From positions 62,001 through 126,000 of the forward strand of contig JAIOPN010000017.1 of assembly GCA_021413865.1 (NCBI GenBank): a stretch of DNA of 64,000 nucleotides, in the 5' to 3' direction. This document shows positions 1-64,000 of the stretch, one piece after another (positions within the stretch are counted from its first letter, which is position 1; each line of letters begins with the position of its first letter). The stretch is from Planctomycetota bacterium. Lineage in GTDB: Bacteria > Planctomycetota > Phycisphaerae > Phycisphaerales > Phycisphaeraceae. Made by a program: the position numbers and the translations under genes. The notes beneath the pieces were generated by a model. That model searched no databases. It was not told the DNA's origin and worked only from the letters and a program-made list of their open reading frames with translations.

Positions 1-1591
1 GGAAGATGCGCTTCACGAGCACGCAATAATCGTGGTGGATTTTCAGGATGTTGATCCGACGGGCGAGCGCAGCATCGGTCGGCGCTGGGATGCCGTCGAG
101 CATCACAGAAAGCGCACGCACCCGCTCGATGTTGGCCTCACTCGTGCGCTCGTGCATGGCAATCTCAAGAGCGTCGATGTACCCGCGCACCGCCCCACCG
201 GCGTCACCAAAGTAGCTGGTGTAGAACTCGTCTTTGTAGGACTCGATCGACCGGTGCGGGTCGGTGTAGAGCCGCAGCCAGCACCAGATGGCGAACGGCG
301 TGGGGAAGCTGTAGCGGTTGATGCAGGTCCAATCCGACAGGCCGTCGAGGCCCAGGCCCATGTAGTAGAGCGTGTCGGTGCGGATGGTTTCCATGGGCCA
401 CAGCATCGCCCGGCCGCGCGGGCCCTGGTTGGGCAGCTCGCAGGTGTTGTAATACTCCATGAGCAGCCGTTTCCCGCGGTAACCGGCCTGATTCAGGAAA
501 CGCTCCCAGCCGTCGAACTGCGCGTGGACCTCCGCGCTGCCGCCGCTGCGCTCGGCGAGCGGTGCATAGATGTCGCGCGTGTAGCCCAGGCAGTAATCGA
601 TGAGCATTTTTTCGCCGTCACGGTAAAAGCGGTGCGGACGCGTCGGCGGGTTGCGCGTGCCGTGGTAGGCGATGAACTCGAAGATCGTGTCCGGCCACTC
701 GCGGTCCACGATCTCCGCCGCGTCGTTCACGAGCGTCAGGTACCACTCGGTGATCGGCATGACGGCACACCTCTCGCAGACGCAGTAGAACGGGTCGGGG
801 TTGTCCTCGTTCCAGATGGAGAAGATGTCGAAGGGCGGGCGGGCACGGAGATAGGCGGTGAGTTTCTCACCGAAAATCCGGCGGACGTCGGGGTTGGAGA
901 AGCAGGCGGTGCGGCCGTTGGGCCTGCGCTCGCCGTTGACGAGTGGAAAGTACTCCGGGTGCGCGACGAAGAGGGATTCATCGGGGACGAGCAGCCGCAT
1001 CACGTGGCCCGGGCCGCGCACCAGGACGCCGCGCGTGCGGGCGAGGTCATAGTCCTGCGTGGTGGTTTCTGTAAGGCCGATGCAGTTGACGCGGTTCTTG
1101 ATGGCCGAGTCGAAGGCATCCCCGCCGTAGCCAACGAAATCACGGATCGCCACCGCGGAGCCGGTGTGGTGCTCGAAACCCGGGGGAACTTCCCATCGCT
1201 CGCGGCGCGGCGTAAGTTCGTGTTCCTCACCGGGGGCGAAGAATCGCACGCCCAGCGCGTGCTGGAGAAGGTCGTACACCGCGAAGAGCGCCGAGCGCGG
1301 GTTCTCGCCGATGACCCAGACGACGCCGTCGCGCAGCACGACGGAGGCGCGGTCGGATTGACCCGGCGTGAACCGCGCCAGTTCCTTCGCACGCGGCGGG
1401 GCGTCGGTGGTGGTGATGTAAAACGCGCCCGGCGCGGCATCGCCGGTCACAACCGGGAGCGTCGCGCCGAGCGTATTATGCAGGTATCTCGCCAATTCCC
1501 CGGCGGCAAACCGCACGGGAACCGGCGCATCGTGGGCGTGCGTAATGCGATCGATCGCGCGATCGCCCGCGGTGATGGCGGCAACGGTCAT
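1..1591 (-). CDS. DUF4838 domain-containing protein (glycosidase-like), C-terminus beyond window
   Basis: The reading frame is open from an ATG at 1591 to the window edge (530 residues visible, 3' end missing). The N-terminal ~130 residues resemble the alpha-glucuronidase-type N domain (RFAAGELARYLHNTLG; VVLRDGVVWVIGENPRSALF; LLQHALGVRFFAP). A Cys cluster (CVCERC) near residue 265, after SIWNEDNPDPF, is typical of DUF4838 proteins. The family is associated with polysaccharide breakdown in planctomycetes and Bacteroidetes; the exact reaction is unknown. No signal peptide is visible. It lies 19 bp after an oxidoreductase gene and is probably its operon partner. A long rightward open frame over the same DNA is a GC-rich shadow. 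Identity fairly sure, substrate unknown. Confidence 0.85.
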   Translation of the reverse strand, partial: MTVAAITAGDRAIDRITHAHDAPVPVRFAAGELARYLHNTLGATLPVVTGDAAPGAFYITTTDAPPRAKELARFTPGQSDRASVVLRDGVVWVIGENPRSALFAVYDLLQHALGVRFFAPGEEHELTPRRERWEVPPGFEHHTGSAVAIRDFVGYGGDAFDSAIKNRVNCIGLTETTTQDYDLARTRGVLVRGPGHVMRLLVPDESLFVAHPEYFPLVNGERRPNGRTACFSNPDVRRIFGEKLTAYLRARPPFDIFSIWNEDNPDPFYCVCERCAVMPITEWYLTLVNDAAEIVDREWPDTIFEFIAYHGTRNPPTRPHRFYRDGEKMLIDYCLGYTRDIYAPLAERSGGSAEVHAQFDGWERFLNQAGYRGKRLLMEYYNTCELPNQGPRGRAMLWPMETIRTDTLYYMGLGLDGLSDWTCINRYSFPTPFAIWCWLRLYTDPHRSIESYKDEFYTSYFGDAGGAVRGYIDALEIAMHERTSEANIERVRALSVMLDGIPAPTDAALARRINILKIHHDYCVLVKRIF

Positions 1592-1610
1592 CGTGAAAAC
1601 CCCGAGAGTC

Positions 1611-2624
1611 TTACTTCACCTTCACCGGCTTGCCGGTGGCGATGCTCTTCGCCTCCGCCTCCACGATCTTCACCGAGTTGGCGGCGCCGTCGAGCGTGAC
1701 CACGGTCGGCTTCACGCCCTTCTTGACGCAGTTGAGGAAGTAGTCGATCTCCAGCTCGTAGCCCATGCGCGGGTCGAGCTTGACTGCGGATCGCTTGCCT
1801 TGGTGCACGAGCGTAAGCGTGTCGGCGGCGGCCAGGTCAAAGATCGCCGTCGCGTTCTCGAAGTTGACCGTGTAGTTCATCGAGAACCCGAAGCCCGGCG
1901 ACATGCACCAGCAGCCCTCGGCGAAGATCATCGGCCCGCCGCGGGCGTACTCGTAGTGCGTCACGACGTGGTCGATCTTGTTCGTCTCCTTGGAGTAGCC
2001 CCAGGAGCGCACGCTCGAGGGCACGCCGAAGACGTGCTGGATGAAGTCGGTGTCGTGGATGTGCAGGTCGAGGATCGCCCCGCCGCTCTGGTCGCCGTCG
2101 GAATAGAACGGCCCGCCGGGGTGGTTGGCGACGCGGCGGAAGTGGGCCGCGCGGACCTTGCCGTAGGTCTTGTTGTCCACCGCCTCCTTTAGCCAGGTCC
2201 AGCCCGGCCAGAATCGCATGCACATGGCGACCATGACGTTTTTCTTCGACGTCTTGGCGGCCTTGGCGAGTTTCGCGGCGTCCTTGGCCGTGCGGGCCAT
2301 GGGCTTTTCGAGCAGCACGTGCTTGCCGGCTTTCAGCGCGGCCAGGGCGTACTTCATGTGCAGCGGCGTGGGCAGGCAGATATCGACCACGTCGATGCCG
2401 GGGTGCGCGATGAGGTCCATGCCCTCGTCGAACCGCTCAAACGCGGCGAGGTCGAAGCCCGCCTTGGCCTGCCCCTTCACGTTGCCGCCGGCACGCACCT
2501 TGCCGGACAAGCGGTCCGGGTTTTTGTCCGACACCGCGACGACCTGCACGTCCTTGCGCTTGGTGTAGACGTCCAGGTGCGTGTTGCCCATCATGCCCAG
2601 GCCGATGACGCCGACTCGAATCAT
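1611..2624 (-). CDS. Gfo/Idh/MocA family oxidoreductase
   Basis: NAD(P)-dependent sugar or inositol dehydrogenase-type protein of 337 residues. The N-terminal Rossmann fold starts GVIGLGMMGNTHLD. The family lysine motif is present as LLEKPMARTAKDA, and the C-terminal alpha/beta domain contains GAILDLHIHDTDFIQHVFG, where the conserved His/Asp lie. I chose the ATG at 2624 because the Rossmann strand starts there; an upstream in-frame extension of 25 residues (FFPAAKRLSRSD...) is not protein-like and runs through a palindromic repeat. It sits between an isomerase gene (79 bp upstream) and the DUF4838 gene, which suggests a small sugar-catabolic operon. Substrate not determinable from sequence. 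Confidence 0.92.
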   Translation of the reverse strand: MIRVGVIGLGMMGNTHLDVYTKRKDVQVVAVSDKNPDRLSGKVRAGGNVKGQAKAGFDLAAFERFDEGMDLIAHPGIDVVDICLPTPLHMKYALAALKAGKHVLLEKPMARTAKDAAKLAKAAKTSKKNVMVAMCMRFWPGWTWLKEAVDNKTYGKVRAAHFRRVANHPGGPFYSDGDQSGGAILDLHIHDTDFIQHVFGVPSSVRSWGYSKETNKIDHVVTHYEYARGGPMIFAEGCWCMSPGFGFSMNYTVNFENATAIFDLAAADTLTLVHQGKRSAVKLDPRMGYELEIDYFLNCVKKGVKPTVVTLDGAANSVKIVEAEAKSIATGKPVKVK

Positions 2625-2661
2625 GGGATATATCCTTGAGTGAAGAGCGTCGCTCCGCGAC

Positions 2662-2680
2662 AGCCGCTTAGCGGCGGGGA
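2662..2680. repeat. Short palindrome of the CGGCTTAGCG-like family
   Basis: The intergenic segment holds the perfect palindrome CCGCTAAGCGG followed by A-rich DNA. It resembles dispersed elements at 5873, 8412, 25732, 39071 and 56699 that share GGCTTAGCG. It is the least similar member, so its membership is tentative. Confidence 0.4.
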
Positions 2681-2703
2681 AAAAACAATTCACGAACAAT
2701 CGT

Positions 2704-3546
2704 TTACATCTTGAGGATCACGTCCATCGCCGCGCTGGTGCGGGCGAGGTTGCCCGCGTCCCACGGGAGCATCTCGGCGACGAGCGTCTTGTCGTAGCCG
2801 ATCTTCCGCAGCGCGGCCATTGTCTCGGCCCAGGGCACCTGCCCCGCGCCCAGGGCGCAGAAGGCGTAGCCCCCGGTCCAGCCGAAGTTCTCCATGTAGT
2901 CCTTGATGTGAACGCGGCGGATGCGCTTGCCCAGCAGCTCGATCCAGTGCGGCGGGTGCTGGTGGTAGCCCATGCCGTTGCCCACGTCGAAATAAATCCC
3001 CAGGCTCGGGTGCCGGAACGAATCGACGAATGAGGCGAACTCGATCGGCGAGTAGAACAGCCCGTTCCACACGTTCTCCAGGCAGAGCTCAACGCCCGCC
3101 TCCTCGGCGACCGGCAGCAACTGGTCCACCGCCTCGCGGCAGCGCTGCACCGCGTGGTCGTACCGCACGATGTCCGGCGAGATCGGGCTCTTCACCACGC
3201 CCGGCACCATCAGCACCGACTTGGCCCCGAGCTTACCCGCGACCCGCAGGGCGTCGGCGTGCAGCTTGATCGACTTCTTGCGGATGGCCGGGTCGTTCGA
3301 CGTCGGGTTGCAGCCCCACGTCAGCCCTGCGGCGACCGTTTCCACGTTCATCTTCGAGGCGGCGATCTGCCTGCGGATCTTCTTCAGCTCCGCGTCGCTC
3401 GTCCCGGTGTGCAGCACGCCGGAAGTGCCCACGGCCAGTTCAAGGCCGTGGAAGCCGGCGGCCTTCGCCTCGGCCAGCGCCTTGTCGATCGGGTGCGTGC
3501 CCGCGAGGCCATCCTGCAACGCCCAGTAGCTGATGCTCTTGATCAT
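2704..3546 (-). CDS. Sugar phosphate isomerase/epimerase (xylose isomerase-like TIM barrel)
   Basis: A 280-residue protein of the AP endonuclease 2 / xylose isomerase-like TIM-barrel superfamily. The expected metal-ligand strands are visible: ELCLENVWNG (Glu), YFDVGNGMGYHQHPPHW (Asp and His), RRVHIKDYMENFGW (His/Asp), and DKTLVAEMLPWD (final Glu). Length is normal for the family. These enzymes isomerise or epimerise free or phosphorylated sugars and often pair with Gfo/Idh oxidoreductases, as here (next gene in the same direction). It is the first gene of the leftward operon; its promoter should lie in the 125-bp divergent gap at 3547-3671. Substrate unknown. Confidence 0.9.
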   Translation of the reverse strand: MIKSISYWALQDGLAGTHPIDKALAEAKAAGFHGLELAVGTSGVLHTGTSDAELKKIRRQIAASKMNVETVAAGLTWGCNPTSNDPAIRKKSIKLHADALRVAGKLGAKSVLMVPGVVKSPISPDIVRYDHAVQRCREAVDQLLPVAEEAGVELCLENVWNGLFYSPIEFASFVDSFRHPSLGIYFDVGNGMGYHQHPPHWIELLGKRIRRVHIKDYMENFGWTGGYAFCALGAGQVPWAETMAALRKIGYDKTLVAEMLPWDAGNLARTSAAMDVILKM

Positions 3547-3671
3547 GTTCCGCTCCTGAAAACGGGAGCGGGCAGTCTAGCAACGCGTCCGCCGCGTCAC
3601 AACGAAACCGCGTTTGCCGACCGCCGCTCCATCCGCCACAATACCCCGCCACACGCCCCGCGAGCTTTTCG
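3547..3671. promoter_or_regulatory. Divergent promoter region between the two sugar operons
   Basis: A 125-bp gap separates the leftward operon (isomerase, oxidoreductase, DUF4838) from the rightward one. Both start here, so promoters for both must lie within it or just outside. No convincing -35/-10 pair or operator palindrome could be picked out by eye. Confidence 0.5.
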
Positions 3672-3926
3672 ATGACGGTTTACGAAACGATCAACCCCTC
3701 CCAGATCCGCATGTGGTGCGAGGCCAACGGCTACTGGCCCGCCTGCCTGCCCGGCAAGCCCGACCGCGTCCGCATCGGCGGCAACCCGTTCGCCGAGCCT
3801 GAAGAGTTGGAACTGCTCGACTGGGACGACTGGTTCGCCGCCTTCGAGGCCCGCCAGCTCAAGTTCGTGTACGACCCCGTTCAGGGCTGGTGCGACATGC
3901 AATCCCGCAACGTGAGGCCGGACTGA
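3672..3926 (+). CDS. Small hypothetical protein (84 residues)
   Basis: An 84-residue acidic protein starting MTVYETINPSQIRMWCEANG, with an aromatic-rich middle (LLDWDDWFAAFEARQLKFVYD). It has no signal peptide or membrane segment. It looks real: normal composition, ATG just after the divergent gap, and same direction and close spacing (45 bp) to the next oxidoreductase gene. I do not recognise the family; function unknown. Confidence 0.65.
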   Translation: MTVYETINPSQIRMWCEANGYWPACLPGKPDRVRIGGNPFAEPEELELLDWDDWFAAFEARQLKFVYDPVQGWCDMQSRNVRPD

Positions 3927-3971
3927 TACCCCCCCCGGCTCGCGACGAGCCCCGCCCGGGAAGCCCCCACA

Positions 3972-4985
3972 ATGTCACGCCTGCGAGTTTGCGTCATCGG
4001 TCTGGGACCCATCGGCAACCGCCACGCCGCGCTCTACACGCGCGACGCCCTGGCCGAATTGGTTGGCGTGTCCGACATTATTCCCGCGAGGGCCCAGGCC
4101 GCGGGCAAGGCCCTGGGCGTGCCGTCGTTCACCGACACGCAAAAAATGCTCGACGCGTTGAAGCCCGACGTGGTCAGCATCTGCACCGGCGGGTACGAAT
4201 ACGGCAGCGACCACTACGTGCCGACGATGCAGGCACTCGAGGCAGGCGCCCACGTGCTCTGCGAGAAGCCCATCAGCAACGACATCGCCAAGGGCGAGGA
4301 GATGGTCGCCAAGGCACGCGAGAAAAACCGCTGCCTGGGTGTGAACCTCAACCACCGCTTTACCCCCGCCGCCCGTCTCGCAAAGCTCTGGCAGAAAGAA
4401 GGCCGCCTGGGCCACCTGCTCTTCATCAACATGGCGATGTGGATCAAGAACCCCAACGAGTCCTCCCCCTACTTCCAAATCAAGGCGCTGCACCCGCACA
4501 CCGTGGACATCATGCGGCACTTCGGCGGCGACATCGAGTCGGTGCAGTGCTTCGCGACCAAGGCGCCGGGCCGGGCCATCTGGTCCACCGCGTCGTTCAA
4601 CATGAAGTTCAAAAATGGCGCGGTCGGCCATCTGACGGGGAGCTACGACATCGAGCGTGGCCACCCGATGGAGCGCTGCGAGGTCGCGGGGCTCAAGGGG
4701 CGGTTCATCATCGACGACATGTGGCGCGAGGCCACGCTCTTCCCCGCCGGGGATTCCACCAAGCTCGTGTACACCAACCCGATCTTCGGCGGCTTCCGCG
4801 ATTTCGAGGACACCTTCGCCGACCGCCTGCACGTCTTCCTGGAGCAGGTCGGCCAGGGGGTGAAGCCCGAGCAGATCGACGGCTCGGGTGCGGACGGGCT
4901 GGCTGCTCAGAAGGTCTTGGCGGCGGCGATCGAATCCATCGAAAACGGCACCGTCGTGAAAATACCCCATCCCCCCACGCCCTGA
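3972..4985 (+). CDS. Gfo/Idh/MocA family oxidoreductase
   Basis: A 337-residue predicted NAD(P)-dependent oxidoreductase. The Rossmann start is VCVIGLGPIGNRHAALY, the EKP motif is HVLCEKPISNDIAKGEEM, and the C-terminal substrate domain carries ALHPHTVDIMRHFGG with the likely catalytic His/Asp. It is second in a rightward run of seven genes with gaps of 25-88 bp. The pairing with isomerases and other oxidoreductases suggests stepwise oxidation and isomerisation of an unusual sugar. Substrate unknown. Confidence 0.92.
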   Translation: MSRLRVCVIGLGPIGNRHAALYTRDALAELVGVSDIIPARAQAAGKALGVPSFTDTQKMLDALKPDVVSICTGGYEYGSDHYVPTMQALEAGAHVLCEKPISNDIAKGEEMVAKAREKNRCLGVNLNHRFTPAARLAKLWQKEGRLGHLLFINMAMWIKNPNESSPYFQIKALHPHTVDIMRHFGGDIESVQCFATKAPGRAIWSTASFNMKFKNGAVGHLTGSYDIERGHPMERCEVAGLKGRFIIDDMWREATLFPAGDSTKLVYTNPIFGGFRDFEDTFADRLHVFLEQVGQGVKPEQIDGSGADGLAAQKVLAAAIESIENGTVVKIPHPPTP

Positions 4986-5073
4986 ACCGCATATACACCC
5001 CCGATTTCACCGCCGCCCCGCTTGCCCGCGGATGAAGAGTCGTCCAAACTACCCGCCCCAGGAATCCCCAACT

Positions 5074-5871
5074 ATGAAACTCGGCGTCAACAGCGTTCTC
5101 TTCGGCGGCTACGACATGGAGACCGCGTTCAAGTACACCGCCGCCTGCGGGTACGACGCGATCGAGGTCTCCGCGATCGACGGCATGAGCGCCCACCTGG
5201 TCCTCGACAAGTGGCGCGAGTGCGCGCCGGCGATCAAGGATCTCTCCAAGAAATACAACCTCCCCGTCACCGCGATGGAGCAGCCGTCGCAGGACCCGGC
5301 CAAGATGGAGTCGGCCTTCCAGGCGGCTATTGAGATCGGCATCCCGATCATCAACTGCGGGCCCGGCGGCAAGAGCAACGACGACTCGACCTGGCCCCAG
5401 GTGCTCGACTCGATCGGCAAGCTCGTGCAGCGGGCGGAGCACTACGGCGTGACGCTCTGCGTCAAGGCGCACGTGAACGCGTACATCTACAACACGCCGA
5501 CCTCGCTCAAGCTGCTGGAGGCGATCAAGTCGCCGAGCTTCGGCCTGGACATGGACCCGAGCCACATTTACCGGGCGAACGAGAACCCCGTGGACGCCGT
5601 CGCCGCGGTGGCGTCGCGGATCAAGCACATCCACATCCGCGACTGCAAGGGCCGGGGCCCCGCGCCGGGCGCGCCGCCCCTGCAGGCTAACGGCCGGGGC
5701 GACATAGACCTGCTGGGCTACATCCGCACCCTCCACCGCGCGGGCTACACCGGCCCGGTGAACCTGGAGATCATCGGCGCCAAGGAGATGGAGCTGCCCC
5801 TTTGCGTCGCCATCGCCGCCGAGTCGCGCGGCCATATGCAGGCCAGCCTCCAAGCCTGTGGCGTCCGCTGA
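5074..5871 (+). CDS. Sugar phosphate isomerase/epimerase (TIM barrel)
   Basis: A 265-residue TIM-barrel protein of the xylose isomerase-like superfamily. Visible ligand motifs are LGVNSVLFGGYDMETAFKY at the N-terminus, SFGLDMDPSHIYRANENP (Asp/His), IKHIHIRDCKGRGP (His/Asp) and GPVNLEIIGAKEM (final Glu). I chose ATG 5074 because the first beta strand starts there and an AGGAA ribosome-binding site lies about 9 bases upstream; an in-frame start 14 codons earlier gives an unstructured extension. It sits between two oxidoreductase genes. Confidence 0.9.
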   Translation: MKLGVNSVLFGGYDMETAFKYTAACGYDAIEVSAIDGMSAHLVLDKWRECAPAIKDLSKKYNLPVTAMEQPSQDPAKMESAFQAAIEIGIPIINCGPGGKSNDDSTWPQVLDSIGKLVQRAEHYGVTLCVKAHVNAYIYNTPTSLKLLEAIKSPSFGLDMDPSHIYRANENPVDAVAAVASRIKHIHIRDCKGRGPAPGAPPLQANGRGDIDLLGYIRTLHRAGYTGPVNLEIIGAKEMELPLCVAIAAESRGHMQASLQACGVR

Positions 5872-5872
5872 T

Positions 5873-5911
5873 GCCGCTCGCGGCTTAGCGCTTTCTCCCT
5901 CATTTTTCTCC
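5873..5911 (+). repeat. Dispersed palindromic element (GCCGCTNGCGGCTTAGCG type)
   Basis: Directly after the isomerase stop codon lies GCCGCTCGCGGCTTAGCG followed by a pyrimidine tract (CTTTCTCCCTCATTTTTCTC). The same core recurs at 8412, 25732 (reverse), 39071 and 56699. Stem plus pyrimidine tail could act as an attenuating terminator, but downstream genes appear to be in the same operon. Confidence 0.7.
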
Positions 5912-5927
5912 TTATTGAACAGAATCC

Positions 5928-6980
5928 ATGCCCACCCGCCTCGGCATCCTCGGTTTCGCGCACGGCCACGTCGGCACCTATTGCGGCGCATGGAAGCCGC
6001 TCGCCGACCGCGTGCAGCTCGTCGCGGGATGGGACCACGACGACGCCCGCCTGAAATCCTCCTGCGAACAGTTCGGCACGGCCCCCTGCGACTCCCCCGC
6101 CGCGCTGCTCAAGCGGAGCGACATCGACGCGGTGGTTATCGCCGCCGAGACATCGATGCACGCCGACCTGTGCGAGCAGGCGGCCGCGGCGGGCAAGCCG
6201 ATCGTGCTGCAGAAACCGATGTCGCTGACGCTGGCGGAGGCGGACCGCATCGTCGCGGCGGTGGAGCGTGCAAAGGTGAAGTTCACGCTGGCGTGGCAGA
6301 TGCGCGTTGACCCGCAGAACATCAAGATGCGCGAACTGGTGCAGTCGGGCGCGATCGGCAAGGTGTACCAGGTCCGCCGTCGCCACTGCCTCGGTACGCA
6401 CATGTGGGCGGGGTTCGAGAACACCTGGCACGTGAAGCCCGAGTTGAACCGCGGCATGTGGGCCGACGACGCGGCGCACCCGATCGACTGGACGCTCTGG
6501 ATGTTCGGCCGTCCGCGCAGCGTCACCGCCGAGGTCGCCACGCTGCACAACCCCAAGGTCGCCGATGACAACGGCATCGCGATCTACCGCTACGACACCG
6601 GCCTGATGGCGGAAGTCTCCTGCTCCTTCACCGCCACCGCCGGCGAGAACACCACCGAGATCGTCGGAGAAAAGGGCGTCATCCTCCAGACCTTCGGCGA
6701 CGGGGCGAGCTGCAACGCCCCGCGCGGCCACCTCACGGGCAATGCCGCCGTGGGCCTGAAGATGATGTGTGTGGGTGATAAAGATTGGACCTTCCTCGAC
6801 CCGCCCTCGCCCGCCTCGCACGCGGCGCGCATCCAGGGATTGGCGATGCCGATCCTGGAGTTCATCGAGGGTAAGCGGCCCGCGATCGCCACCGCGCAGG
6901 AAGGCCGGACCGTGCTGCTCATGACGCTGGCGAGCTACGAATCGGCCGCGCAGGGCCGGCGGATTGAAATCAAGGGCTGA
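5928..6980 (+). CDS. Gfo/Idh/MocA family oxidoreductase
   Basis: A 350-residue oxidoreductase. The Rossmann segment is LGILGFAHGHVGTY, the lysine motif is VLQKPMSLTLAEADRI (Gln-Lys-Pro instead of Glu-Lys-Pro), and the C-terminal domain contains MWADDAAHPIDWTLWMFGRP. The Glu-to-Gln change next to the lysine and the GFAHGHVG nucleotide loop set it apart from the other two oxidoreductases of this region, so it probably acts on a different sugar. It is followed after 44 bp by the sulfatase-fold gene. Confidence 0.9.
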   Translation: MPTRLGILGFAHGHVGTYCGAWKPLADRVQLVAGWDHDDARLKSSCEQFGTAPCDSPAALLKRSDIDAVVIAAETSMHADLCEQAAAAGKPIVLQKPMSLTLAEADRIVAAVERAKVKFTLAWQMRVDPQNIKMRELVQSGAIGKVYQVRRRHCLGTHMWAGFENTWHVKPELNRGMWADDAAHPIDWTLWMFGRPRSVTAEVATLHNPKVADDNGIAIYRYDTGLMAEVSCSFTATAGENTTEIVGEKGVILQTFGDGASCNAPRGHLTGNAAVGLKMMCVGDKDWTFLDPPSPASHAARIQGLAMPILEFIEGKRPAIATAQEGRTVLLMTLASYESAAQGRRIEIKG

Positions 6981-7024
6981 CGCAAAACGATTCCTAAATA
7001 GATACGACTACCCAGGAGCCTCCC

Positions 7025-8410
7025 ATGGCCAAGTCCAAGAAACCCAACGTCCTCCTCTTCGCCATCGACTCGCTGCTGGCGGACCACATGTCCTGCTACG
7101 GCTACAAGCACGAGACCACGCCGCACATCGACCTCTTCGCCAGGGGCGGCACGGTGTTCGAGCAGAACTACTCGGCGCACATACCGACCACGCCCGCCTA
7201 CGCCTCCATGCTCACCGGCCGCGACTGCTTCGGCACCGAGGTCGTCGCCCTGCGGCACCAGGGCGGGCTGACCACCAAGGTCCGCACGCTCGGCGAGATA
7301 TTGAAGGACGAGGGCTACACCTCGACGTGCATCGGCTTCACCGGCAACCCCTCGTCGCGCGGGTTCGACAAGTACCTCGACTACGCCGGCTGGGGCGCGT
7401 GGAACGAGGGGCGGTCCCCCAAGGCGCAGAACCTCAACAACGTCGCCATCCCCGAGCTCAACCGCCTGGCCGCCGGGGACAAGCCCTGGTTCGTCATGCT
7501 CCGCCACATGGACCCGCACTCCCCCTACCTGCCGCCCGTTCCGTTCGAGCGGATGTTCTACCACGGCAACGAGTGCGATCCGAAGAACAAATCGCTCGAG
7601 GCTGTCTATAAGTTCAAGCCCTTCGCCGATTATTTCCGCCAGTGGTTCCCGCCCGGCTGCACGGACAAGGACTACATCATCGCGCAGTACGACGGCGCGG
7701 TGGCCTACATGGATTCCTGCATCCAGTCGATCTTCACGCAGCTCGAATCGCTTGGCATCCTCGACGACACCATCGTCGTCATCAACGGCGACCACGGTGA
7801 GACGCTCTACGACCACGAGTGCTGGTTCGACCACCACGGCATGTACGACGTCACGCTCCACGTCCCGCTCATCATCCGCTACCCCGCCAAGGTCCCCGCC
7901 GGCAAGCGCGTCAAGGGCTACCTCCAGCACAAGAACCTTGTGCCCACCATCCTCGACCTGGCGGGCCTGAAGGTGAAGGACAAGTTCGACGGCCAGTCCG
8001 CGATGAAGCTCGTCAAGGGCGAGGTCTCCAGCTTCGAGTCCGAGCTCTACATTACCGAATGCACCTGGATGCGCAAGCACGGCTGGCGCACCCCGCAGTG
8101 GAAGCTCATGATCGCCCTCGAGCCCGACTTCCACTTCAAGCCGGAGGTCGAGCTCTACAACCTCATCGAAGACCCCAGCGAAAACGACAACGTCGCGGGC
8201 AAGAACCCCGATGTCGTCGCCACGCTCCGCGCCCGCATGGAGGCGCACATCGCCAAGCGCGAGAAGGCCACGGGCATCAAGAACCCGATCCTGAATCAGG
8301 GCGACTGGCACGGCGCCAAGGGGGTCGGCGCGTTCAAGACCAGCCAGCAAGCGTACGACACCCTGCACATCGGCGACCCCAAGGCCGCCGCCAAACTCCA
8401 GGCCAAGTAA
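7025..8410 (+). CDS. Sulfatase-family hydrolase with a non-canonical active-site motif
   Basis: A 461-residue alkaline phosphatase/sulfatase-fold protein without a signal peptide. The first metal-ligand strand is NVLLFAIDSLLADHMSCYGY and the later metal site is VVINGDHGETLYDHE. The usual formylglycine motif C/S-x-P-x-R-x4-TG appears as TTPAYASMLTGRD: Thr replaces the modified Cys/Ser and Tyr replaces Arg. It therefore cannot carry formylglycine at the usual place. Thr nucleophiles are known in related phosphodiesterases and phosphotransferases of this fold, so phosphoester chemistry is possible. Genes for a sulfotransferase and rhamnose mutarotase follow. Fold sure, reaction uncertain. Confidence 0.88.
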   Translation: MAKSKKPNVLLFAIDSLLADHMSCYGYKHETTPHIDLFARGGTVFEQNYSAHIPTTPAYASMLTGRDCFGTEVVALRHQGGLTTKVRTLGEILKDEGYTSTCIGFTGNPSSRGFDKYLDYAGWGAWNEGRSPKAQNLNNVAIPELNRLAAGDKPWFVMLRHMDPHSPYLPPVPFERMFYHGNECDPKNKSLEAVYKFKPFADYFRQWFPPGCTDKDYIIAQYDGAVAYMDSCIQSIFTQLESLGILDDTIVVINGDHGETLYDHECWFDHHGMYDVTLHVPLIIRYPAKVPAGKRVKGYLQHKNLVPTILDLAGLKVKDKFDGQSAMKLVKGEVSSFESELYITECTWMRKHGWRTPQWKLMIALEPDFHFKPEVELYNLIEDPSENDNVAGKNPDVVATLRARMEAHIAKREKATGIKNPILNQGDWHGAKGVGAFKTSQQAYDTLHIGDPKAAAKLQAK

Positions 8411-8411
8411 C

Positions 8412-8450
8412 GCCGCCCTCGGCTTAGCGTCTTCTCTTTATTCTTCTTTT
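8412..8450 (+). repeat. Dispersed palindromic element (GGCTTAGCG type)
   Basis: Two bases after the sulfatase-fold stop codon lies GCCGCCCTCGGCTTAGCG followed by a pyrimidine-rich tract (TCTTCTCTTTATTCTTCTTTT). Position and tail match the copy at 5873. Confidence 0.65.
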
Positions 8451-8490
8451 CGATCACCCAAGCCAGCGCGTCCACGCGACGCTTGACACC

Positions 8491-9309
8491 ATGACCACCG
8501 CCACCCAACGCCCCGCCCCCGTCCCGATCCCCTCCCCATCGGAGCAGGCCAACCTCATCACCATCATCGGGCGCGGTCACTCCGGCACGCGCGCCATCTC
8601 CGCCACGCTCCGGGAGTCCGGCGTTTACACCGGCGAACCGCTCAACGAGTCGAGCGACCTGCTCCCGCCCGACGACATGTACGAGGCCGCCCGCATCATC
8701 GGCCGTCACGTGACGTACCTGGGCAACCTGAAGTGGGACTTCTCCAGGCTCCACACCATGCCCATCGACCCGGCATTCACCCGCCGCGTCGAGTCCTACC
8801 TCACCACCGTGCTCAACTCCAAGGCCAAGTGGCGCGGCTGGAAGCTCCCCGAGACGACGCTCGTCTTCCCGTGGATCGTCCGCCTCTTCCCCGAGATCAA
8901 GTACATCTTCTGGGTCCGCGACCCGCGCGACAGCATCCTGGGCTCGCACATCACCGACGACCTGGCGGACTGGAACATCGCCTACGACAAGACGGACGAT
9001 CTACGCCTCCGCCGCGCCATCTCCTGGAAATACCAGGTCGAGCTGGTGAAGGCGACGCCCAAACCCAGGCACTGGTACACGGTGCGGTTCGAGGATTTCG
9101 TGCTCGACCAGGAGCGGACTCTCGCGGGGCTGGAGAAATACCTGGGCTTCAAGCTGGCGAGGATCCCCGTCAGGCCCGACGCCGTCGGCCGGTGGCGCGG
9201 CGACGACGGCATCCACCACTACGACTTCTTCACCCCCGACCTGCTCGAATACGGCTACGCCAAGCCCGCCGACAAGATGCCCCGCAACGCCGCCGACAAG
9301 CAAAAATAA
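8491..9309 (+). CDS. Sulfotransferase family protein
   Basis: A 272-residue PAPS-dependent sulfotransferase-fold protein, probably cytoplasmic. The 5'-phosphosulfate-binding loop is [15 protein letters not shown] near residue 30 and the 3'-phosphate-binding segment is [14 protein letters not shown] in the middle, followed by the [21 protein letters not shown] region typical of the family. It transfers sulfate from PAPS to a hydroxyl, but the acceptor cannot be told. Its place directly after a sulfatase-fold gene in a sugar operon is notable. No sulfate-activation genes lie in the window. Confidence 0.85.
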
Positions 9310-9334
9310 CCCCGACCCGAACCGGAGAAACCCC

Positions 9335-9649
9335 ATGATCCGCAAGGCCTTCGTCATGTCCGTCAACAAGGGGAAGGAAGCCGAGTACGAAAAGCGGCAC
9401 CGCCCGATCTGGCCCGAGCTCGAGGCCGTCCTGAAGAAGCACGGCGTGCACAACTACTCCATCTTCCTGCACGAGCAAACCAATCAGCTCTTCGCCTACG
9501 CCGAGATCGAAAACGAGGCGAAGTGGAACGCGATCGCCGGCACACCAGAGTGCAAGAAATGGTGGGCCCACATGGGCGACGTCATGCCCTCGAACCCCGA
9601 CAACAGCCCCAAGTCGCTGGGCCTGCGGGAAGTGTTCCACATCGACTAA
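9335..9649 (+). CDS. rhaM: L-rhamnose mutarotase
   Basis: A 104-residue protein matching the RhaM/RhaU dimeric alpha/beta-barrel mutarotase in length and motifs: [40 protein letters not shown], and [12 protein letters not shown] near the end. It interconverts the alpha and beta anomers of L-rhamnose or a related deoxysugar. A GGAGAAACCCC ribosome-binding region precedes the ATG. It is the last gene of the rightward run and is followed by a heptamer repeat block. It points to rhamnose or fucose as one sugar handled by this operon. Confidence 0.92.
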
Positions 9650-9655
9650 TGAAAT

Positions 9656-9820
9656 AGTCCAGAGTCCAAAGTCCAGAGTCGAAGACAAAATTAACAAAGG
9701 ACCTGCCAAGCCTCTTTGACTCTGGACTCTGGACTCTGGACTCTGGACTCTGGACTCTGGACTCTGGACTCTGGACTCTGGACTCTGGACTCTGGACTCT
9801 GGACTCTGGACTCTGGACTC
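9656..9820. repeat. GACTCTG heptamer tandem repeat with an inverted arm
   Basis: From about 9718 to 9820 the heptamer GACTCTG is repeated almost perfectly about 14.7 times. Upstream, 9656-9680 carries 3.5 copies in the opposite orientation (AGTCCAGAGTCC...), separated by an A-rich stretch. The two arms can pair into a long hairpin. A shorter relative with the same layout lies at 17791-17893. No protein is encoded. Confidence 0.93.
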
Positions 9821-9850
9821 CGCCCCGAATTCCCGTAGAATCGCCTGACC

Positions 9851-9924
9851 GTCCGCGTAGCTCAACTGGATAGAGCGTTGGCCTCCGAAGCCGAAGGTTA
9901 CAGGTTCGACTCCTGTCGCGGACA
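9851..9924 (+). tRNA. tRNA-Arg (anticodon CCG)
   Basis: A 74-base cloverleaf folds cleanly: acceptor GTCCGCG/CGCGGAC, D stem GCTC/GAGC, anticodon stem TTGGC/GCCGA with loop CTCCGAA (anticodon CCG, reading CGG), a 5-base variable loop, and T stem ACAGG/CCTGT with loop TTCGACT. The discriminator base is A. The 3' CCA is not encoded (ATT follows). Confidence 0.97.
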
Positions 9925-10093
9925 TTAGCCCCAGAAAATACATGACTCCCGGACATTTCGAGGCAGGCAGGAATAATCCAAAGCCCGCTGTTACTCCATG
10001 TGACCGTCTCGCGGCTTTCCATCCCGTGAAGTGGAGACGCGACACGCGTCGCCCCGGACGTGCGGGCCGGAGTCTCCGTTCGGAAAATCTCGG
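9925..10093. other. Intergenic segment after tRNA-Arg
   Basis: This stretch separates the tRNA from the TMTC-like gene. I see no gene, repeat or direct copy of the tRNA 3' end that would mark an integrated element. It should hold the promoter of the downstream gene. Confidence 0.5.
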
Positions 10094-12076
10094 ATGAACG
10101 CCAGGCACCCCCGGTATTTGCTGATCTTTTTCTGGGCCTTGCTCATCATGGGTGCCGCGTACGCGGCCTATTCCAACAGCTTTCACGGGCCGTTCGTCTT
10201 CGACGACCTCATCAGCATAGTGAACAACCCGCAGGTCAGTACGGCCTGGCACAGCGTGTCGGATGCCCTCAACCCTCCCCCTTCCTCCATCGCCGGTCGC
10301 CCCGTCGCTACAGCAACCTTCATGCTCAACTACAGACTCGGGTGGTTGGAAACCAGCGGGTACCACGCGGCTAATTTCGTAATCCATATTGCCACGGCTC
10401 TGGCCCTGATGGGGCTGGTCCGCCGGACCCTGCTGCTCCCCGGGGTTGGGTGGTCAGATGCACACGCGGCCTCTGCCGCCGGCATCGCGGCGCTGATCTG
10501 GGCTGTTCACCCGCTAAACACCTCCGCCGTCACCTACGTGGCGCAGCGCACCGAGTCGCTGATGGCGATGTTTTATGTGCTGACGCTTTACACTTTCGTG
10601 TGCGGCTGCACGGGCCATCGGCTTTGGCACGCGGTCACGTTCACCGCCTGCCTGCTGGGAATGGCAAGTAAGGAGGTAATGGTTTCCGCGCCGATCGCCG
10701 TCATCCTGTACGACCGCACCTTCATCGCCGAGAACTGGCGGGCGGTGAGGGATCGCCTGCCTGTCCACCTGGCGCTTACAGCAACGTGGTTCCCCCTGGC
10801 ATTTCTGGTGCTAAGCGAGGGTGCACATAAGACGTCGACCGGGTTCCAATTCGAAGAAGTTGCCGTGTGGGGTTACCTGTGTGCTCAGGCGCCGGCCATC
10901 CTTCATTACCTCTGGCTCACGGTGTGGCCTGTGGGACTCGTGTTTGACTACGGTGAAGCCAACGCGGGAACGGACATCCCCCATCATTGGGAGCAATATG
11001 TCCCCCACGGTGTTGCGATCCTGGCCCTTCTTCTCGTGACCGGGTGGCTCTTGTGGAAACACCCACGGTGGGGTTGGCCCTGCGCGTTGTTCTTCCTCGT
11101 GCTCGCCCCGAGTTCCAGCGTGATGCCGATCGTGACCGAGGTAGTCGCGGAACACCGCTTCTACCTGCCGCTGGCCGTTGTCATCGCCCTACCCGTCGTG
11201 GCCGTTGCCTGCCTGGTCGCACGATCCCATTCCCGTATCGCGTGGGCTTTCGCAGCGATAGTAGTTACGGCCGTGGCATCACCTCTCGCGTATCAAACGC
11301 ATCTGCGCAACCGGGACTATCAGAGCAGCGTTACGCTCTGGAGCGACACGGTTGAGAAGCGACCAACCAACGTCCGATCGCTCCAAAACCTCGGCCTGGC
11401 GCTGATGCGGGACGACCGCGGCGCCGAGGCCATTCCCTTCCTCCGCACCGCCACAAACCTGATGCCCGGGATGATCGACGCGCACCGTGCACTGGGGCAG
11501 GCCCTGAGGAACACAGGGCAACTCGACGCCGCTCTGGATGCATTCGACGCCGCTCTGAAAATCAATCCCTCGCACGCGGAGACGCTCAACGACAAGGGCA
11601 CCGTGCTGACCCTGCTCAATCGCCTGCCCGAGGCCGAGGCACAGTTCGCCCAAGCCGTGACCGCCGCACCGCAATACGCCCTGGCCCTGTGCAACCTGGG
11701 AGTGATACGCGTGCGCCGGGGCGATGCACGGGGTGCGATCGACCCGCTGCGCCGCGCGATCCGGGTTGACGGTGATTCCCTCGATGCAATGAAATTGCTC
11801 GCGTGGGTCTTGTCAACGGACCCCAACCCCACGATCCGGGACGGGGCAGAGGCCGTCCGGCTCGCGCAGCGTGCGTGCGACCTTAGCCCGTCACCCGATG
11901 CCGAGGCACTCGACGCCCTCGCGGCAGCAAATGCTGAAGCGGGGCGGTTTGAGGAAGCCGTAAAGATGATCGATCGGGCCATCCAGGCCGCTGAAAAGAG
12001 CGGCAATACGGGTATTCTCAGCGAGGCCCTGTTGCACCGCGCCGCATTTCTCAAAGGCAGGCCTTGGAGGCAGTAG
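10094..12076 (+). CDS. TMTC-like membrane glycosyltransferase with C-terminal TPRs
   Basis: A 660-residue protein. The N-terminal part has many membrane segments (YLLIFFWALLIMGAAYAAY is the first) and an acidic loop (FVFDDLISIVNNP) just after it, as in GT-C glycosyltransferases. The C-terminal third (about residues 445-640) consists of tetratricopeptide repeats (AHRALGQALRNTGQLDAALD; EALDALAAANAEAGRFEEAV). This order matches the TMTC/O-mannosyltransferase-like family, which transfers sugars from lipid carriers to secreted proteins. I chose ATG 10094 because the upstream 21 codons are not membrane-like. It stands alone between a tRNA and a PhyH gene. Enzymatic role inferred from architecture only. 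Confidence 0.8.
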   Translation: MNARHPRYLLIFFWALLIMGAAYAAYSNSFHGPFVFDDLISIVNNPQVSTAWHSVSDALNPPPSSIAGRPVATATFMLNYRLGWLETSGYHAANFVIHIATALALMGLVRRTLLLPGVGWSDAHAASAAGIAALIWAVHPLNTSAVTYVAQRTESLMAMFYVLTLYTFVCGCTGHRLWHAVTFTACLLGMASKEVMVSAPIAVILYDRTFIAENWRAVRDRLPVHLALTATWFPLAFLVLSEGAHKTSTGFQFEEVAVWGYLCAQAPAILHYLWLTVWPVGLVFDYGEANAGTDIPHHWEQYVPHGVAILALLLVTGWLLWKHPRWGWPCALFFLVLAPSSSVMPIVTEVVAEHRFYLPLAVVIALPVVAVACLVARSHSRIAWAFAAIVVTAVASPLAYQTHLRNRDYQSSVTLWSDTVEKRPTNVRSLQNLGLALMRDDRGAEAIPFLRTATNLMPGMIDAHRALGQALRNTGQLDAALDAFDAALKINPSHAETLNDKGTVLTLLNRLPEAEAQFAQAVTAAPQYALALCNLGVIRVRRGDARGAIDPLRRAIRVDGDSLDAMKLLAWVLSTDPNPTIRDGAEAVRLAQRACDLSPSPDAEALDALAAANAEAGRFEEAVKMIDRAIQAAEKSGNTGILSEALLHRAAFLKGRPWRQ

Positions 12077-12080
12077 GCGC

Positions 12081-12101
12081 CGCCCCTTCCCCCTAGGGGC
12101 G
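12081..12101 (+). terminator. Possible terminator hairpin
   Basis: Five bases after the stop of the TMTC-like gene, CGCCCCT and AGGGGCG form a 7-bp stem with a 7-base loop. No T-run follows, so it could be a simple 3'-end stem rather than an efficient intrinsic terminator. Confidence 0.4.
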
Positions 12102-12211
12102 TCAACGCCGAACCGCGGACGTACTTCACCGTTACGTCACGACTGGACGCCGGTGTGGAGCCCCGGCTAGCGTATCCTCGGATGCCCAGACAACACGCAG
12201 GAACACCCACG

Positions 12212-12997
12212 ATGAGCCCCAAGGTTCTCACGCCCGACCAGATCGAACAGTTCACGGAGGAGGGCTACACCCTCCTGCGTGAGGCGTTCCCGCGCGAACT
12301 GGCGGCACGCGTCAAGAAGGCGGTCCTCGACAAGATCGACGCGCGGGAGGACGACCCCAGCACGTGGAAGGTGGCGCGGAACCACATCGCCGATTCATTC
12401 ACCGGCGAGCCCTTCATGTCCGCCTGCACGCCGCGCTACGAGGCGGCGCTGGACGACCTGATGGGCGAGGGACGCTGGGTGCCGATCCCGAACCTGGGCT
12501 GGTGGCCGGTGCTCTTCCCGGGCTTCGACGCCCCGCCGTGGCGCGTGCACGAGAACGAGTGGCACATCGACGGCGGCTTCTTCCACCACCACCTCGACTC
12601 GCCCGAGCAGGGGATGCTCCCGATCTTCGTCTTCTCCGACATCGGCCCGGGCGACGGCGGCACCGGCATCGCTGTGGGGTCGCACAAGGTCGCCGCCCGC
12701 ATCCTGCGCGATGCGGGGCCCGCCGGGCTGACTCAGGCCGAGCTGGGAAAACGCGTCGCCGCCCACCCACGCCGCGTGCTCGAAGTCAACGGCAACGCCG
12801 GCGACATCGCCATGATCCACCCCTTCATGCTGCACACCGTCAGCACGAACACGGGCAGGTCCATCCGCGTGATCTGCAACCCGCACGTGAATTTCAGGGA
12901 GCGGATGAACGTGACCGGCGACCCCGCGCGACCCATCTCCGTGGTAGAGCGGTCGATCATCCTCGCACTGGGCGAGCCGGCTCCGGCATCCCTCTGA
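12212..12997 (+). CDS. Phytanoyl-CoA dioxygenase (PhyH) family protein
   Basis: A 261-residue Fe(II)/2-oxoglutarate-dependent dioxygenase. The iron ligands are visible: the HxD pair in NEWHIDGGFFHHH and the distal His in AMIHPFMLHTVSTNTGRS, with the Arg that binds 2-oxoglutarate in the following SIRVI segment. The N-terminus (TPDQIEQFTEEGYTLLREAF) is typical. ATG 12212 follows a GCAGGAA ribosome-binding site; earlier in-frame starts lack one. Substrate unknown. It appears monocistronic and its stop codon abuts a long inverted repeat. Confidence 0.88.
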   Translation: MSPKVLTPDQIEQFTEEGYTLLREAFPRELAARVKKAVLDKIDAREDDPSTWKVARNHIADSFTGEPFMSACTPRYEAALDDLMGEGRWVPIPNLGWWPVLFPGFDAPPWRVHENEWHIDGGFFHHHLDSPEQGMLPIFVFSDIGPGDGGTGIAVGSHKVAARILRDAGPAGLTQAELGKRVAAHPRRVLEVNGNAGDIAMIHPFMLHTVSTNTGRSIRVICNPHVNFRERMNVTGDPARPISVVERSIILALGEPAPASL

Positions 12998-13083
12998 CGA
13001 GCCGCGACCGTGAGGGAGCGGTTCCTCGTTTTTTTGGGGCTGTAAAGGAGAAAAGAACCGCTTCCTCACGGTCGCGGCTCGTC
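12996..13083. repeat. Long inverted repeat between convergent genes
   Basis: Two 29-bp arms (12996-13024 and 13055-13083) are reverse complements with one mismatch; the core reads GAGCCGCGACCGTGAGGGAG. The loop contains a T-run (TCGTTTTTTTGG) and A-rich DNA. It lies between the rightward PhyH gene and the leftward membrane-anchored gene, so a bidirectional terminator is the simplest reading. Confidence 0.85.
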
Positions 13084-13084
13084 C

Positions 13085-13720
13085 TCAGCGCGGCGCGGTC
13101 CAGAGGAAATTGCCCTGCTCATCCTTCATGAGGATCTGCGGCCCGGAGCGCAGGCCGTCGATCTCAAGCAAGGTCTTGCCGGCATCGGTGGTGAACACGA
13201 GTCCGGCGCCGCGGGTATCGACATACAGATCGGCGCGCTGCTTGCCGGCGGCGTCGTTGAAGGCGACAGAGGGGCGGTCCGGGGTCAGGCGGAAGAGCGC
13301 GCGGCTGACCTCGGCCTCGTCGCTCAGGCCGATGACGGGCCCGTCGCGATCGACGCTCATGGAGATGCGTTTCTTGCTCGCCTCGTCGTTGAACCGCAGG
13401 AACGGGCCATCCTTGCGGGAGACGCTCATCACGATGCGCTGGGTCTTGTCCTTGTCGAAGAGCACAAGCTCGGGGGTGTCATCGCGGAGAGAGAGCCAGG
13501 CACGGGCGCTGCCGGCGGAATCTATGAGGCGGAACTCCTCGGCCCCGATGATGGGCTTGGGCCGCAACTCGGACCACCCCCACCCGATCACGCCGCCGAA
13601 CGCCAGGACGATCAGCGCCAGCAGCACCAACAGGCGGTTATGCCGGCGCTCCAAGGTTTCAACGCGCTTCTCAAGGAGCCTGCGCTCGATGTCGCGTGCG
13701 GTGGGTGGCTTGGATTCCAT
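13085..13720 (-). CDS. Membrane-anchored hypothetical protein with repeated beta units
   Basis: A 211-residue protein. A charged N-terminus with a short predicted coiled coil (DIERRLLEKRVETLERRHNR) precedes one membrane helix (LLVLLALIVLAFGGVIGWGW), so the rest is probably outside the cytoplasmic membrane. The external part repeats a unit of about 25-30 residues around 'D..G..R..L.......P.L.L.D' (IDSAGSARAWLSLRDDTPEL; FNDAAGKQRADLYVDTRGAG), suggesting a beta-solenoid or layered beta fold. I do not recognise a named family. It runs towards the PhyH gene. Confidence 0.7.
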   Translation of the reverse strand: MESKPPTARDIERRLLEKRVETLERRHNRLLVLLALIVLAFGGVIGWGWSELRPKPIIGAEEFRLIDSAGSARAWLSLRDDTPELVLFDKDKTQRIVMSVSRKDGPFLRFNDEASKKRISMSVDRDGPVIGLSDEAEVSRALFRLTPDRPSVAFNDAAGKQRADLYVDTRGAGLVFTTDAGKTLLEIDGLRSGPQILMKDEQGNFLWTAPR

Positions 13721-13818
13721 CGTGAAAACCCGGCGGACCGAGAACGGGACCGTTCAATACGACACGATGGTATCGGCTGGCGGGCGTTTCGTCAGCACAG
13801 GTGGTCTGCCGCGCGTCG

Positions 13819-15060
13819 CTATCCCGGCCAGAAGATAAGGATTGCCGCCCCGGCCAGGATCGCCGCCGTCATGGGTACGGCCAGCGTCCGCTTCAGAGAT
13901 GCGTCGCCCAGCAGCAGCACGATCCCGAACTTGAACACCAGGTTCGAGGCCGACGCCAGCATGATCACCCTCCATGCCGTCGCCACGTCGATCGCCTCCC
14001 GCGCCGCCAGTTCGCCGGTGGAGAGCGTCACCGCGTCCATATCCGTCAGGCCCGAGATCGCCGCCACGGCATACAGCCCGCCCACGCCCCATTCCTGCCG
14101 CGCCATCGCCGCCGCCACCATCACCAGCGCATACACCAGCCCGAACCCGATCGCCGCCTTCACGCTCGTGGAGTCGCCCGGGCCCGGCGGATGTGCGGCA
14201 CGGTGGTCTGCTGTGACCCAACCCACGGCGCTGATCGCAAACATCACCCCCGTCATGGCCGCCAGGGGCGGCATCAGGGCGGTCCACTTCTGCGGCGCCA
14301 CAAACGCGATCTCCGCCAATACCCGCACGAATACCATCCCGGAGGCAATCATCACCATGACCGTCATGCGGTGGGTTTCCTCGCGGGACCGGTGCGCGCG
14401 GCGGGCGACGCTCATGGTGGTTGCGGTGCTGGAGATCAGCCCACCCAAGACACCAGCCAGCAGGGTGCCGACGCGGGGGCCCATCAGCTTCTGTACCACG
14501 TAAGCCGCCAGACCGATGCCGACGACCAACACCACCATCAGCCAGGTCTTGAAAGGGTTGAGCATGCCCATCGGCCCGTAACCCTCGTTGGGCAGCACGG
14601 GCAGGATCACCAGGGCGATGAGCACAAACCGGAAGATCGCACGCAGCTCGTCTTCACCGATGCGGCGAACCCAATCATGGAGGGTGACCTTGGATTGCAG
14701 CAGCACCGCCGTGACGCCGCCGATGATCAGAGCCACGGCATATCGGCCGCTGCCCGCCGCGGCACCGACGGTGTAGATCAGCAGCGCCGCCGCCTCGGTG
14801 GTCATGCCGGGCTCGGGCCGCTTGGCGGCGATCAGAGAGAGGTTACTGATCACCACCAGCGCGATGACGGCGGCCAATCCCACCGCGATCACCCACCCGC
14901 CGTGTGACTGTGCCAAAAGGGCGCAGACCGCCCCGAGCAGCGCGATCAGGGGGAAGGTCCGCACGCCGCCCATCTCGCTGCCCGCGCGTTGCCGCTGCAG
15001 GCCCACGAGTAGCCCCAGCGCCAGTGAAATCCCGATCGCGATGAGGGCCTCGTACGTCAT
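13819..15060 (-). CDS. MgtC/SapB family membrane protein with DUF4010 domain
   Basis: A 413-residue integral membrane protein with about a dozen hydrophobic helices. The N-terminal ~140 residues match MgtC/SapB (IGISLALGLLVGLQRQR; MGGVRTFPLIALLGAVCALL), and the rest matches DUF4010 (LLAGVLGGLISSTATTMSVA; AAISGLTDMDAVTLS). The family is linked to Mg2+ limitation or membrane homeostasis in some bacteria, but transport has not been shown for this type. It is 30 bp downstream of the sugar transferase gene on the same strand and may be cotranscribed. Confidence 0.88.
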   Translation of the reverse strand: MTYEALIAIGISLALGLLVGLQRQRAGSEMGGVRTFPLIALLGAVCALLAQSHGGWVIAVGLAAVIALVVISNLSLIAAKRPEPGMTTEAAALLIYTVGAAAGSGRYAVALIIGGVTAVLLQSKVTLHDWVRRIGEDELRAIFRFVLIALVILPVLPNEGYGPMGMLNPFKTWLMVVLVVGIGLAAYVVQKLMGPRVGTLLAGVLGGLISSTATTMSVARRAHRSREETHRMTVMVMIASGMVFVRVLAEIAFVAPQKWTALMPPLAAMTGVMFAISAVGWVTADHRAAHPPGPGDSTSVKAAIGFGLVYALVMVAAAMARQEWGVGGLYAVAAISGLTDMDAVTLSTGELAAREAIDVATAWRVIMLASASNLVFKFGIVLLLGDASLKRTLAVPMTAAILAGAAILIFWPG

Positions 15061-15090
15061 CGGAATATGCCGCCGGCCCGACCCGCTCCG

Positions 15091-16581
15091 TCAATACGCC
15101 CCGCGGCCGGCCAGGACGATCCAGACGGTGCGGATCAGGATGTAGGCGTCGAGCCAGACGGACCAGTTGAGCACGTAATACGCATCGAGTTTGACGCGCT
15201 CGGGGTAGGTCAGGTTGCTGCGGCCGGAAATCTGCCAGAGCCCGGTGATGCCGGGTTTGACCTTCATGTAAAGCGGGAAGCGTGTGCCGTAGCGGTCCGC
15301 CTCCTCAACGGTGATCGGTCGGGGACCGACGAGGCTCATCTGGCCGATGAGGACGTTGAAGACCTGCGGCAACTCGTCGAGGCTGGTGCGGCGCAGGAAG
15401 CGGCCGACGCGGGTGAGGCGCGGGTCGTCACGCAGCTTGCGGGTCTGCTCCCATTCGGTGCGGCGGGTCGGGTCGGCCTCCAAAGCGCGGCGGAGCACCT
15501 CATCGGCGTCGGCGACCATGGTGCGGAACTTCCACTCCCTGAAGACCCGTCCGCCCCGGCCAACGCGCTGCAGCCCGATGAGCAGAGGCCCGCGCGAGTC
15601 GATCCGGATCAGCACCGCGATCATCGCCGACGCCAACAGCATGAAGGGCACGAGGACGGTGAGCGTGGCCGCCTCGACGATCCACTTGAGCACGAGCCGC
15701 GTGGGGTCGAGCAGCCGTTGATCGACCTCCAGGCCGAGCATCCCGCCGATGTCACGGCCGGTGACCCAGAGCGTGGAGAGCGCGGGCAGGTCGGGCACGA
15801 GGATGATGCGGCGGAAATGGCGGAGGTGCGACTCGATGAGCGTGGTGAGCCGCGCCGGGTGGACGCCGGACATGGCGACGACCGCGCAGTGGATGCGCTT
15901 GTCGCGGCCGAGCATCATCGCCAGGCGGTCGCTCGACGCGATGGGGACGCCCTCGATGTCGTCCGGCGGCTGCTCGCCCTCGTGGAGCAGGACGACGGGC
16001 TTGAGACCGATCTCGGGCTGCGAGCGCAGGGTGTTGACCACGGCCGTGGCGCTCTCGCCCGAGCCGATGACGGCCACGGGGTAGCCGTACCATGAGCGGT
16101 GCGCGAAAAACCGCCGCACCATCGCCCGCCCCGCCGGCAGGAGCACGACCGACAACACCCAGGTGATGAGGAACACCGCGCGGGAATAAGAGGGCCCGGC
16201 CTTGGCCAGGAACGTCGCCGTGCCGAAGACGAGGAACACCAGCGTCACCACCAGGCTCTGCCGGCGGAACTCCTCGGGCGGGCTGGTGATGACGCCCGGA
16301 TAGAGCTTCGCCCCCGCGAAGGCCACCGGGAAGACGAGCACACAGGGCCAGAGCTCCCAGTACTCCGACAACTCATACTGGTGCTCGACGAGATACCACG
16401 CGACCACTGCGGCGCCGAAGGCGACGCTCATCACGCAGAGATCGGCGACCGCGAAGACAAGGCCGGTGAGCCAGCCGCGCGGACGCACGGCGCCCAGACG
16501 CGCCGCGTCCACCGCCCGGTCCGTCAGCCATTCTGTCGCTGCGGTCACAGTGTCATTCCTCAGGGCCCGCCCCTGAGCCAT
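15091..16581 (-). CDS. Polyprenyl-phosphate sugar-1-phosphate transferase (WbaP-type initiating enzyme)
   Basis: A 496-residue member of the polyprenyl glycosylphosphotransferase family that starts polysaccharide assembly by putting a sugar-1-phosphate on undecaprenyl phosphate. The N-terminal half has membrane helices (LTGLVFAVADLCVMSVAFGA) and a nucleotide-binding-like middle domain (YPVAVIGSGESATAVVN). The catalytic C-terminus shows FREWKFRTMVADADEV, RRTSLDELPQVFNVL, MSLVGPRPITVEEADRYG and KPGITGLWQISGRS. I chose ATG 16581. It is followed by the MgtC gene and preceded by a GT9 gene on the same strand. It is the only initiating transferase in the window. Confidence 0.92.
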   Translation of the reverse strand: MAQGRALRNDTVTAATEWLTDRAVDAARLGAVRPRGWLTGLVFAVADLCVMSVAFGAAVVAWYLVEHQYELSEYWELWPCVLVFPVAFAGAKLYPGVITSPPEEFRRQSLVVTLVFLVFGTATFLAKAGPSYSRAVFLITWVLSVVLLPAGRAMVRRFFAHRSWYGYPVAVIGSGESATAVVNTLRSQPEIGLKPVVLLHEGEQPPDDIEGVPIASSDRLAMMLGRDKRIHCAVVAMSGVHPARLTTLIESHLRHFRRIILVPDLPALSTLWVTGRDIGGMLGLEVDQRLLDPTRLVLKWIVEAATLTVLVPFMLLASAMIAVLIRIDSRGPLLIGLQRVGRGGRVFREWKFRTMVADADEVLRRALEADPTRRTEWEQTRKLRDDPRLTRVGRFLRRTSLDELPQVFNVLIGQMSLVGPRPITVEEADRYGTRFPLYMKVKPGITGLWQISGRSNLTYPERVKLDAYYVLNWSVWLDAYILIRTVWIVLAGRGAY

Positions 16582-16614
16582 GATACACCCACGGGCGTGT
16601 TGAGCGACCAACAC

Positions 16615-17733
16615 TCATGCAAGTGAATCGATTGCGGCGATCACCCGTTCGACCTCGATGGCACGCATAATGTCGTGTGCGGCCTCTGGTTCCTGCTCGA
16701 AACCGAGGCTGAGATACCCCCCGCCCGGCCGTGAAGGCTCGACCGAAACGACGCGGGCACCGACCGGCCCCCACCGCAGCGCAGAGACCGAGCCGTCGAG
16801 AGACACCGTCGGCACGCCCAGCGCCGCGGCGATGTGCATCAGCCCGGTGTTCACGCTCACCACCACCGCCGCGCGGGAGACGGCCCACGCCGTCTGCGCC
16901 AGCGTCGCGTGGCCCGCACCAACGATCACGCGGTCGCCCGGGACTTTCGCGCCGACGATGATGAGGTCACGCAGTTCCATGGCGGGGATTTGCTCCGCCA
17001 ATGACCCGGTCAGCACGATCGACCACCCGCGCCCCGCGAGGTTGATCGCCAATTGGACCCAATGTTCCTCGGGCCACTCCTTCAGCGCCGCGCGGTACCC
17101 GCCGGAAAAGGGGTGAAACACGGCGAACGGGCCGCTCGGCAGCCACTCAACGGGGGCATCGGGCACACGCAGCGCGGGGGCGTGCCTCGTCTTCACGCCG
17201 ATCGACACAGCCAGCGCGCGGTAGTTCACCACCTCGTGACGTTGCAAGGAATGGGCGACGGCCCTGTCGTAGGCGTAATGCCTCGCGTAACCGGGCGTGT
17301 TGAAGCCGACCGTGAACGCGGCGCGGGCGCGGCGGGCCAAAAGTGCGTCGATGCGCGGCCAGGCGCCGAAGTCGATGAGCAGGTCGAACGGGGTGAGCCG
17401 GATCATGCCCATGGCGGCAAAGGGACGCGTGATCGGGAGTGTGACGCTGTGATCCACCGCGGGGATAAGCGGGCCAACCGCCGCGTTGCTCTCTCCGGCG
17501 AGCAGGGTGATGACGGCCGAGGGATAAGCGGCCCTGATGTCTGCGGCAACGGCGGAGAGGAGGACGGTGTCGCCGATGCAGGCGGTTTTGAGGAGCCCGA
17601 TCGAATGGATTTTGGAGGGCAGAGGGCGGGGGCGTCGCAGGAGCCCCAATCCGTAAACCGCCGGCACGCCCAGCAGCCGATCAGCGGCGCGGAGCAAACG
17701 ATTGGTACGGGGGCGGTGGGTGCGCGGCGGCAT
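16615..17733 (-). CDS. Glycosyltransferase family 9 protein (heptosyltransferase-like)
   Basis: A 372-residue GT-B glycosyltransferase of the ADP-heptose:LPS heptosyltransferase family. The N-terminal motif is GLLKTACIGDTVLLSAVAAD, and the C-terminal donor-binding region is VVVSVNTGLMHIAAALGVPT followed by WGPVG. It would add a sugar to a lipid-linked or core glycan on the cytoplasmic face. It is the first gene of a leftward operon with the initiating transferase; the upstream gap holds the second heptamer repeat hairpin. Confidence 0.87.
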   Translation of the reverse strand: MPPRTHRPRTNRLLRAADRLLGVPAVYGLGLLRRPRPLPSKIHSIGLLKTACIGDTVLLSAVAADIRAAYPSAVITLLAGESNAAVGPLIPAVDHSVTLPITRPFAAMGMIRLTPFDLLIDFGAWPRIDALLARRARAAFTVGFNTPGYARHYAYDRAVAHSLQRHEVVNYRALAVSIGVKTRHAPALRVPDAPVEWLPSGPFAVFHPFSGGYRAALKEWPEEHWVQLAINLAGRGWSIVLTGSLAEQIPAMELRDLIIVGAKVPGDRVIVGAGHATLAQTAWAVSRAAVVVSVNTGLMHIAAALGVPTVSLDGSVSALRWGPVGARVVSVEPSRPGGGYLSLGFEQEPEAAHDIMRAIEVERVIAAIDSLA

Positions 17734-17790
17734 CGGGGAACGGCCGATCGGGAAGGTGACGACGACGATTACAATGCGACCACAATCAAA

Positions 17791-17893
17791 AGTCCAGAGT
17801 CCCGAGTCCAGAGTTCAGAGTCAAGACAGGAAAAGAAAGACTAATCAAAATCTTTGACTCTGGACTCTGGACTCTGGATTCTGAACCCTGGAC
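17791..17893. repeat. Short heptamer inverted repeat (GTCCAGA / TCTGGAC)
   Basis: The left arm (17791-17824) has about four imperfect copies of AGTCCAG, and the right arm (17854-17893) has about five of GACTCTG, with an A-rich loop between (GGAAAAGAAAGACTAATCAA). Layout and flanking CTTTGACTCTGG match the larger block at 9656-9820. It sits between divergent glycosyltransferase genes. Confidence 0.88.
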
Positions 17894-17897
17894 CGCT

Positions 17898-19085
17898 ATG
17901 CCTCACCGCATACTCGTCAACGACCGCACGCTCTACCAGACCGGCTCGGGCGTCTCCATGACGCTCCGCATGCTGCTCCGTCACTGGCCCGACAACCCGC
18001 GATGCGCTCTTTCAGGATTCTGCACCCACACGCTGCGGCGCAGGAATGACTGGCCCCCGCGCGTGACGGCCCCCATGCCAGACGCCTCCGAGCTGGCGGA
18101 CGCACGCTTCTCACTCACGCCGCTGAGCGCCCTGCAACCCCCCACGCGCCCGCCGGCGTCGCTGCGCCGCTGGGTGCAGCGTGGGTACGACCATGCCTTG
18201 CGGCTCAACGCCCGGCGGGGCAAGTTTGCCGCGGTCTGGGAACCCAACCATCTGACGGTCCCCACCGGGTTGCCGACGCTGACCACCGTGCACGATCTCT
18301 CGCTCGTCGAATACCCCGAATGGCACCCGGCGGACCGCGTGAAACAGTGGCAGCGCGACCTGCGCCGCTCGATCAGCGCCACCACGCGCTGGGCGACGGA
18401 CTCGGCATTCTCACGCGACCGCATGGTGGCGGTGCTCGGGCTCGACGCCGGGACAATCGACGTGATCCACCTGGCGCCCCGGCCGTTGCCGTTCCCGCCG
18501 CCGGAACGCGTCGCGGCCCTGCGCGAGGCCGCCGGGCTGCCGGCGAAATACGTGGTGGCGCTGGGGTCGATCGAGCCGCGCAAAAACCTCGGCCTGCTGC
18601 TGGAGGCATGGGCGGGGCTGGACGAGCGGGTACGCCGGGAGTGCCGGCTCATCCTCGCCGGGCCCGCGGGCTGGGGCGGCGCGGATTTCTGGCGCGGCCT
18701 GATCGGGCACCCGATGGCCGGGGAGGTGCTCACCACGGGGTATCTCGGCGACGCCCAGACGGCTTTGATCCTCGCTGGGGCGGCCGCCCTTCTCATGCCG
18801 TCGCACTACGAGGGGTTCGGCCTGCCGCTGGTGGAAGCGATGGCGTGCGGCACACCGACGATCGCGTCGGACATCCCGGTGTTCCATGAAGTCGCACGCG
18901 ACGCCGCCGCGCTGCTGCCGGCGCGGGACGCGGGCGCGTGGAAAGAGGCCGTGTTGCGCGTGCTTTCGGACGATGCGTGGCTGGCCGATCTCTCTCGATG
19001 CGGCCAAGTGCGTGCGGCGGCTTTTTCATGGACGGACTCCGCGCGGCGGTACGACGACGCAATCGCCCTCGCCATCTCCGTCTAA
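17898..19085 (+). CDS. Glycosyltransferase family 4 protein
   Basis: A 395-residue GT-B enzyme. The N-terminus is MPHRILVNDRTLYQTGSGVS with the family segment LPTLTTVHDLSLVEYPEW. The C-terminal donor domain shows YVVALGSIEPRKNLGLLLEA, ILAGPAGWGG, and the E-x7-E region MPSHYEGFGLPLVEAMACG. It resembles WbaZ/MtfB-like mannosyl- or rhamnosyltransferases, but the donor cannot be assigned. It starts 5 bp after the heptamer hairpin and runs towards the GDSL gene. Confidence 0.9.
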   Translation: MPHRILVNDRTLYQTGSGVSMTLRMLLRHWPDNPRCALSGFCTHTLRRRNDWPPRVTAPMPDASELADARFSLTPLSALQPPTRPPASLRRWVQRGYDHALRLNARRGKFAAVWEPNHLTVPTGLPTLTTVHDLSLVEYPEWHPADRVKQWQRDLRRSISATTRWATDSAFSRDRMVAVLGLDAGTIDVIHLAPRPLPFPPPERVAALREAAGLPAKYVVALGSIEPRKNLGLLLEAWAGLDERVRRECRLILAGPAGWGGADFWRGLIGHPMAGEVLTTGYLGDAQTALILAGAAALLMPSHYEGFGLPLVEAMACGTPTIASDIPVFHEVARDAAALLPARDAGAWKEAVLRVLSDDAWLADLSRCGQVRAAAFSWTDSARRYDDAIALAISV

Positions 19086-19105
19086 ACCGCCCGATCCACC
19101 GCGAC

Positions 19106-21079
19106 TCACGGCCGCGTCGTCGTGCCCGCCGGCTCGTCGTGCACCCACGACAGCCTCGTGATCTCGAAATCGTTGAGCGGGTCGTTCTCGGGAACGTCGC
19201 TGGCCACAACCACCTCGAACGGCCCTTCGCTGTTGACCGGGATCGTGAGTGTAAACGGCCCGGGCGTGGTCACGGTGCCGCGTAGGCCCCATTTCCCATT
19301 ACTGAGCAGCCCCAGCGTAAGCCCGCCGTGCCGCAGCACCCCCTGGGCCACCAGCCGCACCGGCGCCTTTGCACGCTCGGAGCGCCACTTGAGCAGGTAG
19401 TGGTATCGCCCGACCACGTTGCCGCGTATGGTCCACACGCCGTCGCGGTAGCCGGCGATCTCGGCCTTGTATGCGAGCCGGCCCTGCATCAGGGGCATCT
19501 CCAGTTCCGGTGGCGGGACCGCTTTTACCGGCCGCCCAAGATAGCTCGCCATGTTCACCAGGCGCGCCGGCGGCAGGCCCGGGTGCTCGCGCAACGCGAC
19601 GCGGTCCGGCCGCGGGAGTTGCCCGCTCTTCAACCGCTCTTCCAACAAGGGGACCAGCCGGAGGAAAACCGTCCAGGCGCGGAGCCGTGTGCCGCCCGGG
19701 GTGGTGTGGATGGCGTCGTTGAAGAGCGAGGGATCGAAGGGGAAGTCGCCCGCGACGCCGAGGAACGCCAGCCCGTGCGCCGCCGCATATTTCTCGAACA
19801 CGCGGTTCTGAAAATCCGCCATGCGGCGCATGTCGCGGTAGCGGTACGGCCACCAGGTCTGGTTCATGTACTCCAGCAGGTACTTGTCCCGCGCCGGGTC
19901 GAGCACCATGCCGTCCCGCACCATCCAGATGAAAGACGCCACCATCAGCTCCGCGCCGATGGGCTTGAGCGACGCACGCATGTCGTCCAGGTCCGCCAGG
20001 ATGCGGGGCAGGCTGGTGGGCAGGTTGGGGCTGCCCAGGTCAGGGTTGTTTTCATCCACGCCCTGGGGCCAGCGGAGCGTGTAGTCCGGCTTGGCGGGCT
20101 CCTCCCCCGCGCCGGGCGTCCAGCCGCCGACCACACGGCCGACGCGCCGCGCCAGCGCGGAATAATCCTCCATCGCCCCGAGCGCCCCGTGGCTTTCTGC
20201 CTCGCCCGAGAGGCCCCGCTGCTCAGGCGGCTTCTCCGCCCCGCCCGGCGGGAGCTTCAGCAGGTTCATGAACCCGAACTGGTTGGAACCCTCGTAGTAC
20301 AACACGATGTCCGGCTCCAGCGGGACAACCTCCTGCCTCACGATCGCCGCGATGTCGGGCGACTGGATGCCCTCACGGCCGGCGTTGATCACCTCGAACT
20401 TCACGCCCGGGTGGTTCGCCGCCGCCCAGAGCGTCAGCCAGTGGCTCAGGTATTCCGGGTAGCTGAACGGGTGGCCGTGCGCATCCACCGTCGTGGAAGC
20501 ACCGACACACGCGATCCGCACGGTGCGCGGCGGCTTGTTCAGGTCGATCGGCGGGCCGCGGAAGCCCCACTGATTTGTCACCAGGCCCGACGGGAGCGTC
20601 ACCCCCGGCGGGTAGCGATACCGCGGGTGCGGCGAGGGCTCCACGGGATCAAACACGTAGAACTCATCCGGAAACTTCGCAAAAAAACCACCCGGCGTCT
20701 GCTTGTTCGCCATCTCCGCCTGCACGAACCGACGGTTCCACCACTTGGTCGCGTCGATCGCCGACATCCCCGACGGGAGAGAATCGTACAGCCGCTGCAA
20801 CTCCGAATCAGTCTCCTTCCGTGCCAGCGGCGGCGGGGCCGCCAGGTACCACCCCCGGCTGACGCCCGGGGGAACGGGCATCCGCTCCACGTGCCGCCCG
20901 CCGTCCTCCCCACCCAGCACGATCGCGGCGCGCTCCTGCCGCAGCCGCAACGACCAGACGCCAAACCCATCCACGCGCCGCACGAGCAACTCGGCGACGA
21001 GAAGCGACAGCGATAGCGACGCCGTCAGCGCGACCAGCTTGAATAGCAGCGGCGGCCTTCGGCGGATGCGTCGCGGCAT
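19106..21079 (-). CDS. Membrane-anchored SGNH/GDSL hydrolase-like protein with C-terminal beta module
   Basis: A 657-residue protein. The N-terminal hydrophobic helix (LFKLVALTASLSLSLLVAEL) predicts a membrane anchor or signal. The SGNH blocks are ACVGASTTVDAHGHP (nucleophile Ser), EVINAGREGIQ, VLYYEGSNQFG and NDAIHTTPGG (catalytic Asp/His). The family acts as esterases or acyltransferases, so de- or re-acetylation of a glycan is plausible. The last ~110 residues form a beta-rich module (RLVAQGVLRHGGLTLGLLSN; GPFEVVVASDVP) very like the end of the transglutaminase-like protein at 30467. It is the only leftward gene in this part of the locus, divergent from the bidomain oxidoreductase. Confidence 0.85.
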   Translation of the reverse strand: MPRRIRRRPPLLFKLVALTASLSLSLLVAELLVRRVDGFGVWSLRLRQERAAIVLGGEDGGRHVERMPVPPGVSRGWYLAAPPPLARKETDSELQRLYDSLPSGMSAIDATKWWNRRFVQAEMANKQTPGGFFAKFPDEFYVFDPVEPSPHPRYRYPPGVTLPSGLVTNQWGFRGPPIDLNKPPRTVRIACVGASTTVDAHGHPFSYPEYLSHWLTLWAAANHPGVKFEVINAGREGIQSPDIAAIVRQEVVPLEPDIVLYYEGSNQFGFMNLLKLPPGGAEKPPEQRGLSGEAESHGALGAMEDYSALARRVGRVVGGWTPGAGEEPAKPDYTLRWPQGVDENNPDLGSPNLPTSLPRILADLDDMRASLKPIGAELMVASFIWMVRDGMVLDPARDKYLLEYMNQTWWPYRYRDMRRMADFQNRVFEKYAAAHGLAFLGVAGDFPFDPSLFNDAIHTTPGGTRLRAWTVFLRLVPLLEERLKSGQLPRPDRVALREHPGLPPARLVNMASYLGRPVKAVPPPELEMPLMQGRLAYKAEIAGYRDGVWTIRGNVVGRYHYLLKWRSERAKAPVRLVAQGVLRHGGLTLGLLSNGKWGLRGTVTTPGPFTLTIPVNSEGPFEVVVASDVPENDPLNDFEITRLSWVHDEPAGTTTRP

Positions 21080-21267
21080 CGTGGAACGATCCTGAGATTG
21101 ATCCCCCCGGCGGCCGCGTACACACGGTCCGCATCAGGTCGGCCGCACATCATGCTCCCGGCCGCGGTGATCCGCAAGACAAGAGGGCCTCGCGCGACAT
21201 CACCGGGTATGATGCTCATCCCGCCGGCCTCCCCCCGGCGGATGTCGCAAGGGCGGAGCATGAGCGC
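21080..21267. promoter_or_regulatory. Divergent promoter region at the start of the main polysaccharide operon
   Basis: This 188-bp gap lies between the leftward GDSL gene and the rightward run that starts at 21268. The last bases hold a GGGCGGAG ribosome-binding site for the GTG start. No clear -35/-10 boxes could be picked out, but promoters for both directions are expected here. Confidence 0.5.
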
Positions 21268-23430
21268 GTGAAACAGGTCTTGTTCCGACAAGGCAAACCG
21301 GTCGTCGAGGACGTGCCCGCGCCGACGGCCGAGCCCGGCACCCTGCTCGTGCGCGTGTCGCACTCCTGCATCTCCACGGGCACGGAACTCAGCGGCATGA
21401 CGGCCGGCGGTGTGCCGCTCTGGCGACGCGCATTGTCGCAACCGGACAAGGTCCTCAAGGCCGTGAAGATGGCGGCGAAGATCGGCGTCAGGCAGACCGC
21501 CGAGTTGATCGAATCCCGCGTCGGCGCTGGGGCGGCCACGGGTTACGCGGCGTCGGGGGTCGTCCTCGAAGCCGGCGCGGGGATCGACGACCTTAGGCCG
21601 GGCGACGCCGTCGCCTGCGCAGGGGCCGAGTGGGCACACCACGCCCAGTTCGTGCGCGTCCCCCGCCACCTCGTCGCTCCCATCCCGCCCGGCGTGAGCC
21701 ACGAGGAGGCCTGCACCGCCACGCTCGGCGCGATCGCCCTGCACGGCGTCCGCCGCGCGAACCCGACATTAGGCGAAACCTTCGTCGTCCTGGGCTTGGG
21801 CCTGATCGGCCAGCTCGTCACGCAGGTCCTCAAGGCCAACGGCTGCCGCGTGCTCGGCTTCGACCCCGACCTCGCCCGCACCGACACGGCCCGCGAACTT
21901 GGAATGCCCGTCGCACTCCCCGACGAGGAACAGCTCGCCATCGACCGCGTCCACCGCCTCACCGGTGGCCACGGCGCCGACGGCGTCATCATCACCGCCG
22001 CCTCACCCTCCGACCGCGTCGCCGCCAACGCCTTCGCCATGTGCCGGCGCAAGGGCCGCGTCGTCCTCGTCGGCGATGTCGGACTCCACCTCAACCGCGC
22101 CGATTTCTACGCCAAGGAGATCGACTTCCTCATCTCCTGCTCCTACGGCCCGGGACGGTACGACGCCCGCTACGAGACCGGCGGTCTCGACTACCCGCTG
22201 GGCTACGTCCGCTGGACCGAGGGCCGCAACATCGAGCACTACCTACGGATGCTCGCCGACCGCTCGGTAAGTGTCCGGCCGCTGATCGGCGCGACGTTCC
22301 CCGTCGCCCATGCCGAGGAGGCCTACGCCGTCCTGCGGGAGCGCAGCCCGCGCCCGCTCGTCGTCCTGCTGTCGTACCCCGCGGCCGACGACGCCGCGCC
22401 GCCGGCCCGCGTCGTGACGAATCCTAATGCCGCCCCCTGCGGGAGGGACCGGGTACGGTTGGCCGTGATCGGCGCTGGCCTGTTCGCCCGGGAGATGCAC
22501 CTGCCCAACCTGCGTCGGCTGGGCGAGCGCGTGTATCTGCGAGCCGTCATGAGCCGGACGGGGCACGTGGCCGCCGACGCCGCGCGGCGGTTCGGCGTCG
22601 CCACCGCCACGACCGACCTCGCGGCCGTCCTGGGCGACGACCAGATCGATGCCGTGCTAATCACTACGCGGCACGACACGCACGCCGGCCTAGCGCTCGC
22701 CGCGCTGCGGGCGGGCAAGCACGTCCTGGTCGAGAAACCGCTGACGCTCACGCGCGACGAACTGGCGGAGATCGAGTCCTTCTTCCACGAACAGGAGCAG
22801 GCACACAAACCCGCGCCGCTGCTGCTCACGGGGTTCAACCGCCGGTTCTCGCCCCACGCCCGCCGACTGCGTGAACTGCTCGCCGGCCGGCAGGGGCCGA
22901 TGATGATCCACTACCGCTTCAACGCCCCGCGACTGGCTCCCGACCACTGGGTGCACGGCCCCGAGGGCGGCGGGCGGAACCTCGGCGAGGCGTGCCACAT
23001 CTACGACCTCTTCACCGCGCTCACCGGCGCCCGCGCCGTCGGTGTCACCGCGCAGCCGATCGCCGCGGACGGGGCCGTGCGTGGCAACGAGAACTTCACC
23101 GCCACCGTCCGCTTTGACGACGGCTCGGTCGCCACGCTCTCCTACACCACCCTGGGCCATCCGGACCTGCCCAAAGAGCGGATGGAGCTCTTCGCCGACG
23201 GCGTCGCCTACGTGCTCGACGACTACCGCACGCTCACCGTCGCCGGGTCGCGCAAGGCCGGCGTGAACACGCGCGTGGTGGACAAGGGCCACGCCGCCGA
23301 GCTCGATACGTTCATCACCGCCGTGCGAGTGGGCGGCGACTGGCCGATCCCGCTCTGGCAGCAGGCGCAGGCCACGCGCATCGCGTTCGACGTCGAGGAC
23401 GCCATCCGAGCCGGCGACGCCCGGCCGTAA
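21268..23430 (+). CDS. Bidomain oxidoreductase: zinc-type alcohol dehydrogenase fused to Gfo/Idh/MocA
   Basis: A 720-residue two-enzyme fusion. Residues 1-370 are a medium-chain dehydrogenase (VVEDVPAPTAEPGTLLVRVS; GDAVACAGAEWAHHAQFVRV; Rossmann TFVVLGLGLIGQLVTQVLKA). Residues ~390-715 are a Gfo/Idh domain (VRLAVIGAGLFAREMHLPNL; HVLVEKPLTLTRDELAEIES). Such fusions are found in polysaccharide clusters, but their reaction is not established. The start is GTG 21268 after GGGCGGAG; no earlier in-frame start gives a better N-terminus. A paralogue at 48782-51487 carries an extra beta module inserted in the dehydrogenase half that is absent here. Confidence 0.92.
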   Translation: MKQVLFRQGKPVVEDVPAPTAEPGTLLVRVSHSCISTGTELSGMTAGGVPLWRRALSQPDKVLKAVKMAAKIGVRQTAELIESRVGAGAATGYAASGVVLEAGAGIDDLRPGDAVACAGAEWAHHAQFVRVPRHLVAPIPPGVSHEEACTATLGAIALHGVRRANPTLGETFVVLGLGLIGQLVTQVLKANGCRVLGFDPDLARTDTARELGMPVALPDEEQLAIDRVHRLTGGHGADGVIITAASPSDRVAANAFAMCRRKGRVVLVGDVGLHLNRADFYAKEIDFLISCSYGPGRYDARYETGGLDYPLGYVRWTEGRNIEHYLRMLADRSVSVRPLIGATFPVAHAEEAYAVLRERSPRPLVVLLSYPAADDAAPPARVVTNPNAAPCGRDRVRLAVIGAGLFAREMHLPNLRRLGERVYLRAVMSRTGHVAADAARRFGVATATTDLAAVLGDDQIDAVLITTRHDTHAGLALAALRAGKHVLVEKPLTLTRDELAEIESFFHEQEQAHKPAPLLLTGFNRRFSPHARRLRELLAGRQGPMMIHYRFNAPRLAPDHWVHGPEGGGRNLGEACHIYDLFTALTGARAVGVTAQPIAADGAVRGNENFTATVRFDDGSVATLSYTTLGHPDLPKERMELFADGVAYVLDDYRTLTVAGSRKAGVNTRVVDKGHAAELDTFITAVRVGGDWPIPLWQQAQATRIAFDVEDAIRAGDARP

Positions 23431-23455
23431 CCCCACCCGTTCCAGCAGGTCCACC

Positions 23456-25354
23456 ATGTGCGGCATCGTCGGCGTCATGCGGTTCAGCGACGACGCCCCG
23501 CCCATCGACCCCGCGCGCCTCGCCGCCATGCGCGACGCGATGACCCACCGCGGCCCGGACGGCGCGGGGCTGTGGATCAGTGACAACAACCGTGTCGGGC
23601 TCGCCCACCGGCGGCTGGCGATCCTCGACCTCTCCCCCGCCGCGTCGCAGCCGATGGCCAACGAGGACGGCTCGATCCAGATCGTTTACAACGGCGAGAT
23701 CTACAACCACGCCGAGGTCCGCGCGGAATTGCAGCGCATCGGCGGGCACCGCTGGCGCACCGACCACGCCGACACCGAGGTGATCCTCCACGCCTACGAG
23801 CAGTGGGGCGAGGCGTGCGTCGAGAAGTTCCGCGGCATGTTCGCCTTCGCCCTGTGGGACGGGCGGCGGCGCAGGCTCTGGCTGGTGCGCGACCGCATCG
23901 GCGTCAAGCCGTTGTACTACACCCTCCAATCCAACCGGCTGATCTTCGCCTCCGAGATCAAGGCGATCCTCGCCGATCCGACGATCCCGCGCCGCGTCGA
24001 TGAGGCGGCGCTGTTCCACTACCTCTCCTTCCTAACCACCCCCGCGCCAGCCACCCTCTTCGCGGGCATCCGCAAGCTCGCCCCGGGCACTTGGCTCTCC
24101 ATCGACGCCGACGGCCGGACCGGGGAACGCCGCTACTGGGACGTGCTCGACCACGCCAACCCGTTGCGCGAAGACGACGAGACGCTCGCCCGCCGTCTGA
24201 TCGACGAGCTGCGCACCAGCGTGAAGCTCCGCAAGCTCGCCGACGTGCCGACCGGGGTTTTTCTCTCCGGAGGCATCGACTCCTCCACCAATGCCGCGCT
24301 CTTCGCCGAGGGCGGCGGCGCGGTGCGGACGTTTTCCATCGGCTATGAGGATGGCTTCGAGAGCTGCGCCGATGAGTTGCCCCAGGCGGCGGCATTCGCA
24401 CGCCACATGGGAGCGGAGCACCACGAGCGCCGCCTCGGTCTGGACGATCTGCTTTCTTTTTCGCAGCGCATGGCGTGGCACCAGGATGAGCCGCTGGCCG
24501 ACCCCGTCTGCGTGCCGGTCTATTTCGTTTCTGAAATGGCCAGACACGCCGGCGTCACCGTCTGCCAGGCGGGCGAAGGGGCGGATGAGCTCTTCTGCGG
24601 CTACCCCTTCTGGGCGAAGCTGCGGCGGCTGCAACAGCGGAGCGACACCCCCGGCTCCGCGCCGTTCAAGCACCTCGCAAAGTTCGGGCTCGGCCTGATG
24701 GGCCGCGGCGACGGATTGGCGAGCGAATTCCTCCGCCGCGGCATCGCCCAACGCCCGATCTTCTGGAGCGGCGCGGAGGGTTTCACGCACGCCCAGAAGC
24801 AGCGTTTGCTGACCCCCGACCTGCGTGGCCGTCTCGCGGGGATGGATTCGTGGGACGCCATCGCCCCGATCCGCCGGCGGTTCGAGGAGGCGGCGTGGTC
24901 GCGCGACACGCTCTCCTGGATGACCTACGCCGACCTGCGCCTGCGCCTGCCCGAGCTGCTGCTCATGCGGATCGACAAGATGAGCATGGCCGCGGGCGTG
25001 GAGGGGCGCGTGCCGTTCCTCGACCACAAGTTCGTCGAGCTGGCGATGAGCATCCCACCCGAGGCGAGGACGCGCAACGGCGAGCTCAAGGGCATCCTCC
25101 GCCGGGCCGTGCGCGGGGTGATCCCGGATGAAATCCTCCAACGGCCCAAACGCGGGTTCGGCGTGCCGATCCGGGAGTGGTACCGCGGGAAACTTGGGGA
25201 CGTAATCCGCGACGAGGTGACGCAATTCAACCGTGATGTGCCGCTGTTTGAGCCGGCCGCGCTGGCCGCTGTGCTGGCCGATCCCTCCCGCGCCGTGCAG
25301 TCGTGGCAGCTCTACAACCTGGCGCTCTGGTGGCGGGCACACGGTGTGACATAA
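23456..25354 (+). CDS. asnB: Asparagine synthase (glutamine-hydrolysing) family amidotransferase
   Basis: A 632-residue AsnB-type enzyme. The initiator Met is followed by the nucleophile Cys (MCGIVGVMRFSDD), then the glutaminase motifs MTHRGPDGAGLW and IQIVYNGEIYNHAEVRAEL. The synthase half shows the ATP PP-loop FLSGGIDSSTNAALF and the CQAGEGADELFCGYPFW segment. In polysaccharide loci such enzymes often amidate uronic acids (for example WbpS) rather than make free asparagine. WecB and WecC in the same locus would supply a uronic acid. It lies 25 bp after the bidomain oxidoreductase gene. Confidence 0.93.
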   Translation: MCGIVGVMRFSDDAPPIDPARLAAMRDAMTHRGPDGAGLWISDNNRVGLAHRRLAILDLSPAASQPMANEDGSIQIVYNGEIYNHAEVRAELQRIGGHRWRTDHADTEVILHAYEQWGEACVEKFRGMFAFALWDGRRRRLWLVRDRIGVKPLYYTLQSNRLIFASEIKAILADPTIPRRVDEAALFHYLSFLTTPAPATLFAGIRKLAPGTWLSIDADGRTGERRYWDVLDHANPLREDDETLARRLIDELRTSVKLRKLADVPTGVFLSGGIDSSTNAALFAEGGGAVRTFSIGYEDGFESCADELPQAAAFARHMGAEHHERRLGLDDLLSFSQRMAWHQDEPLADPVCVPVYFVSEMARHAGVTVCQAGEGADELFCGYPFWAKLRRLQQRSDTPGSAPFKHLAKFGLGLMGRGDGLASEFLRRGIAQRPIFWSGAEGFTHAQKQRLLTPDLRGRLAGMDSWDAIAPIRRRFEEAAWSRDTLSWMTYADLRLRLPELLLMRIDKMSMAAGVEGRVPFLDHKFVELAMSIPPEARTRNGELKGILRRAVRGVIPDEILQRPKRGFGVPIREWYRGKLGDVIRDEVTQFNRDVPLFEPAALAAVLADPSRAVQSWQLYNLALWWRAHGVT

Positions 25355-25361
25355 TGCCGCC

Positions 25362-26975
25362 ATGCCCCCCACACGGCTGACCGTGCTCGCCGGCACGGCA
25401 ACGCCCCCGACACCCCGCCCCGATGAGCAAGTCATCCACCTGCGCGACCTCAAGCGCTGGGTCCGGAGCGGGGCGATCGCAAAGCATCTTTTCAGATACG
25501 CCGGAGTGACACTGCGCTGCGCCGATGTGGGCCTGGTCCCCCGCCCGCTGACGGCGGCGATCCTGCTGCGGGTCCTGTCGCGCGGGCCGTGTGCATTCGA
25601 GGACGAGCAGGGCCGGCGGCTCGTGGTCGGCCCCTGGATGCTCCTGTCGCTCGCGTGGGCGTCGTTACGGCAGTGCATCGAGAAACCGGCGATGCGCCGC
25701 GCGGCGGCGGCGGAGCTAGATGGGTTGGAGCGCGCTAAGCCGCAAGCGGCGTGCCGCCTCCCCGCGGCCGACCTGGAGCGCGGCCGGGTGGTTTATATTT
25801 ACGCCGACCTGACGCTGGGGATCAAAACGGGCGGCGCGGTGAGCCACGTGACGGGCGTGCTCAATGCCCTGGCACACGGCCCAGCCGCGCCGGTGCTCAT
25901 CGCCGCAACCGCCCCCCCGACGCTGGATAAACGCGTGACGGTGAGGCTTGTCCGCCCCACGGGGCCCTGGGATGGTTTCGAGGGGATGGCCCTGCGTTTC
26001 AATCAGGAAATCGTGTCGCACACCCGCGGCGCAGTGACCGACGGAAGCGTATCGTTCATCTACCAGCGCAACACGGTCAACACATTCGCCGGGCTGGTGT
26101 TGGCGAGGGCGCTGCAGCGCCCGCTGGTCGTCGAATTCAACGGCTCCGAAGTCTGGGCGCAGCGGCACTGGGGAAAACCCCTCCGGGATGAAAAGATGGC
26201 GGCACGCGTCGAGCGTCTGATGCTCACCTCCGCGGACGTGGTGGTGGCGGTGAGCGAGACAATCCGGGACGAACTCACGGCGATGGGCGTCGGGCCGTCG
26301 CGCATCGTCGTCAACCCCAACGGAGTGGACGCCGAGCGATACCGCCCCGACATCGACGGCACGCCGGTGCGGGAGCGTTGCGGGCTCGGTAACGCGACCG
26401 TCATCGGATTCATCGGCACGTTTGGGAAATGGCACGGGGCAGAGGTTCTCGTTGAAGCGGTCGCGGAGCTGCTCCGGGAAACACCGCAACTGCGGGGTCG
26501 GATAAAACTCCTCATGATCGGCGACGGCGAACGGGCGCGGCCCGCGCGCGACCTTGCTGCACGGTTATCCCTCGATGATACGGCTGTTTTCACGGGCCCG
26601 GTCCCCCAGGACCAGGGGCCATCACACCTGGCGGCCTGCGATATCCTCGCCGCCCCACACGTGCCCAACCCCGATGGCTCCCCATTTTTTGGATCGCCGA
26701 CCAAGCTATTCGAGTACATGGCGATGGGGCGCGGTATCGTCGCCTCGCGGCTGGGCCAGATCGCCCGGGTGCTCGACGACGGGCGCAACGCCCTGCTCGT
26801 TGAACCGGGCGACGCCCGATCGCTGGCGACTGGCCTGCGGAAGGTGATCGAATCACCGGACATGCGAACAGAAATGGGCGCGGCCGCGCGGCGCGACGCG
26901 GTGGAACGCCACACGTGGGACCGCCACACGCGCCGTATCGTCGATAAGGTGAGGGAGTGCTGCGCGTGCGACTGA
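25362..26975 (+). CDS. Glycosyltransferase family 4 protein with extra N-terminal region
   Basis: A 537-residue protein. The first ~135 residues are an uncharacterised region (VIHLRDLKRWVRSGAIAKHL), then a GT-B fold begins (VVYIYADLTLGIKTGGAVSH). Donor-domain motifs are LVVEFNGSEVWAQRHWGK, VIGFIGTFGKWHGAEVLVEA and GSPTKLFEYMAMGRGIVASR. These are strikingly close to the GT half of the 32023 fusion (EYNGSELWVRRNWGK; GFIGTFGAWHG; GSPTKLFEYMAM), so the two are paralogues. The join at residues 124-130 is encoded by a reverse copy of a dispersed palindromic repeat. Its end overlaps the next gene by 19 bp. Confidence 0.9.
   Translation: MPPTRLTVLAGTATPPTPRPDEQVIHLRDLKRWVRSGAIAKHLFRYAGVTLRCADVGLVPRPLTAAILLRVLSRGPCAFEDEQGRRLVVGPWMLLSLAWASLRQCIEKPAMRRAAAAELDGLERAKPQAACRLPAADLERGRVVYIYADLTLGIKTGGAVSHVTGVLNALAHGPAAPVLIAATAPPTLDKRVTVRLVRPTGPWDGFEGMALRFNQEIVSHTRGAVTDGSVSFIYQRNTVNTFAGLVLARALQRPLVVEFNGSEVWAQRHWGKPLRDEKMAARVERLMLTSADVVVAVSETIRDELTAMGVGPSRIVVNPNGVDAERYRPDIDGTPVRERCGLGNATVIGFIGTFGKWHGAEVLVEAVAELLRETPQLRGRIKLLMIGDGERARPARDLAARLSLDDTAVFTGPVPQDQGPSHLAACDILAAPHVPNPDGSPFFGSPTKLFEYMAMGRGIVASRLGQIARVLDDGRNALLVEPGDARSLATGLRKVIESPDMRTEMGAAARRDAVERHTWDRHTRRIVDKVRECCACD
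25732..25750 (-). repeat. In-gene copy of the GCCGCTNGCGGCTTAGCG element
   Basis: Read on the minus strand, this is GCCGCTTGCGGCTTAGCG, the same core as the intergenic copy at 5873. It lies inside the GT4 coding sequence and encodes AKPQAA at the junction between the N-terminal region and the GT-B fold. Confidence 0.7.
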
Positions 26976-29257
26976 CCAGGTTGATTCACAAGGCCGTCTC
27001 GATGCCGCCCCGCGCCCTCCTGGCGCGGGCCATCGTGAAGATGCGGCTCGCCCGACGCGCCCGGCGGGCGAGGCAACTCGACCTGCACCACCCGACACAC
27101 ACGCCGGAGAGCGAAATCCCACCCGGGGAGATATTCCGTTACGTCACCATCCCCGCGCTGATCGGCGCCGATGCGGAGCAGGAGCGCGGCCGCGCCGCGG
27201 TGACGGAGCATTACCTCGCCCATCACTTCGACCTGCTGGGGTCCGGCTGGGTCGAGGTGCGGCACGGCACGCCATGCCGCGGCGTCGAGGGCCACCGCTT
27301 CGACCACGCCCACCCGATCAGCGTTGATCCCGAGGGCAAGTGGCTGCACGGGCGCATCAACGCGGCCAATCTCCCGGAGTCCCGCCGCGTGTGGGGGCTG
27401 ATCCAGACGCCCTACCTGCCGATCGACTGGCAACTCGACTTCAAGTCCGGTTACCGCTGGTCGGAAGCCGCGTGGTCGCCCGACATCCGCTACGGCGATT
27501 CGCCGGGCGCGGACGTCAAGGTCCCGTGGGAATTGGCGCGGATGCAGCACCTGCCGCAACTCGCTCTGGCGGGCGGCGTCCCGCTCGAAAGGTTGGCGAA
27601 AGAGTTCCGCAACCAGGTGCTGGACTTCACGGCCACCAACCCGCCGCGCTTCGGCGTGAACTGGGTCTGCACGATGGACGTCGCCATCCGCGCCGCCAAC
27701 TGGCTGGTCGCGTTCGACCTGCTGCGGTCACGCGGCGCCGCGTTCGACGCCCCGTTTCTCGACGTGTTCCGCCGTGCCTTGTACGACCACGGGCGCCACA
27801 TCGTGAACCACCTCGAGTGGCACTCCGGCCTTCGGTCCAATCACTACCTGGCGAACCTCGCGGGGCTGATGTTCATCGCGGCCTATCTGCCGGTGACGGA
27901 GACGACGTCGGCGTGGTTAGCACTAGCGGTGCAGGAACTGGGCAGGGAATGGACGCTCCAGTTCGGCGGCGACGGGGGCAACTTCGAGGGCTCCACCAGC
28001 TACCACCGCCTCTCGGCCGAGATGCTGGTGTACGCCGCCGCGCTGGCCGCCGGGTTGCACGAGGCCAAGTGGAGCGCGCTGGCGGATTACGATCACCGGC
28101 TCATCACCGGCCCCGTCGCGTTGCGTCCGGCGCCGATCACCTACTACCCCTTCCGCGACAAGGAGCACGGCGCGCCCTTCGCGCCCGCCTGCTGGGACCG
28201 GCTCGCAAAAATCCGCGATTTCACCGCGGCGATCAGCGGCGATCGCGGCATCCACGCGCAGATCGGCGACAACGACTCGGGGCGATTCCTGAAACTCCTC
28301 CCCGTGTGGCGACGCATGAGCCCCGCGCAGGCCGGCGAGCGGTACATCAACCTCCGAGGCACGGCAAACGACCCCGGCGGCCCGCCCGATTGCTGGATCG
28401 AGCGGCAGAGCAAATTCGGCCACCTGCGGGCCGCGATCGACGGCCTGCTCGGCCGCGCCGATGCGCCGGAGTGGACCGCCGAGCAGCGCGCCGAGGCGGC
28501 GCTGGTGCGCTCCCTGGCAAACCTCGCACCGGTCCACGCACACCCGGTCGTCCCTCCGCTGGAGGGGCACTTCCGTTTCTTCCGCGAGTTCGGGCTCTAT
28601 TACTACCGTGTCGGTGCGTTGAGCGTGGCGCTGCGCTGCGGCCCGGTGGGCCAGCGCGGCAACGGGGGGCACGCGCACAACGATCAGCTCTCCCTCCTCG
28701 CTGGCGTCGAGGGTGTGCAGGTGTTCACCGATCCCGGGACGTATCTCTACACCCCCGCCCACGACCAGCGCAACCGTTTCCGCGCCACAAGGATGCACAA
28801 CACGGTCGCACGGGAAGGTCTCGAACAAAACCGCTGGCTGCCGGGCGGTGCGGGGCTGTTCTCGATGGTCAACGCAACGGACGGCCGCGTCACGGAGGCG
28901 ACGCCGCACAACTGGATCGGAGAACACAGCGGTGCCGGTGGCCAGCATCGCCGCTCGGTGATGCTGACGGCCGTGGGCTTCGAGGTGCACGACTTCACCC
29001 CGGGCTCGGGCGTCAAGACGCTGGCGTTCCAACTCGGCAACCGGGTGGAGGTGGCGGTGCGCGGGCCGGAGCTTCGGCTCAAGACGGCCCGGCACGCGCT
29101 GGTGCTGCGGGTGGTCGGCGCGGGGAGCCCCGAGCCGTGGCGGCAGCGTGAGAGCCTGTATAGTCCGGCTTACGGCTGGTGCGAGGCGTCGCGCGCAATG
29201 GAGTTATCCTTCAGCGGCGCGGAGTTGCGCTGGTCGGTGAGCCTCGAGGCGTTGTAA
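26957..29257 (+). CDS. Heparinase II/III family protein
   Basis: A 766-residue protein without a signal peptide. It begins with a helical toroid domain (WQLDFKSGYRWSEAAWSPD; VNWVCTMDVAIRAANWL; GLRSNHYLANLAG; NFEGSTSYHRLSAEML) and ends with the beta-sandwich half (GGHAHNDQLSLLAG; FTDPGTYLYTPAHDQRNRFR). The conserved Asn-His, Tyr-His and HAHND residues of polysaccharide lyases are present. Homologues are common in exopolysaccharide biosynthesis loci, where they may trim or edit the polymer. The GTG at 26957 overlaps the GT4 gene by 19 bp, so the two are translationally coupled; the same two activities are fused in one protein at 32023. Confidence 0.9.
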   Translation: MLRVRLTRLIHKAVSMPPRALLARAIVKMRLARRARRARQLDLHHPTHTPESEIPPGEIFRYVTIPALIGADAEQERGRAAVTEHYLAHHFDLLGSGWVEVRHGTPCRGVEGHRFDHAHPISVDPEGKWLHGRINAANLPESRRVWGLIQTPYLPIDWQLDFKSGYRWSEAAWSPDIRYGDSPGADVKVPWELARMQHLPQLALAGGVPLERLAKEFRNQVLDFTATNPPRFGVNWVCTMDVAIRAANWLVAFDLLRSRGAAFDAPFLDVFRRALYDHGRHIVNHLEWHSGLRSNHYLANLAGLMFIAAYLPVTETTSAWLALAVQELGREWTLQFGGDGGNFEGSTSYHRLSAEMLVYAAALAAGLHEAKWSALADYDHRLITGPVALRPAPITYYPFRDKEHGAPFAPACWDRLAKIRDFTAAISGDRGIHAQIGDNDSGRFLKLLPVWRRMSPAQAGERYINLRGTANDPGGPPDCWIERQSKFGHLRAAIDGLLGRADAPEWTAEQRAEAALVRSLANLAPVHAHPVVPPLEGHFRFFREFGLYYYRVGALSVALRCGPVGQRGNGGHAHNDQLSLLAGVEGVQVFTDPGTYLYTPAHDQRNRFRATRMHNTVAREGLEQNRWLPGGAGLFSMVNATDGRVTEATPHNWIGEHSGAGGQHRRSVMLTAVGFEVHDFTPGSGVKTLAFQLGNRVEVAVRGPELRLKTARHALVLRVVGAGSPEPWRQRESLYSPAYGWCEASRAMELSFSGAELRWSVSLEAL

Positions 29258-30424
29258 ATGGCGGCACAGCGGGTCATCTGGGCGACGAGCCAGCACTGGC
29301 ACTCGGACAACCGGGTCAGTTCACATCACTATGCGCGGCTGCTGGCCGAGGCGGGGTGGCGGGTGATGTACCTGGGCCACCCGGTTTCGCCGCTGCACCT
29401 GCTGCGGTCGCGCTCGCGGCACGGGACGCGGCAGCGCTGGCGGGAGTGGCGTGCCGGCGGAGAGACCGACATCGATGGCCGGCTGCGGCACTACACGCCG
29501 ATGACGCTCTTGCCGCCACACGCATCACCTCTGTTGCGAAGCCGGGCGGTGCTGAACCGGTGGCAGCACTGGGCGCGGCCGTGCGTGCTGGAGTACCTCA
29601 AACGGCAAGGCTTCGACCGCGCGGACCTGGTGGTGGTGGACAGCGAGCGGTACGGGTTTTTATTCGACGCTATTCCCGCCACGCTGCGCGTCTTGCGGCT
29701 GGTGGACTGCCTGGCCGGGTTCAAGACGACGGCCCGGTCGTGGGTGGATCACGAGCGGGAGTTGATCCCCCGCGCGGACCATGTGGTGGTGACGTCCCGG
29801 CTGCTGATGGACGACGCGCGGGCCGCCGGCGCCAAGCGGGTGACATTCGTGCCCAACGGCGTGGAGTTCGACCGCTTCGCCGGCGGCAACCCCGCGCCCC
29901 CGCCGGAGTACGCGTCGATCCCGTCGCCGCGTGCGGTCTATGTTGGGGCCGTGGAGCACTGGTTCGACGACGGCCTGCTCGCCCGCGCGGCGGCGGCGCT
30001 GCCCAAAGTGTCGTTCATCGTGATCGGCGGCGGCGACAACACGCTGCACGAGTCGTCGCGGCAACCCAACGTACACGTGCTCGGGCCTCGGCCGTACGCC
30101 TCCGTGCCGTCGTACCTGCACCACGCCGACGTGGGCATCATCCCCTTCCGCGTCGATGCCCTGACCCGTACGGTCAACCCGATCAAACTCTACGAATACA
30201 TGGCGTGCGGCCTGCCCGTGGTCTCGACGGATTGGGAAGAGCTGGAACTGCTCGGCAGCCCGGCGGCGCTCTGCCGATCGGCGGAGGAGTTCTCGGCCGC
30301 GATCCGCGGTGCCATTGAGCGCCCGCCGGACAGGTCGGCGCTCACCTCTTTCGCCCGCGCGGCGGATTGGCACAACCGGGCGCACATGATGATGGAGGCC
30401 CTGGGTATGCAATCAATCTTATGA
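29258..30424 (+). CDS. Glycosyltransferase (GT-B, GumK/GT4-like)
   Basis: A 388-residue GT-B glycosyltransferase. The N-terminus (VIWATSQHWHSDNRVSSHHY; AGWRVMYLGHPVSPLHLLRS) resembles GumK-type enzymes, and the C-terminal domain has VTFVPNGVEFDRFAG, VYVGAVEHWFDDGLLARAAA and VNPIKLYEYMACGLPVVSTD. The ATG starts immediately after the stop of the heparinase gene (TAAATG), so translation is tightly coupled. Donor and acceptor are unknown; a uronic acid donor would fit GumK homology and the presence of WecC, but that is inference. Confidence 0.87.
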   Translation: MAAQRVIWATSQHWHSDNRVSSHHYARLLAEAGWRVMYLGHPVSPLHLLRSRSRHGTRQRWREWRAGGETDIDGRLRHYTPMTLLPPHASPLLRSRAVLNRWQHWARPCVLEYLKRQGFDRADLVVVDSERYGFLFDAIPATLRVLRLVDCLAGFKTTARSWVDHERELIPRADHVVVTSRLLMDDARAAGAKRVTFVPNGVEFDRFAGGNPAPPPEYASIPSPRAVYVGAVEHWFDDGLLARAAAALPKVSFIVIGGGDNTLHESSRQPNVHVLGPRPYASVPSYLHHADVGIIPFRVDALTRTVNPIKLYEYMACGLPVVSTDWEELELLGSPAALCRSAEEFSAAIRGAIERPPDRSALTSFARAADWHNRAHMMMEALGMQSIL

Positions 30425-30466
30425 GTCCACGTTATCCCCCGACACCCACGGGAGCGATCCACTAAA

Positions 30467-31810
30467 ATGACTCTTATGACCCGACGCTCCATCAGGATCG
30501 CACTCCTCGCCGCGGTCACACTCTGGACTGCGATTGCTCCCGCCCAAACCACGGCGCCCGCAACGCAGCCCACAGCGCCGGTCAAGGATGACACCGCGAC
30601 ATCACTGCTCAAGGCGTGGATCGCCGAGGAATGCCCCACCCTCAATGATGCGCGCACCACGGACTGGGAACGGGTCTCGCTCCTGCGGGACTGGGCCCAC
30701 CGCCACCTGGACTGGGCGTCCCCCTCGGCGCTGCTGGAGTCCGACGCGAACTTCAACATCCAGAACCGCTCGGCGGCGGACCTCTTCGCCATCTATCAAA
30801 CCGACCGGGGCGGCGTCTGGTGCGGCGGCGCGGCCGTCACGCTGCGGAAGCTCTACGAGGCCTACGGGCTGGAGGCAGTCACGCTCGACTGCGGCTTCCC
30901 CGACAGCCAGACAACCCATGTCATGACCATCGTGAAGGTCAATCACAAGGGCAAGGCCCTCCTGGTGCTGGAAGACCCGACGTTCAACTACACCTACATC
31001 GACGGCAAGGGTGAGCCTGCGGACGTGGTGGACCTGATGGAGTCGATCAAGAAGAAGGAAGACGGCAGGTACTTCGTGCGCATGGGGCCGATCGCCAACC
31101 TCGATTTCCTCGTTGACCCCAAGGACGTCGAAAAACTGCGCAACCGCACCGCGTGGATCAACCGCATCACCGAGAAGACCACGCTGCCCGACGGCCGATG
31201 GAAGTTCCGCGTACGGATGACGGTGGAGGAATATATGGTCGGCCCGGTCGCCGAGGCCTTCCGCTCGCACGGCTATCCGCTTCAACTCCGGTATCTTCTC
31301 CTCCATCCACTATGGATCGCCGGGAGCGCTGATTCAGATTTCGATCGACTCGCCGCGCACATCACGCCCGCCACCACGACCGTCGGGCCCGCCGATACCC
31401 AGCCGGCGGATGGCTCCAAGCACCTGATCGCCCAGGTACTCAAACGGGCTGACGCCGCCTTCCTGGCATCCAACGTCGCATGGAGGGATGACGGACTCAT
31501 GGCCTCGGGCCGTGCGGAGAACCGCTACACCTACCTCGCCACGTTCGCCCCCACCGTCCTGGGAGGCCCCAGAGAGCTCGTGGTCCAGGGCGAACTGACC
31601 AGCGGCGGGGTCACCGTCGGGGTCACGCGGGACGGCCAGTGGTACTCCCGCATGAACATCATGACCCCGGGCCCGTTCCACTCCGCGATCACCATCACCG
31701 AGCCGGGGGTCTATACCGTTATCGTCGCCAACAACCTCGTCAGCGGTCCGGTGCAGAACGAATTCAAGATCACCGCGATCGGCTGGTCCGCGGAGACCCC
31801 GCAGCCCTGA
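30467..31810 (+). CDS. Secreted transglutaminase-like protein with C-terminal beta module
   Basis: A 447-residue protein with a signal peptide (IRIALLAAVTLWTAIAPAQT) followed by a TTAPATQPTAP linker. The middle has a transglutaminase-like Cys-His-Asp arrangement: RGGVWCGGAAVTLRKLYEAY (Cys), TTHVMTIVKVN (His) and LVLEDPTFNYTYID (Asp). The last ~100 residues (LVVQGELTSGGVTVGVTRDG; NIMTPGPFHSAITI; VIVANNLV) match the end of the GDSL protein at 19106. Such folds can be peptidases, amidases or acyl transferases; acting on the exported polymer or its protein partners is inference. It is cotranscribed with the glycosyltransferase genes. Confidence 0.8.
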   Translation: MTLMTRRSIRIALLAAVTLWTAIAPAQTTAPATQPTAPVKDDTATSLLKAWIAEECPTLNDARTTDWERVSLLRDWAHRHLDWASPSALLESDANFNIQNRSAADLFAIYQTDRGGVWCGGAAVTLRKLYEAYGLEAVTLDCGFPDSQTTHVMTIVKVNHKGKALLVLEDPTFNYTYIDGKGEPADVVDLMESIKKKEDGRYFVRMGPIANLDFLVDPKDVEKLRNRTAWINRITEKTTLPDGRWKFRVRMTVEEYMVGPVAEAFRSHGYPLQLRYLLLHPLWIAGSADSDFDRLAAHITPATTTVGPADTQPADGSKHLIAQVLKRADAAFLASNVAWRDDGLMASGRAENRYTYLATFAPTVLGGPRELVVQGELTSGGVTVGVTRDGQWYSRMNIMTPGPFHSAITITEPGVYTVIVANNLVSGPVQNEFKITAIGWSAETPQP

Positions 31811-31847
31811 ATCTCCTTCGGGGTTCTCGTAGAGAGCCGCTGCGACC

Positions 31848-31881
31848 AAGCCCGATGACGAGTCCGCGAGTCGTCGGGGTC
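31848..31881. repeat. Palindromic element AAGCCCGATGACGAGTCC (copy 1)
   Basis: Shortly after the transglutaminase-like stop codon, a 34-bp palindrome has arms CCGATGACGAGT and GCGAGTCGTCGG. A second copy at 48734 is identical over the whole length, and a covarying variant is at 47217. All three lie just downstream of stop codons, which fits a 3'-end hairpin, although no T-run follows. Confidence 0.85.
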
Positions 31882-32022
31882 CGCCGGGGCCTGCCACGCT
31901 GGCCGCTGGGGGGCATTTGGGTTAGGATGTCACTGTTTCCCATCGCATGGGCTGGGGAGTATGTAACCCCCCGATCGGTCGGCCTGTTCGGGGTGGCCCG
32001 GCGAGACGATTGGGTTGCGTGA

Positions 32023-35000
32023 ATGAACTGGACGTCCATCGCTAAAGCCGTTCTACCCCGGCGCTTATGGCCTTGGGCGAAGCAGCTCAAGGAACGCTCG
32101 CAACGCCGGCGCGACCTCGCCGCGGCGCGCGAAGCCGCCGCGGCGCAGCAGACCACAGCCCCGACACCCATCATCGCCTCACCAGAACCCGCCGCCGCGC
32201 CCGCTGTGCCTACGCCCGGCACCGTCGCTCCTCCCGTTTCAACGCCCCGCCTCCTGCGCCCCGACGCGCCCGCCCCGCTCAATTTCTTCGCCGTAGCCGA
32301 TCGCGCAACGCTCAAGTCGGCCTGGGACGCGCTGGGCCCCGAGGCGCGCGTCGCCCTCGTGCGTGAGGCGGACGACGCCGTCGTGCACCGCTTCAACCTG
32401 CTGGGCAGCGGGCCTTGCGACCTGGGAGAAACCATCGACTGGCAGCGCGACTTCAAGTCCGGCGCGGCGTGGGAACTGAAACCCATCGCCCAGGTGCCGA
32501 CGCTGCACGGCCTGCCGGGCTCCGACATCAAGGTCCCCTGGGAGCTCTCGCGCTTCTACCACGCGCCGGTGCTGGGCGTCGCCTACCTCATCACGCAGGA
32601 CGACCGCTACCCGCGGGCCTTCGCCGAGCAGGTCCGCCACTGGATCCAGACCAACCCCGTCGCCCACGGCGCCAACTGGGTCTGCGCGATGGAGGCCGCC
32701 ATCCGCGCCGCCAACTGGATCATCGCCCTCAACTACCTCATGCCGCACCCGGCGCTCGACGACGCCTTCCTCGCCGAGCTCGAGCAGAGCCTCTTCCAGC
32801 ATGGCACGCACACCCGCACGCACCTCGAAGGCACCGCGAAGCTGCGCTCCAACCACTACCTCGCCGACCTCCAGGGTCTGATCTACCTGGGCCTCTTGTT
32901 CCGCCACACCGCCGAGGGGCAGGAGTGGCTCGCGTTCTCCGTGCGCGAGCTCGAGGCCGAGATGCAGTGGGAGGTGTACGACGACGGCACGGACTTCGAG
33001 GCCTCCACCGGTTACCACCGGCTCTGCCTCGAGCTCATCATGAGCCCCGCCATCCTCTGCCGCGGCAACGGCGTGACACTCAGCGATGCCTTCTGGTCAC
33101 GGCTCCACAAAATGTTCACCGCCATCCGCGACCTGCTCGACACCGCCGGCCGCATCCCGCTGATCGGCGACAACGACTCGGGCCGGCTGCACCGCATGGC
33201 CGTGCGCGACGACGACGACCTGCGTTACCTGCTCCCGCTGGGCGCGGCGCTGTTCGGTGATCCGTCATTGAAGCTGCCGGGCGTCCCCTTCTCCGAGGAG
33301 GCGCTGCTCCACCTGGGCCCGCGCGGGCTGGACATCTACAACACCATGCCTGCTTCGCCACCCCCCGCCGTCAGCACGGCGATGCGCGACAGCGGCTGGT
33401 ACGTCCTCCGCCACGGCCGGTCCTCCGTGCACGTCGCCTGCGGGCCCAACGGCCAGCGTTACCGCAACCCCGACCCGAGCGAACCGCAATCCCACGGCGG
33501 GCACGCCCACAACGACAAGCTCTCCATCACCCTCTCCGTCGGCGACCGCCGCGTGCTCGTCGATCCCGGCCAGTACTGCTACACCTCCGACCACGCCCTG
33601 CGCAACCACTCGCGCTCCACCGCGTCGCACAACGTCGTCCAGATCGCCGGCCTCGAACAACAATCGCTCAAGAGCGACTACCTCTTCCACCAGCACGACG
33701 GCCGCGCCAGGCCGGCGGTCGTGAAGTGGCAGCCCAACGCGAGCGACGGGCCGTGGTTCGTCGGCGAGCACCACGGCTTCGCGGCGGGCGCGGGCGTCGT
33801 CTGCCGGCGGTCGCTCGCGCCGCTGGGCGCTGATGGGTTTTCCGTTGAGGACGCGTTCGCCGTGGCCAACGGCGCTCAGCCCGGACCGTTCGACGCGACG
33901 TTCCACCTACACCTGGCGCCGGGGCTGGATGTCGAAGACCTCGGTGACAACCGCTGGTCCCTCGGTGGGCTGGCGGCCGTCGAGTTCCCCCGCGACATCA
34001 CCTTCACCGCGCAGACGGTCGAGGACTTCGTCGCCCCCGAGTTCGGCGCACGGCGCCCCGCACGCGTCCTGCGCCTCACCGCCGAGCTGCGCGCCCCGCT
34101 GACCGTTCGCTGGACGCTCGTGCCCTCACCCACCTCATCGCCTGTGCTGTCGTGGACGCCCAAACAATCCACAGAATCGCTGAACGTCCTCCGCTACGTC
34201 GAATCCGAGCTGCGGCAACTGACAGACCGCTCCCGTGAAGAGCCTCGCCCGGCGCGGAAGCGCTTCGGCCGCGTGCTCTACGTCCGGCTGGACTACTGGA
34301 ACTCCCGCGCCATCGGCGGCGGGTCGCTGGGGCACACCGCCCACGTCGTGCAGGGCCTGGTCGAGCTGGGCCTCAGGGTCCACGCCGCCGCCGGCTTCTA
34401 CTTCCCCATGGTCGATCCCGCGCTGGTCGCCACGACCGTGCTGCCTCCGCCCGATCCAAAAACTTTTTCGCAGGACTACGAACTGCAATACTTCGAGGCC
34501 AACCGCAGCATGGCCGCCGGTTTCAACGAGATCGCCGAGCGCTTCAAGCCCGATTTCATCTACGAGCGCTTCGTGATCGGCAACTGCCTGCCCGTGCGCA
34601 CCGCACACAGGCTGGGCATCCCCTACGTCCTCGAATACAACGGTTCGGAGCTCTGGGTCCGCCGCAACTGGGGCAAGCAGGCCCCGCTCCGCAACGAGGC
34701 GCTCATGCTCGACGTCGAGCAGCGCATCATGCGCGGGGCCGACCTGATCACCGTTGTCTCTGAACCGCTCCGCCAGGAGCTGATCGAGCGCGGCGTCGAT
34801 GACCGGCGCATCCTCGTCAACCCCAACGCCGTCGATCCTCACGAGTTCGACCGCCACCGTCTTGAAAGCGACCGCATCCGCATCCGCGCCTCCTACGGCT
34901 TCCAGCCCAACGATATCGTGCTCGGGTTCATCGGCACCTTCGGCGCGTGGCACGGCGTGCAGGTGCTGGCCGACACCATGGCTTCCCTCATGGCCATCGA

Positions 35001-35580
35001 CCCGCGCATGAAGATGCTCCTCATCGGCGACGGCAACCTCGGCGAGGTGGTGAAGAAACGCATCACCGAGACGGGCCTGGGCGGGCGCATCGCCGTCACG
35101 GGCGTCGTGCCGCAACACCAGGGGCCGGGCTACCTCTCCGCCTGCGACATCTACCTCTCGCCCCACCAGGTTCCGCCGGACGACAAACGGCCCTTCTTCG
35201 GCTCGCCAACCAAGCTGTTCGAGTACATGGCGATGGAAGGACCTACAATCGCCAGCGACCTGGGCCAGATCGGCCAGGTGCTCAGCCCCTCGCTGCGCGT
35301 CGAGGAGATCGCCGGAGCGGACGCGGCGTCGAGCGAGGCCCTGGGCGTGCTGGTGAAGCCCGGTGACGGTGACGAACTCGTCCGCGCCGTCGCGGCGATG
35401 GTCCGCCACCCCGACCTCGGCAAACGCATGGCCCTCAACGCCCGCAAGCGCATCCTCGAACGCCACACCTGGCAGCAGCACATCCAGCGCATCCTCGACC
35501 GCCTCGCCCAGGTCGGCGGCCGCGCCGGCGACGGCGAACGCACCCGTTCCTCCTCCGCCGCGGGCGCGCACGGGCACTGA
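32023..35580 (+). CDS. Fusion of heparinase II/III and glycosyltransferase family 4
   Basis: A 1185-residue two-domain protein. After an Ala/Pro-rich stretch (to ~85), residues ~90-715 are a heparinase II/III homologue (IDWQRDFKSGAAWELKPIA; LRSNHYLADLQG; DFEASTGYHRLCLELI; GGHAHNDKLSITLSVGDRR). Residues ~745-1165 are a GT4 (RVLYVRLDYWNSRAIGGGSL; LEYNGSELWVRRNWGK; GFIGTFGAWHGVQVLADTMA; GSPTKLFEYMAMEGPTIASD). Each half has its closest visible relative in the separate overlapping pair at 25362 and 26957, but in reversed order. Such a protein could build and trim the polymer in one complex. No signal peptide, so cytoplasmic. Confidence 0.92.
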   Translation: MNWTSIAKAVLPRRLWPWAKQLKERSQRRRDLAAAREAAAAQQTTAPTPIIASPEPAAAPAVPTPGTVAPPVSTPRLLRPDAPAPLNFFAVADRATLKSAWDALGPEARVALVREADDAVVHRFNLLGSGPCDLGETIDWQRDFKSGAAWELKPIAQVPTLHGLPGSDIKVPWELSRFYHAPVLGVAYLITQDDRYPRAFAEQVRHWIQTNPVAHGANWVCAMEAAIRAANWIIALNYLMPHPALDDAFLAELEQSLFQHGTHTRTHLEGTAKLRSNHYLADLQGLIYLGLLFRHTAEGQEWLAFSVRELEAEMQWEVYDDGTDFEASTGYHRLCLELIMSPAILCRGNGVTLSDAFWSRLHKMFTAIRDLLDTAGRIPLIGDNDSGRLHRMAVRDDDDLRYLLPLGAALFGDPSLKLPGVPFSEEALLHLGPRGLDIYNTMPASPPPAVSTAMRDSGWYVLRHGRSSVHVACGPNGQRYRNPDPSEPQSHGGHAHNDKLSITLSVGDRRVLVDPGQYCYTSDHALRNHSRSTASHNVVQIAGLEQQSLKSDYLFHQHDGRARPAVVKWQPNASDGPWFVGEHHGFAAGAGVVCRRSLAPLGADGFSVEDAFAVANGAQPGPFDATFHLHLAPGLDVEDLGDNRWSLGGLAAVEFPRDITFTAQTVEDFVAPEFGARRPARVLRLTAELRAPLTVRWTLVPSPTSSPVLSWTPKQSTESLNVLRYVESELRQLTDRSREEPRPARKRFGRVLYVRLDYWNSRAIGGGSLGHTAHVVQGLVELGLRVHAAAGFYFPMVDPALVATTVLPPPDPKTFSQDYELQYFEANRSMAAGFNEIAERFKPDFIYERFVIGNCLPVRTAHRLGIPYVLEYNGSELWVRRNWGKQAPLRNEALMLDVEQRIMRGADLITVVSEPLRQELIERGVDDRRILVNPNAVDPHEFDRHRLESDRIRIRASYGFQPNDIVLGFIGTFGAWHGVQVLADTMASLMAIDPRMKMLLIGDGNLGEVVKKRITETGLGGRIAVTGVVPQHQGPGYLSACDIYLSPHQVPPDDKRPFFGSPTKLFEYMAMEGPTIASDLGQIGQVLSPSLRVEEIAGADAASSEALGVLVKPGDGDELVRAVAAMVRHPDLGKRMALNARKRILERHTWQQHIQRILDRLAQVGGRAGDGERTRSSSAAGAHGH

Positions 35581-35597
35581 TCAAAGAAGGAATCCCG

Positions 35598-36833
35598 ATG
35601 ACCACCGCCACGCAACACGCGCCGACACAGACCCACCAGCCGGACATGCTCCCACCCGTGCGCGAGTGGGAGATGAGCGCCGCGTCATGGGCTGCCGACG
35701 GCTCGGAACTGACGACCCAATCCAACAAGTTCGGCATGATCGCCACCTCCCCCGCGCTCGACCTTACGCCCGGCCGGCTCTATTACTTCGACCTCTCCGT
35801 GGAGTTCATCGGCGAGGGCGGGATCACCTTCGGCCTGCAGGACGAGAACCGCTCCGCGTGGATACAAATCCTGAACATCACCGGGGCGGGCCCCAAGGTG
35901 GTCTGCCTGCGCTACACGCCCAAAACGGCGGTGCGCGTGCACCTGGCGCTGGCGAACTGCCGCCACGAGGCCGAGGCCGTCACCCGCATCCGCGACCTGC
36001 GCGTCAAGGTCTCCTCCGTGCACAAGGACGGCATGACCGCCGAGATGTGGAAGGAGGAGGCCCGCCGGCAGTGGAACGTGGACCACTGCGGCGGCGAGCG
36101 CGGCGATGGGGCGGAGAAAGGCTCGCTCGAATATTTTCTCAAGGTCGAACGCGACCGGTACGGCTCCTACGCCCCGTGGATGCCCAAGGCGATCGGCTAC
36201 GACAAATACGGCGGGAAGAAAGTGCTGGAGATCGGCGCCGGGCTGGGGACGGATTTGGCCCAGTTCGCCAAGGCCGGCGCGATCGTCACCGACTTTGATC
36301 TGGCCGAGGGCCATCTCAACATGGCCAAACGCAACTTCGAAGTGCGCGGGCTCAAGGCGGAGTTCCAACTCGGCGACGCGGAAAAAATCCCCTTCCCCGA
36401 CGCCACGTTCGACGTCGTTTACAGCTTCGGCGTCATCCACCACATCCCCGACACCCAGCTCGTCGTGGATCACATCCACCGCATCCTCAAGCCCGGCGGT
36501 GAAGCGATCATCATGGTGTACGCCAAGCACTCATTCAATTACTGGATCAAGGACGTGTACCGCCTCTGGTGGCAGCAGGGCATGCGCAAGGCGATGACGA
36601 TGGAGGAAATCCTCTCGGCCAACACCGAGTTCTCGCCCAACGGCGCCCGCCCGCTCGTGAAGGTCTATACCGCCGGCCAGTGCAGGCAGCTCTTCAGCCG
36701 CTTCTCGAAGGTGCGCGTCCGCAAGTACCAGCTCACGCCCGGCGAGTTGCCCAAGTGGATGCTCGGCCTCGCCTCCGCCGACACATGGGGCCGGCTCATG
36801 GGCTGGAACCTCATCATCAACGCCGTCAAGTAA
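35598..36833 (+). CDS. SAM-dependent methyltransferase with N-terminal beta module
   Basis: A 411-residue protein. Residues ~10-135 form the recurring beta-rich module (YFDLSVEFIGEGGITFGLQD; KTAVRVHLALANCRHEAEA). The class I methyltransferase domain follows: motif I KKVLEIGAGLGTDLAQFAKA at ~207, motif II region TDFDLAEGHLNMAKRNFE, the acidic motif DATFDVVYSFGVIHHIPD, and LKPGGEAIIMVYAKHSFNYW. An AAGGAA site precedes the ATG. It sits between the fusion gene and the radical SAM gene in the export operon, so polymer, lipid carrier or sugar nucleotide methylation is likely. Acceptor unknown. Confidence 0.9.
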   Translation: MTTATQHAPTQTHQPDMLPPVREWEMSAASWAADGSELTTQSNKFGMIATSPALDLTPGRLYYFDLSVEFIGEGGITFGLQDENRSAWIQILNITGAGPKVVCLRYTPKTAVRVHLALANCRHEAEAVTRIRDLRVKVSSVHKDGMTAEMWKEEARRQWNVDHCGGERGDGAEKGSLEYFLKVERDRYGSYAPWMPKAIGYDKYGGKKVLEIGAGLGTDLAQFAKAGAIVTDFDLAEGHLNMAKRNFEVRGLKAEFQLGDAEKIPFPDATFDVVYSFGVIHHIPDTQLVVDHIHRILKPGGEAIIMVYAKHSFNYWIKDVYRLWWQQGMRKAMTMEEILSANTEFSPNGARPLVKVYTAGQCRQLFSRFSKVRVRKYQLTPGELPKWMLGLASADTWGRLMGWNLIINAVK

Positions 36834-36860
36834 TCCCACCGTTCCGCCGCGATCACCCGC

Positions 36861-39614
36861 ATGTCCACCTCGACCGTCAACCTGACCCAGCTCCGCGTGG
36901 AGGCCCCGCCGCGGGAGCTGACGCCGCCGCCGCGCCAGTGGACGGCGCGCGGGGCGGTCTGGATCGACGAGACGTGCAATTTCCGCGCCGGGGAGCAGAT
37001 AAACTCGATCACCTCGCCGTGGTTCGACCTGCGCGATGACCGCGAATACCAGTTCGAGCTGCACCTGGCGCTGGACCGGCCCGTTGCCGTGGAGTTCGGC
37101 GTGCAGGACGTCGCCGGGCGCTGGATCGGCAAGGTCCTCATCGATGACACTGTGCGGCACGAGCACATCCTGAGCATCCGCGACCACCACGCCGACCGTT
37201 ACCGGCTCGTGCTTACGACTGTCGCTCCGCTGCCCGTTGGCCCGGACCTGTCGCTGGGCGGGGTGGACGTGATCGCCTCTTCCTCTGAGCTGACCGGCCG
37301 CGCCGCGTCGCGCGCCAACGCCGCCGACCCCAACACCTACCTCCCGCACTGGGGCTTCATCCGCCGCACCATCCACCGCGCGTGCAAACGGTCTCGCTTC
37401 GTCAACACACTGGTCAGCGCCGCCGAGTTCCGCCTGGAGCGTGAGGAGTTGATCAGCCTCCCGCAGTACATGGCCCTCTGCCCCACCGGCCAGTGCAACG
37501 CCTCCTGCGGGTTCTGCTCCGTCACCACCAACCGCACCGGCATCGTCAAACGCGAGTTGCCCTTCGACCGCCTGCACCGCTTCCTCGCCCCGGTCCGCAA
37601 CACCATCCGCATGTACGGCCTGGAGGGCAACGGCGAGCCGACCCTCTACGACCACTTCGATGACCTGATCGACATCCTCGCCGCCGGCGGCGCGACGTTC
37701 TACCTCATCACCAACGCCGAGCGGCTCACGACCGAGCAGGTGGACCGCGTGATCGCACGCGGCGTGAGCGCCGTGAACGTCTCGCTTAACGCCGCCACCG
37801 CCGCCACCCACCGCAGCGTCATGCGGCTCAAGCACTTCGACCGCGTGATCGAGAACGTCAAGCGGTTCACCACCGTGCGCTCGAAGGAGAACACTACGGT
37901 CAGCGTCTCCTACGTGGTGAACCGGCACAACATCCACGAGGTGGTCGATTTCATCCGCCTGGCCGACCGCGAACTAAACGTGGACCACATCTACGTCCGC
38001 ACCCTCTCGGAGATCGCCAACGACCAGGGCGTGGTTGAGGACCAGCGCGACCTGGTGCCGCACGAGGGCGAGGTCCGCGACATGCTCGAGCGCGTGGGCG
38101 ACTACCTCCGGCTCGAACCGGTGCGGGCGATCATGCACTTCAAGCCCGAGACGTTCCGTGCTTTCCGGAGCGACCCGGCCGGGCGGATCGTCAAGCCTCC
38201 GGGCTACGAGACGCGCCTGCTCGCGCCCCGGCCGAGTGGGTGGAGCGCGGAGCGGGAGGACGTACAAATCAAATGGTCGCTCGATTCGGTGTCGCTCTCC
38301 GCGCCGGCATCAACGATCGGGGATTCGGTATTGATCCGCTCCACACCGGTGCCCGTCGATCCCTCGATCGAGGAAACATTCTGCTGCCGCGCGGCGGTGC
38401 GCTCCGGCTTGTTGAACGTAACGATCATGGATGAAACCGGGCGCGAGATCGCCGCACGGTCCGTCGGCCCTTCGGCCATGGACCTTCCGGGGGTGATCGA
38501 GTTCGCCGTGCCGCGCGGCGTGGATTCCGTGCGAATCGTCATTGGCTGCGGCCCCGCCGGCGTCGAGGCCGACGTCGATTTCGAGCGTCTGCTCGTGCCC
38601 GGCCTCCCGATCCACGCAACGTTCCAACTGCCCGAGCCGCGCCGCTGGGAGGTCGCCAGCCCCGGCGCGGGCGTGGCGTGGACCGGCCCCAAGGTGCACC
38701 TCACCTGGGACGGCCCGGCGAGCCAGTATCTCCTCAAGAGTTTCTCGCAGCCCTGCAGGCCGAACGAACCGATCGCCCTGCCGGTGATGCTGAACGTGCG
38801 CCGAGGAAAACTCGGCATCGGCGTGCTCAGCGCGGACTTCACGCGCTGGACGCACCAGTTCGAGTTCGACGCTGGCACGCGGGCCGCCATCCTCCGCCTC
38901 GACCCGGCGGATAACGACCGTGTGCAGCTCGTGATTTACGCCACCACCGCCGACGGCCTGGATGCCGACATCGACTGGGGCGACAACATCACCGTCCCCC
39001 GCCAGTCGGGCCTCTGGACCGCTTCGGTCAAACAGCCAGCCCCGGATCTTTCACCATCCCCCTCCGCTTCCGCCGCTAGCGGCTTAGCGTCCCCTCCGAT
39101 TTCTCCCTCCGCTCCACCAACCCCGTCTCTCCACCACCGAATCGCAACCAGCCTTGGCAACCTCCTCGCCTCCCTCGCCCTGGTCTTCAATCGCAATCCC
39201 CGCGCCGCCAAGACCCGCTACTACTGCCAGAAACCCTGGACCGACCTGAGCAATTTCTCCGTCGATGGCCGGATGGACGTCTGCTGCATCGCCACCGGCG
39301 AGAGCCAGAAGCGCTACGCGCTAGGCAACATCTTCGAGCAGACGTTCCAGGAAATCTGGAACGGACCGGTCGCACGCGAATTCCGCCGCACCGTCAACCA
39401 CGCCGACAAGGCGCTGCCCCCCTGCGCCCGCTGCCCGATGGCGTACCAGTACCAGGGCCCGATGTTCGACCCGGTTTACACCCCGCAGTGGGTGCGCGGC
39501 TGGCTGGCCATGTCGAGCGAGCGCCGCTGGCTCCGCCGCCCTATCATGGCCGTCGGCATCGTGACCTACCGCCTGATCCACCCGCTGCTCTTCCGGGGAT
39601 TCAGGAAGCCATGA
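36861..39614 (+). CDS. Radical SAM/SPASM protein with three beta modules
   Basis: A 917-residue protein. Residues ~10-125 are one beta-rich module (YQFELHLALDRPVAVEFGVQ). The radical SAM core starts with the cluster motif CNASCGFC at ~213, preceded by LPQYMALCPTG and followed by MYGLEGNGEPTLYDHFDDLI. Two further beta modules lie at ~460-580 and ~590-720 (LNVRRGKLGIGVLSADFTRW). After a Ser/Pro/Ala linker (encoded by a dispersed repeat) comes a SPASM-like cysteine domain at ~785-860 (YYCQKPWTDLS; MDVCCIATGE; PPCARCPMAY). Radical chemistry on a glycan or lipid is inferred from the operon, not shown. Its stop overlaps the exporter gene by 4 bp. Confidence 0.88.
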   Translation: MSTSTVNLTQLRVEAPPRELTPPPRQWTARGAVWIDETCNFRAGEQINSITSPWFDLRDDREYQFELHLALDRPVAVEFGVQDVAGRWIGKVLIDDTVRHEHILSIRDHHADRYRLVLTTVAPLPVGPDLSLGGVDVIASSSELTGRAASRANAADPNTYLPHWGFIRRTIHRACKRSRFVNTLVSAAEFRLEREELISLPQYMALCPTGQCNASCGFCSVTTNRTGIVKRELPFDRLHRFLAPVRNTIRMYGLEGNGEPTLYDHFDDLIDILAAGGATFYLITNAERLTTEQVDRVIARGVSAVNVSLNAATAATHRSVMRLKHFDRVIENVKRFTTVRSKENTTVSVSYVVNRHNIHEVVDFIRLADRELNVDHIYVRTLSEIANDQGVVEDQRDLVPHEGEVRDMLERVGDYLRLEPVRAIMHFKPETFRAFRSDPAGRIVKPPGYETRLLAPRPSGWSAEREDVQIKWSLDSVSLSAPASTIGDSVLIRSTPVPVDPSIEETFCCRAAVRSGLLNVTIMDETGREIAARSVGPSAMDLPGVIEFAVPRGVDSVRIVIGCGPAGVEADVDFERLLVPGLPIHATFQLPEPRRWEVASPGAGVAWTGPKVHLTWDGPASQYLLKSFSQPCRPNEPIALPVMLNVRRGKLGIGVLSADFTRWTHQFEFDAGTRAAILRLDPADNDRVQLVIYATTADGLDADIDWGDNITVPRQSGLWTASVKQPAPDLSPSPSASAASGLASPPISPSAPPTPSLHHRIATSLGNLLASLALVFNRNPRAAKTRYYCQKPWTDLSNFSVDGRMDVCCIATGESQKRYALGNIFEQTFQEIWNGPVAREFRRTVNHADKALPPCARCPMAYQYQGPMFDPVYTPQWVRGWLAMSSERRWLRRPIMAVGIVTYRLIHPLLFRGFRKP
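39071..39110 (+). repeat. In-gene copy of the GCCGCTNGCGGCTTAGCG element
   Basis: GCCGCTAGCGGCTTAGCG followed by CCCCTCCGATTTCTCCCTCC lies inside the radical SAM gene. It includes the pyrimidine tail seen at intergenic copies (5873, 8412) and is translated as a low-complexity Ser/Pro/Ala linker (AASGLASPPISPSAPPTP) near residues 738-755. Confidence 0.75.
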
Positions 39615-40465
39615 GACTCGCGATCTATAAACCCTGGCGCTGGGCGCACCGCGTGCCCCTCGTCGTCGCGGCGGAGATGGATACGCTCCTGCACCGCCTC
39701 TACCGCGCCCGCCACACGCTCATCGCCGTCACCAGGGTCGAGTTTCATAAGAAATACGCCGGCTCCATCCTCGGCGCGCTCTGGTACCCGCTCTACTCCG
39801 CCATCCTGCTGGGCATCTACTGCTTCGTTTACCTCGCCATCATGTCGATGAAGATCCCCGAGATGGGCAGCTACGAGTACGTGCTCTTCATCTTCGCGGG
39901 CCTGATCCCCTTCCTGGGTTTCTCCGACGCCCTGATGTCCGGCATCACGTCGATCAAGAGCAACATCGCGCTGGTGAAGAACGCCGTCTTCCCCGTCGAG
40001 CTGATCCCGATCAAGCACATCCTCGTCTCCATGGCGGGCCTGACGATCACGCTGGCGGTGCTGATCGTGATGATCCTGCCCACCTCCATGCTCGGCGCGC
40101 ACATGCTCTACCTGCCCGTGCCGCTGCTGCTGCTCTTCCTCTTCACGCTGGCGGTGGTGTGGGTCCTCGCGGCCGTCGCGGTGCTGGTGCCGGACCTGAC
40201 CTACCTGGTGAACCTGCTGGTGCTGATGCTGATGTTCCTCTCGCCGATCGGGTTTTCCCTCGATCGCATCCCGGGCAACGCGGCCGTGGTGCTCTACTTC
40301 AACCCGATGACCTACCTGATCGAGAGCTTCCGCTACGCCCTGATCGGCCTGCGCACCACGCCCATGTGGTGGGACGCCGCGTTCGGTCTGGTGAGCATCG
40401 TCGGCGTCTCCTTCGCCGGCGCTTTCTTCCGACGCCTCATGCCGATGTTCAGCGACTATGAGTAA
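39611..40465 (+). CDS. ABC-2 type polysaccharide export permease (Wzm-like)
   Basis: A 284-residue permease with about six membrane helices. The N-terminus contains LIAVTRVEFHKKYAGSILGALWYPLY, typical of ABC-2 polysaccharide permeases, then FIFAGLIPFLGFSDALM and LVNLLVLMLMFLSPIGFSLD. It would form the membrane channel for lipid-linked polymer export across the inner membrane. ATG 39611 overlaps the radical SAM stop (ATGA), and its own end overlaps the ATPase gene by 8 bp, showing a tightly coupled export cassette. Confidence 0.92.
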   Translation: MRLAIYKPWRWAHRVPLVVAAEMDTLLHRLYRARHTLIAVTRVEFHKKYAGSILGALWYPLYSAILLGIYCFVYLAIMSMKIPEMGSYEYVLFIFAGLIPFLGFSDALMSGITSIKSNIALVKNAVFPVELIPIKHILVSMAGLTITLAVLIVMILPTSMLGAHMLYLPVPLLLLFLFTLAVVWVLAAVAVLVPDLTYLVNLLVLMLMFLSPIGFSLDRIPGNAAVVLYFNPMTYLIESFRYALIGLRTTPMWWDAAFGLVSIVGVSFAGAFFRRLMPMFSDYE

Positions 40466-42224
40466 CCCCGAACCGCTCCAACCCGACATGGCCCTGTCGC
40501 TCCGCGACATCGGCAAGGTCTACCGGCTCTACCAGAAGCCGGCCTACCGCGTGCTCGACCTGCTGGGCATGTGCCCATCCGGACCCGGGTATTTCCACGA
40601 GTTCACCGCGCTGGCGGGCGTGGACCTGGACATCCCGCGCGGGCAAAAGCTCGCCATCATCGGCCGCAACGGCGCGGGGAAATCCACCCTCCTCAAGATC
40701 ATCACCCAGACCCTCCGCCCCACCACAGGCACCATGCGCGTCAACGGCCAGGTCAGCGCGCTGCTCCAGATCGGCACCGGTTTCCACCCCGATTTCACCG
40801 GCAGGCAGAATGTTTACGCCTGCTTCGCCCACCTGGGCATCACCGGCAAGCGCGCCGACGAGCTCTTCGACGAGGTCGTCGATTTCGCCGAGTTGCACGA
40901 GTACATCGACCAGCCCGTCAAGACCTACTCCACCGGCATGGGCGCCAGGCTCATGTTTTCCGCGACCACCGTCGTGCAGCCCGACATCCTTGTCATCGAC
41001 GAGATACTGGGCGTCGGCGACGCCTACTTCGCCCACAAGAGCTACGACCGCATGCGCCGCATGTGCTCCGAGCAGGGGACGACGCTCCTGCTCGTGACGC
41101 ACGACGTTTACACCGCGCTCAACGTCTGCGACCGTTTCATCTGGATCGACAAGGGGCGGATCAAGATGGAGGGCGACGGCAAATCCACCGTCAACGCCTA
41201 CGAGGCCTCGATCAAGGAGCAGGAGGAGGAGCGCCTCCGCCGCCGCACGGCGATGAAAACCGGCGCCGCCGGCGTGACGCTGCGCGTACGGTTTTCCAGC
41301 CGGTCGGGCTTCGCGCTGCCAGCGCCGCTCTCGCTCTCGGGGCTGTCATTCACGTGCGAAGACGGCTCGGTTCATATGCTGCCGGTCGCCGAGGGCGCGC
41401 CTGGCTGGACGCTCCTGCCCGAAGGGAACGTGGGTGAGGCCGCGCCGGTCGCCGGCCGGCTCTGCCGCACGCTGAGCACGCACGGCTCGATCTACCACAA
41501 GGCCGAATGGGCCGTCTCCCTCCCCGCCGGTGCACGCGTCAAACGGCTCTCGGTGGACTACCTGTACAAGGGCGACCAACCCGTGGCGGTCGGCGTCGTC
41601 GAGGACGGCGGACGGCCGCTCATCGCCGGCGAGTTGTCGGCCTCGCCCGCCTGGTCCACCGCACCGATCGACGCCGACCAGGCCCCGCGCATCACCGACG
41701 CCACCGGCGGCGTGTACGGCAACGCGAAGATCACCATCGAATCGATCGAACTGCTCGACGCCGACGGCAACCCCTGCCGCAACATGAAGCGCGGCCAGCG
41801 CACCACCGCGCGGGTCGTGGTGCGGGTGCGGGACAAGGACGTGCCGCGCAACCCGACCTTCGTGCTGGCGGCGCACCGCGCGGGGGTGGCCTATGCGGTC
41901 CGTGTTGTGGACGACACGCTCGACCTCCCGCACGACGCGGACCTGATCGAGGTGCGCGTCGATCTGGGCGAGCTGATCCTGGGCGCGGGGACGCACTACC
42001 TCTCCGCCTCGCTCTTCGAGCCCGACTATTTCCACTCCCCCAACTCGGTCTTCTTCACGATCAACCCGCGTGTGTATTGTTCCATGGTCCGGGCGTTGGA
42101 GTTCCTGATCGAGCCCACACACCCGGTCGACCCGATGACCTTCGCCTTCCATCCGGCGACCATCAGCGTCACCCCGCTGCACAACCAAGCCCCCGCGACA
42201 CCCGAACCGGCGGCCACCGCCTGA
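40458..42224 (+). CDS. ABC polysaccharide export ATPase with extended C-terminus (Wzt-like)
   Basis: A 588-residue protein. Residues ~1-255 are the ATPase: Walker A IIGRNGAGKSTLLKII, signature YSTGMGARLMFSATT, Walker B DILVIDEILGVGDAYF. The region ~300-420 looks like another beta module (RLSVDYLYKGDQPVAVGVVE; KITIESIELLDADG), and ~430-565 matches the Wzt C-terminal carbohydrate-binding domain (TTARVVVRVRDKDVPRNPTF; LGAGTHYLSASLFEPDYFHS). In O-antigen systems with Wzt C-domains, the domain binds the modified end of the glycan to license export. At 588 residues it is much longer than a plain ATPase and than most Wzt proteins (~400-450). Confidence 0.92.
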   Translation: MSNPEPLQPDMALSLRDIGKVYRLYQKPAYRVLDLLGMCPSGPGYFHEFTALAGVDLDIPRGQKLAIIGRNGAGKSTLLKIITQTLRPTTGTMRVNGQVSALLQIGTGFHPDFTGRQNVYACFAHLGITGKRADELFDEVVDFAELHEYIDQPVKTYSTGMGARLMFSATTVVQPDILVIDEILGVGDAYFAHKSYDRMRRMCSEQGTTLLLVTHDVYTALNVCDRFIWIDKGRIKMEGDGKSTVNAYEASIKEQEEERLRRRTAMKTGAAGVTLRVRFSSRSGFALPAPLSLSGLSFTCEDGSVHMLPVAEGAPGWTLLPEGNVGEAAPVAGRLCRTLSTHGSIYHKAEWAVSLPAGARVKRLSVDYLYKGDQPVAVGVVEDGGRPLIAGELSASPAWSTAPIDADQAPRITDATGGVYGNAKITIESIELLDADGNPCRNMKRGQRTTARVVVRVRDKDVPRNPTFVLAAHRAGVAYAVRVVDDTLDLPHDADLIEVRVDLGELILGAGTHYLSASLFEPDYFHSPNSVFFTINPRVYCSMVRALEFLIEPTHPVDPMTFAFHPATISVTPLHNQAPATPEPAATA

Positions 42225-42240
42225 ACCCGCCGCACCCGCC

Positions 42241-43203
42241 ATGCGATACCTGATCGGCGTAACACACTCCGACCGGCCGCTCGACTTCGAGCGATGCACC
42301 GTTGAGTTCTTCAACAAGCGGTTCGGCGATCCCGAGCGCCTGCATAACCCGCCGCCCTTCGAGAGCCTCGCACCCGCGAGCGCCCACTCCCCTTACCACG
42401 GCGGCGCGACCTTCTGGATACTCGACCCCGAGAAGCCCGACCGACCCACGTTCGTACGGCACCTCAACACGGGATACCGTGTCCAGCACGCCTCCACGCT
42501 CGGCGGGCGGTTCCTGCTGGGCGGGACGGAATCCGTCGAGCTTGTGTCGTTCGACGGCACGCCCCACTGGCGCGCGAGCGATCCCTGGATGGCGGGCGTG
42601 CACACCGTGTTCCACCACGCGGGCCGGATCGCCGTGTCGTGCTCCGCGTCGGATTCGCTGATCGTGCTGGATGCCGTCACAGGAGCGGTGACGCACGCGC
42701 TGCGGCTTCCGCCGGGGCGATACGGCCCGGGCTACGACCTCACCCGCGATCACGACGTACGCGAGCACTACATCGTCAACGACCACCAGATGACGCACGT
42801 GAACTGCGCCTGGCCGAGTGAGGAGGGCATCTACGTCTCAACGCTCATCCAGGGCGCTGTGGGCCTGTTCGGGTGGGACACGACCTACCGCGAGTTGTTC
42901 CGCGGCTACGTCGGGTGCCACGGCGTACGCAAGATCGGCGGCGACGCCCTGCTCCTGGCCGACAGCTGCGCCGGCATCGCCCGCGTGCTCGACACGGCGG
43001 GGAACGAACGCGAGCAACTCGACTTCGGCTGCCGCTGGCTGCACGACGCCGCACCCGTCAATGACAAGCACATCCTCGCAGCGGTCGCCGACCGCAACAG
43101 CGTGGCGGTGGCCGACCGGGAGACAGGGCGGACGATCGCCGAGTGGAGCATGGACCGGTTCGGCGTGGGTGTGCAATTCCTCTCCGTCACGCCGATGCTC
43201 TGA
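42241..43203 (+). CDS. Hypothetical protein, probable beta-propeller
   Basis: A 320-residue protein with no signal peptide. Repeating strand patterns suggest a WD40/quinoprotein-like propeller: TFVRHLNTGYRVQHASTLGG, DSLIVLDAVTGAVTHALRLP, IGGDALLLADSCAGIARVLD, NSVAVADRETGRTIAEWSMD. A His/Asp-rich stretch DLTRDHDVREHYIVNDHQMT is distinctive. No named family recognised. It follows the Wzt gene by 16 bp and ends 16 bp from the convergent coiled-coil methyltransferase gene, so it is the last gene of the export operon. A scaffold or glycan-handling role is only a guess. Confidence 0.75.
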   Translation: MRYLIGVTHSDRPLDFERCTVEFFNKRFGDPERLHNPPPFESLAPASAHSPYHGGATFWILDPEKPDRPTFVRHLNTGYRVQHASTLGGRFLLGGTESVELVSFDGTPHWRASDPWMAGVHTVFHHAGRIAVSCSASDSLIVLDAVTGAVTHALRLPPGRYGPGYDLTRDHDVREHYIVNDHQMTHVNCAWPSEEGIYVSTLIQGAVGLFGWDTTYRELFRGYVGCHGVRKIGGDALLLADSCAGIARVLDTAGNEREQLDFGCRWLHDAAPVNDKHILAAVADRNSVAVADRETGRTIAEWSMDRFGVGVQFLSVTPML

Positions 43204-43219
43204 TGGTTGTATTTCCCCC

Positions 43220-45946
43220 TCAGACGCCCGGCGCGTTGCCCCGCATCACCAGACGGTGCACGGCGAACTCGGAAACCCCCTCGGCGTCGCGGTGGTTGGA
43301 GAGCATGATCCGGCATCGCTTGGGCGTCTTGCCGCCCGCCCACGAAAAATAATGCGTGTGCCGGCCCGCCTTCGAGACGCTGCGCGAATAAGCGAAGGCG
43401 TTTTTCTCCAGGTCCAGCACGCCCACGGAGAACGCCCCCTTGTCGAGCGTGGCGTCGAGCTCGAGCGTGACCCAGTCGAAGCCGTTCACGCTGATGTCCT
43501 GGTCGTCCGACGAGGCGGCGTAGAAATACTTGTTGCGGGTGGTGACGAACCGCGTCGAGCCATCCGGTCTGACCTCTGCCTTGGCCTCGAGCGGGGCGAG
43601 TTTCGCCGGCTTGATGTCCCAGATCACAGGCCCGCCCGCGGACTCGCGGTCGAGGTCGAAACAGGGCCCGGGATCGGCGACCGCCCCCTCGGCGTCACGC
43701 CAGCCCAGGGCGTAGGTGACGTAATAATCCTGGTTCCAGAACTGACGATTCGTGATGACCATCTCCTCGCCGGCCAGGTCCATCAGCTTGGCGTCGTCGT
43801 GCCAGTCGGACCAGGGGTTGTGCAATTCCCCCACGCTTGGGTCGGATGCCCGAGCAAAGAGCGTCGGCGAGTCCACCTGGCAGTACGCCTGCAGGAACGT
43901 CCGCGTGTAGAGCAACAGGTAGATGCGCCCCTTGGGCGCGAGCGACCGCTTGAACGCCGACATCACCGCCCGCTGCACGTCGAAGGGCATCGTCATCAGG
44001 CTGCCCCAGACGTAGATGTAGTCGTAAGGCCCGCCAAACTCGGCCGCCGCCGGGTCCGACAGCGGCAGCACGCTCAACCCCTTGAGCTTCTCGATCTTCG
44101 CCACCCGTTCGATCACGCGCAGGTTGGTCTCCACGATGTCGGCACACGTGAGCTTCGTCCCCGCGCGGAGAAACTGGATTTCGTTAACGCCCAACCCGCT
44201 GCCGAAGGAGAGCACACGCTTGCCCTTGAAGAGGCCCGCGCAATAACGGTTGAAGAACCGCTCCTCGAAATAGTGATTCACCCGGCTCTCGTACTGCTCG
44301 TTCCAGCGGGCCTTGAACTGCTTGTCGTCCAGCCGGAGTAAATCTTCCGAGCTGATCTTGCCCGTGCCCGTGGGGGCGTATGTCCAATACTTGCGGGCGG
44401 TGTCGAGGCTGTAGGCCTCACGCTCGTCCCGCTTGTGGATGTTCTCGACCCAGTCGGCGACGAGCTGGAACCGCGCGCCTAACCGTGTGTCGAACTCGGC
44501 GTGGAGCCGATCCTGAAGCTCGCGCTGGGCGGCGTCTGCGCGGTCGCCCTGTTCGCGCAACGCCTTGGCCGTGGCGGCGGCGAGGGATTCCCGCATCTCC
44601 TCCACCCGGCGCGCCGAGGCCGATCCGGCCTGCGACACCGCGTCACGCAGGGCGGCCAGCTCGGTGCGCAGCGTCTGGACGTCGGCGACGAAGGAGCGGT
44701 GACGCTCGGCGGCGTTCGCATCGATCTGGTCGGAACGGACCGCCAGCCCGCGCACCCCCGCCGTCAAATCCCGCGTCTCTTTCGCCACGTCCGTGGCCTG
44801 CGTGGCCAGATTCTCAGTCCGTACGGTCAAGCCCTGGGTTTGCGAGGTCAGGCTTTGCGTGTGCGCGGTCAGGCCCTGCGTCTGCGCCGCTAATTCCTGC
44901 GTGCGGGCGGCCTGCTCCTGCCCGCGCACGGCCAGGTCCTGCACGCGGGCGGTCAACGACTCGAACGCGGCCGAGGCCTCGCCGCGCTGCCCCAGCATCT
45001 CCGCGCCTAGTGCGTCAAGGACTCCCATCGTGCGGGTGAGCCGCTCAACGGTCTCCGCCTGCGAGCGGGCGGCCTCCATCTTGATCTGCTCAAACGCCTG
45101 CGTGCCGGAGGCGTGCCGCTGCTCCGCGGCCTCGACCGATTGCGCGATCGCGGCGCGGATGACGTCGTCTTCCCGCGTGATCTGCTCGGACAGCTCATGC
45201 AACGAGGAACGCAGCGCCGCCGCCGCGTCGGCCGTCTCCCGCGCCATCGTCTCCCGTGCCGCCGCCTGCTCGGCCCGCAGTGCCACGACCGCGGCGGAGA
45301 GCGCCGCCTGCTGGTCGGCTATCGAACGCGACGCCTCGGCCAAATCCGCCCTCGCCTGTTCCAGGCCCGACCGCACGCGCTCATCAACGGCGGCGATCGC
45401 CGCGCGGGCCTCACCCGCCAGCCTGCGGACCTGCTCGTCCTGCGCGGCCATCGCCTCGGCCGTCTTCGCCGCGCGCTCCCGCCCCTCACGGTCCAGCGCC
45501 GCCATTGCCGACAACACGCCCGCATGCCGCTCCTGGCCCGCCTTTTCCTGCGCCGCCAGCGCCGACAACACGCCCGCATGCCGCTCCTGGCCCGTCTTCT
45601 CCTGCGCCGCCATTGCCGACAACACGCCCGCCTGCCGTTCCTGCCCCGCCTTCTCCTGTGCCGTCAGCGCCGACAGGACGCCTGCGGCCTGCTCGTCACG
45701 CTTGGCTTCCTGCCGTTGGTGTGTCTCGGCGACCTCGGTGCGGAACCGGGCGACGTCCGCCGCGATCGCGTCACTGCGCTCGCCCAGCAGCGTAGCCAGC
45801 CGCCCGATCGCCTGGCTGTTCTCCCCGCGTTCCCGCTCCCGCGCGTCGCGTTCGTCGCGCAGCGCCCGCCATGTCCACGCCCAGAGCGCCGCGATCGCCG
45901 CCAGCACCGCGAGACAGAGATACAAGATGACATCCGTTTGAGTCAC
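43220..45946 (-). CDS. Membrane-anchored coiled-coil SAM methyltransferase with C-terminal beta module (WbdD-like ruler candidate)
   Basis: A 908-residue protein. An N-terminal membrane helix (VILYLCLAVLAAIAALWAWT) precedes about 450 residues of Ala/Glu/Gln-rich coiled coil. It includes four 18-residue repeats (AGVLSALAAQEKAGQERH) near residues 77-150 and heptads such as AQTQGLT/AHTQSLT/SQTQGLT. The methyltransferase follows, with motif I KRVLSFGSGLGVNEIQFLRA at ~573 and YDYIYVWGSLMTMPFDVQRA. Residues ~805-905 are the recurring beta module (WVTLELDATLDKGAFSVGVL; CRIMLSNHRDAEGVSEF). I chose GTG 45946 because the membrane helix starts there; an upstream extension is low-complexity. The layout resembles the chain-terminating ruler WbdD in reverse order. 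Confidence 0.88.
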   Translation of the reverse strand: MTQTDVILYLCLAVLAAIAALWAWTWRALRDERDARERERGENSQAIGRLATLLGERSDAIAADVARFRTEVAETHQRQEAKRDEQAAGVLSALTAQEKAGQERQAGVLSAMAAQEKTGQERHAGVLSALAAQEKAGQERHAGVLSAMAALDREGRERAAKTAEAMAAQDEQVRRLAGEARAAIAAVDERVRSGLEQARADLAEASRSIADQQAALSAAVVALRAEQAAARETMARETADAAAALRSSLHELSEQITREDDVIRAAIAQSVEAAEQRHASGTQAFEQIKMEAARSQAETVERLTRTMGVLDALGAEMLGQRGEASAAFESLTARVQDLAVRGQEQAARTQELAAQTQGLTAHTQSLTSQTQGLTVRTENLATQATDVAKETRDLTAGVRGLAVRSDQIDANAAERHRSFVADVQTLRTELAALRDAVSQAGSASARRVEEMRESLAAATAKALREQGDRADAAQRELQDRLHAEFDTRLGARFQLVADWVENIHKRDEREAYSLDTARKYWTYAPTGTGKISSEDLLRLDDKQFKARWNEQYESRVNHYFEERFFNRYCAGLFKGKRVLSFGSGLGVNEIQFLRAGTKLTCADIVETNLRVIERVAKIEKLKGLSVLPLSDPAAAEFGGPYDYIYVWGSLMTMPFDVQRAVMSAFKRSLAPKGRIYLLLYTRTFLQAYCQVDSPTLFARASDPSVGELHNPWSDWHDDAKLMDLAGEEMVITNRQFWNQDYYVTYALGWRDAEGAVADPGPCFDLDRESAGGPVIWDIKPAKLAPLEAKAEVRPDGSTRFVTTRNKYFYAASSDDQDISVNGFDWVTLELDATLDKGAFSVGVLDLEKNAFAYSRSVSKAGRHTHYFSWAGGKTPKRCRIMLSNHRDAEGVSEFAVHRLVMRGNAPGV
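45490..45720 (-). repeat. Four tandem 54-bp units inside the coiled-coil methyltransferase gene
   Basis: The start of each unit (GCCGACAACACGCCCGC on the plus strand) recurs at 45507, 45561, 45615 and, diverged, 45669, exactly 54 bp apart. Each unit encodes 18 residues of coiled coil. In-frame copy-number change would lengthen or shorten the rod without breaking the gene. Confidence 0.9.
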
Positions 45947-46085
45947 GCGACGCGTGTTCCCTGATGTAAAACGGGATTGTACCCGTTCCCCCAACGCCCG
46001 CCCTTGCGGCCCGCGCCCGTTCGGTTTAGCCTCGGCGCTGGCGGCGAGTTCAGTGCGACCCCTGCCGCCGGGTCGAGGGAGCCCC
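45947..46085. promoter_or_regulatory. Divergent region between the coiled-coil methyltransferase and wecB
   Basis: A 139-bp gap between divergent genes. It carries the GAGGGA ribosome-binding site (46075-46080) that supports a TTG start for wecB. Promoters for both genes are expected here, but none could be identified by eye. Confidence 0.45.
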
Positions 46086-47213
46086 TTGAAAGTCTCGATC
46101 ATCTTCGGCACCCGCCCGGAAGCGATCAAGCTCGCGCCACTGATCCTCGCCATGCGGCGCGACGCCGGCTTCACCTGCCGCGTCTGCGTCACAGGCCAGC
46201 ACAGGCAGATGCTCGACCAGGTGCTGGAGGTGTTCGGCATCACGCCCGACGCCGACCTCAACCTAATGAAACCCGGCCAGACGCTCGCCGGGCTGACCTC
46301 CAGCGCCATCGCCGCGATCGACCACTACCTCGCCGCCGACAAGCCCGAGCTCGTGCTCGTGCAGGGCGATACAACCACCGTGCTCTGCTCTGCGCTGGCG
46401 GCGTTTTACCACCGCATCCCAGTGGGGCACGTCGAGGCGGGGCTGCGCACCGGCGACCTGGAGCATCCATGGCCCGAGGAGGCCAACCGCGTCCTCACCA
46501 CCCGCCTCGCCGCGTTCCACTTCGCCCCCACCGACTCCAGCCGTGACAACCTGCTGCGCGAAAAGGTCGATCCCGCGACGATCCACGTCACCGGCAACAC
46601 CGTCATCGACGCCCTCTTCCTCGCCCTGGAGCGCGCCCGCGCCACGCGGCCCGTCATCCCCGGCCTGCCCGCGCGCGTGCTCGACAACGGCCACCCCGTC
46701 GTCCTCATCACCGGCCACCGCCGTGAAAACTTCGGCGACGGCTTCGACTCCATCTGCCGCGCCGTCGCCACGCTCGCCCAACGATTCCCCGCCGTCGAGT
46801 TTGTCTATCCCGTGCACCTGAACCCCAACGTCCGCGAGCCCGTCGGCCGAATCCTCGGGGAAGCCGCCCACCGCAACGTCCACCTCATCGAGCCGCTCCC
46901 CTACCTTCCCTTCATCGCCCTGATGGACCGCTCGCGCGTGATCCTCACCGACTCGGGCGGCGTGCAGGAGGAGGCGCCGAGCCTGGGCAAACCCGTGCTC
47001 GTCATGCGCGACACCACGGAGCGCCCCGAGGCCGTCACCGCGGGAACCGTGCGACTGGTCGGAACAGATTTCAAGCGCATCGTGGATGAAACCTCGCGGC
47101 TGCTCAGCGACGAGACCGCACACACCACGATGGCCCGCTCCCACAACCCCTACGGCGACGGCAAGGCGGTCGAACGCATCATGGCGGTGCTCAGGACGTG
47201 GCGGCCCTCCTGA
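46086..47213 (+). CDS. wecB: UDP-N-acetylglucosamine 2-epimerase (non-hydrolysing)
   Basis: A 375-residue cytoplasmic enzyme converting UDP-GlcNAc to UDP-ManNAc. Family motifs: VSIIFGTRPEAIKLAPLILA at the N-terminus, VCVTGQHRQMLDQVLEVF, VQGDTTTVLCSALAAFY, GHVEAGLRTGDLEHPWPEE, and the C-terminal VILTDSGGVQEEAPSLGKP with MRDTTERPEAV. The homologous sequence begins at a TTG (46086) with GAGGGA seven bases upstream; a longer frame upstream is unrelated low-complexity sequence. It lies next to wecC and provides its substrate. Confidence 0.95.
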   Translation: MKVSIIFGTRPEAIKLAPLILAMRRDAGFTCRVCVTGQHRQMLDQVLEVFGITPDADLNLMKPGQTLAGLTSSAIAAIDHYLAADKPELVLVQGDTTTVLCSALAAFYHRIPVGHVEAGLRTGDLEHPWPEEANRVLTTRLAAFHFAPTDSSRDNLLREKVDPATIHVTGNTVIDALFLALERARATRPVIPGLPARVLDNGHPVVLITGHRRENFGDGFDSICRAVATLAQRFPAVEFVYPVHLNPNVREPVGRILGEAAHRNVHLIEPLPYLPFIALMDRSRVILTDSGGVQEEAPSLGKPVLVMRDTTERPEAVTAGTVRLVGTDFKRIVDETSRLLSDETAHTTMARSHNPYGDGKAVERIMAVLRTWRPS

Positions 47214-47216
47214 GGC

Positions 47217-47252
47217 AAGCCCGATGCTGAGGTCCGCAGAAGCGTCGGGGTC
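47217..47252. repeat. Variant of the AAGCCCGAT palindromic element (copy 2)
   Basis: Three bases after the wecB stop codon, the arms CCGATGCT and AGCGTCGG pair around a loop. The flanks AAGCCCGATG and GTCGGGGTC match copies at 31848 and 48734. The inner stem bases differ but stay paired, which suggests the folded form is conserved. Confidence 0.7.
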
Positions 47253-47353
47253 TTGGCGTTACAGCAGCCGTCGTTGCACCGTTTTACGCTGGCGATTCCC
47301 CACACATCCTGCTAACCTTCGCACACCCGGGAGGGGCCGCGAGGGATAGATTC

Positions 47354-48700
47354 ATGGCTGAAATATGCGTTTTGGGTCTGGGGTATGTCGGTTTGCCCAC
47401 CGCGAGCCTTTTGGCCGGGGCGGGCTTCCACGTCATGGGGGTGGACATCAACCCCGACGTGGTCAAGGCCCTGAACCAGGGGAAGACCAATCTTAAAGAG
47501 GCCGGCCTGGCGATGATGGTTTCCGCGGCGTTCCAGAGCCGCAACCTTGTTGCCGCCACCGAGCCCGAGCCGTCGCACACCTTCATCATCTGCGTCCCCA
47601 CGCCCACGCTGCCGGACCACCGCGTGGACCTGCGGGCGGTGGAGTCGGCCACGCGCTCGATCCTGCCTCACCTGCGCCGGGGCAACCTGGTGATCCTCGA
47701 ATCAACCTCGCCGGTGGGCACGACGCGCGACGTGGTGGGCCGCATCCTCGCCGAGTCGGGCCTGGAACCGGGCGTCGATTTCGACCTCTGCTACTGCCCT
47801 GAGCGCGTGCTCCCCGGCAACACCGTCGCCGAGCTGGTGAACAACGACCGCGTGATCGGCGGGTACACGACGCAGTCCGCCGAGGCCGCCAAAGCGATCT
47901 ACGAACGCTTCTGCCAAGGCAAGCTCACCCTCACCGACGACAAGACCGCCGAGCTCTGCAAGCTGATGGAGAACACCTACCGCGACGTGAACATCGCGCT
48001 GGCCAACGTGTTCGCCAACATCTGCGAGTCCGAGGGCATCGATGTCTGGAAGGCGATCCAGAACGCCAACCTGCACCCGCGCGTGAAAATCCTCAACCCC
48101 GGCCCGGGCGTCGGCGGGCACTGCATCCCCGTCGATCCCTGGTTCCTCATCCAGCAATACCCGCAGCACACGCAGCTCCTGCGGGCGGCGCGGCTCGTGA
48201 ACGACGGCCAGGGCGTGCGCATGCTCGACCGGCTCATGGAGACCGACCGGCTCAGGGCGGGCGATAAGCTCACGATCCTCGGCGCGTCTTACAAAGCGGA
48301 CATCGACGACCCGCGTGAGAGCCCAGCCTACCTCGTCGCCGACGCGGCCCACGCACGCGGCGTGAAGGTCGCCATCCACGACCCCCTCGTCGTCCCCGGC
48401 ACCTACCACGGCCACCCGGTCACCAACGACCTGACCGGCGCCCTCACCGGCGCCGCTGCGGCCATGCTCATCACCGACCACAAGGCCTACCGCTCGCTCT
48501 CCTCCCGCGCCTTCACCGACGCCATGACCGGCCGGCTCATCGCCGACACACGCTTGGCGCTCAACCACGCCTCGCTGAAACTCGCGGGGTTCACCGTGCT
48601 GACCACCGGCATCGGCGAATCGGGCGAGGCAAAGGCCGAGCCTGCCGCCCCGCAGGTCATCATCACCGATGCGGCGAAGAAGACGCTCTCCCGCGTATGA
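47354..48700 (+). CDS. wecC: UDP-N-acetyl-D-mannosamine dehydrogenase
   Basis: A 448-residue NAD-dependent four-electron dehydrogenase that would oxidise UDP-ManNAc to UDP-ManNAcA. The Rossmann start is ICVLGLGYVGLPTASLLAGA, followed by FIICVPTPTLPDHRVDL, ESTSPVGTTRDVV and YCPERVLPGNTVAELVNND. The catalytic Cys lies in GPGVGGHCIPVDPWFL, and the C-terminal domain has LTILGASYKADIDDPRESPA. These match WecC/WbpO-type enzymes more than UDP-glucose dehydrogenase, and wecB upstream supports this. It lies 140 bp after wecB. Confidence 0.92.
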   Translation: MAEICVLGLGYVGLPTASLLAGAGFHVMGVDINPDVVKALNQGKTNLKEAGLAMMVSAAFQSRNLVAATEPEPSHTFIICVPTPTLPDHRVDLRAVESATRSILPHLRRGNLVILESTSPVGTTRDVVGRILAESGLEPGVDFDLCYCPERVLPGNTVAELVNNDRVIGGYTTQSAEAAKAIYERFCQGKLTLTDDKTAELCKLMENTYRDVNIALANVFANICESEGIDVWKAIQNANLHPRVKILNPGPGVGGHCIPVDPWFLIQQYPQHTQLLRAARLVNDGQGVRMLDRLMETDRLRAGDKLTILGASYKADIDDPRESPAYLVADAAHARGVKVAIHDPLVVPGTYHGHPVTNDLTGALTGAAAAMLITDHKAYRSLSSRAFTDAMTGRLIADTRLALNHASLKLAGFTVLTTGIGESGEAKAEPAAPQVIITDAAKKTLSRV

Positions 48701-48733
48701 TGGGTGACCTCGCATGTGATGGTTTGCAAAGCC

Positions 48734-48767
48734 AAGCCCGATGACGAGTCCGCGAGTCGTCGGGGTC
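48734..48767. repeat. Palindromic element AAGCCCGATGACGAGTCC (copy 3)
   Basis: This copy is identical over 34 bp to the one at 31848, 17 kb away. It lies between the wecC stop and the stop of the leftward bidomain oxidoreductase gene, so it may serve as a shared 3'-end hairpin for convergent genes. Confidence 0.85.
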
Positions 48768-48781
48768 TTCGCCGACGCACG

Positions 48782-51487
48782 CTACCGCAACGATTCCTCG
48801 ATCTTCAACGCCAGAGCCGTCGTCTCCAGAATCTCCTCGACCGAGATCGGCGACGGCTTGCCGTCCGCGATAGCGCGGCCAAATTGCAGCAATTCCTCCG
48901 CGTGCCCCTTGTCCACCGCCCCTTCCCAGAGCGGTGCGCCGTCGCCAGCCTTGATGAGGCGGACGTAGTCGTCCATGACGTACGCCTGGCCGTCGCAGAA
49001 AACCTCCAGGCGTTCCTTGGGCAGCCCCTCACGCGGACCCAGCGCGGTGTAGGTGAGCGTCGCAACCGAGCCGTCGGCATAACGCAGCGTGACAATAAAA
49101 TTGTCGTTCGCGAGCCGGTCGGCGGGGCGATGCCCCAGCGGCTGCGCGTGGACGTGCTCCACCGGCGCACCGGCCAGTCCGCGGAAGACGTCGTACATGT
49201 GGCACGCCTCACCGATGTTCCGCCCCCCGCCGTGCTCCCCCTGCAGCCAGCTATCGAGCGGCACATACCCCGCGTTCATGCGGTAATTCATCATGAGCGG
49301 CCCGCGCCGCCCCGCCAGCGCCGCCCGCAGCCGCGCCACCGCCGGGCTGAACCGGCGGTTGAAGCCCACAAGCAGGCTCGGCGGTTTGGCGATCTTTTCG
49401 TAACCTTCAACAAACCCGTGCAACTGCTCCCACGTGATGCCCAGCGGCTTTTCGACGAAGACGTGCTTCCCCGCCGCCAGCCCCGCCAGCGCCTGCCCGG
49501 TGTGCTCGTGGTGCCGCGTGGCGATGACGAGCATGTGAACCTTGGGGTCTTCGAGGAACGGCGTGAGCTCCGAGGCGATGCGCGAGACGCCCAGCGACCG
49601 CGCGAAGTTCGATCCTTGTGTGCCGTGGCGCGAGACGACACCATAAAACTGAAAAAGGTCCGCGTGCGCGAGCATTTTCGGCACAAGCATGCTCTGACCG
49701 AATGCGCCCGCGCCGACGAGGACGAAGTTGATCGGCCCGTCGCGCACCGGGATGCCGCCGACCAATTCCGCCGACCGCGAGGACGACCCACGCACGTCGA
49801 TCGCCTGCGTCGCCTCCTCGGGGTAATGCAGCAGCACCGCCAGCGGCTTGCGGCCCGCACCGAGCAGTTTCTCGTAGGCCGACGGCGCGTCGTCGATGGT
49901 GAACTCCGCCTCGACGAGGGAGAGGAAATCAACCTTCCCCGCCGCGATCAGTTCGAGGTAGCTCTCCATGTTCCGCTTGGAGGTCCAACGGGCGTAGGCG
50001 AGCGGGTAATCACGGCCCTCTTCCTCATATGCCGGGTCGTACCGGCCCGGGCCGTAGGAGGTCGCCATGCGGAGGTCGATCTCCTTGCGGTAGAAATCCC
50101 GGCGCTCGGGGTGGATGTCCACGTCGCCGCTGATCACGACGCGTCCTCGCCGCCGGGCGAGCTTCATCGCGAGATTGATCGGGGCATCAGATTTCGTTGC
50201 GGCGGTGATGATGACCGCGTCCGCGCCGTGCCCGTCGGTCAGGCGGCGAACGAGAGCATGCACGGCATCGTCCGTGGCGGCGCCCTCGTCGATCGCCCGG
50301 CCGATCGCCGCCTGCACACGGTCGGCCGCCAGATCAAACCCGATCACCCGGCAGCCCGCGGCCTTGCACAATTGACCCGTGATCTGCCCGATCAGCCCCA
50401 TCCCAATCACGACCACGCGTTCGCCCAGCGCGAGCTCCGCGCGGCGTACGCCCTGCATCGCGATCGCGCCGACCGTCGCCGACGCCCCGGCGCGGAAATC
50501 GACGCCGTCGGGCAGCTTCGCCGCCAGGTTCACGGGCACGCAGGCGAACTCGCCGTGGCTCGCCCCCTCGCCGGCGCAGGCCACACGGTCCCCCACCGCG
50601 AATTCCTTGACCCCTGCACCGATCGCGACCACCTCGCCGGCGCAGGAATACCCCAGCGACCAGCCCTGGTGCGACATCTCGTTGACCGGCAGCCCCTCGG
50701 CGGGGACCAGCCCGGGCATCGCCGCGCCGGGCTTGCCCGAGAGGTAGCGGTACCACTCGCGCAGCCATTTTTCGGTGCGGGAATCTTTTTCTCCGGCCCA
50801 CTTCTGGATGAGCTGCTTGACCGTGCCTTTGAGGCCGCGTGCGCCATCGTCATCTGTCCCGTCGGCAGGAGGCTCGGGGAGGGCGTCGCGCGTGGCGACC
50901 CAGGAGACGTGCGTGGCGTCCAAGGCCTCGAAGCGTGAAGGTTGCGTCACGCCGGGCCGGTTGTTGCTGATGACGATCCGGGCCTTGATGTCGCCGCCGG
51001 GGGGCACGTCGATGTAGAGGCTGAAGGCCAGCTCGGGCATGGGGTACGGGAAGCTCTGCATGGCGAGCCACGCGGAGCCGTCCGCCGCGAGCAGACCGCA
51101 GCTTACGTTGCCCTCGTGCAGCCGCGCCCGCACGGTGATGACGTGCCGGCTATCGCCGCTGAGCGTGATCACCGGCGACCCGACCGCGTACGCATACGAC
51201 GCCTCGCCGCTGCGGATCACGCGGCGTCCGCCGGTTTCGTCGATCGTGGAGCCGGTTTCTAGCGGCCATTGGGATGTCGCGGGGAGCGCGTTGGGCCGCA
51301 TCGCGTAGAGCGTGCTGGGCTTTTTTTCGCCGGACGGTCCGGCGGTGCCCGGCGTCATCGAGGCGGTCTCGGTGCCTGTGCTGATGAGCGAGTAGCGCAC
51401 GCGCACGAGCACCTCGCGCGGCCCAACCGAGGGCACGGGCATCCGCGCCACCAGGACGCCATCGCTCTTGCCCAACAGTTTTTTCAT
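48782..51487 (-). CDS. Bidomain oxidoreductase (ADH + Gfo/Idh) with an inserted beta module
   Basis: A 901-residue paralogue of the 21268 gene. The dehydrogenase starts VLVARMPVPSVGPREVLVRV and YSLISTGTETASMTPG, but at ~65-205 it is interrupted by the recurring beta-rich module (HVITVRARLHEGNVSCGLLA; KARIVISNNRPGVTQPSRF). The dehydrogenase then resumes (LGYSCAGEVVAIGAGVKEFA; VVVIGMGLIGQITGQLCKAA). The Gfo/Idh domain begins ~575 (INFVLVGAGAFGQSMLVPKM; HVFVEKPLGITWEQLHG). I chose ATG 51487; an upstream open frame is unrelated. It converges on wecC and diverges from the second AsnB gene. Reaction unknown. Confidence 0.92.
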   Translation of the reverse strand: MKKLLGKSDGVLVARMPVPSVGPREVLVRVRYSLISTGTETASMTPGTAGPSGEKKPSTLYAMRPNALPATSQWPLETGSTIDETGGRRVIRSGEASYAYAVGSPVITLSGDSRHVITVRARLHEGNVSCGLLAADGSAWLAMQSFPYPMPELAFSLYIDVPPGGDIKARIVISNNRPGVTQPSRFEALDATHVSWVATRDALPEPPADGTDDDGARGLKGTVKQLIQKWAGEKDSRTEKWLREWYRYLSGKPGAAMPGLVPAEGLPVNEMSHQGWSLGYSCAGEVVAIGAGVKEFAVGDRVACAGEGASHGEFACVPVNLAAKLPDGVDFRAGASATVGAIAMQGVRRAELALGERVVVIGMGLIGQITGQLCKAAGCRVIGFDLAADRVQAAIGRAIDEGAATDDAVHALVRRLTDGHGADAVIITAATKSDAPINLAMKLARRRGRVVISGDVDIHPERRDFYRKEIDLRMATSYGPGRYDPAYEEEGRDYPLAYARWTSKRNMESYLELIAAGKVDFLSLVEAEFTIDDAPSAYEKLLGAGRKPLAVLLHYPEEATQAIDVRGSSSRSAELVGGIPVRDGPINFVLVGAGAFGQSMLVPKMLAHADLFQFYGVVSRHGTQGSNFARSLGVSRIASELTPFLEDPKVHMLVIATRHHEHTGQALAGLAAGKHVFVEKPLGITWEQLHGFVEGYEKIAKPPSLLVGFNRRFSPAVARLRAALAGRRGPLMMNYRMNAGYVPLDSWLQGEHGGGRNIGEACHMYDVFRGLAGAPVEHVHAQPLGHRPADRLANDNFIVTLRYADGSVATLTYTALGPREGLPKERLEVFCDGQAYVMDDYVRLIKAGDGAPLWEGAVDKGHAEELLQFGRAIADGKPSPISVEEILETTALALKIEESLR

Positions 51488-51640
51488 GTTGCCCACGACT
51501 CCGGGCCTCGCCCGCACGGGAAGGACCGGCAAATTACAGCACCCCCGCCGCCGTCGCAACCGGTGCGCATTGACGCCCCCGCGCACCGCCCTATCATCCG
51601 CTCTTCTCCGTCCCCGCCGGCCCACCACGAGAACCCCTGC
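51488..51640. promoter_or_regulatory. Divergent region between bidomain oxidoreductase and second AsnB
   Basis: A 153-bp gap between genes transcribed away from each other. No clear promoter boxes could be picked out. An open frame through it upstream of the AsnB start encodes low-complexity sequence and is not taken as coding. Confidence 0.4.
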
Positions 51641-53647
51641 ATGTGCGGCATCGTCGGCATCCTCAAGGCGCGGCCCTCCAACAACATCGAGTCGGAGAAG
51701 AAGACCCTCGTCGCCATGCGCGACCGCATGGTCCACCGCGGGCCGGACGACGCGGGCATCTGGACCGACGGCCGGTGCATACTGGGCCACCGCAGGCTCT
51801 CCATCATCGACCTCTCCCCCGCCGGCCACCAGCCCATGGGCAACGAGGACGGCTCGGTGCAGATCGTCTTCAACGGCGAGGTCTACAACCACGCCGAGGT
51901 CCGCCCCGAGCTCGAGTCACGCGGCCACAAATACAAATCCCACTCCGACACCGAGACCATCATCCACGGTTACGAGCAGTGGGGCCTCAAAACCTTCGAG
52001 AAGTTCAACGGCATGTGGGGCGTCGCGATCTACGACAACCGCGACCGTGACAAACCTCAGCTCCATCTGGTCCGCGACCGCATCGGTATTAAGCCGATCT
52101 ACATCACCCGCACCCCGGCGGGCGACTGGCTCTTCGCCTCCGAGATCAAGGCGTTGCTCGCCCACCCGGACGTGAAGGCGGAGACCGACCTGACCGCGCT
52201 GTGGCATTACCTCACGTTCATCGTCGCCCCCGCCCCGCTCACGCTCTTCCGCAACATCTTCAAGGTCCCCGCAGGTTGGAGCGTCACGATCGACCACAAC
52301 GGCCGGGCCCGCGCGTCGCAGTGGTGGGACTGTAAGCCCGACGCCTCCGAGATGTTCGACCCCGCGGAGGTGAGCGAGGACAAGTGCGCGGAGATGCTCC
52401 TGGACACGCTGCGCAAGTCGATCAAGCGGCGGATGGTGTCGGACGTGCCGTTCGGCGTGCTGCTCTCGGGCGGCATCGATTCATCGATGAACGTCGCCCT
52501 GATGAGCGAACTGATGGACCGGCCGGTGACGACATTCTCGATCGGCTACGAGGGGCACGAGAGCTACAACGAGTTCCAGTTCGCCCGCCGCATCGCCAAA
52601 CGGTACAAGACAGACCACCACGAGGTGCTGATCAACCGCGAGCAGATGCAGGCGTTCCTGCCCACGCTGATGGAGGTGCAGGACGAGCCGATCGCGGACA
52701 ACGTCTGCATCCCGCTTTATTTCCTCTCCAAGCTCGTGCGCGACTCGGGCACCACCGTCGTGCAGGTCGGCGAGGGGGCGGACGAAAACTGGCTCGGTTA
52801 CTGGTGGTGCGAACACTTCCGGCAGAAATACCAGGACGTGTACCAACCCAACTTCCAAGCGCCGGTCAAACCATCGTGGCTTGGCCGTTTCTTCGGCAAC
52901 AAAGCCCAGCAGACCGTCGCCGCGCTCCCGCTGCCGGGAAACCTCTCGGAAGAGGACCGCGACACCGTCGAACGCGCCCGCGCCGGGCAGGAGATGTTCT
53001 GGTGCGGCGCCGCCTGCTGGTGGGGCTCACGCCGCAAACGCCTCACACCCGATTCAGCTCCGTTCCAGCAGACGATCGACTGCCCCATCGAGGGGTTGCT
53101 CGACGACTCGCACCGCACGCTCGACAGCCACGACATCGTGCGGCACTACCTCGGCCCGCTGGACGGCCGGGTGCCCGAGCCCTCCGTGCTCTACAAGATT
53201 CCCTACATGGAGCACAAGCTCCGCCTCGCCGAGCACCTGCTCATGCGCGTGGACAAGTGCACGATGGCCCACTCCATCGAGGCGCGCGTGCCGTTCCTGG
53301 ATTACGAGATGGTCGATCTCGCCCGCCGCGTCCCCGCCGCCTACAAGCTCAAGGGCGGCATCGGCAAACACCTGCTCAAGAAAGTCGCCGCGCCATTCCT
53401 CGACGAGGACATGATCTACCGCAAGAAGCAGGGCTTCGGCGCGCCGATGGACGAGTGGTTCAAGGAGCCCGAGTTCGGCCGCCGCGCCCAGGACGACTTC
53501 GAGAACTCCTTCCTCGTCAAGCAGGGCCTCGTTGACCGCGACTACGTCCGCGAGATGTTCCAGTCCCAGATGGCCTCGGGCGGCTGGTCGTTCCACCTCT
53601 GGACGCTCATGAACGCGGTGTACTGGCACGACCGCTGGGTGGGGTGA
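51641..53647 (+). CDS. asnB: Asparagine synthase (glutamine-hydrolysing) family amidotransferase, second copy
   Basis: A 668-residue AsnB-type enzyme. The glutaminase starts with the nucleophile Cys (MCGIVGILKARPSNN), then MVHRGPDDAGIW and VQIVFNGEVYNHAEVRPELE. The synthase half has LLSGGIDSSMNVALM, TTVVQVGEGADENWLGYWW and SIEARVPFLDYEMVDL. ATG 51641 is fixed by the need for Cys at position 2. It shares the first enzyme's architecture but differs in the region near residues 380-450. Amidation of ManNAcA or another uronic acid is a reasonable inference. AsnB-like proteins are also part of some exosortase-linked exopolysaccharide loci, and a PEP-CTERM gene follows. Confidence 0.93.
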   Translation: MCGIVGILKARPSNNIESEKKTLVAMRDRMVHRGPDDAGIWTDGRCILGHRRLSIIDLSPAGHQPMGNEDGSVQIVFNGEVYNHAEVRPELESRGHKYKSHSDTETIIHGYEQWGLKTFEKFNGMWGVAIYDNRDRDKPQLHLVRDRIGIKPIYITRTPAGDWLFASEIKALLAHPDVKAETDLTALWHYLTFIVAPAPLTLFRNIFKVPAGWSVTIDHNGRARASQWWDCKPDASEMFDPAEVSEDKCAEMLLDTLRKSIKRRMVSDVPFGVLLSGGIDSSMNVALMSELMDRPVTTFSIGYEGHESYNEFQFARRIAKRYKTDHHEVLINREQMQAFLPTLMEVQDEPIADNVCIPLYFLSKLVRDSGTTVVQVGEGADENWLGYWWCEHFRQKYQDVYQPNFQAPVKPSWLGRFFGNKAQQTVAALPLPGNLSEEDRDTVERARAGQEMFWCGAACWWGSRRKRLTPDSAPFQQTIDCPIEGLLDDSHRTLDSHDIVRHYLGPLDGRVPEPSVLYKIPYMEHKLRLAEHLLMRVDKCTMAHSIEARVPFLDYEMVDLARRVPAAYKLKGGIGKHLLKKVAAPFLDEDMIYRKKQGFGAPMDEWFKEPEFGRRAQDDFENSFLVKQGLVDRDYVREMFQSQMASGGWSFHLWTLMNAVYWHDRWVG

Positions 53648-53650
53648 CTG

Positions 53651-53818
53651 GGCGGTGTAGGGTGTGTGGAGCGGAGCGCAACACACCATTCCCAATTCCG
53701 TTCGCGCGGAGCGTGAAGAGACGTACAACAAAGCCGCGCGGTTGTGTTGTTGTGGATGGGGTGTGTTTGCTGGTGACGGGAATGGTGCGTTGCGCTCCGC
53801 TCCACACACCCTACCGCC
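53651..53818. repeat. Large nested inverted repeat
   Basis: Outer arms 53651-53693 and 53778-53818 (GGCGGTGTAGGGTGTGTGGA... versus its reverse complement) are near-perfect over about 40 bp. The interior carries a further near-palindrome centred on CCGCGCGG, flanked by ACAACAAAG and TTGTGTTGT. It begins 4 bp after the AsnB stop and lies before the terminator of the convergent PEP-CTERM gene. No coding potential. Confidence 0.85.
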
Positions 53819-53822
53819 AATC

Positions 53823-53856
53823 CAAAAGAACGAGCCCGGAGGGTTGCTCCGGGCTC
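53823..53856 (-). terminator. Intrinsic terminator of the PEP-CTERM gene
   Basis: Read leftward, GAGCCCGGAG and CTCCGGGCTC form a perfect 10-bp stem around a 5-base loop (CAACC), followed by GTTCTTTT. It lies about 35 bp after the stop codon of the PEP-CTERM gene. Confidence 0.85.
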
Positions 53857-53889
53857 ATGAGAAGAACATTGGATTTGAGTGCGTCGCGC

Positions 53890-54711
53890 TCAGGCCTTCC
53901 GCGTGCGGCGGCCGAGTTTGAGGGCCAGGCCGGCCAGGCCCATGAGGCCCATCGCGGCGGTGGCGGGCTCGGGGTTGGGCACGGCGTCGTTGTGGGGCGT
54001 GGGCTCGACGGGGTTGTCGCCGGGGCCACCGGGGTTCTCTTTGGTGAAGATGGCGCCGACGGCGTCGATCTCGGCGCCGGCGTAGAGGAGCGCCGAGCCG
54101 GTGAGCGTGCCGACGGGCACTCCGTTGACGCTGCGGGCATCCACAAGACGGACGGCGTTGAAGCCGAGCACGCCGGGATCGAAGCCGGGCAGATAGGCAT
54201 CCAGGTCAAGACCACGCGTCCCGCCGCCGATCTGGCCGATCGCGACGTAGCCATCCGGGGCGACGCTGATGCCGTTGGCGTTCAGGAGCGTCACGGTCGA
54301 GGCCGTGGGATGGATGGAGATGTAGGTGTCCTCGACCATGTTGCCGATCTCGAAGATCCAGAGGTCGAGGTCCGAGGAGCCGCTGTTAGTCAGGAGGTTG
54401 TCGGTGAAGCCGACGTTGAGCATGCCGCCGCCACCCAGGGAGTAGGCGCCGCTGCCGCCGGTCTTGCTGTTGGGCACGAAGTCGGGGACGCCCAGCGAGC
54501 TCGCGGGGTTGAGGAAGTTCGCGGCCGTCGCGGACGGGCCGCCGCTGTAGAGCTGATCGGAGGAGAGCACGACGTCGGCGAAGCTGACCGCGCCATCGGT
54601 GAACTCGATACCGCCGTACGTGACCGCCTGGGCGGTGCCGGGCTGCACAAAGCTGAACAGCGCCGCAGCCAGAGCCAGACCAGCCAGTTTCTTAGTAACC
54701 TTGAAGCTCAT
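53890..54711 (-). CDS. PEP-CTERM sorting domain protein
   Basis: A 273-residue secreted protein. The N-terminal signal peptide is KKLAGLALAAALFSFVQPGT, cleaved after about AQA. The body has strands rich in Gly, Asp and Ser (SSDLDLWIFEIGNMVEDTYI). The C-terminus is a classic PEP-CTERM: VPNPEPATAAMGLMGLAGLA followed by a basic tail LKLGRRTRKA. Such proteins are cleaved by an exosortase and delivered to the cell surface or matrix. A strong ribosome-binding site (AAGGAGAT) precedes the ATG. No exosortase is in the window. Function of the mature part unknown. Confidence 0.93.
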   Translation of the reverse strand: MSFKVTKKLAGLALAAALFSFVQPGTAQAVTYGGIEFTDGAVSFADVVLSSDQLYSGGPSATAANFLNPASSLGVPDFVPNSKTGGSGAYSLGGGGMLNVGFTDNLLTNSGSSDLDLWIFEIGNMVEDTYISIHPTASTVTLLNANGISVAPDGYVAIGQIGGGTRGLDLDAYLPGFDPGVLGFNAVRLVDARSVNGVPVGTLTGSALLYAGAEIDAVGAIFTKENPGGPGDNPVEPTPHNDAVPNPEPATAAMGLMGLAGLALKLGRRTRKA

Positions 54712-55159
54712 CGAAATCTCCTTGCAAGTACACGAGCCGTCTCCTGATCATGCACAACGACGCTCGTCTCTTTCTTCCGCTCCAATCGATTCAAACCGCG
54801 ACAAAAAAACCGCGCTCGGGGCATGGTCATCCGCGTGACCAAACCAGCTCCCCGATCCGATGTCCCGCCGCAGGCCTTATCCCGCTGACGGGCTCCAACC
54901 TTCCTTGTTGGCTAACGAAACATTACACCCGCTTTTCATGCAGGCAAGTCGAATCCCTGCCTCAATCTGTTTATTGAACGGCATTTAGGCCCCATAAAAT
55001 ACCCCAGATTCGCCAAGCCGCACGCCCAGCGTCAATGATACGCAACTCTTACTATAGGCATGGGATACGATAGCGCAAATCCACTATGCACGCGATTCTG
55101 ATCGTGATTCACTGCCATAACTGCGGTTAGGCGTTCGACGGGCCAAGGGGAGCCTTTAC
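54712..55159. other. Intergenic region upstream of the PEP-CTERM gene
   Basis: This 448-bp stretch is visibly less GC-rich than its surroundings and has no plausible gene. It ends in the AAGGAGAT ribosome-binding site (54716-54723) for the PEP-CTERM gene and must hold that gene's promoter. I saw no clear riboswitch-like or repeat structure. Confidence 0.55.
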
Positions 55160-56665
55160 CTAACCCCCCACCGCAAGAATCCGCCAAGGTTTCTTACCAT
55201 TTCTCCGTTCCACCCTCAGAACCTCGCGGCCAAACGTCCAACCCCGGGCCTTGACCCATGACTCAAAGGCGGCGTCGCACGGCTCAATCACGAACAGTGG
55301 GCCGGGGGGCAGTTCCCCACGCTCCGCCTCCGCCACCGAATACAACCGTCGCTCCGCGTAGAAGCTCACCTGGACCCGCACCAGGTAGGGTGCGACGACC
55401 TGGGCGTCCGCCGGCAGCTCCCGCCCGATCCGCCGCCCCAGTTCCTCGACGCCCTCGTACAACCCACGCTGGTACGTCGCGTAGAACGGTACGCCCCGCT
55501 GCGCGATCAGCACCCCCATCGTCTTGGAGACGTTCGCGCCCACCCAGAGAAACATCAGCGCGATAAACACCCGACCGCCCCAGGGCTGCCGGATGGCGCG
55601 ATCGAGCCACACGACCGTCAGCCACCACCCATACGCCAGCAGCGGTAGGATCGGGAGGAAGTACCGCACGTCCGGCAGGAAGAGCAGCCACTGCACCATG
55701 AAGAGCGCGACCACCATGCCCCACAGCACGCGCCGCCGCACGAGCATGATCCCGCTGATAAAAATCGTCGCCGAGAGCGCCAGGTCGAGCGGGGGCACAC
55801 CGAACTTGTTGCCCATCACAGCCCGGGGTGTTGTGTTGAGGAAGAGGTCCGGCGCGTTCTCGAACGCCATTTGACGGAGCGTGACGTTGAGGTCCGGGCC
55901 GAGCCGGTTGAGGATTTCCTGCTCCTTGGATGTCAGCACCGTCCCCCTGGTCGATCGAGGATCACACAGGCGCACCGCGACAACGACCGCCAATATCCCC
56001 AGCAGCGCCGCCGCGAAGCGCCAGCGGCGCGGGCTGGTGAATATCCGCCACACCAGCGCGACCACCGCCGCCGCGACGAAGACCAGCACCACCAATCGGA
56101 ACGCCGCCATGACCGCCACGCCCGCCGCCAGCGTGGGCCAGTCGATCCACCACCGCCCCCCGCCGCGCCGCAGCGACTCGTACCCGACGAGGAACAGCAT
56201 CGCACCGAGTAAAAACGGCATGTCGGTCAGCAGGTCGAGGCTGTGCACGTAGAACGTGGTGCAGACGCCCAGCATGAGCGTGACAATCGCCGCCGTGCCC
56301 CGGTCGGCGTGCATCGCGAACAAACGGTAAGTCAACCCCAGCACCGCCAGCCCGCACCCCAGCATCAAACCCAGCGCCGGCCAGAGCACCTGCGGCCCGA
56401 ACACGCGGAAGACCCCCGCCAGCAGATACGGCAACCCCGGGTTCGCACGCCCCTCGGCCCCGCGCGGATGCGTGAACCCGCGTCCCTCGGCCAGGTTCAG
56501 GCCGATCGTCGCGTAGAGCGCCGAGTCGCGTGACATCCGCCACTGGCCGTTGAACCCCGCGACCAGCATCAGCATCGCCGCGCCAACCAGCCACCCACGG
56601 TGGCGCTCCGCCCACGCACGCAGCCACGCCGCCGCGCCGGGTTGTGCAACCTGTGATTGCCCCAT
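55160..56665 (-). CDS. GT39-like integral membrane glycosyltransferase
   Basis: A 501-residue protein with about ten membrane helices. The first periplasmic loop has GQWRMSRDSALYATIGLNLAEG, the acidic-residue region typical of GT-C enzymes, followed by GFTHPRGAEGRANPGLPYLL. A later loop carries the DVRYFLPILPLLAYGWWL segment. The C-terminal ~110 residues are soluble. It would transfer a sugar from a polyprenyl-phosphate donor outside the inner membrane. Distance from the polysaccharide operon is small, so a role in decorating the polymer or surface proteins is possible. Donor and acceptor unknown. Confidence 0.78.
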   Translation of the reverse strand: MGQSQVAQPGAAAWLRAWAERHRGWLVGAAMLMLVAGFNGQWRMSRDSALYATIGLNLAEGRGFTHPRGAEGRANPGLPYLLAGVFRVFGPQVLWPALGLMLGCGLAVLGLTYRLFAMHADRGTAAIVTLMLGVCTTFYVHSLDLLTDMPFLLGAMLFLVGYESLRRGGGRWWIDWPTLAAGVAVMAAFRLVVLVFVAAAVVALVWRIFTSPRRWRFAAALLGILAVVVAVRLCDPRSTRGTVLTSKEQEILNRLGPDLNVTLRQMAFENAPDLFLNTTPRAVMGNKFGVPPLDLALSATIFISGIMLVRRRVLWGMVVALFMVQWLLFLPDVRYFLPILPLLAYGWWLTVVWLDRAIRQPWGGRVFIALMFLWVGANVSKTMGVLIAQRGVPFYATYQRGLYEGVEELGRRIGRELPADAQVVAPYLVRVQVSFYAERRLYSVAEAERGELPPGPLFVIEPCDAAFESWVKARGWTFGREVLRVERRNGKKPWRILAVGG

Positions 56666-56698
56666 AAGCCGGCAGCATCATAACGCCCCGCCGCTCGT

Positions 56699-56718
56699 GG
56701 CCGCTTGCGGTTTAGCGC
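56699..56718 (+). repeat. Dispersed palindromic element (one-mismatch copy)
   Basis: GGCCGCTTGCGGTTTAGCGC differs by one base from the GCCGCTNGCGGCTTAGCG core. It lies in the gap between the GT39-like and DUF4139 genes, overlapping no coding sequence. Confidence 0.6.
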
Positions 56719-56722
56719 GGGG

Positions 56723-58156
56723 CTACGGATTCACGTCCGCCTTCTGCAATGTGACGTTGTTCTGCTTCGCGTTACGCCCCTGCGAAGTCACAACCTCATG
56801 CAGGAGATCGACGCGTTTGCCCGCATCGACCGTCGTCGTGAACTCGACGGTGCGGAAGTCGAACAGCTTGATGCCGGGGATCGTGCTGCGGTAGGTGACG
56901 TGGCCGTCGTAGCTCCGCCGGACCTCGACCTCGATCTGCTTGGCGGTGTAGTTGCGGATGCGCTGCGTGAAGACGGCGTGCTCGTCCCAGCCGGCGACGT
57001 TCGAGTTCACCTCGATCTCCGCCGGGCCCCCGATCTGCTTGAAGACGTTCATGCCGTTGATCTGCATCCAGATGTTGCCTCGCGAGACGCGGAGCTTGAT
57101 GAGCTCGAAGATGACCTCCGGGTCTTCGCCGAGGTTGACCTCGATCTTGTCGCCGATGGGGATGTATTTCGTCTGCTGCGCCGCGAGGAAGCTCAGGCCG
57201 TCCCGGCCGTTGTCGCGGAAGATGCGGACGATGCCGTCGGGCATGGGGGTGGTGCCGAGCTTGGATTTCTCGTCGTTGGTGAGGATGTACATGCGGACGA
57301 GCCGGTCACCGTACTCCATGGGGCGATAGCGGTACTGCACCTTGAAGGGCACATCGAGCGCCTCGAAGGATCGCATGCGCTTGGACCAGCCGTTGGGGAT
57401 GGTCTCAGTGCCGTCGATGGTGTAGATGAAGTACTCGCTGAGGCCCTCCTTGATGACCTGTTTTTCCTCCACCATCTCCGATACCGCGCCCGCCATCGCC
57501 GGGGCGGGCGCCGCCGGGACACGCTGCATCATCTGCCTGGCTGCGCTGCGGCGCGTGGCCTTGAACTGATCCGCATCCATGCGGCCCACCTCGCTCATCG
57601 GCACTTGCGCCAGCGCCGCGATTTTTTCGACGAGGTTGATCGTGCCGACGACCAGGCGGACCTGCGCATCCTCGTAATCCTCCCCGGAGTTGTTGATGAC
57701 GCGGACGAAGTTCTCCAGCTTCATCCTCGTCTCGTCCGCCGAGGCGACGCCGACGTAATCCGCCCGCCACGAGATGCCGCTGGTGAAATAGGTGATCTCG
57801 ACCGTCGCGTCGCCGTCGATTGCGCTCTGCACGTTCCAGTAGAGCATTTGTGGCTTGTCGTGTGGGAAGGTCGTGTCCGCCACCTCCAGCTTGTCGGCGT
57901 TGGTGATGAAGCGCAGCTCCACGCTCGTTGGGTCGATCAGCGTGTTGGCCCAGGAGAACTGGAGCGGGTTAACGCCTTTCTTAAAACTCACGACGCGCGT
58001 CTCACGCACGAGCGTAAGGTCCTCGGAGTTGTAGATGGTGAGTTGCACCGTCGCACGGCTGGGCACGGTGGAGAGGTCGATGTTCTTGGCCTGGGCCGAC
58101 ACGGCCGTCAGCAGGAGCACCGCAAATGCCGCCGTGTATCGCATGATTGTGTTCAT
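56723..58156 (-). CDS. DUF4139 domain-containing secreted protein
   Basis: A 477-residue protein with a signal peptide (YTAAFAVLLLTAVSAQAKN). The mature part matches DUF4139 (VQLTIYNSEDLTLVRETR; VEITYFTSGISWRADYVG; LENFVRVINNSGEDYEDAQV; VQYRYRPMEYGDRLVRMYIL). Family members are beta-rich proteins of unknown function, often secreted. A Met/Ala/Pro-rich insertion near residue 220 may be a linker. It is 108 bp downstream of a shorter paralogue on the same strand. Start at the first ATG, which gives the complete signal peptide. Confidence 0.87.
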   Translation of the reverse strand: MNTIMRYTAAFAVLLLTAVSAQAKNIDLSTVPSRATVQLTIYNSEDLTLVRETRVVSFKKGVNPLQFSWANTLIDPTSVELRFITNADKLEVADTTFPHDKPQMLYWNVQSAIDGDATVEITYFTSGISWRADYVGVASADETRMKLENFVRVINNSGEDYEDAQVRLVVGTINLVEKIAALAQVPMSEVGRMDADQFKATRRSAARQMMQRVPAAPAPAMAGAVSEMVEEKQVIKEGLSEYFIYTIDGTETIPNGWSKRMRSFEALDVPFKVQYRYRPMEYGDRLVRMYILTNDEKSKLGTTPMPDGIVRIFRDNGRDGLSFLAAQQTKYIPIGDKIEVNLGEDPEVIFELIKLRVSRGNIWMQINGMNVFKQIGGPAEIEVNSNVAGWDEHAVFTQRIRNYTAKQIEVEVRRSYDGHVTYRSTIPGIKLFDFRTVEFTTTVDAGKRVDLLHEVVTSQGRNAKQNNVTLQKADVNP

Positions 58157-58264
58157 GAGGTCTGATTCCGGTGGGGCAGGCGTCTCGCCTGCCGCCGGCC
58201 TTCCGAGGCCGGTCTGATTTCAAAGAGGAAGAGGCAGGCGGGACGCCCCCCGCCCGACACAGAT
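58157..58264. repeat. GGCAGGCG palindromes between the DUF4139 paralogues
   Basis: GGCAGGCGTCTCGCCTGCC is a near-perfect palindrome (58175-58194), and a second related unit GGCAGGCGGGACGCC follows about 45 bp later. CGGCCTTCCGAGGCCG lies between them as another short hairpin. The whole gap is thus a cluster of small stems between two cotranscribed genes. Confidence 0.65.
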
Positions 58265-59464
58265 TCACCACTCGTTGTGCAGGATGACGTGCAGCAGGTA
58301 CGTCGCCTTCTCCGCCTTGCCATCTTTGGCGCGGGCCGGGAGGTTGACGTGGAACAACACCTTGTCCTGGGTGGTCTTTTCCTTGTCAGCGTCGCCGAGC
58401 GTGGTCTTGGGGCCGAGTTCCCACTGAACCTCGCGGCCGGTGTCGCCGATCAACTCACGGCGGATGTAGGCGACGGACTCGGCGACGTCGAGCGTCACCG
58501 GCTGGTCCTTGAAGTTCTCGATCTCGTACTTGAGGACGATCTCCTGGTTGTAGAGGTTGCCCGCGATGCGCGTGCGGTTGTTCGACTCGGTGGTCCGCTT
58601 GACCACGATGTCCTGCGCCACGCCCAGGTATAGCCGCATCTCGTCGTCGATGGGGGTGAATCGGCCCCAGTCCTCGCCCAGGAAGGCGGTCGTGCCCTTG
58701 CCGTCGTCCTGGAAGATGCGCACCTTGCCCGCGGGCATGGCGGCGGTCCCCAGGCGGTTCGCCTTGGCGTTCTTGACCACGTAGTGCATGGGCACGCGGA
58801 GCTTGTTCTGGGCGCGGTCGAGGTAGTCGAACTCGGCGGGGTTGCAGGTGTACGTCTTGGTAACGGGGACCTGCTCGACCTTCTCCATGAGGAGTTGCTT
58901 GGTCTCGTTGACGCCGATGGGCTTGAGGAAGCGGCGGCCGAAACCCGCCCAGAGGCCGGTCGAACCGAACTCCTCGTTGGCCAGGTTCTGCACGCGGATG
59001 TATTGCCAGAGAGAAAGCGACTTCTCATCCCGCGCCGCGACGGCCCTGTAGTTAAAACTCTTGCTCAGGTTCCCCAGCACGTAGCTGATGCGGACCCGCG
59101 TGCCGCCCGAGTCGCTCGACGCCACCTGCCAGACGAGCGATTGCTCGTTGGGCGGGTAGCTGACGGAGAGGACCTTGGCGTCGAGATTTTTGCCCTGCTC
59201 GGGGGCGATGACGCGGAAGACGATCGTCTCCGGGTCGATGGCCGTGCCCGCCCAGGAGAAATCCACCTGGTTCACCCCCTTGACCAGGGGGACGATGCGT
59301 TCCTCTTCGACAAGGGTGGTATTCGGGTTGTCGAGTTGAATCTCGACGCGCTCGCGCACGGGGAGGGTGATGAGCTTGATCCTCGCCCAGGCGGGTGTCG
59401 CCGTGCCGGCGAGGGCCAACGCGAGCGTCATCGTCCAGCACGCAAGCCTGATTCGTCGTGACAT
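58265..59464 (-). CDS. DUF4139-like secreted protein (shorter paralogue)
   Basis: A 399-residue protein with a signal peptide (LACWTMTLALALAGTATPAW). It follows the same plan as its neighbour: IQLDNPNTTLVEEERIVPLV, VKGVNQVDFSWAGTAIDPET, VRISYVLGNLSKSFNYRAVA, VRIFQDDGKGTTAFLGEDWG, IVLKYEIENFKDQPVTLDVA. The middle region is shorter and the C-terminus ends at LLHVILHNEW. A CAGGAG ribosome-binding site precedes the ATG. The two genes are probably a duplicated operon. Function unknown. Confidence 0.83.
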   Translation of the reverse strand: MSRRIRLACWTMTLALALAGTATPAWARIKLITLPVRERVEIQLDNPNTTLVEEERIVPLVKGVNQVDFSWAGTAIDPETIVFRVIAPEQGKNLDAKVLSVSYPPNEQSLVWQVASSDSGGTRVRISYVLGNLSKSFNYRAVAARDEKSLSLWQYIRVQNLANEEFGSTGLWAGFGRRFLKPIGVNETKQLLMEKVEQVPVTKTYTCNPAEFDYLDRAQNKLRVPMHYVVKNAKANRLGTAAMPAGKVRIFQDDGKGTTAFLGEDWGRFTPIDDEMRLYLGVAQDIVVKRTTESNNRTRIAGNLYNQEIVLKYEIENFKDQPVTLDVAESVAYIRRELIGDTGREVQWELGPKTTLGDADKEKTTQDKVLFHVNLPARAKDGKAEKATYLLHVILHNEW

Positions 59465-59866
59465 GGTCTGTACTCCTGCGGTGAAGGCCCGGGGGCCGGG
59501 CGGGGTGCTTACTTAGATGTATCTTCCGACGCACAGGGATCAGTCATGGTTCCCGGTTGGAAGTTTTTTTAGAAGGTCGTCGCAAAACCTGAAAATACCC
59601 ACAATGATCGCCAAGGCGAAGGAGGCACGGTGAGGTACGGGGATCGGCGGAGGAATAGGCTCTGAGAAACGTATCCTCCGCTTCGGTGTTTTCCCGGTTC
59701 TCGTCCGCCGCCAACGTGTCCGTCGTGCCATGGTTCTGACACCCGGGAGTCTCATTACCGTCTGAGCCGATCCGGTCAACGATAGCCCAACGCAACCAGC
59801 ACACCGCACCCTTGTGGGATGCAGTGTGGCACCCGAAGCAGTAAATGTCCACCGAAAGACGCCCTC
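59465..59866. other. Intergenic region without a recognisable gene
   Basis: This 402-bp stretch contains only short open frames with unlikely composition. The one notable structure is GCGGAGGA (59647-59654) pairing with TCCTCCGC (59674-59681), followed on the plus strand by TTCGGTGTTTTCCC. It could be a 3'-end structure, but there is no matching gene upstream. The promoter for the DUF4139-type pair should lie near its left end. Confidence 0.5.
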
Positions 59867-60514
59867 TTACCACCCGACCGTCTTGAGCCATTCGTGCGCA
59901 ATGACGATGTGACCCGATGCGTAGGGGTGCACCGGCTCGGGGCAGAGCGACTCGGGGTTGTGATGCTTGAGGATCTTCTGATAGACCTCGTGCGTCTTGA
60001 CGTGTCGGGTCTTGTACTTCTTCACCATCTTGTGGACGGTTTTGATGTAGAGCGGGAGCTTCTCCATGATGATCGCCCGCGGTGTACCGGGGTAGGTGTC
60101 GGTGGAGAGGTAGAAGGGATCGACGAGGACGACGTTCGCCCTGGTCTCCTTCTTCACACGGGCGAGGATGGCGTCATAAAGCTCGGCGAACTCCTTGGGG
60201 GAGACCGACGCACCGGCGACGTTGTTGTGCCAGCGGTGCAGATCGTTGATGCCGATCTTGATGGAGAGCCAGTCCGGCTTGTGAGCGATGACATCATCCG
60301 ACCAGCGGTCGTGGAGGTCGCGGACGGTATTGCCGCTGATGCCACGGTTGAGGAGGTTGAGCCTGTGCGCGGGGTACTTGGCGACGATGAGCTCGGAGGC
60401 CATGCGGACGTAGCCGTCGCCCAGCGGCGCGCTCGCCCCGCCACGGCGGCCGCAGTCGGTGATGGAGTCGCCGATGAAAAGAACGGTCTGCGTGGGCTTG
60501 ATAGCGAAGGGCAT
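59867..60514 (-). CDS. SGNH/GDSL hydrolase family protein
   Basis: A 215-residue single-domain SGNH hydrolase. Blocks: VLFIGDSITDCGRRGG (nucleophile Ser), LLNRGISGNTVRDLHDRW (Gly), LSIKIGINDLHRWHNN (Asn) and PEPVHPYASGHIVIAHEW (His). The residue three before the catalytic His, normally Asp, appears as Glu. No signal peptide is present. Family members hydrolyse acetyl or other esters on sugars and lipids. A GGAG ribosome-binding site precedes the ATG. It stands between two intergenic repeats with no obvious partner. Confidence 0.87.
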   Translation of the reverse strand: MPFAIKPTQTVLFIGDSITDCGRRGGASAPLGDGYVRMASELIVAKYPAHRLNLLNRGISGNTVRDLHDRWSDDVIAHKPDWLSIKIGINDLHRWHNNVAGASVSPKEFAELYDAILARVKKETRANVVLVDPFYLSTDTYPGTPRAIIMEKLPLYIKTVHKMVKKYKTRHVKTHEVYQKILKHHNPESLCPEPVHPYASGHIVIAHEWLKTVGW

Positions 60515-60548
60515 GGGTTGCTCCGGGGGTTATTCGTCATCTAAATTG

Positions 60549-60652
60549 AACACGGAGACACAGAGGACACAGAGATCGGAGGAGGGATTCTAATGTTTTT
60601 CCACTCTCTTCTCTGCGCCCTCCGCCTTCCCTCTGTGCCCGCTGTGTTCTCT
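60549..60652. repeat. Imperfect inverted repeat with ACACGGAGACACAGAGG motif
   Basis: The left part (GAACACGGAGACACAGAGGA) pairs with the right part (CCTCTGTGCCCGCTGTGTTC). The interior has AGGAGGG and CCCTCCG arms too. It fills the gap between the enolase stop and the SGNH start. Similar CACGGAG/CACAGAG elements are common in planctomycete intergenic DNA (general knowledge, not checked here). Confidence 0.65.
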
Positions 60653-60668
60653 TCGACTAGCGGAGGCC

Positions 60669-61940
60669 TCACGGATTGGGCCATCCGATTAGCGGCAGCC
60701 GCGTCGCCGCCTCGATCTCCAGCAGCCGGTTGTATTTCGCCAGCCGCTCCGACTGCGTGATCGAGCCGATCTTGATCTGGTCCGCGCCCCAGCCGACGGC
60801 AAGGTCGGCGAGCCAGTCGTCCTCCGTCTCGCCGCTGCGGGCGCTGACGGTGACGCGCCAGCCGGCGGAGCGGGCGAGCGCAAGGGCGCGGCCCGCCTCG
60901 GTGAGCGTGCCGACCTGGTTCACCTTCAGGAGCAGCGCGTCGGCTGCGCCCGCGTCGATGGCACGCTTGATGCGCTCGGGGTTGGTGCAGAGCAGGTCGT
61001 CGCCGAGCGTGAGCGCCCGGCCACGCAGGCGTCTGCGGAGCGCCGGCCAGTGCGACCAATCGTCTTCCCCCAACCCGTCCTCGATGCTGACGATCGGGAA
61101 CGCGTCCAGCCACAACGCGATCCGGTCGATCATCCCCGCGCTGTCGAGGGCGTCACCGTCGATCGTGTATTTGTTGTCGGAGTAGAAATGACTGGAAGCG
61201 ACGTCGATGGCGATCGCTACGTCGTCGCGCGGTATCAGTTTCGCATCCGTGATGGCCCGCACCGCGTCATCGAGCATGACGGCCACACTCGGGAACGGCG
61301 GCGCCAGCCCCCCTTCATCCGCCCGCAGAGGACGCACGCGGTACTCGCTCACACCCAACTCGGCGGCGGCCTGGAAGACCGCGAAGACCGCCGCAAGGGA
61401 TTCATCGATCGTCTTCGCGGAGGCGGGCACGACCAGCACATCCTGGATCGCCACCTGCCCGCCCGCGTGCTTGCCCCCGCTGAAAAGGTTGACGGTGAGA
61501 CGCGGCAGCGTCGTCGGTGTGAGGCCCAGCATGTCGGCGAAGTGCTGATAGAGCGGCACGCCACGATCTGCCGCGAAGGCGCGGGCGAAGGCGATCGAAA
61601 CGGCGAGAATGGCGTTGGCCCCGAGCCGAGACTTGTTCGGCGTGCCATCGAGGGCGAGCAGGAGTTGGTCGAGGTCCGCTTGTTGTTCAACGGTCCGGCC
61701 ATGCAGGGCATGCCGGATCGGGCCGTTCACATTGGCGACGGCCTTGCGGCAGCCCAGGCCGCGGTATCGCGACTTGTCGCCGTCGCGCAGCTCGATCGCC
61801 TCCGCCGTGCCCGTGGAGGCACCCGAGGGGACCGAGGCAGAGGCCGACACCCCGCCAGCCAGCGCACACGTCGCCTTGACCGTCGGGCGGCCGCGGCTGT
61901 CGAGCACCTCGATCGCGGACACGCTCTCAATGACCGGCAT
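60669..61940 (-). CDS. eno: Enolase family protein, divergent active site
   Basis: A 423-residue enolase-fold protein. Conserved: VPSGASTGTAEAIELRDGD, RADEGGLAP, VSIEDGLGEDDWSHW, LTLGDDLLCTNPERI, LLLKVNQVGTLTEA, and the final IKIGSITQSERLAKYNRLL. Using yeast numbering, Ser39, His159, Glu211, Asp246, Glu295, Asp320, Lys345 and Lys396 are kept. Glu168 is replaced by Asp (IQDVLV) and His373 by Ala (TVSARSGETED). It may therefore be a paralogue with changed substrate rather than the glycolytic enzyme. Its start overlaps the phosphotransferase gene end by 14 bp, so the two are translationally coupled. Confidence 0.88.
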   Translation of the reverse strand: MPVIESVSAIEVLDSRGRPTVKATCALAGGVSASASVPSGASTGTAEAIELRDGDKSRYRGLGCRKAVANVNGPIRHALHGRTVEQQADLDQLLLALDGTPNKSRLGANAILAVSIAFARAFAADRGVPLYQHFADMLGLTPTTLPRLTVNLFSGGKHAGGQVAIQDVLVVPASAKTIDESLAAVFAVFQAAAELGVSEYRVRPLRADEGGLAPPFPSVAVMLDDAVRAITDAKLIPRDDVAIAIDVASSHFYSDNKYTIDGDALDSAGMIDRIALWLDAFPIVSIEDGLGEDDWSHWPALRRRLRGRALTLGDDLLCTNPERIKRAIDAGAADALLLKVNQVGTLTEAGRALALARSAGWRVTVSARSGETEDDWLADLAVGWGADQIKIGSITQSERLAKYNRLLEIEAATRLPLIGWPNP

Positions 61941-62973
61941 CGCTCACCTCGTTCACGAAAACACCCACCATCTCGTCCACACTCCCCGGCGGCCTGCACA
62001 TCATCGCAACAACGGCGTGGAACTGCCTGTTGCGGTCGGCCTCACCCAGATACTCAAGCGGCGACCGCCCCGCCACCCGCGCCAGCAGGCACGCGAGCGT
62101 GTGACGCACCGCAATTGGTTCGAGGTCACCGGCCCAGGGCACATCACCGATCGCATCAAGGTACACCTTCCAGAAAACCCGCGCGGCGGCGGCGAATATC
62201 TCGCGGCAGGCAACGACATGGTGCGCCTTGCTCAGCAGGTGCGCCGATGCGAAGCCCAGGTCGAACGCCGGGTCGCCGAAGTGGATGACCTCGTGGTCGA
62301 GCAAGACGAGCGAGCCCGCGTGCACGAGCACGTTTTTCGGGCTGTAGTCGCCGTGGACGACCGTGAAGCGACGGCCGCGCGTCTGGGCGATCAGGTCGGC
62401 GTAAAAGGCCGCGGCGTCGGTAACGCGCGAGGCGGTGTAGCTGTAATACGGCTCGATCCGCAGCGACTCGAAGAACGAACGGTCGTCGAACAGCCGCGCC
62501 ATCTCGCCGCGCCGCTCCCACCCGCGCCGGTGGATCGTGCCGATCAGCCGTGCGAATTGGATGACATGATCGGGATCGACGAGGCCCGCCAGGAAGAGCG
62601 TCTTGAGATTGTCGTGCGGCCGGGGGACGGCCCGCATCGCCAGCAGGTGGTTCGCGTGGTCCTCGAACAGCAGCGGCGCCGTCGCGCCGGGCGGCGCCAG
62701 TTCCGCCAGCCAGCGCAGCCCCGCCGCCTCGCGACCGATCCGTGCCGGGTCGCTGAACCAGTCCGCCTTCACCCGCAGCTTCGCGAGCGCCTGCTTCATC
62801 ACCCACGCCTCGCCATTCCCTCGCTCGACCAGCACCGTGCGGTTCGACACGCCCCCCGCCAGCACTGTGACGCGCGGCGACTCCCCAGCCGCGATCCGGC
62901 CGCTCTCGCGCAGGTACGCGGTCAACGGCCCGGCCTGCTCGATGTCCAGCGCGATGGAACCCGTCACTTTCAT
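61927..62973 (-). CDS. Aminoglycoside phosphotransferase (APH)/kinase-fold protein
   Basis: A 348-residue protein of the APH/choline kinase/methylthioribose kinase superfamily. Visible: the N-lobe VTVLAGGVSNRTVLVERG with VMKQALAKLRVKADW (nucleotide-site Lys), the catalytic loop RFTVVHGDYSPKNVLVHAG (Asp, Asn) and the metal site LVLLDHEVIHFGDPAFDLGF. It would phosphorylate a small hydroxylated molecule, which cannot be named. The start of the enolase-type gene overlaps its end, suggesting that the two act on the same or consecutive substrates. It is divergent from the FGGY kinase. Confidence 0.87.
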   Translation of the reverse strand: MKVTGSIALDIEQAGPLTAYLRESGRIAAGESPRVTVLAGGVSNRTVLVERGNGEAWVMKQALAKLRVKADWFSDPARIGREAAGLRWLAELAPPGATAPLLFEDHANHLLAMRAVPRPHDNLKTLFLAGLVDPDHVIQFARLIGTIHRRGWERRGEMARLFDDRSFFESLRIEPYYSYTASRVTDAAAFYADLIAQTRGRRFTVVHGDYSPKNVLVHAGSLVLLDHEVIHFGDPAFDLGFASAHLLSKAHHVVACREIFAAAARVFWKVYLDAIGDVPWAGDLEPIAVRHTLACLLARVAGRSPLEYLGEADRNRQFHAVVAMMCRPPGSVDEMVGVFVNEVSDAGH

Positions 62974-63051
62974 ACACGCATCCTACCGGCGCACGCATTG
63001 ACCGCCCATCGGCGCGGTTCGATACTGCGTCCGCGCAACGGGGCGGCTTCC
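62974..63051. promoter_or_regulatory. Divergent region between APH-type and FGGY kinase genes
   Basis: A 78-bp gap that must carry promoters for both the leftward phosphotransferase-enolase pair and the rightward FGGY kinase. No consensus boxes could be identified. Confidence 0.4.
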
Positions 63052-64000
63052 ATGGCGGACACGCTGGTCATCGGGTTGGACCTGGGCACGACGACGTGCA
63101 AAGCCCTGGCGGTCGATGCCCGGGCACGCGTCATCGCCTCCGCCTCCTCACCCGTCAAAACGCAGTTCAGCGGCGACCGCGCCGAGCAGGACCCGTGGCT
63201 AATCGCCGACACCGCCGCCTCCGTGCTGCGCCGGCTCATGTCCGATCTGCACGGCCGCCCGATCGCCGGCCTCGCCATCAGCGGCGCGATGCACAGCCTC
63301 ATCCCCATCGGCGACGACGACCAGCCGCTTGCACCCGCATCCTTGTGGAGCGACCGCCGCGCCGCAACGCAGACCGCCGCGATGCGTGCCACGCCCGAAG
63401 CCCACGATCTCTACAACGCCACCGGCTGCGGCATCCGCTGGCTCTACCATCCGCCGCGCATCCGCTGGTGGCTGGAACAAGAACCCGACATCGCACGGCA
63501 AACGCGCCGCTTCGTCGCCCTCAAGGATGTCGTCACGCACCGCCTGACCGGCCGATGGTGCACGGACACAAGCCTCGCCTCCACCACCGGCCTGCTCGAC
63601 ATCCGCACGTGTCAATGGCACGCCGGTGCGCTGCGTGCCGTGGGCATCGACGCCTCACATCTCCCCGAACTCGTCTCGCCGACCGGTGAGATGGGGCGCG
63701 TCACGGCCGCCGGCGCGGCGTGGTCCGGCCTGCCCATCGGCACGCCCGTCATCGGCGGCGGGAGCGACGGCCCGCTCGCCAACCTCGGCGCCGCCGGCGC
63801 AGCCCCGGGCCTGGTGGTCGCCTCCATCGGCACCAGCGGCGCGGTGCGGATGAATGTTTCGCAACCCCTGCTCGATGAACGGGAGCGCACCTGGTGCTAC
63901 GTCATGCAGCCGGGCCGATGGGTCGCCGGCGGCGCAATCGCCAACGCCGGCCTGGCGCTCCAATGGGTCAAGGAAAAATGGTTCAGTGATCTGTCGTTCG
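63052..64000 (+). CDS. FGGY family carbohydrate kinase, 3' end beyond window
   Basis: At least 316 residues are visible and the frame is open to the window edge. The N-terminus shows the FGGY ATPase phosphate-1 motif VIGLDLGTTTCKALAVDA. Sugar-binding segments follow (ISGAMHSLIPIGDDDQPLAP; LWSDRRAATQTAAM; FVALKDVVTHRLTGRWCTDT), and the second domain starts with PVIGGGSDGPLANLGA and VVASIGTSGAVRMN. The MHS and WSDRR patterns are closest to gluconokinase/xylulokinase-type members. It phosphorylates a sugar or sugar acid; the exact substrate is uncertain. ATG 63052 opens the homologous region. Confidence 0.9.
   Translation, partial: MADTLVIGLDLGTTTCKALAVDARARVIASASSPVKTQFSGDRAEQDPWLIADTAASVLRRLMSDLHGRPIAGLAISGAMHSLIPIGDDDQPLAPASLWSDRRAATQTAAMRATPEAHDLYNATGCGIRWLYHPPRIRWWLEQEPDIARQTRRFVALKDVVTHRLTGRWCTDTSLASTTGLLDIRTCQWHAGALRAVGIDASHLPELVSPTGEMGRVTAAGAAWSGLPIGTPVIGGGSDGPLANLGAAGAAPGLVVASIGTSGAVRMNVSQPLLDERERTWCYVMQPGRWVAGGAIANAGLALQWVKEKWFSDLSF

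Follow-up and report, generated by a model that had tools for sequence, protein, structure and literature searches.

A membrane-anchored methyltransferase with a long coiled-coil-like rod beside a planctomycete ABC exporter: a possible inverted, kinase-less counterpart of WbdD

In a window of 64,000 nucleotides from a Planctomycetota bacterium (contig JAIOPN010000017.1, positions 62,001 to 126,000), the gene at 43220..45946 on the minus strand encodes a protein of 908 residues (the target) that combines, from the N terminus, a membrane helix, a long rod, a methyltransferase (MT) and a module resembling carbohydrate-binding modules (CBMs), and lies beside a Wzm/Wzt-type ABC exporter. This anatomy is established, as are the reading frame, the periodicity of the rod, the fold matches and the gene neighborhood. 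The target may be a membrane-tethered, inverted and kinase-less terminator and ruler of the WbdD type, and we give this full ruler-and-cap account a little less than an even chance of being correct. A text search of a paper collection found no paper joining Planctomycetes, O-antigen, lipopolysaccharide, ABC transporter and Wzt.

The gene starts with GTG at 45944-45946 and ends with a stop codon at 43220-43222. Its GC3 of 88% resembles that of the neighboring genes, and per codon the rod scores +0.22 in this frame and about -0.5 in shifted ones. The stretch that continues this frame 5' of the GTG scores -0.09 per codon and looks noncoding. These codon statistics support both the frame and the GTG start, and the coordinates and coding frame given in the original prediction were right. 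Scans for promoter and terminator consensus sequences gave no matches, and no close relatives of the target were found in viral or genome contigs (by a single-protein search) or in plasmids.

Only one strong membrane segment is seen in the target, with a hydropathy peak of 2.45 near residues 6-24, and the membrane helix was assigned to residues 6-27 (45866..45931, minus strand). No Lys or Arg precedes this helix; six Arg cluster at its end and in the residues that follow. Since a positively charged flank marks the cytoplasmic side of a membrane protein (the positive-inside rule) and Arg is found only behind the helix, the bulk of the target, including the rod, is probably cytoplasmic. SAM is available in this compartment.

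The rod covers residues 29-490 (44477..45862, minus strand), and none of its 462 residues is a proline. Leu, Ile, Val, Met and Phe recur in it with a period of 3.62 residues and a power of 25.7; 2000 shuffles reached 11.7 at most. Tandem units of two sizes lie within the rod: 18-residue (54 bp) units at residues ~89-178 (45413..45682, minus strand), with 86% matches, of which four are close and a fifth is weaker, and seven-residue units at residues 331-414 (44705..44956, minus strand), where position 1 is Leu, Val or Ile in 11 of the 12 units. Beyond the 18-residue repeats, residues 161-490 keep the 3.6-residue signal with a power of 18.5. AlphaFold2 models residues 3-509 as nearly all helix, with low-confidence gaps at about residues 110-135, 278-299 and 430-451, and the continuity of the modeled rod is uncertain at these three breaks. 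The 18-residue repeats contain Gly, and a regular rod may be absent there. The rod therefore behaves like the coiled coil originally proposed in its helix, its 3.62-residue periodicity and its freedom from proline; the three breaks count against it.

Assuming one unbroken helix, the rod would have a maximum length of ~69 nm (462 x 0.1485 nm). The same arithmetic gives ~21 nm for residues 460-600 of E. coli HS WbdD, which agrees with the published coiled-coil length of ~200 A (PMC5082667). We infer from the repeats of the target that its arrays may serve as an adjustable length scale. Eighteen residues make up five helical turns and seven residues come close to two, so that inserting units of either size could leave the register nearly intact.

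The MT domain spans residues ~513-750 (43697..44410, minus strand). It matches PF13489 in Pfam (E 1.3e-8), its model resembles many MTs in Foldseek (E around 1e-8), and the class I MT core is confident in AlphaFold2. With this fold, a glycine-rich SAM motif (GxGxG) and the strand-2 acid (D603), the domain belongs to the class I SAM-dependent MTs, in keeping with the SAM methyltransferase originally noted. Of the 72 columns conserved among its relatives the target deviates at 33, with D580S, D588N and an Arg-Trp pair at 684-685 among them. Because nearly half of the conserved columns are changed and the motif-I acid is among them, replaced by S580, the MT is perhaps inactive, and its catalysis may have been altered or lost. 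If it has been lost, the target would be a pseudo-enzyme scaffold in which the MT fold and the CBM-like module act as a passive sensor of the glycan end or as an assembly platform. We find this improbable given that GxGxG and D603 are kept in a confidently modeled class I core and that a motif-I acid is not strictly invariant among class I MTs.

When the PDB is searched with a profile of the MT family, the top sequence match is a D-glucose O-methyltransferase (E 3.4e-7). The alignment of this profile with the WbdD MT (hhalign, 16% identity, E 1.8e-9) is read as kinship at the superfamily level only, with the target MT in a different, divergent subfamily. The nearest relatives found share ~30% identity and have no rod, a feature absent from every other recovered member of the family; long open frames with MT matches (in G856, G892, G720 and others) likewise proved to have no rod after inspection. 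One relative of the MT, in a Desulfobacterales contig, is found in the gene order Wzm-Wzt-radical SAM-MT.

The C-terminal beta-sandwich, at residues ~774-905 (43232..43627, minus strand), has no match in Pfam. Its AlphaFold2 model, built with two distant rows, has a mean pLDDT of 63.8 and a pTM of 0.64, and the best fold match in the PDB is CBM29 (E 8e-5, 14% identity), with further matches to CBM4, CBM6 and CBM86 at a TM of about 0.5-0.6. The model thus has the beta-sandwich fold of CBMs, in line with the C-terminal beta module first noticed in the sequence, and carbohydrate binding is predicted from it. Neither this module nor the C-terminal region of Wzt gave a match in the relatives searched. 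Proteins in which an MT of the target's family precedes a similar beta module are encoded in Falsiroseomonas bella (L052) and Reyranella (L058); they differ from the target in that no rod is seen, the L058 protein being truncated by the contig start.

Beta-rich modules seem to be a recurring feature of the enzymes in the target locus. The N-terminal beta modules of two plus-strand proteins of the exporter operon, an MT of 411 residues (35598..36833) and a radical SAM/SPASM protein of 917 residues (36861..39614), are probably related, as judged from an hhalign probability of 69.5%. Elsewhere in the window, the proteins at 19106-21079 (minus strand) and 30467-31810 (plus strand) are homologous over their C-terminal ~115 residues (hhalign 98.5%, 33% identity) and differ outside this common module. 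Iterated profiles joined only two pairs of beta modules in the locus and failed to unite them all in a single family.

The 411-residue MT and the radical SAM protein are the first of a series of tightly packed plus-strand genes that continues with a Wzm-type ABC-2 permease (39611..40465), a Wzt-type ATPase of 588 residues (40458..42224) and a beta-propeller-like protein with a weak PQQ_2 match (42241..43203). The adjoining ABC exporter that had been proposed is therefore present, with the beta-propeller-like gene as the one gene between wzt and the target. A Wzt_C-like domain is encoded at 41715-42035 (plus strand), preceded by ~150 extra residues, and its score (E 2.2e-6, 28.2 bits) falls a little short of the Pfam cut-off of 30.4. 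An hhalign comparison of the Wzt C-terminal region with that of E. coli O9 found nothing, and a search of the PDB with the region gave no match. Two further observations concern the surrounding polysaccharide locus. At 32023-35580 (plus strand), heparinase II/III domains and a GT4 glycosyltransferase are encoded together in a single open reading frame of 1185 residues, and two asparagine-synthase-like genes, possibly for the amidation of uronic acids, flank the exporter at 23456-25354 and 51269-53647 (plus strand).

The target gene lies outside the exporter operon; it is convergent with the beta-propeller-like gene and divergent from a gene for a WecB-like UDP-GlcNAc 2-epimerase (46086..47213, plus strand). 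Its position on the opposite strand, with an upstream region of its own, and the failure to find an orthologue for a linkage test in the relatives searched would suit a membrane-anchored coiled-coil MT with some other substrate that came to lie here by chance. We think a gene unrelated to the exporter unlikely, since 16 bp separate the target from the final gene of the exporter operon, the polysaccharide locus extends on both sides and the protein itself carries a CBM-like module. The convergent arrangement also has precedents near wzt in other planctomycete loci (L119, L120 and L158). From the orientation, which it gave correctly, the original prediction went on to suggest a separately controlled dosage, for which the opposite strand argues only weakly because these precedents make up 3 of the 15 planctomycete MT-rod genes described below.

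PF14524 is present in 129 of 392 planctomycete genomes. We examined 100 stretches around Wzt_C matches, 3 of them from the target's own genome and 8 under 12 kb, with a simple rod scan that is thresholded and misses weaker rods. The scan returned 26 open reading frames, in which MTs were called by domain scans or, for six frames of one family, by motif pattern only. MT-rod proteins near wzt were found in 15 of the 100 stretches, and 12 of the 15 genes lie on the same strand as wzt (coordinates read by hand). The MT comes first and the rod last, as in WbdD, in 14 of them (L117-L121, L123, L124, L153, L157-L159, L163, L164 and L168), cases that are not independent since 13 belong to a single family, f57. 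A control scan of ~0.9 Mb of other loci picked up only the target, E. coli WbdD, an HlyD adaptor and a Roseomonas plasmid MT; in planctomycetes, MT-rod fusions concentrate near wzt. One such protein, encoded beside wzt at L118:10590-13961 (plus strand), has a rod of ~770 residues that exceeds the target's. No second copy of the full target layout was seen among the 100 stretches, and the three further Wzt_C loci of the target's own genome (L111, L112 and L113) have no rod protein in the 20 kb covered.

Directly after a strong Wzt_C gene in another planctomycete (G706:C26), the gene at L154:10174-13023 (plus strand) encodes a DUF4214-like segment, a coiled coil of ~48-residue repeats and a C-terminal MT. 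This is a second reversed layout, with the rod before the MT, and it makes the reversed order less odd. Relatives of the L154 MT are found on alphaproteobacterial plasmids (L211-L214), where their neighbors include glycosyltransferases and genes for type I secretion or DUF4214 proteins. The order of coiled coil, then MT, is thus not confined to ABC export, which weakens any inference from architecture alone.

These comparisons bear on a reading in which the target is a tethered glycan MT and its rod no ruler, serving only to oligomerize the enzyme or to recruit it to the assembly complex. The glycan would then be decorated along its length or randomly, and the terminator would be the 411-residue module-plus-MT protein, or there would be none. 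This reading draws on the gene for another MT carrying a beta module, which lies a short way upstream of the exporter genes, on the fact that rod-less proteins are the rule in the target's MT family and on the three other exporters of the genome, which have no rod nearby. It does not account for a rod that costs 1.4 kb, a length unneeded for tethering, nor for the clustering of planctomycete MT-rod fusions near wzt, and we regard it as possible, at well below an even chance.

In the ruler-and-cap account, the N-terminal helix would fix the target in the inner membrane with the remainder in the cytosol, and parallel chains would form a coiled coil that places the MT and the CBM-like module as far as ~69 nm from the membrane. 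Lipid-linked polysaccharide would be polymerized at the membrane, and only chains that reach the distal domains would be bound by the CBM-like module and receive a methyl group at their non-reducing end, upon which growth would stop. The Wzt_C-type domain would then admit the capped chain for export. The topology, the oligomer, the glycan substrate, the capping and the ruler action are what we infer here. The account is supported by the CBM-like module, the D-glucose O-methyltransferase match and the Wzt_C-like domain, and beyond the window by the Desulfobacterales gene order, the 15 MT-rod loci and L154. It is weakened by the divergence of the MT, by a Wzt_C score below the cut-off, by the location of the target outside the exporter operon, by the second operon MT with its beta module, by the exporters without a rod in the same genome, by the breaks and Gly-containing repeats of the rod and by the rod-MT order of the plasmid and type I secretion setting of L154's relatives.

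More broadly, the target might represent an inverted class of glycan rulers with an N-terminal helix as anchor, a C-terminal terminator with its own CBM and a rod adjustable by duplication of 18- and 7-residue units, although we consider the existence of such a class doubtful. If it were real, a polysaccharide could be measured by rod and cap whichever end of the protein is anchored, and the tandem units would offer a natural test of stepwise glycan length against rod length. The planctomycete MT-rod genes, whose rods are of very different length, would form a comparative set for such a test.

The target shares its anatomy with capped-glycan ABC export of the WbdD/WbbB type, namely a coiled-coil protein with a terminator-type enzyme beside Wzm/Wzt. 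Among the hallmarks of such export, the enzyme on a rod is clear and the carbohydrate-binding domain of Wzt is weak, and the target is not WbdD proper. In systems of this type export also requires a modified chain terminus, and chain length follows the rod, both of which would hold for the target in the ruler-and-cap account. As in WbdD of E. coli O9/O9a and O8, a coiled coil would space a class I MT from the membrane, and the gene adjoins Wzm/Wzt, with a Wzt_C domain in the Wzt beside WbdD and a weakly scoring candidate in the one beside the target. The O8 form of WbdD is without a kinase (PMC3482155), and so is the target, in which a Pfam scan found none while the same search shows APH/Pkinase in E. 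coli HS WbdD. WbdD proper has its MT at the N terminus, followed by the rod and a C-terminal membrane-associated region, whereas the target has this order reversed, with an N-terminal membrane helix and a C-terminal MT. The anchor of the target is a true hydrophobic helix and that of WbdD an amphipathic region, the rod has 462 residues compared to ~140, and the CBM-like module is an addition. The coiled coil of WbdD proper is a parallel trimer, and what is seen of it in the target is the helix and its periodicity. The domain layout and the Pfam scan thus agree with the reversed order and missing kinase of the original prediction, and with the coiled-coil-like rod and the Wzt_C-type exporter they make the likeness to WbdD sound as a design comparison.

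In the K. pneumoniae O7 terminator (ORF6), too, a single protein combines an MT with a coiled coil and a further domain interpreted as a CBM (PMC11231755); unlike the target, it has an N-terminal terminator, a kinase and C-terminal polymerase modules. Closer in phylum, the planctomycete MT-rod proteins share with the target a long rod and an MT near a Wzt_C exporter, but 14 of them have the MT first, the rod last and no membrane helix called. The L154 protein has a DUF4214-like segment and a basic amphipathic stretch in place of the membrane helix, no C-terminal beta module and an MT of another subfamily, yet, like the target, it has a coiled coil rich in repeats ahead of a C-terminal MT, close to wzt.
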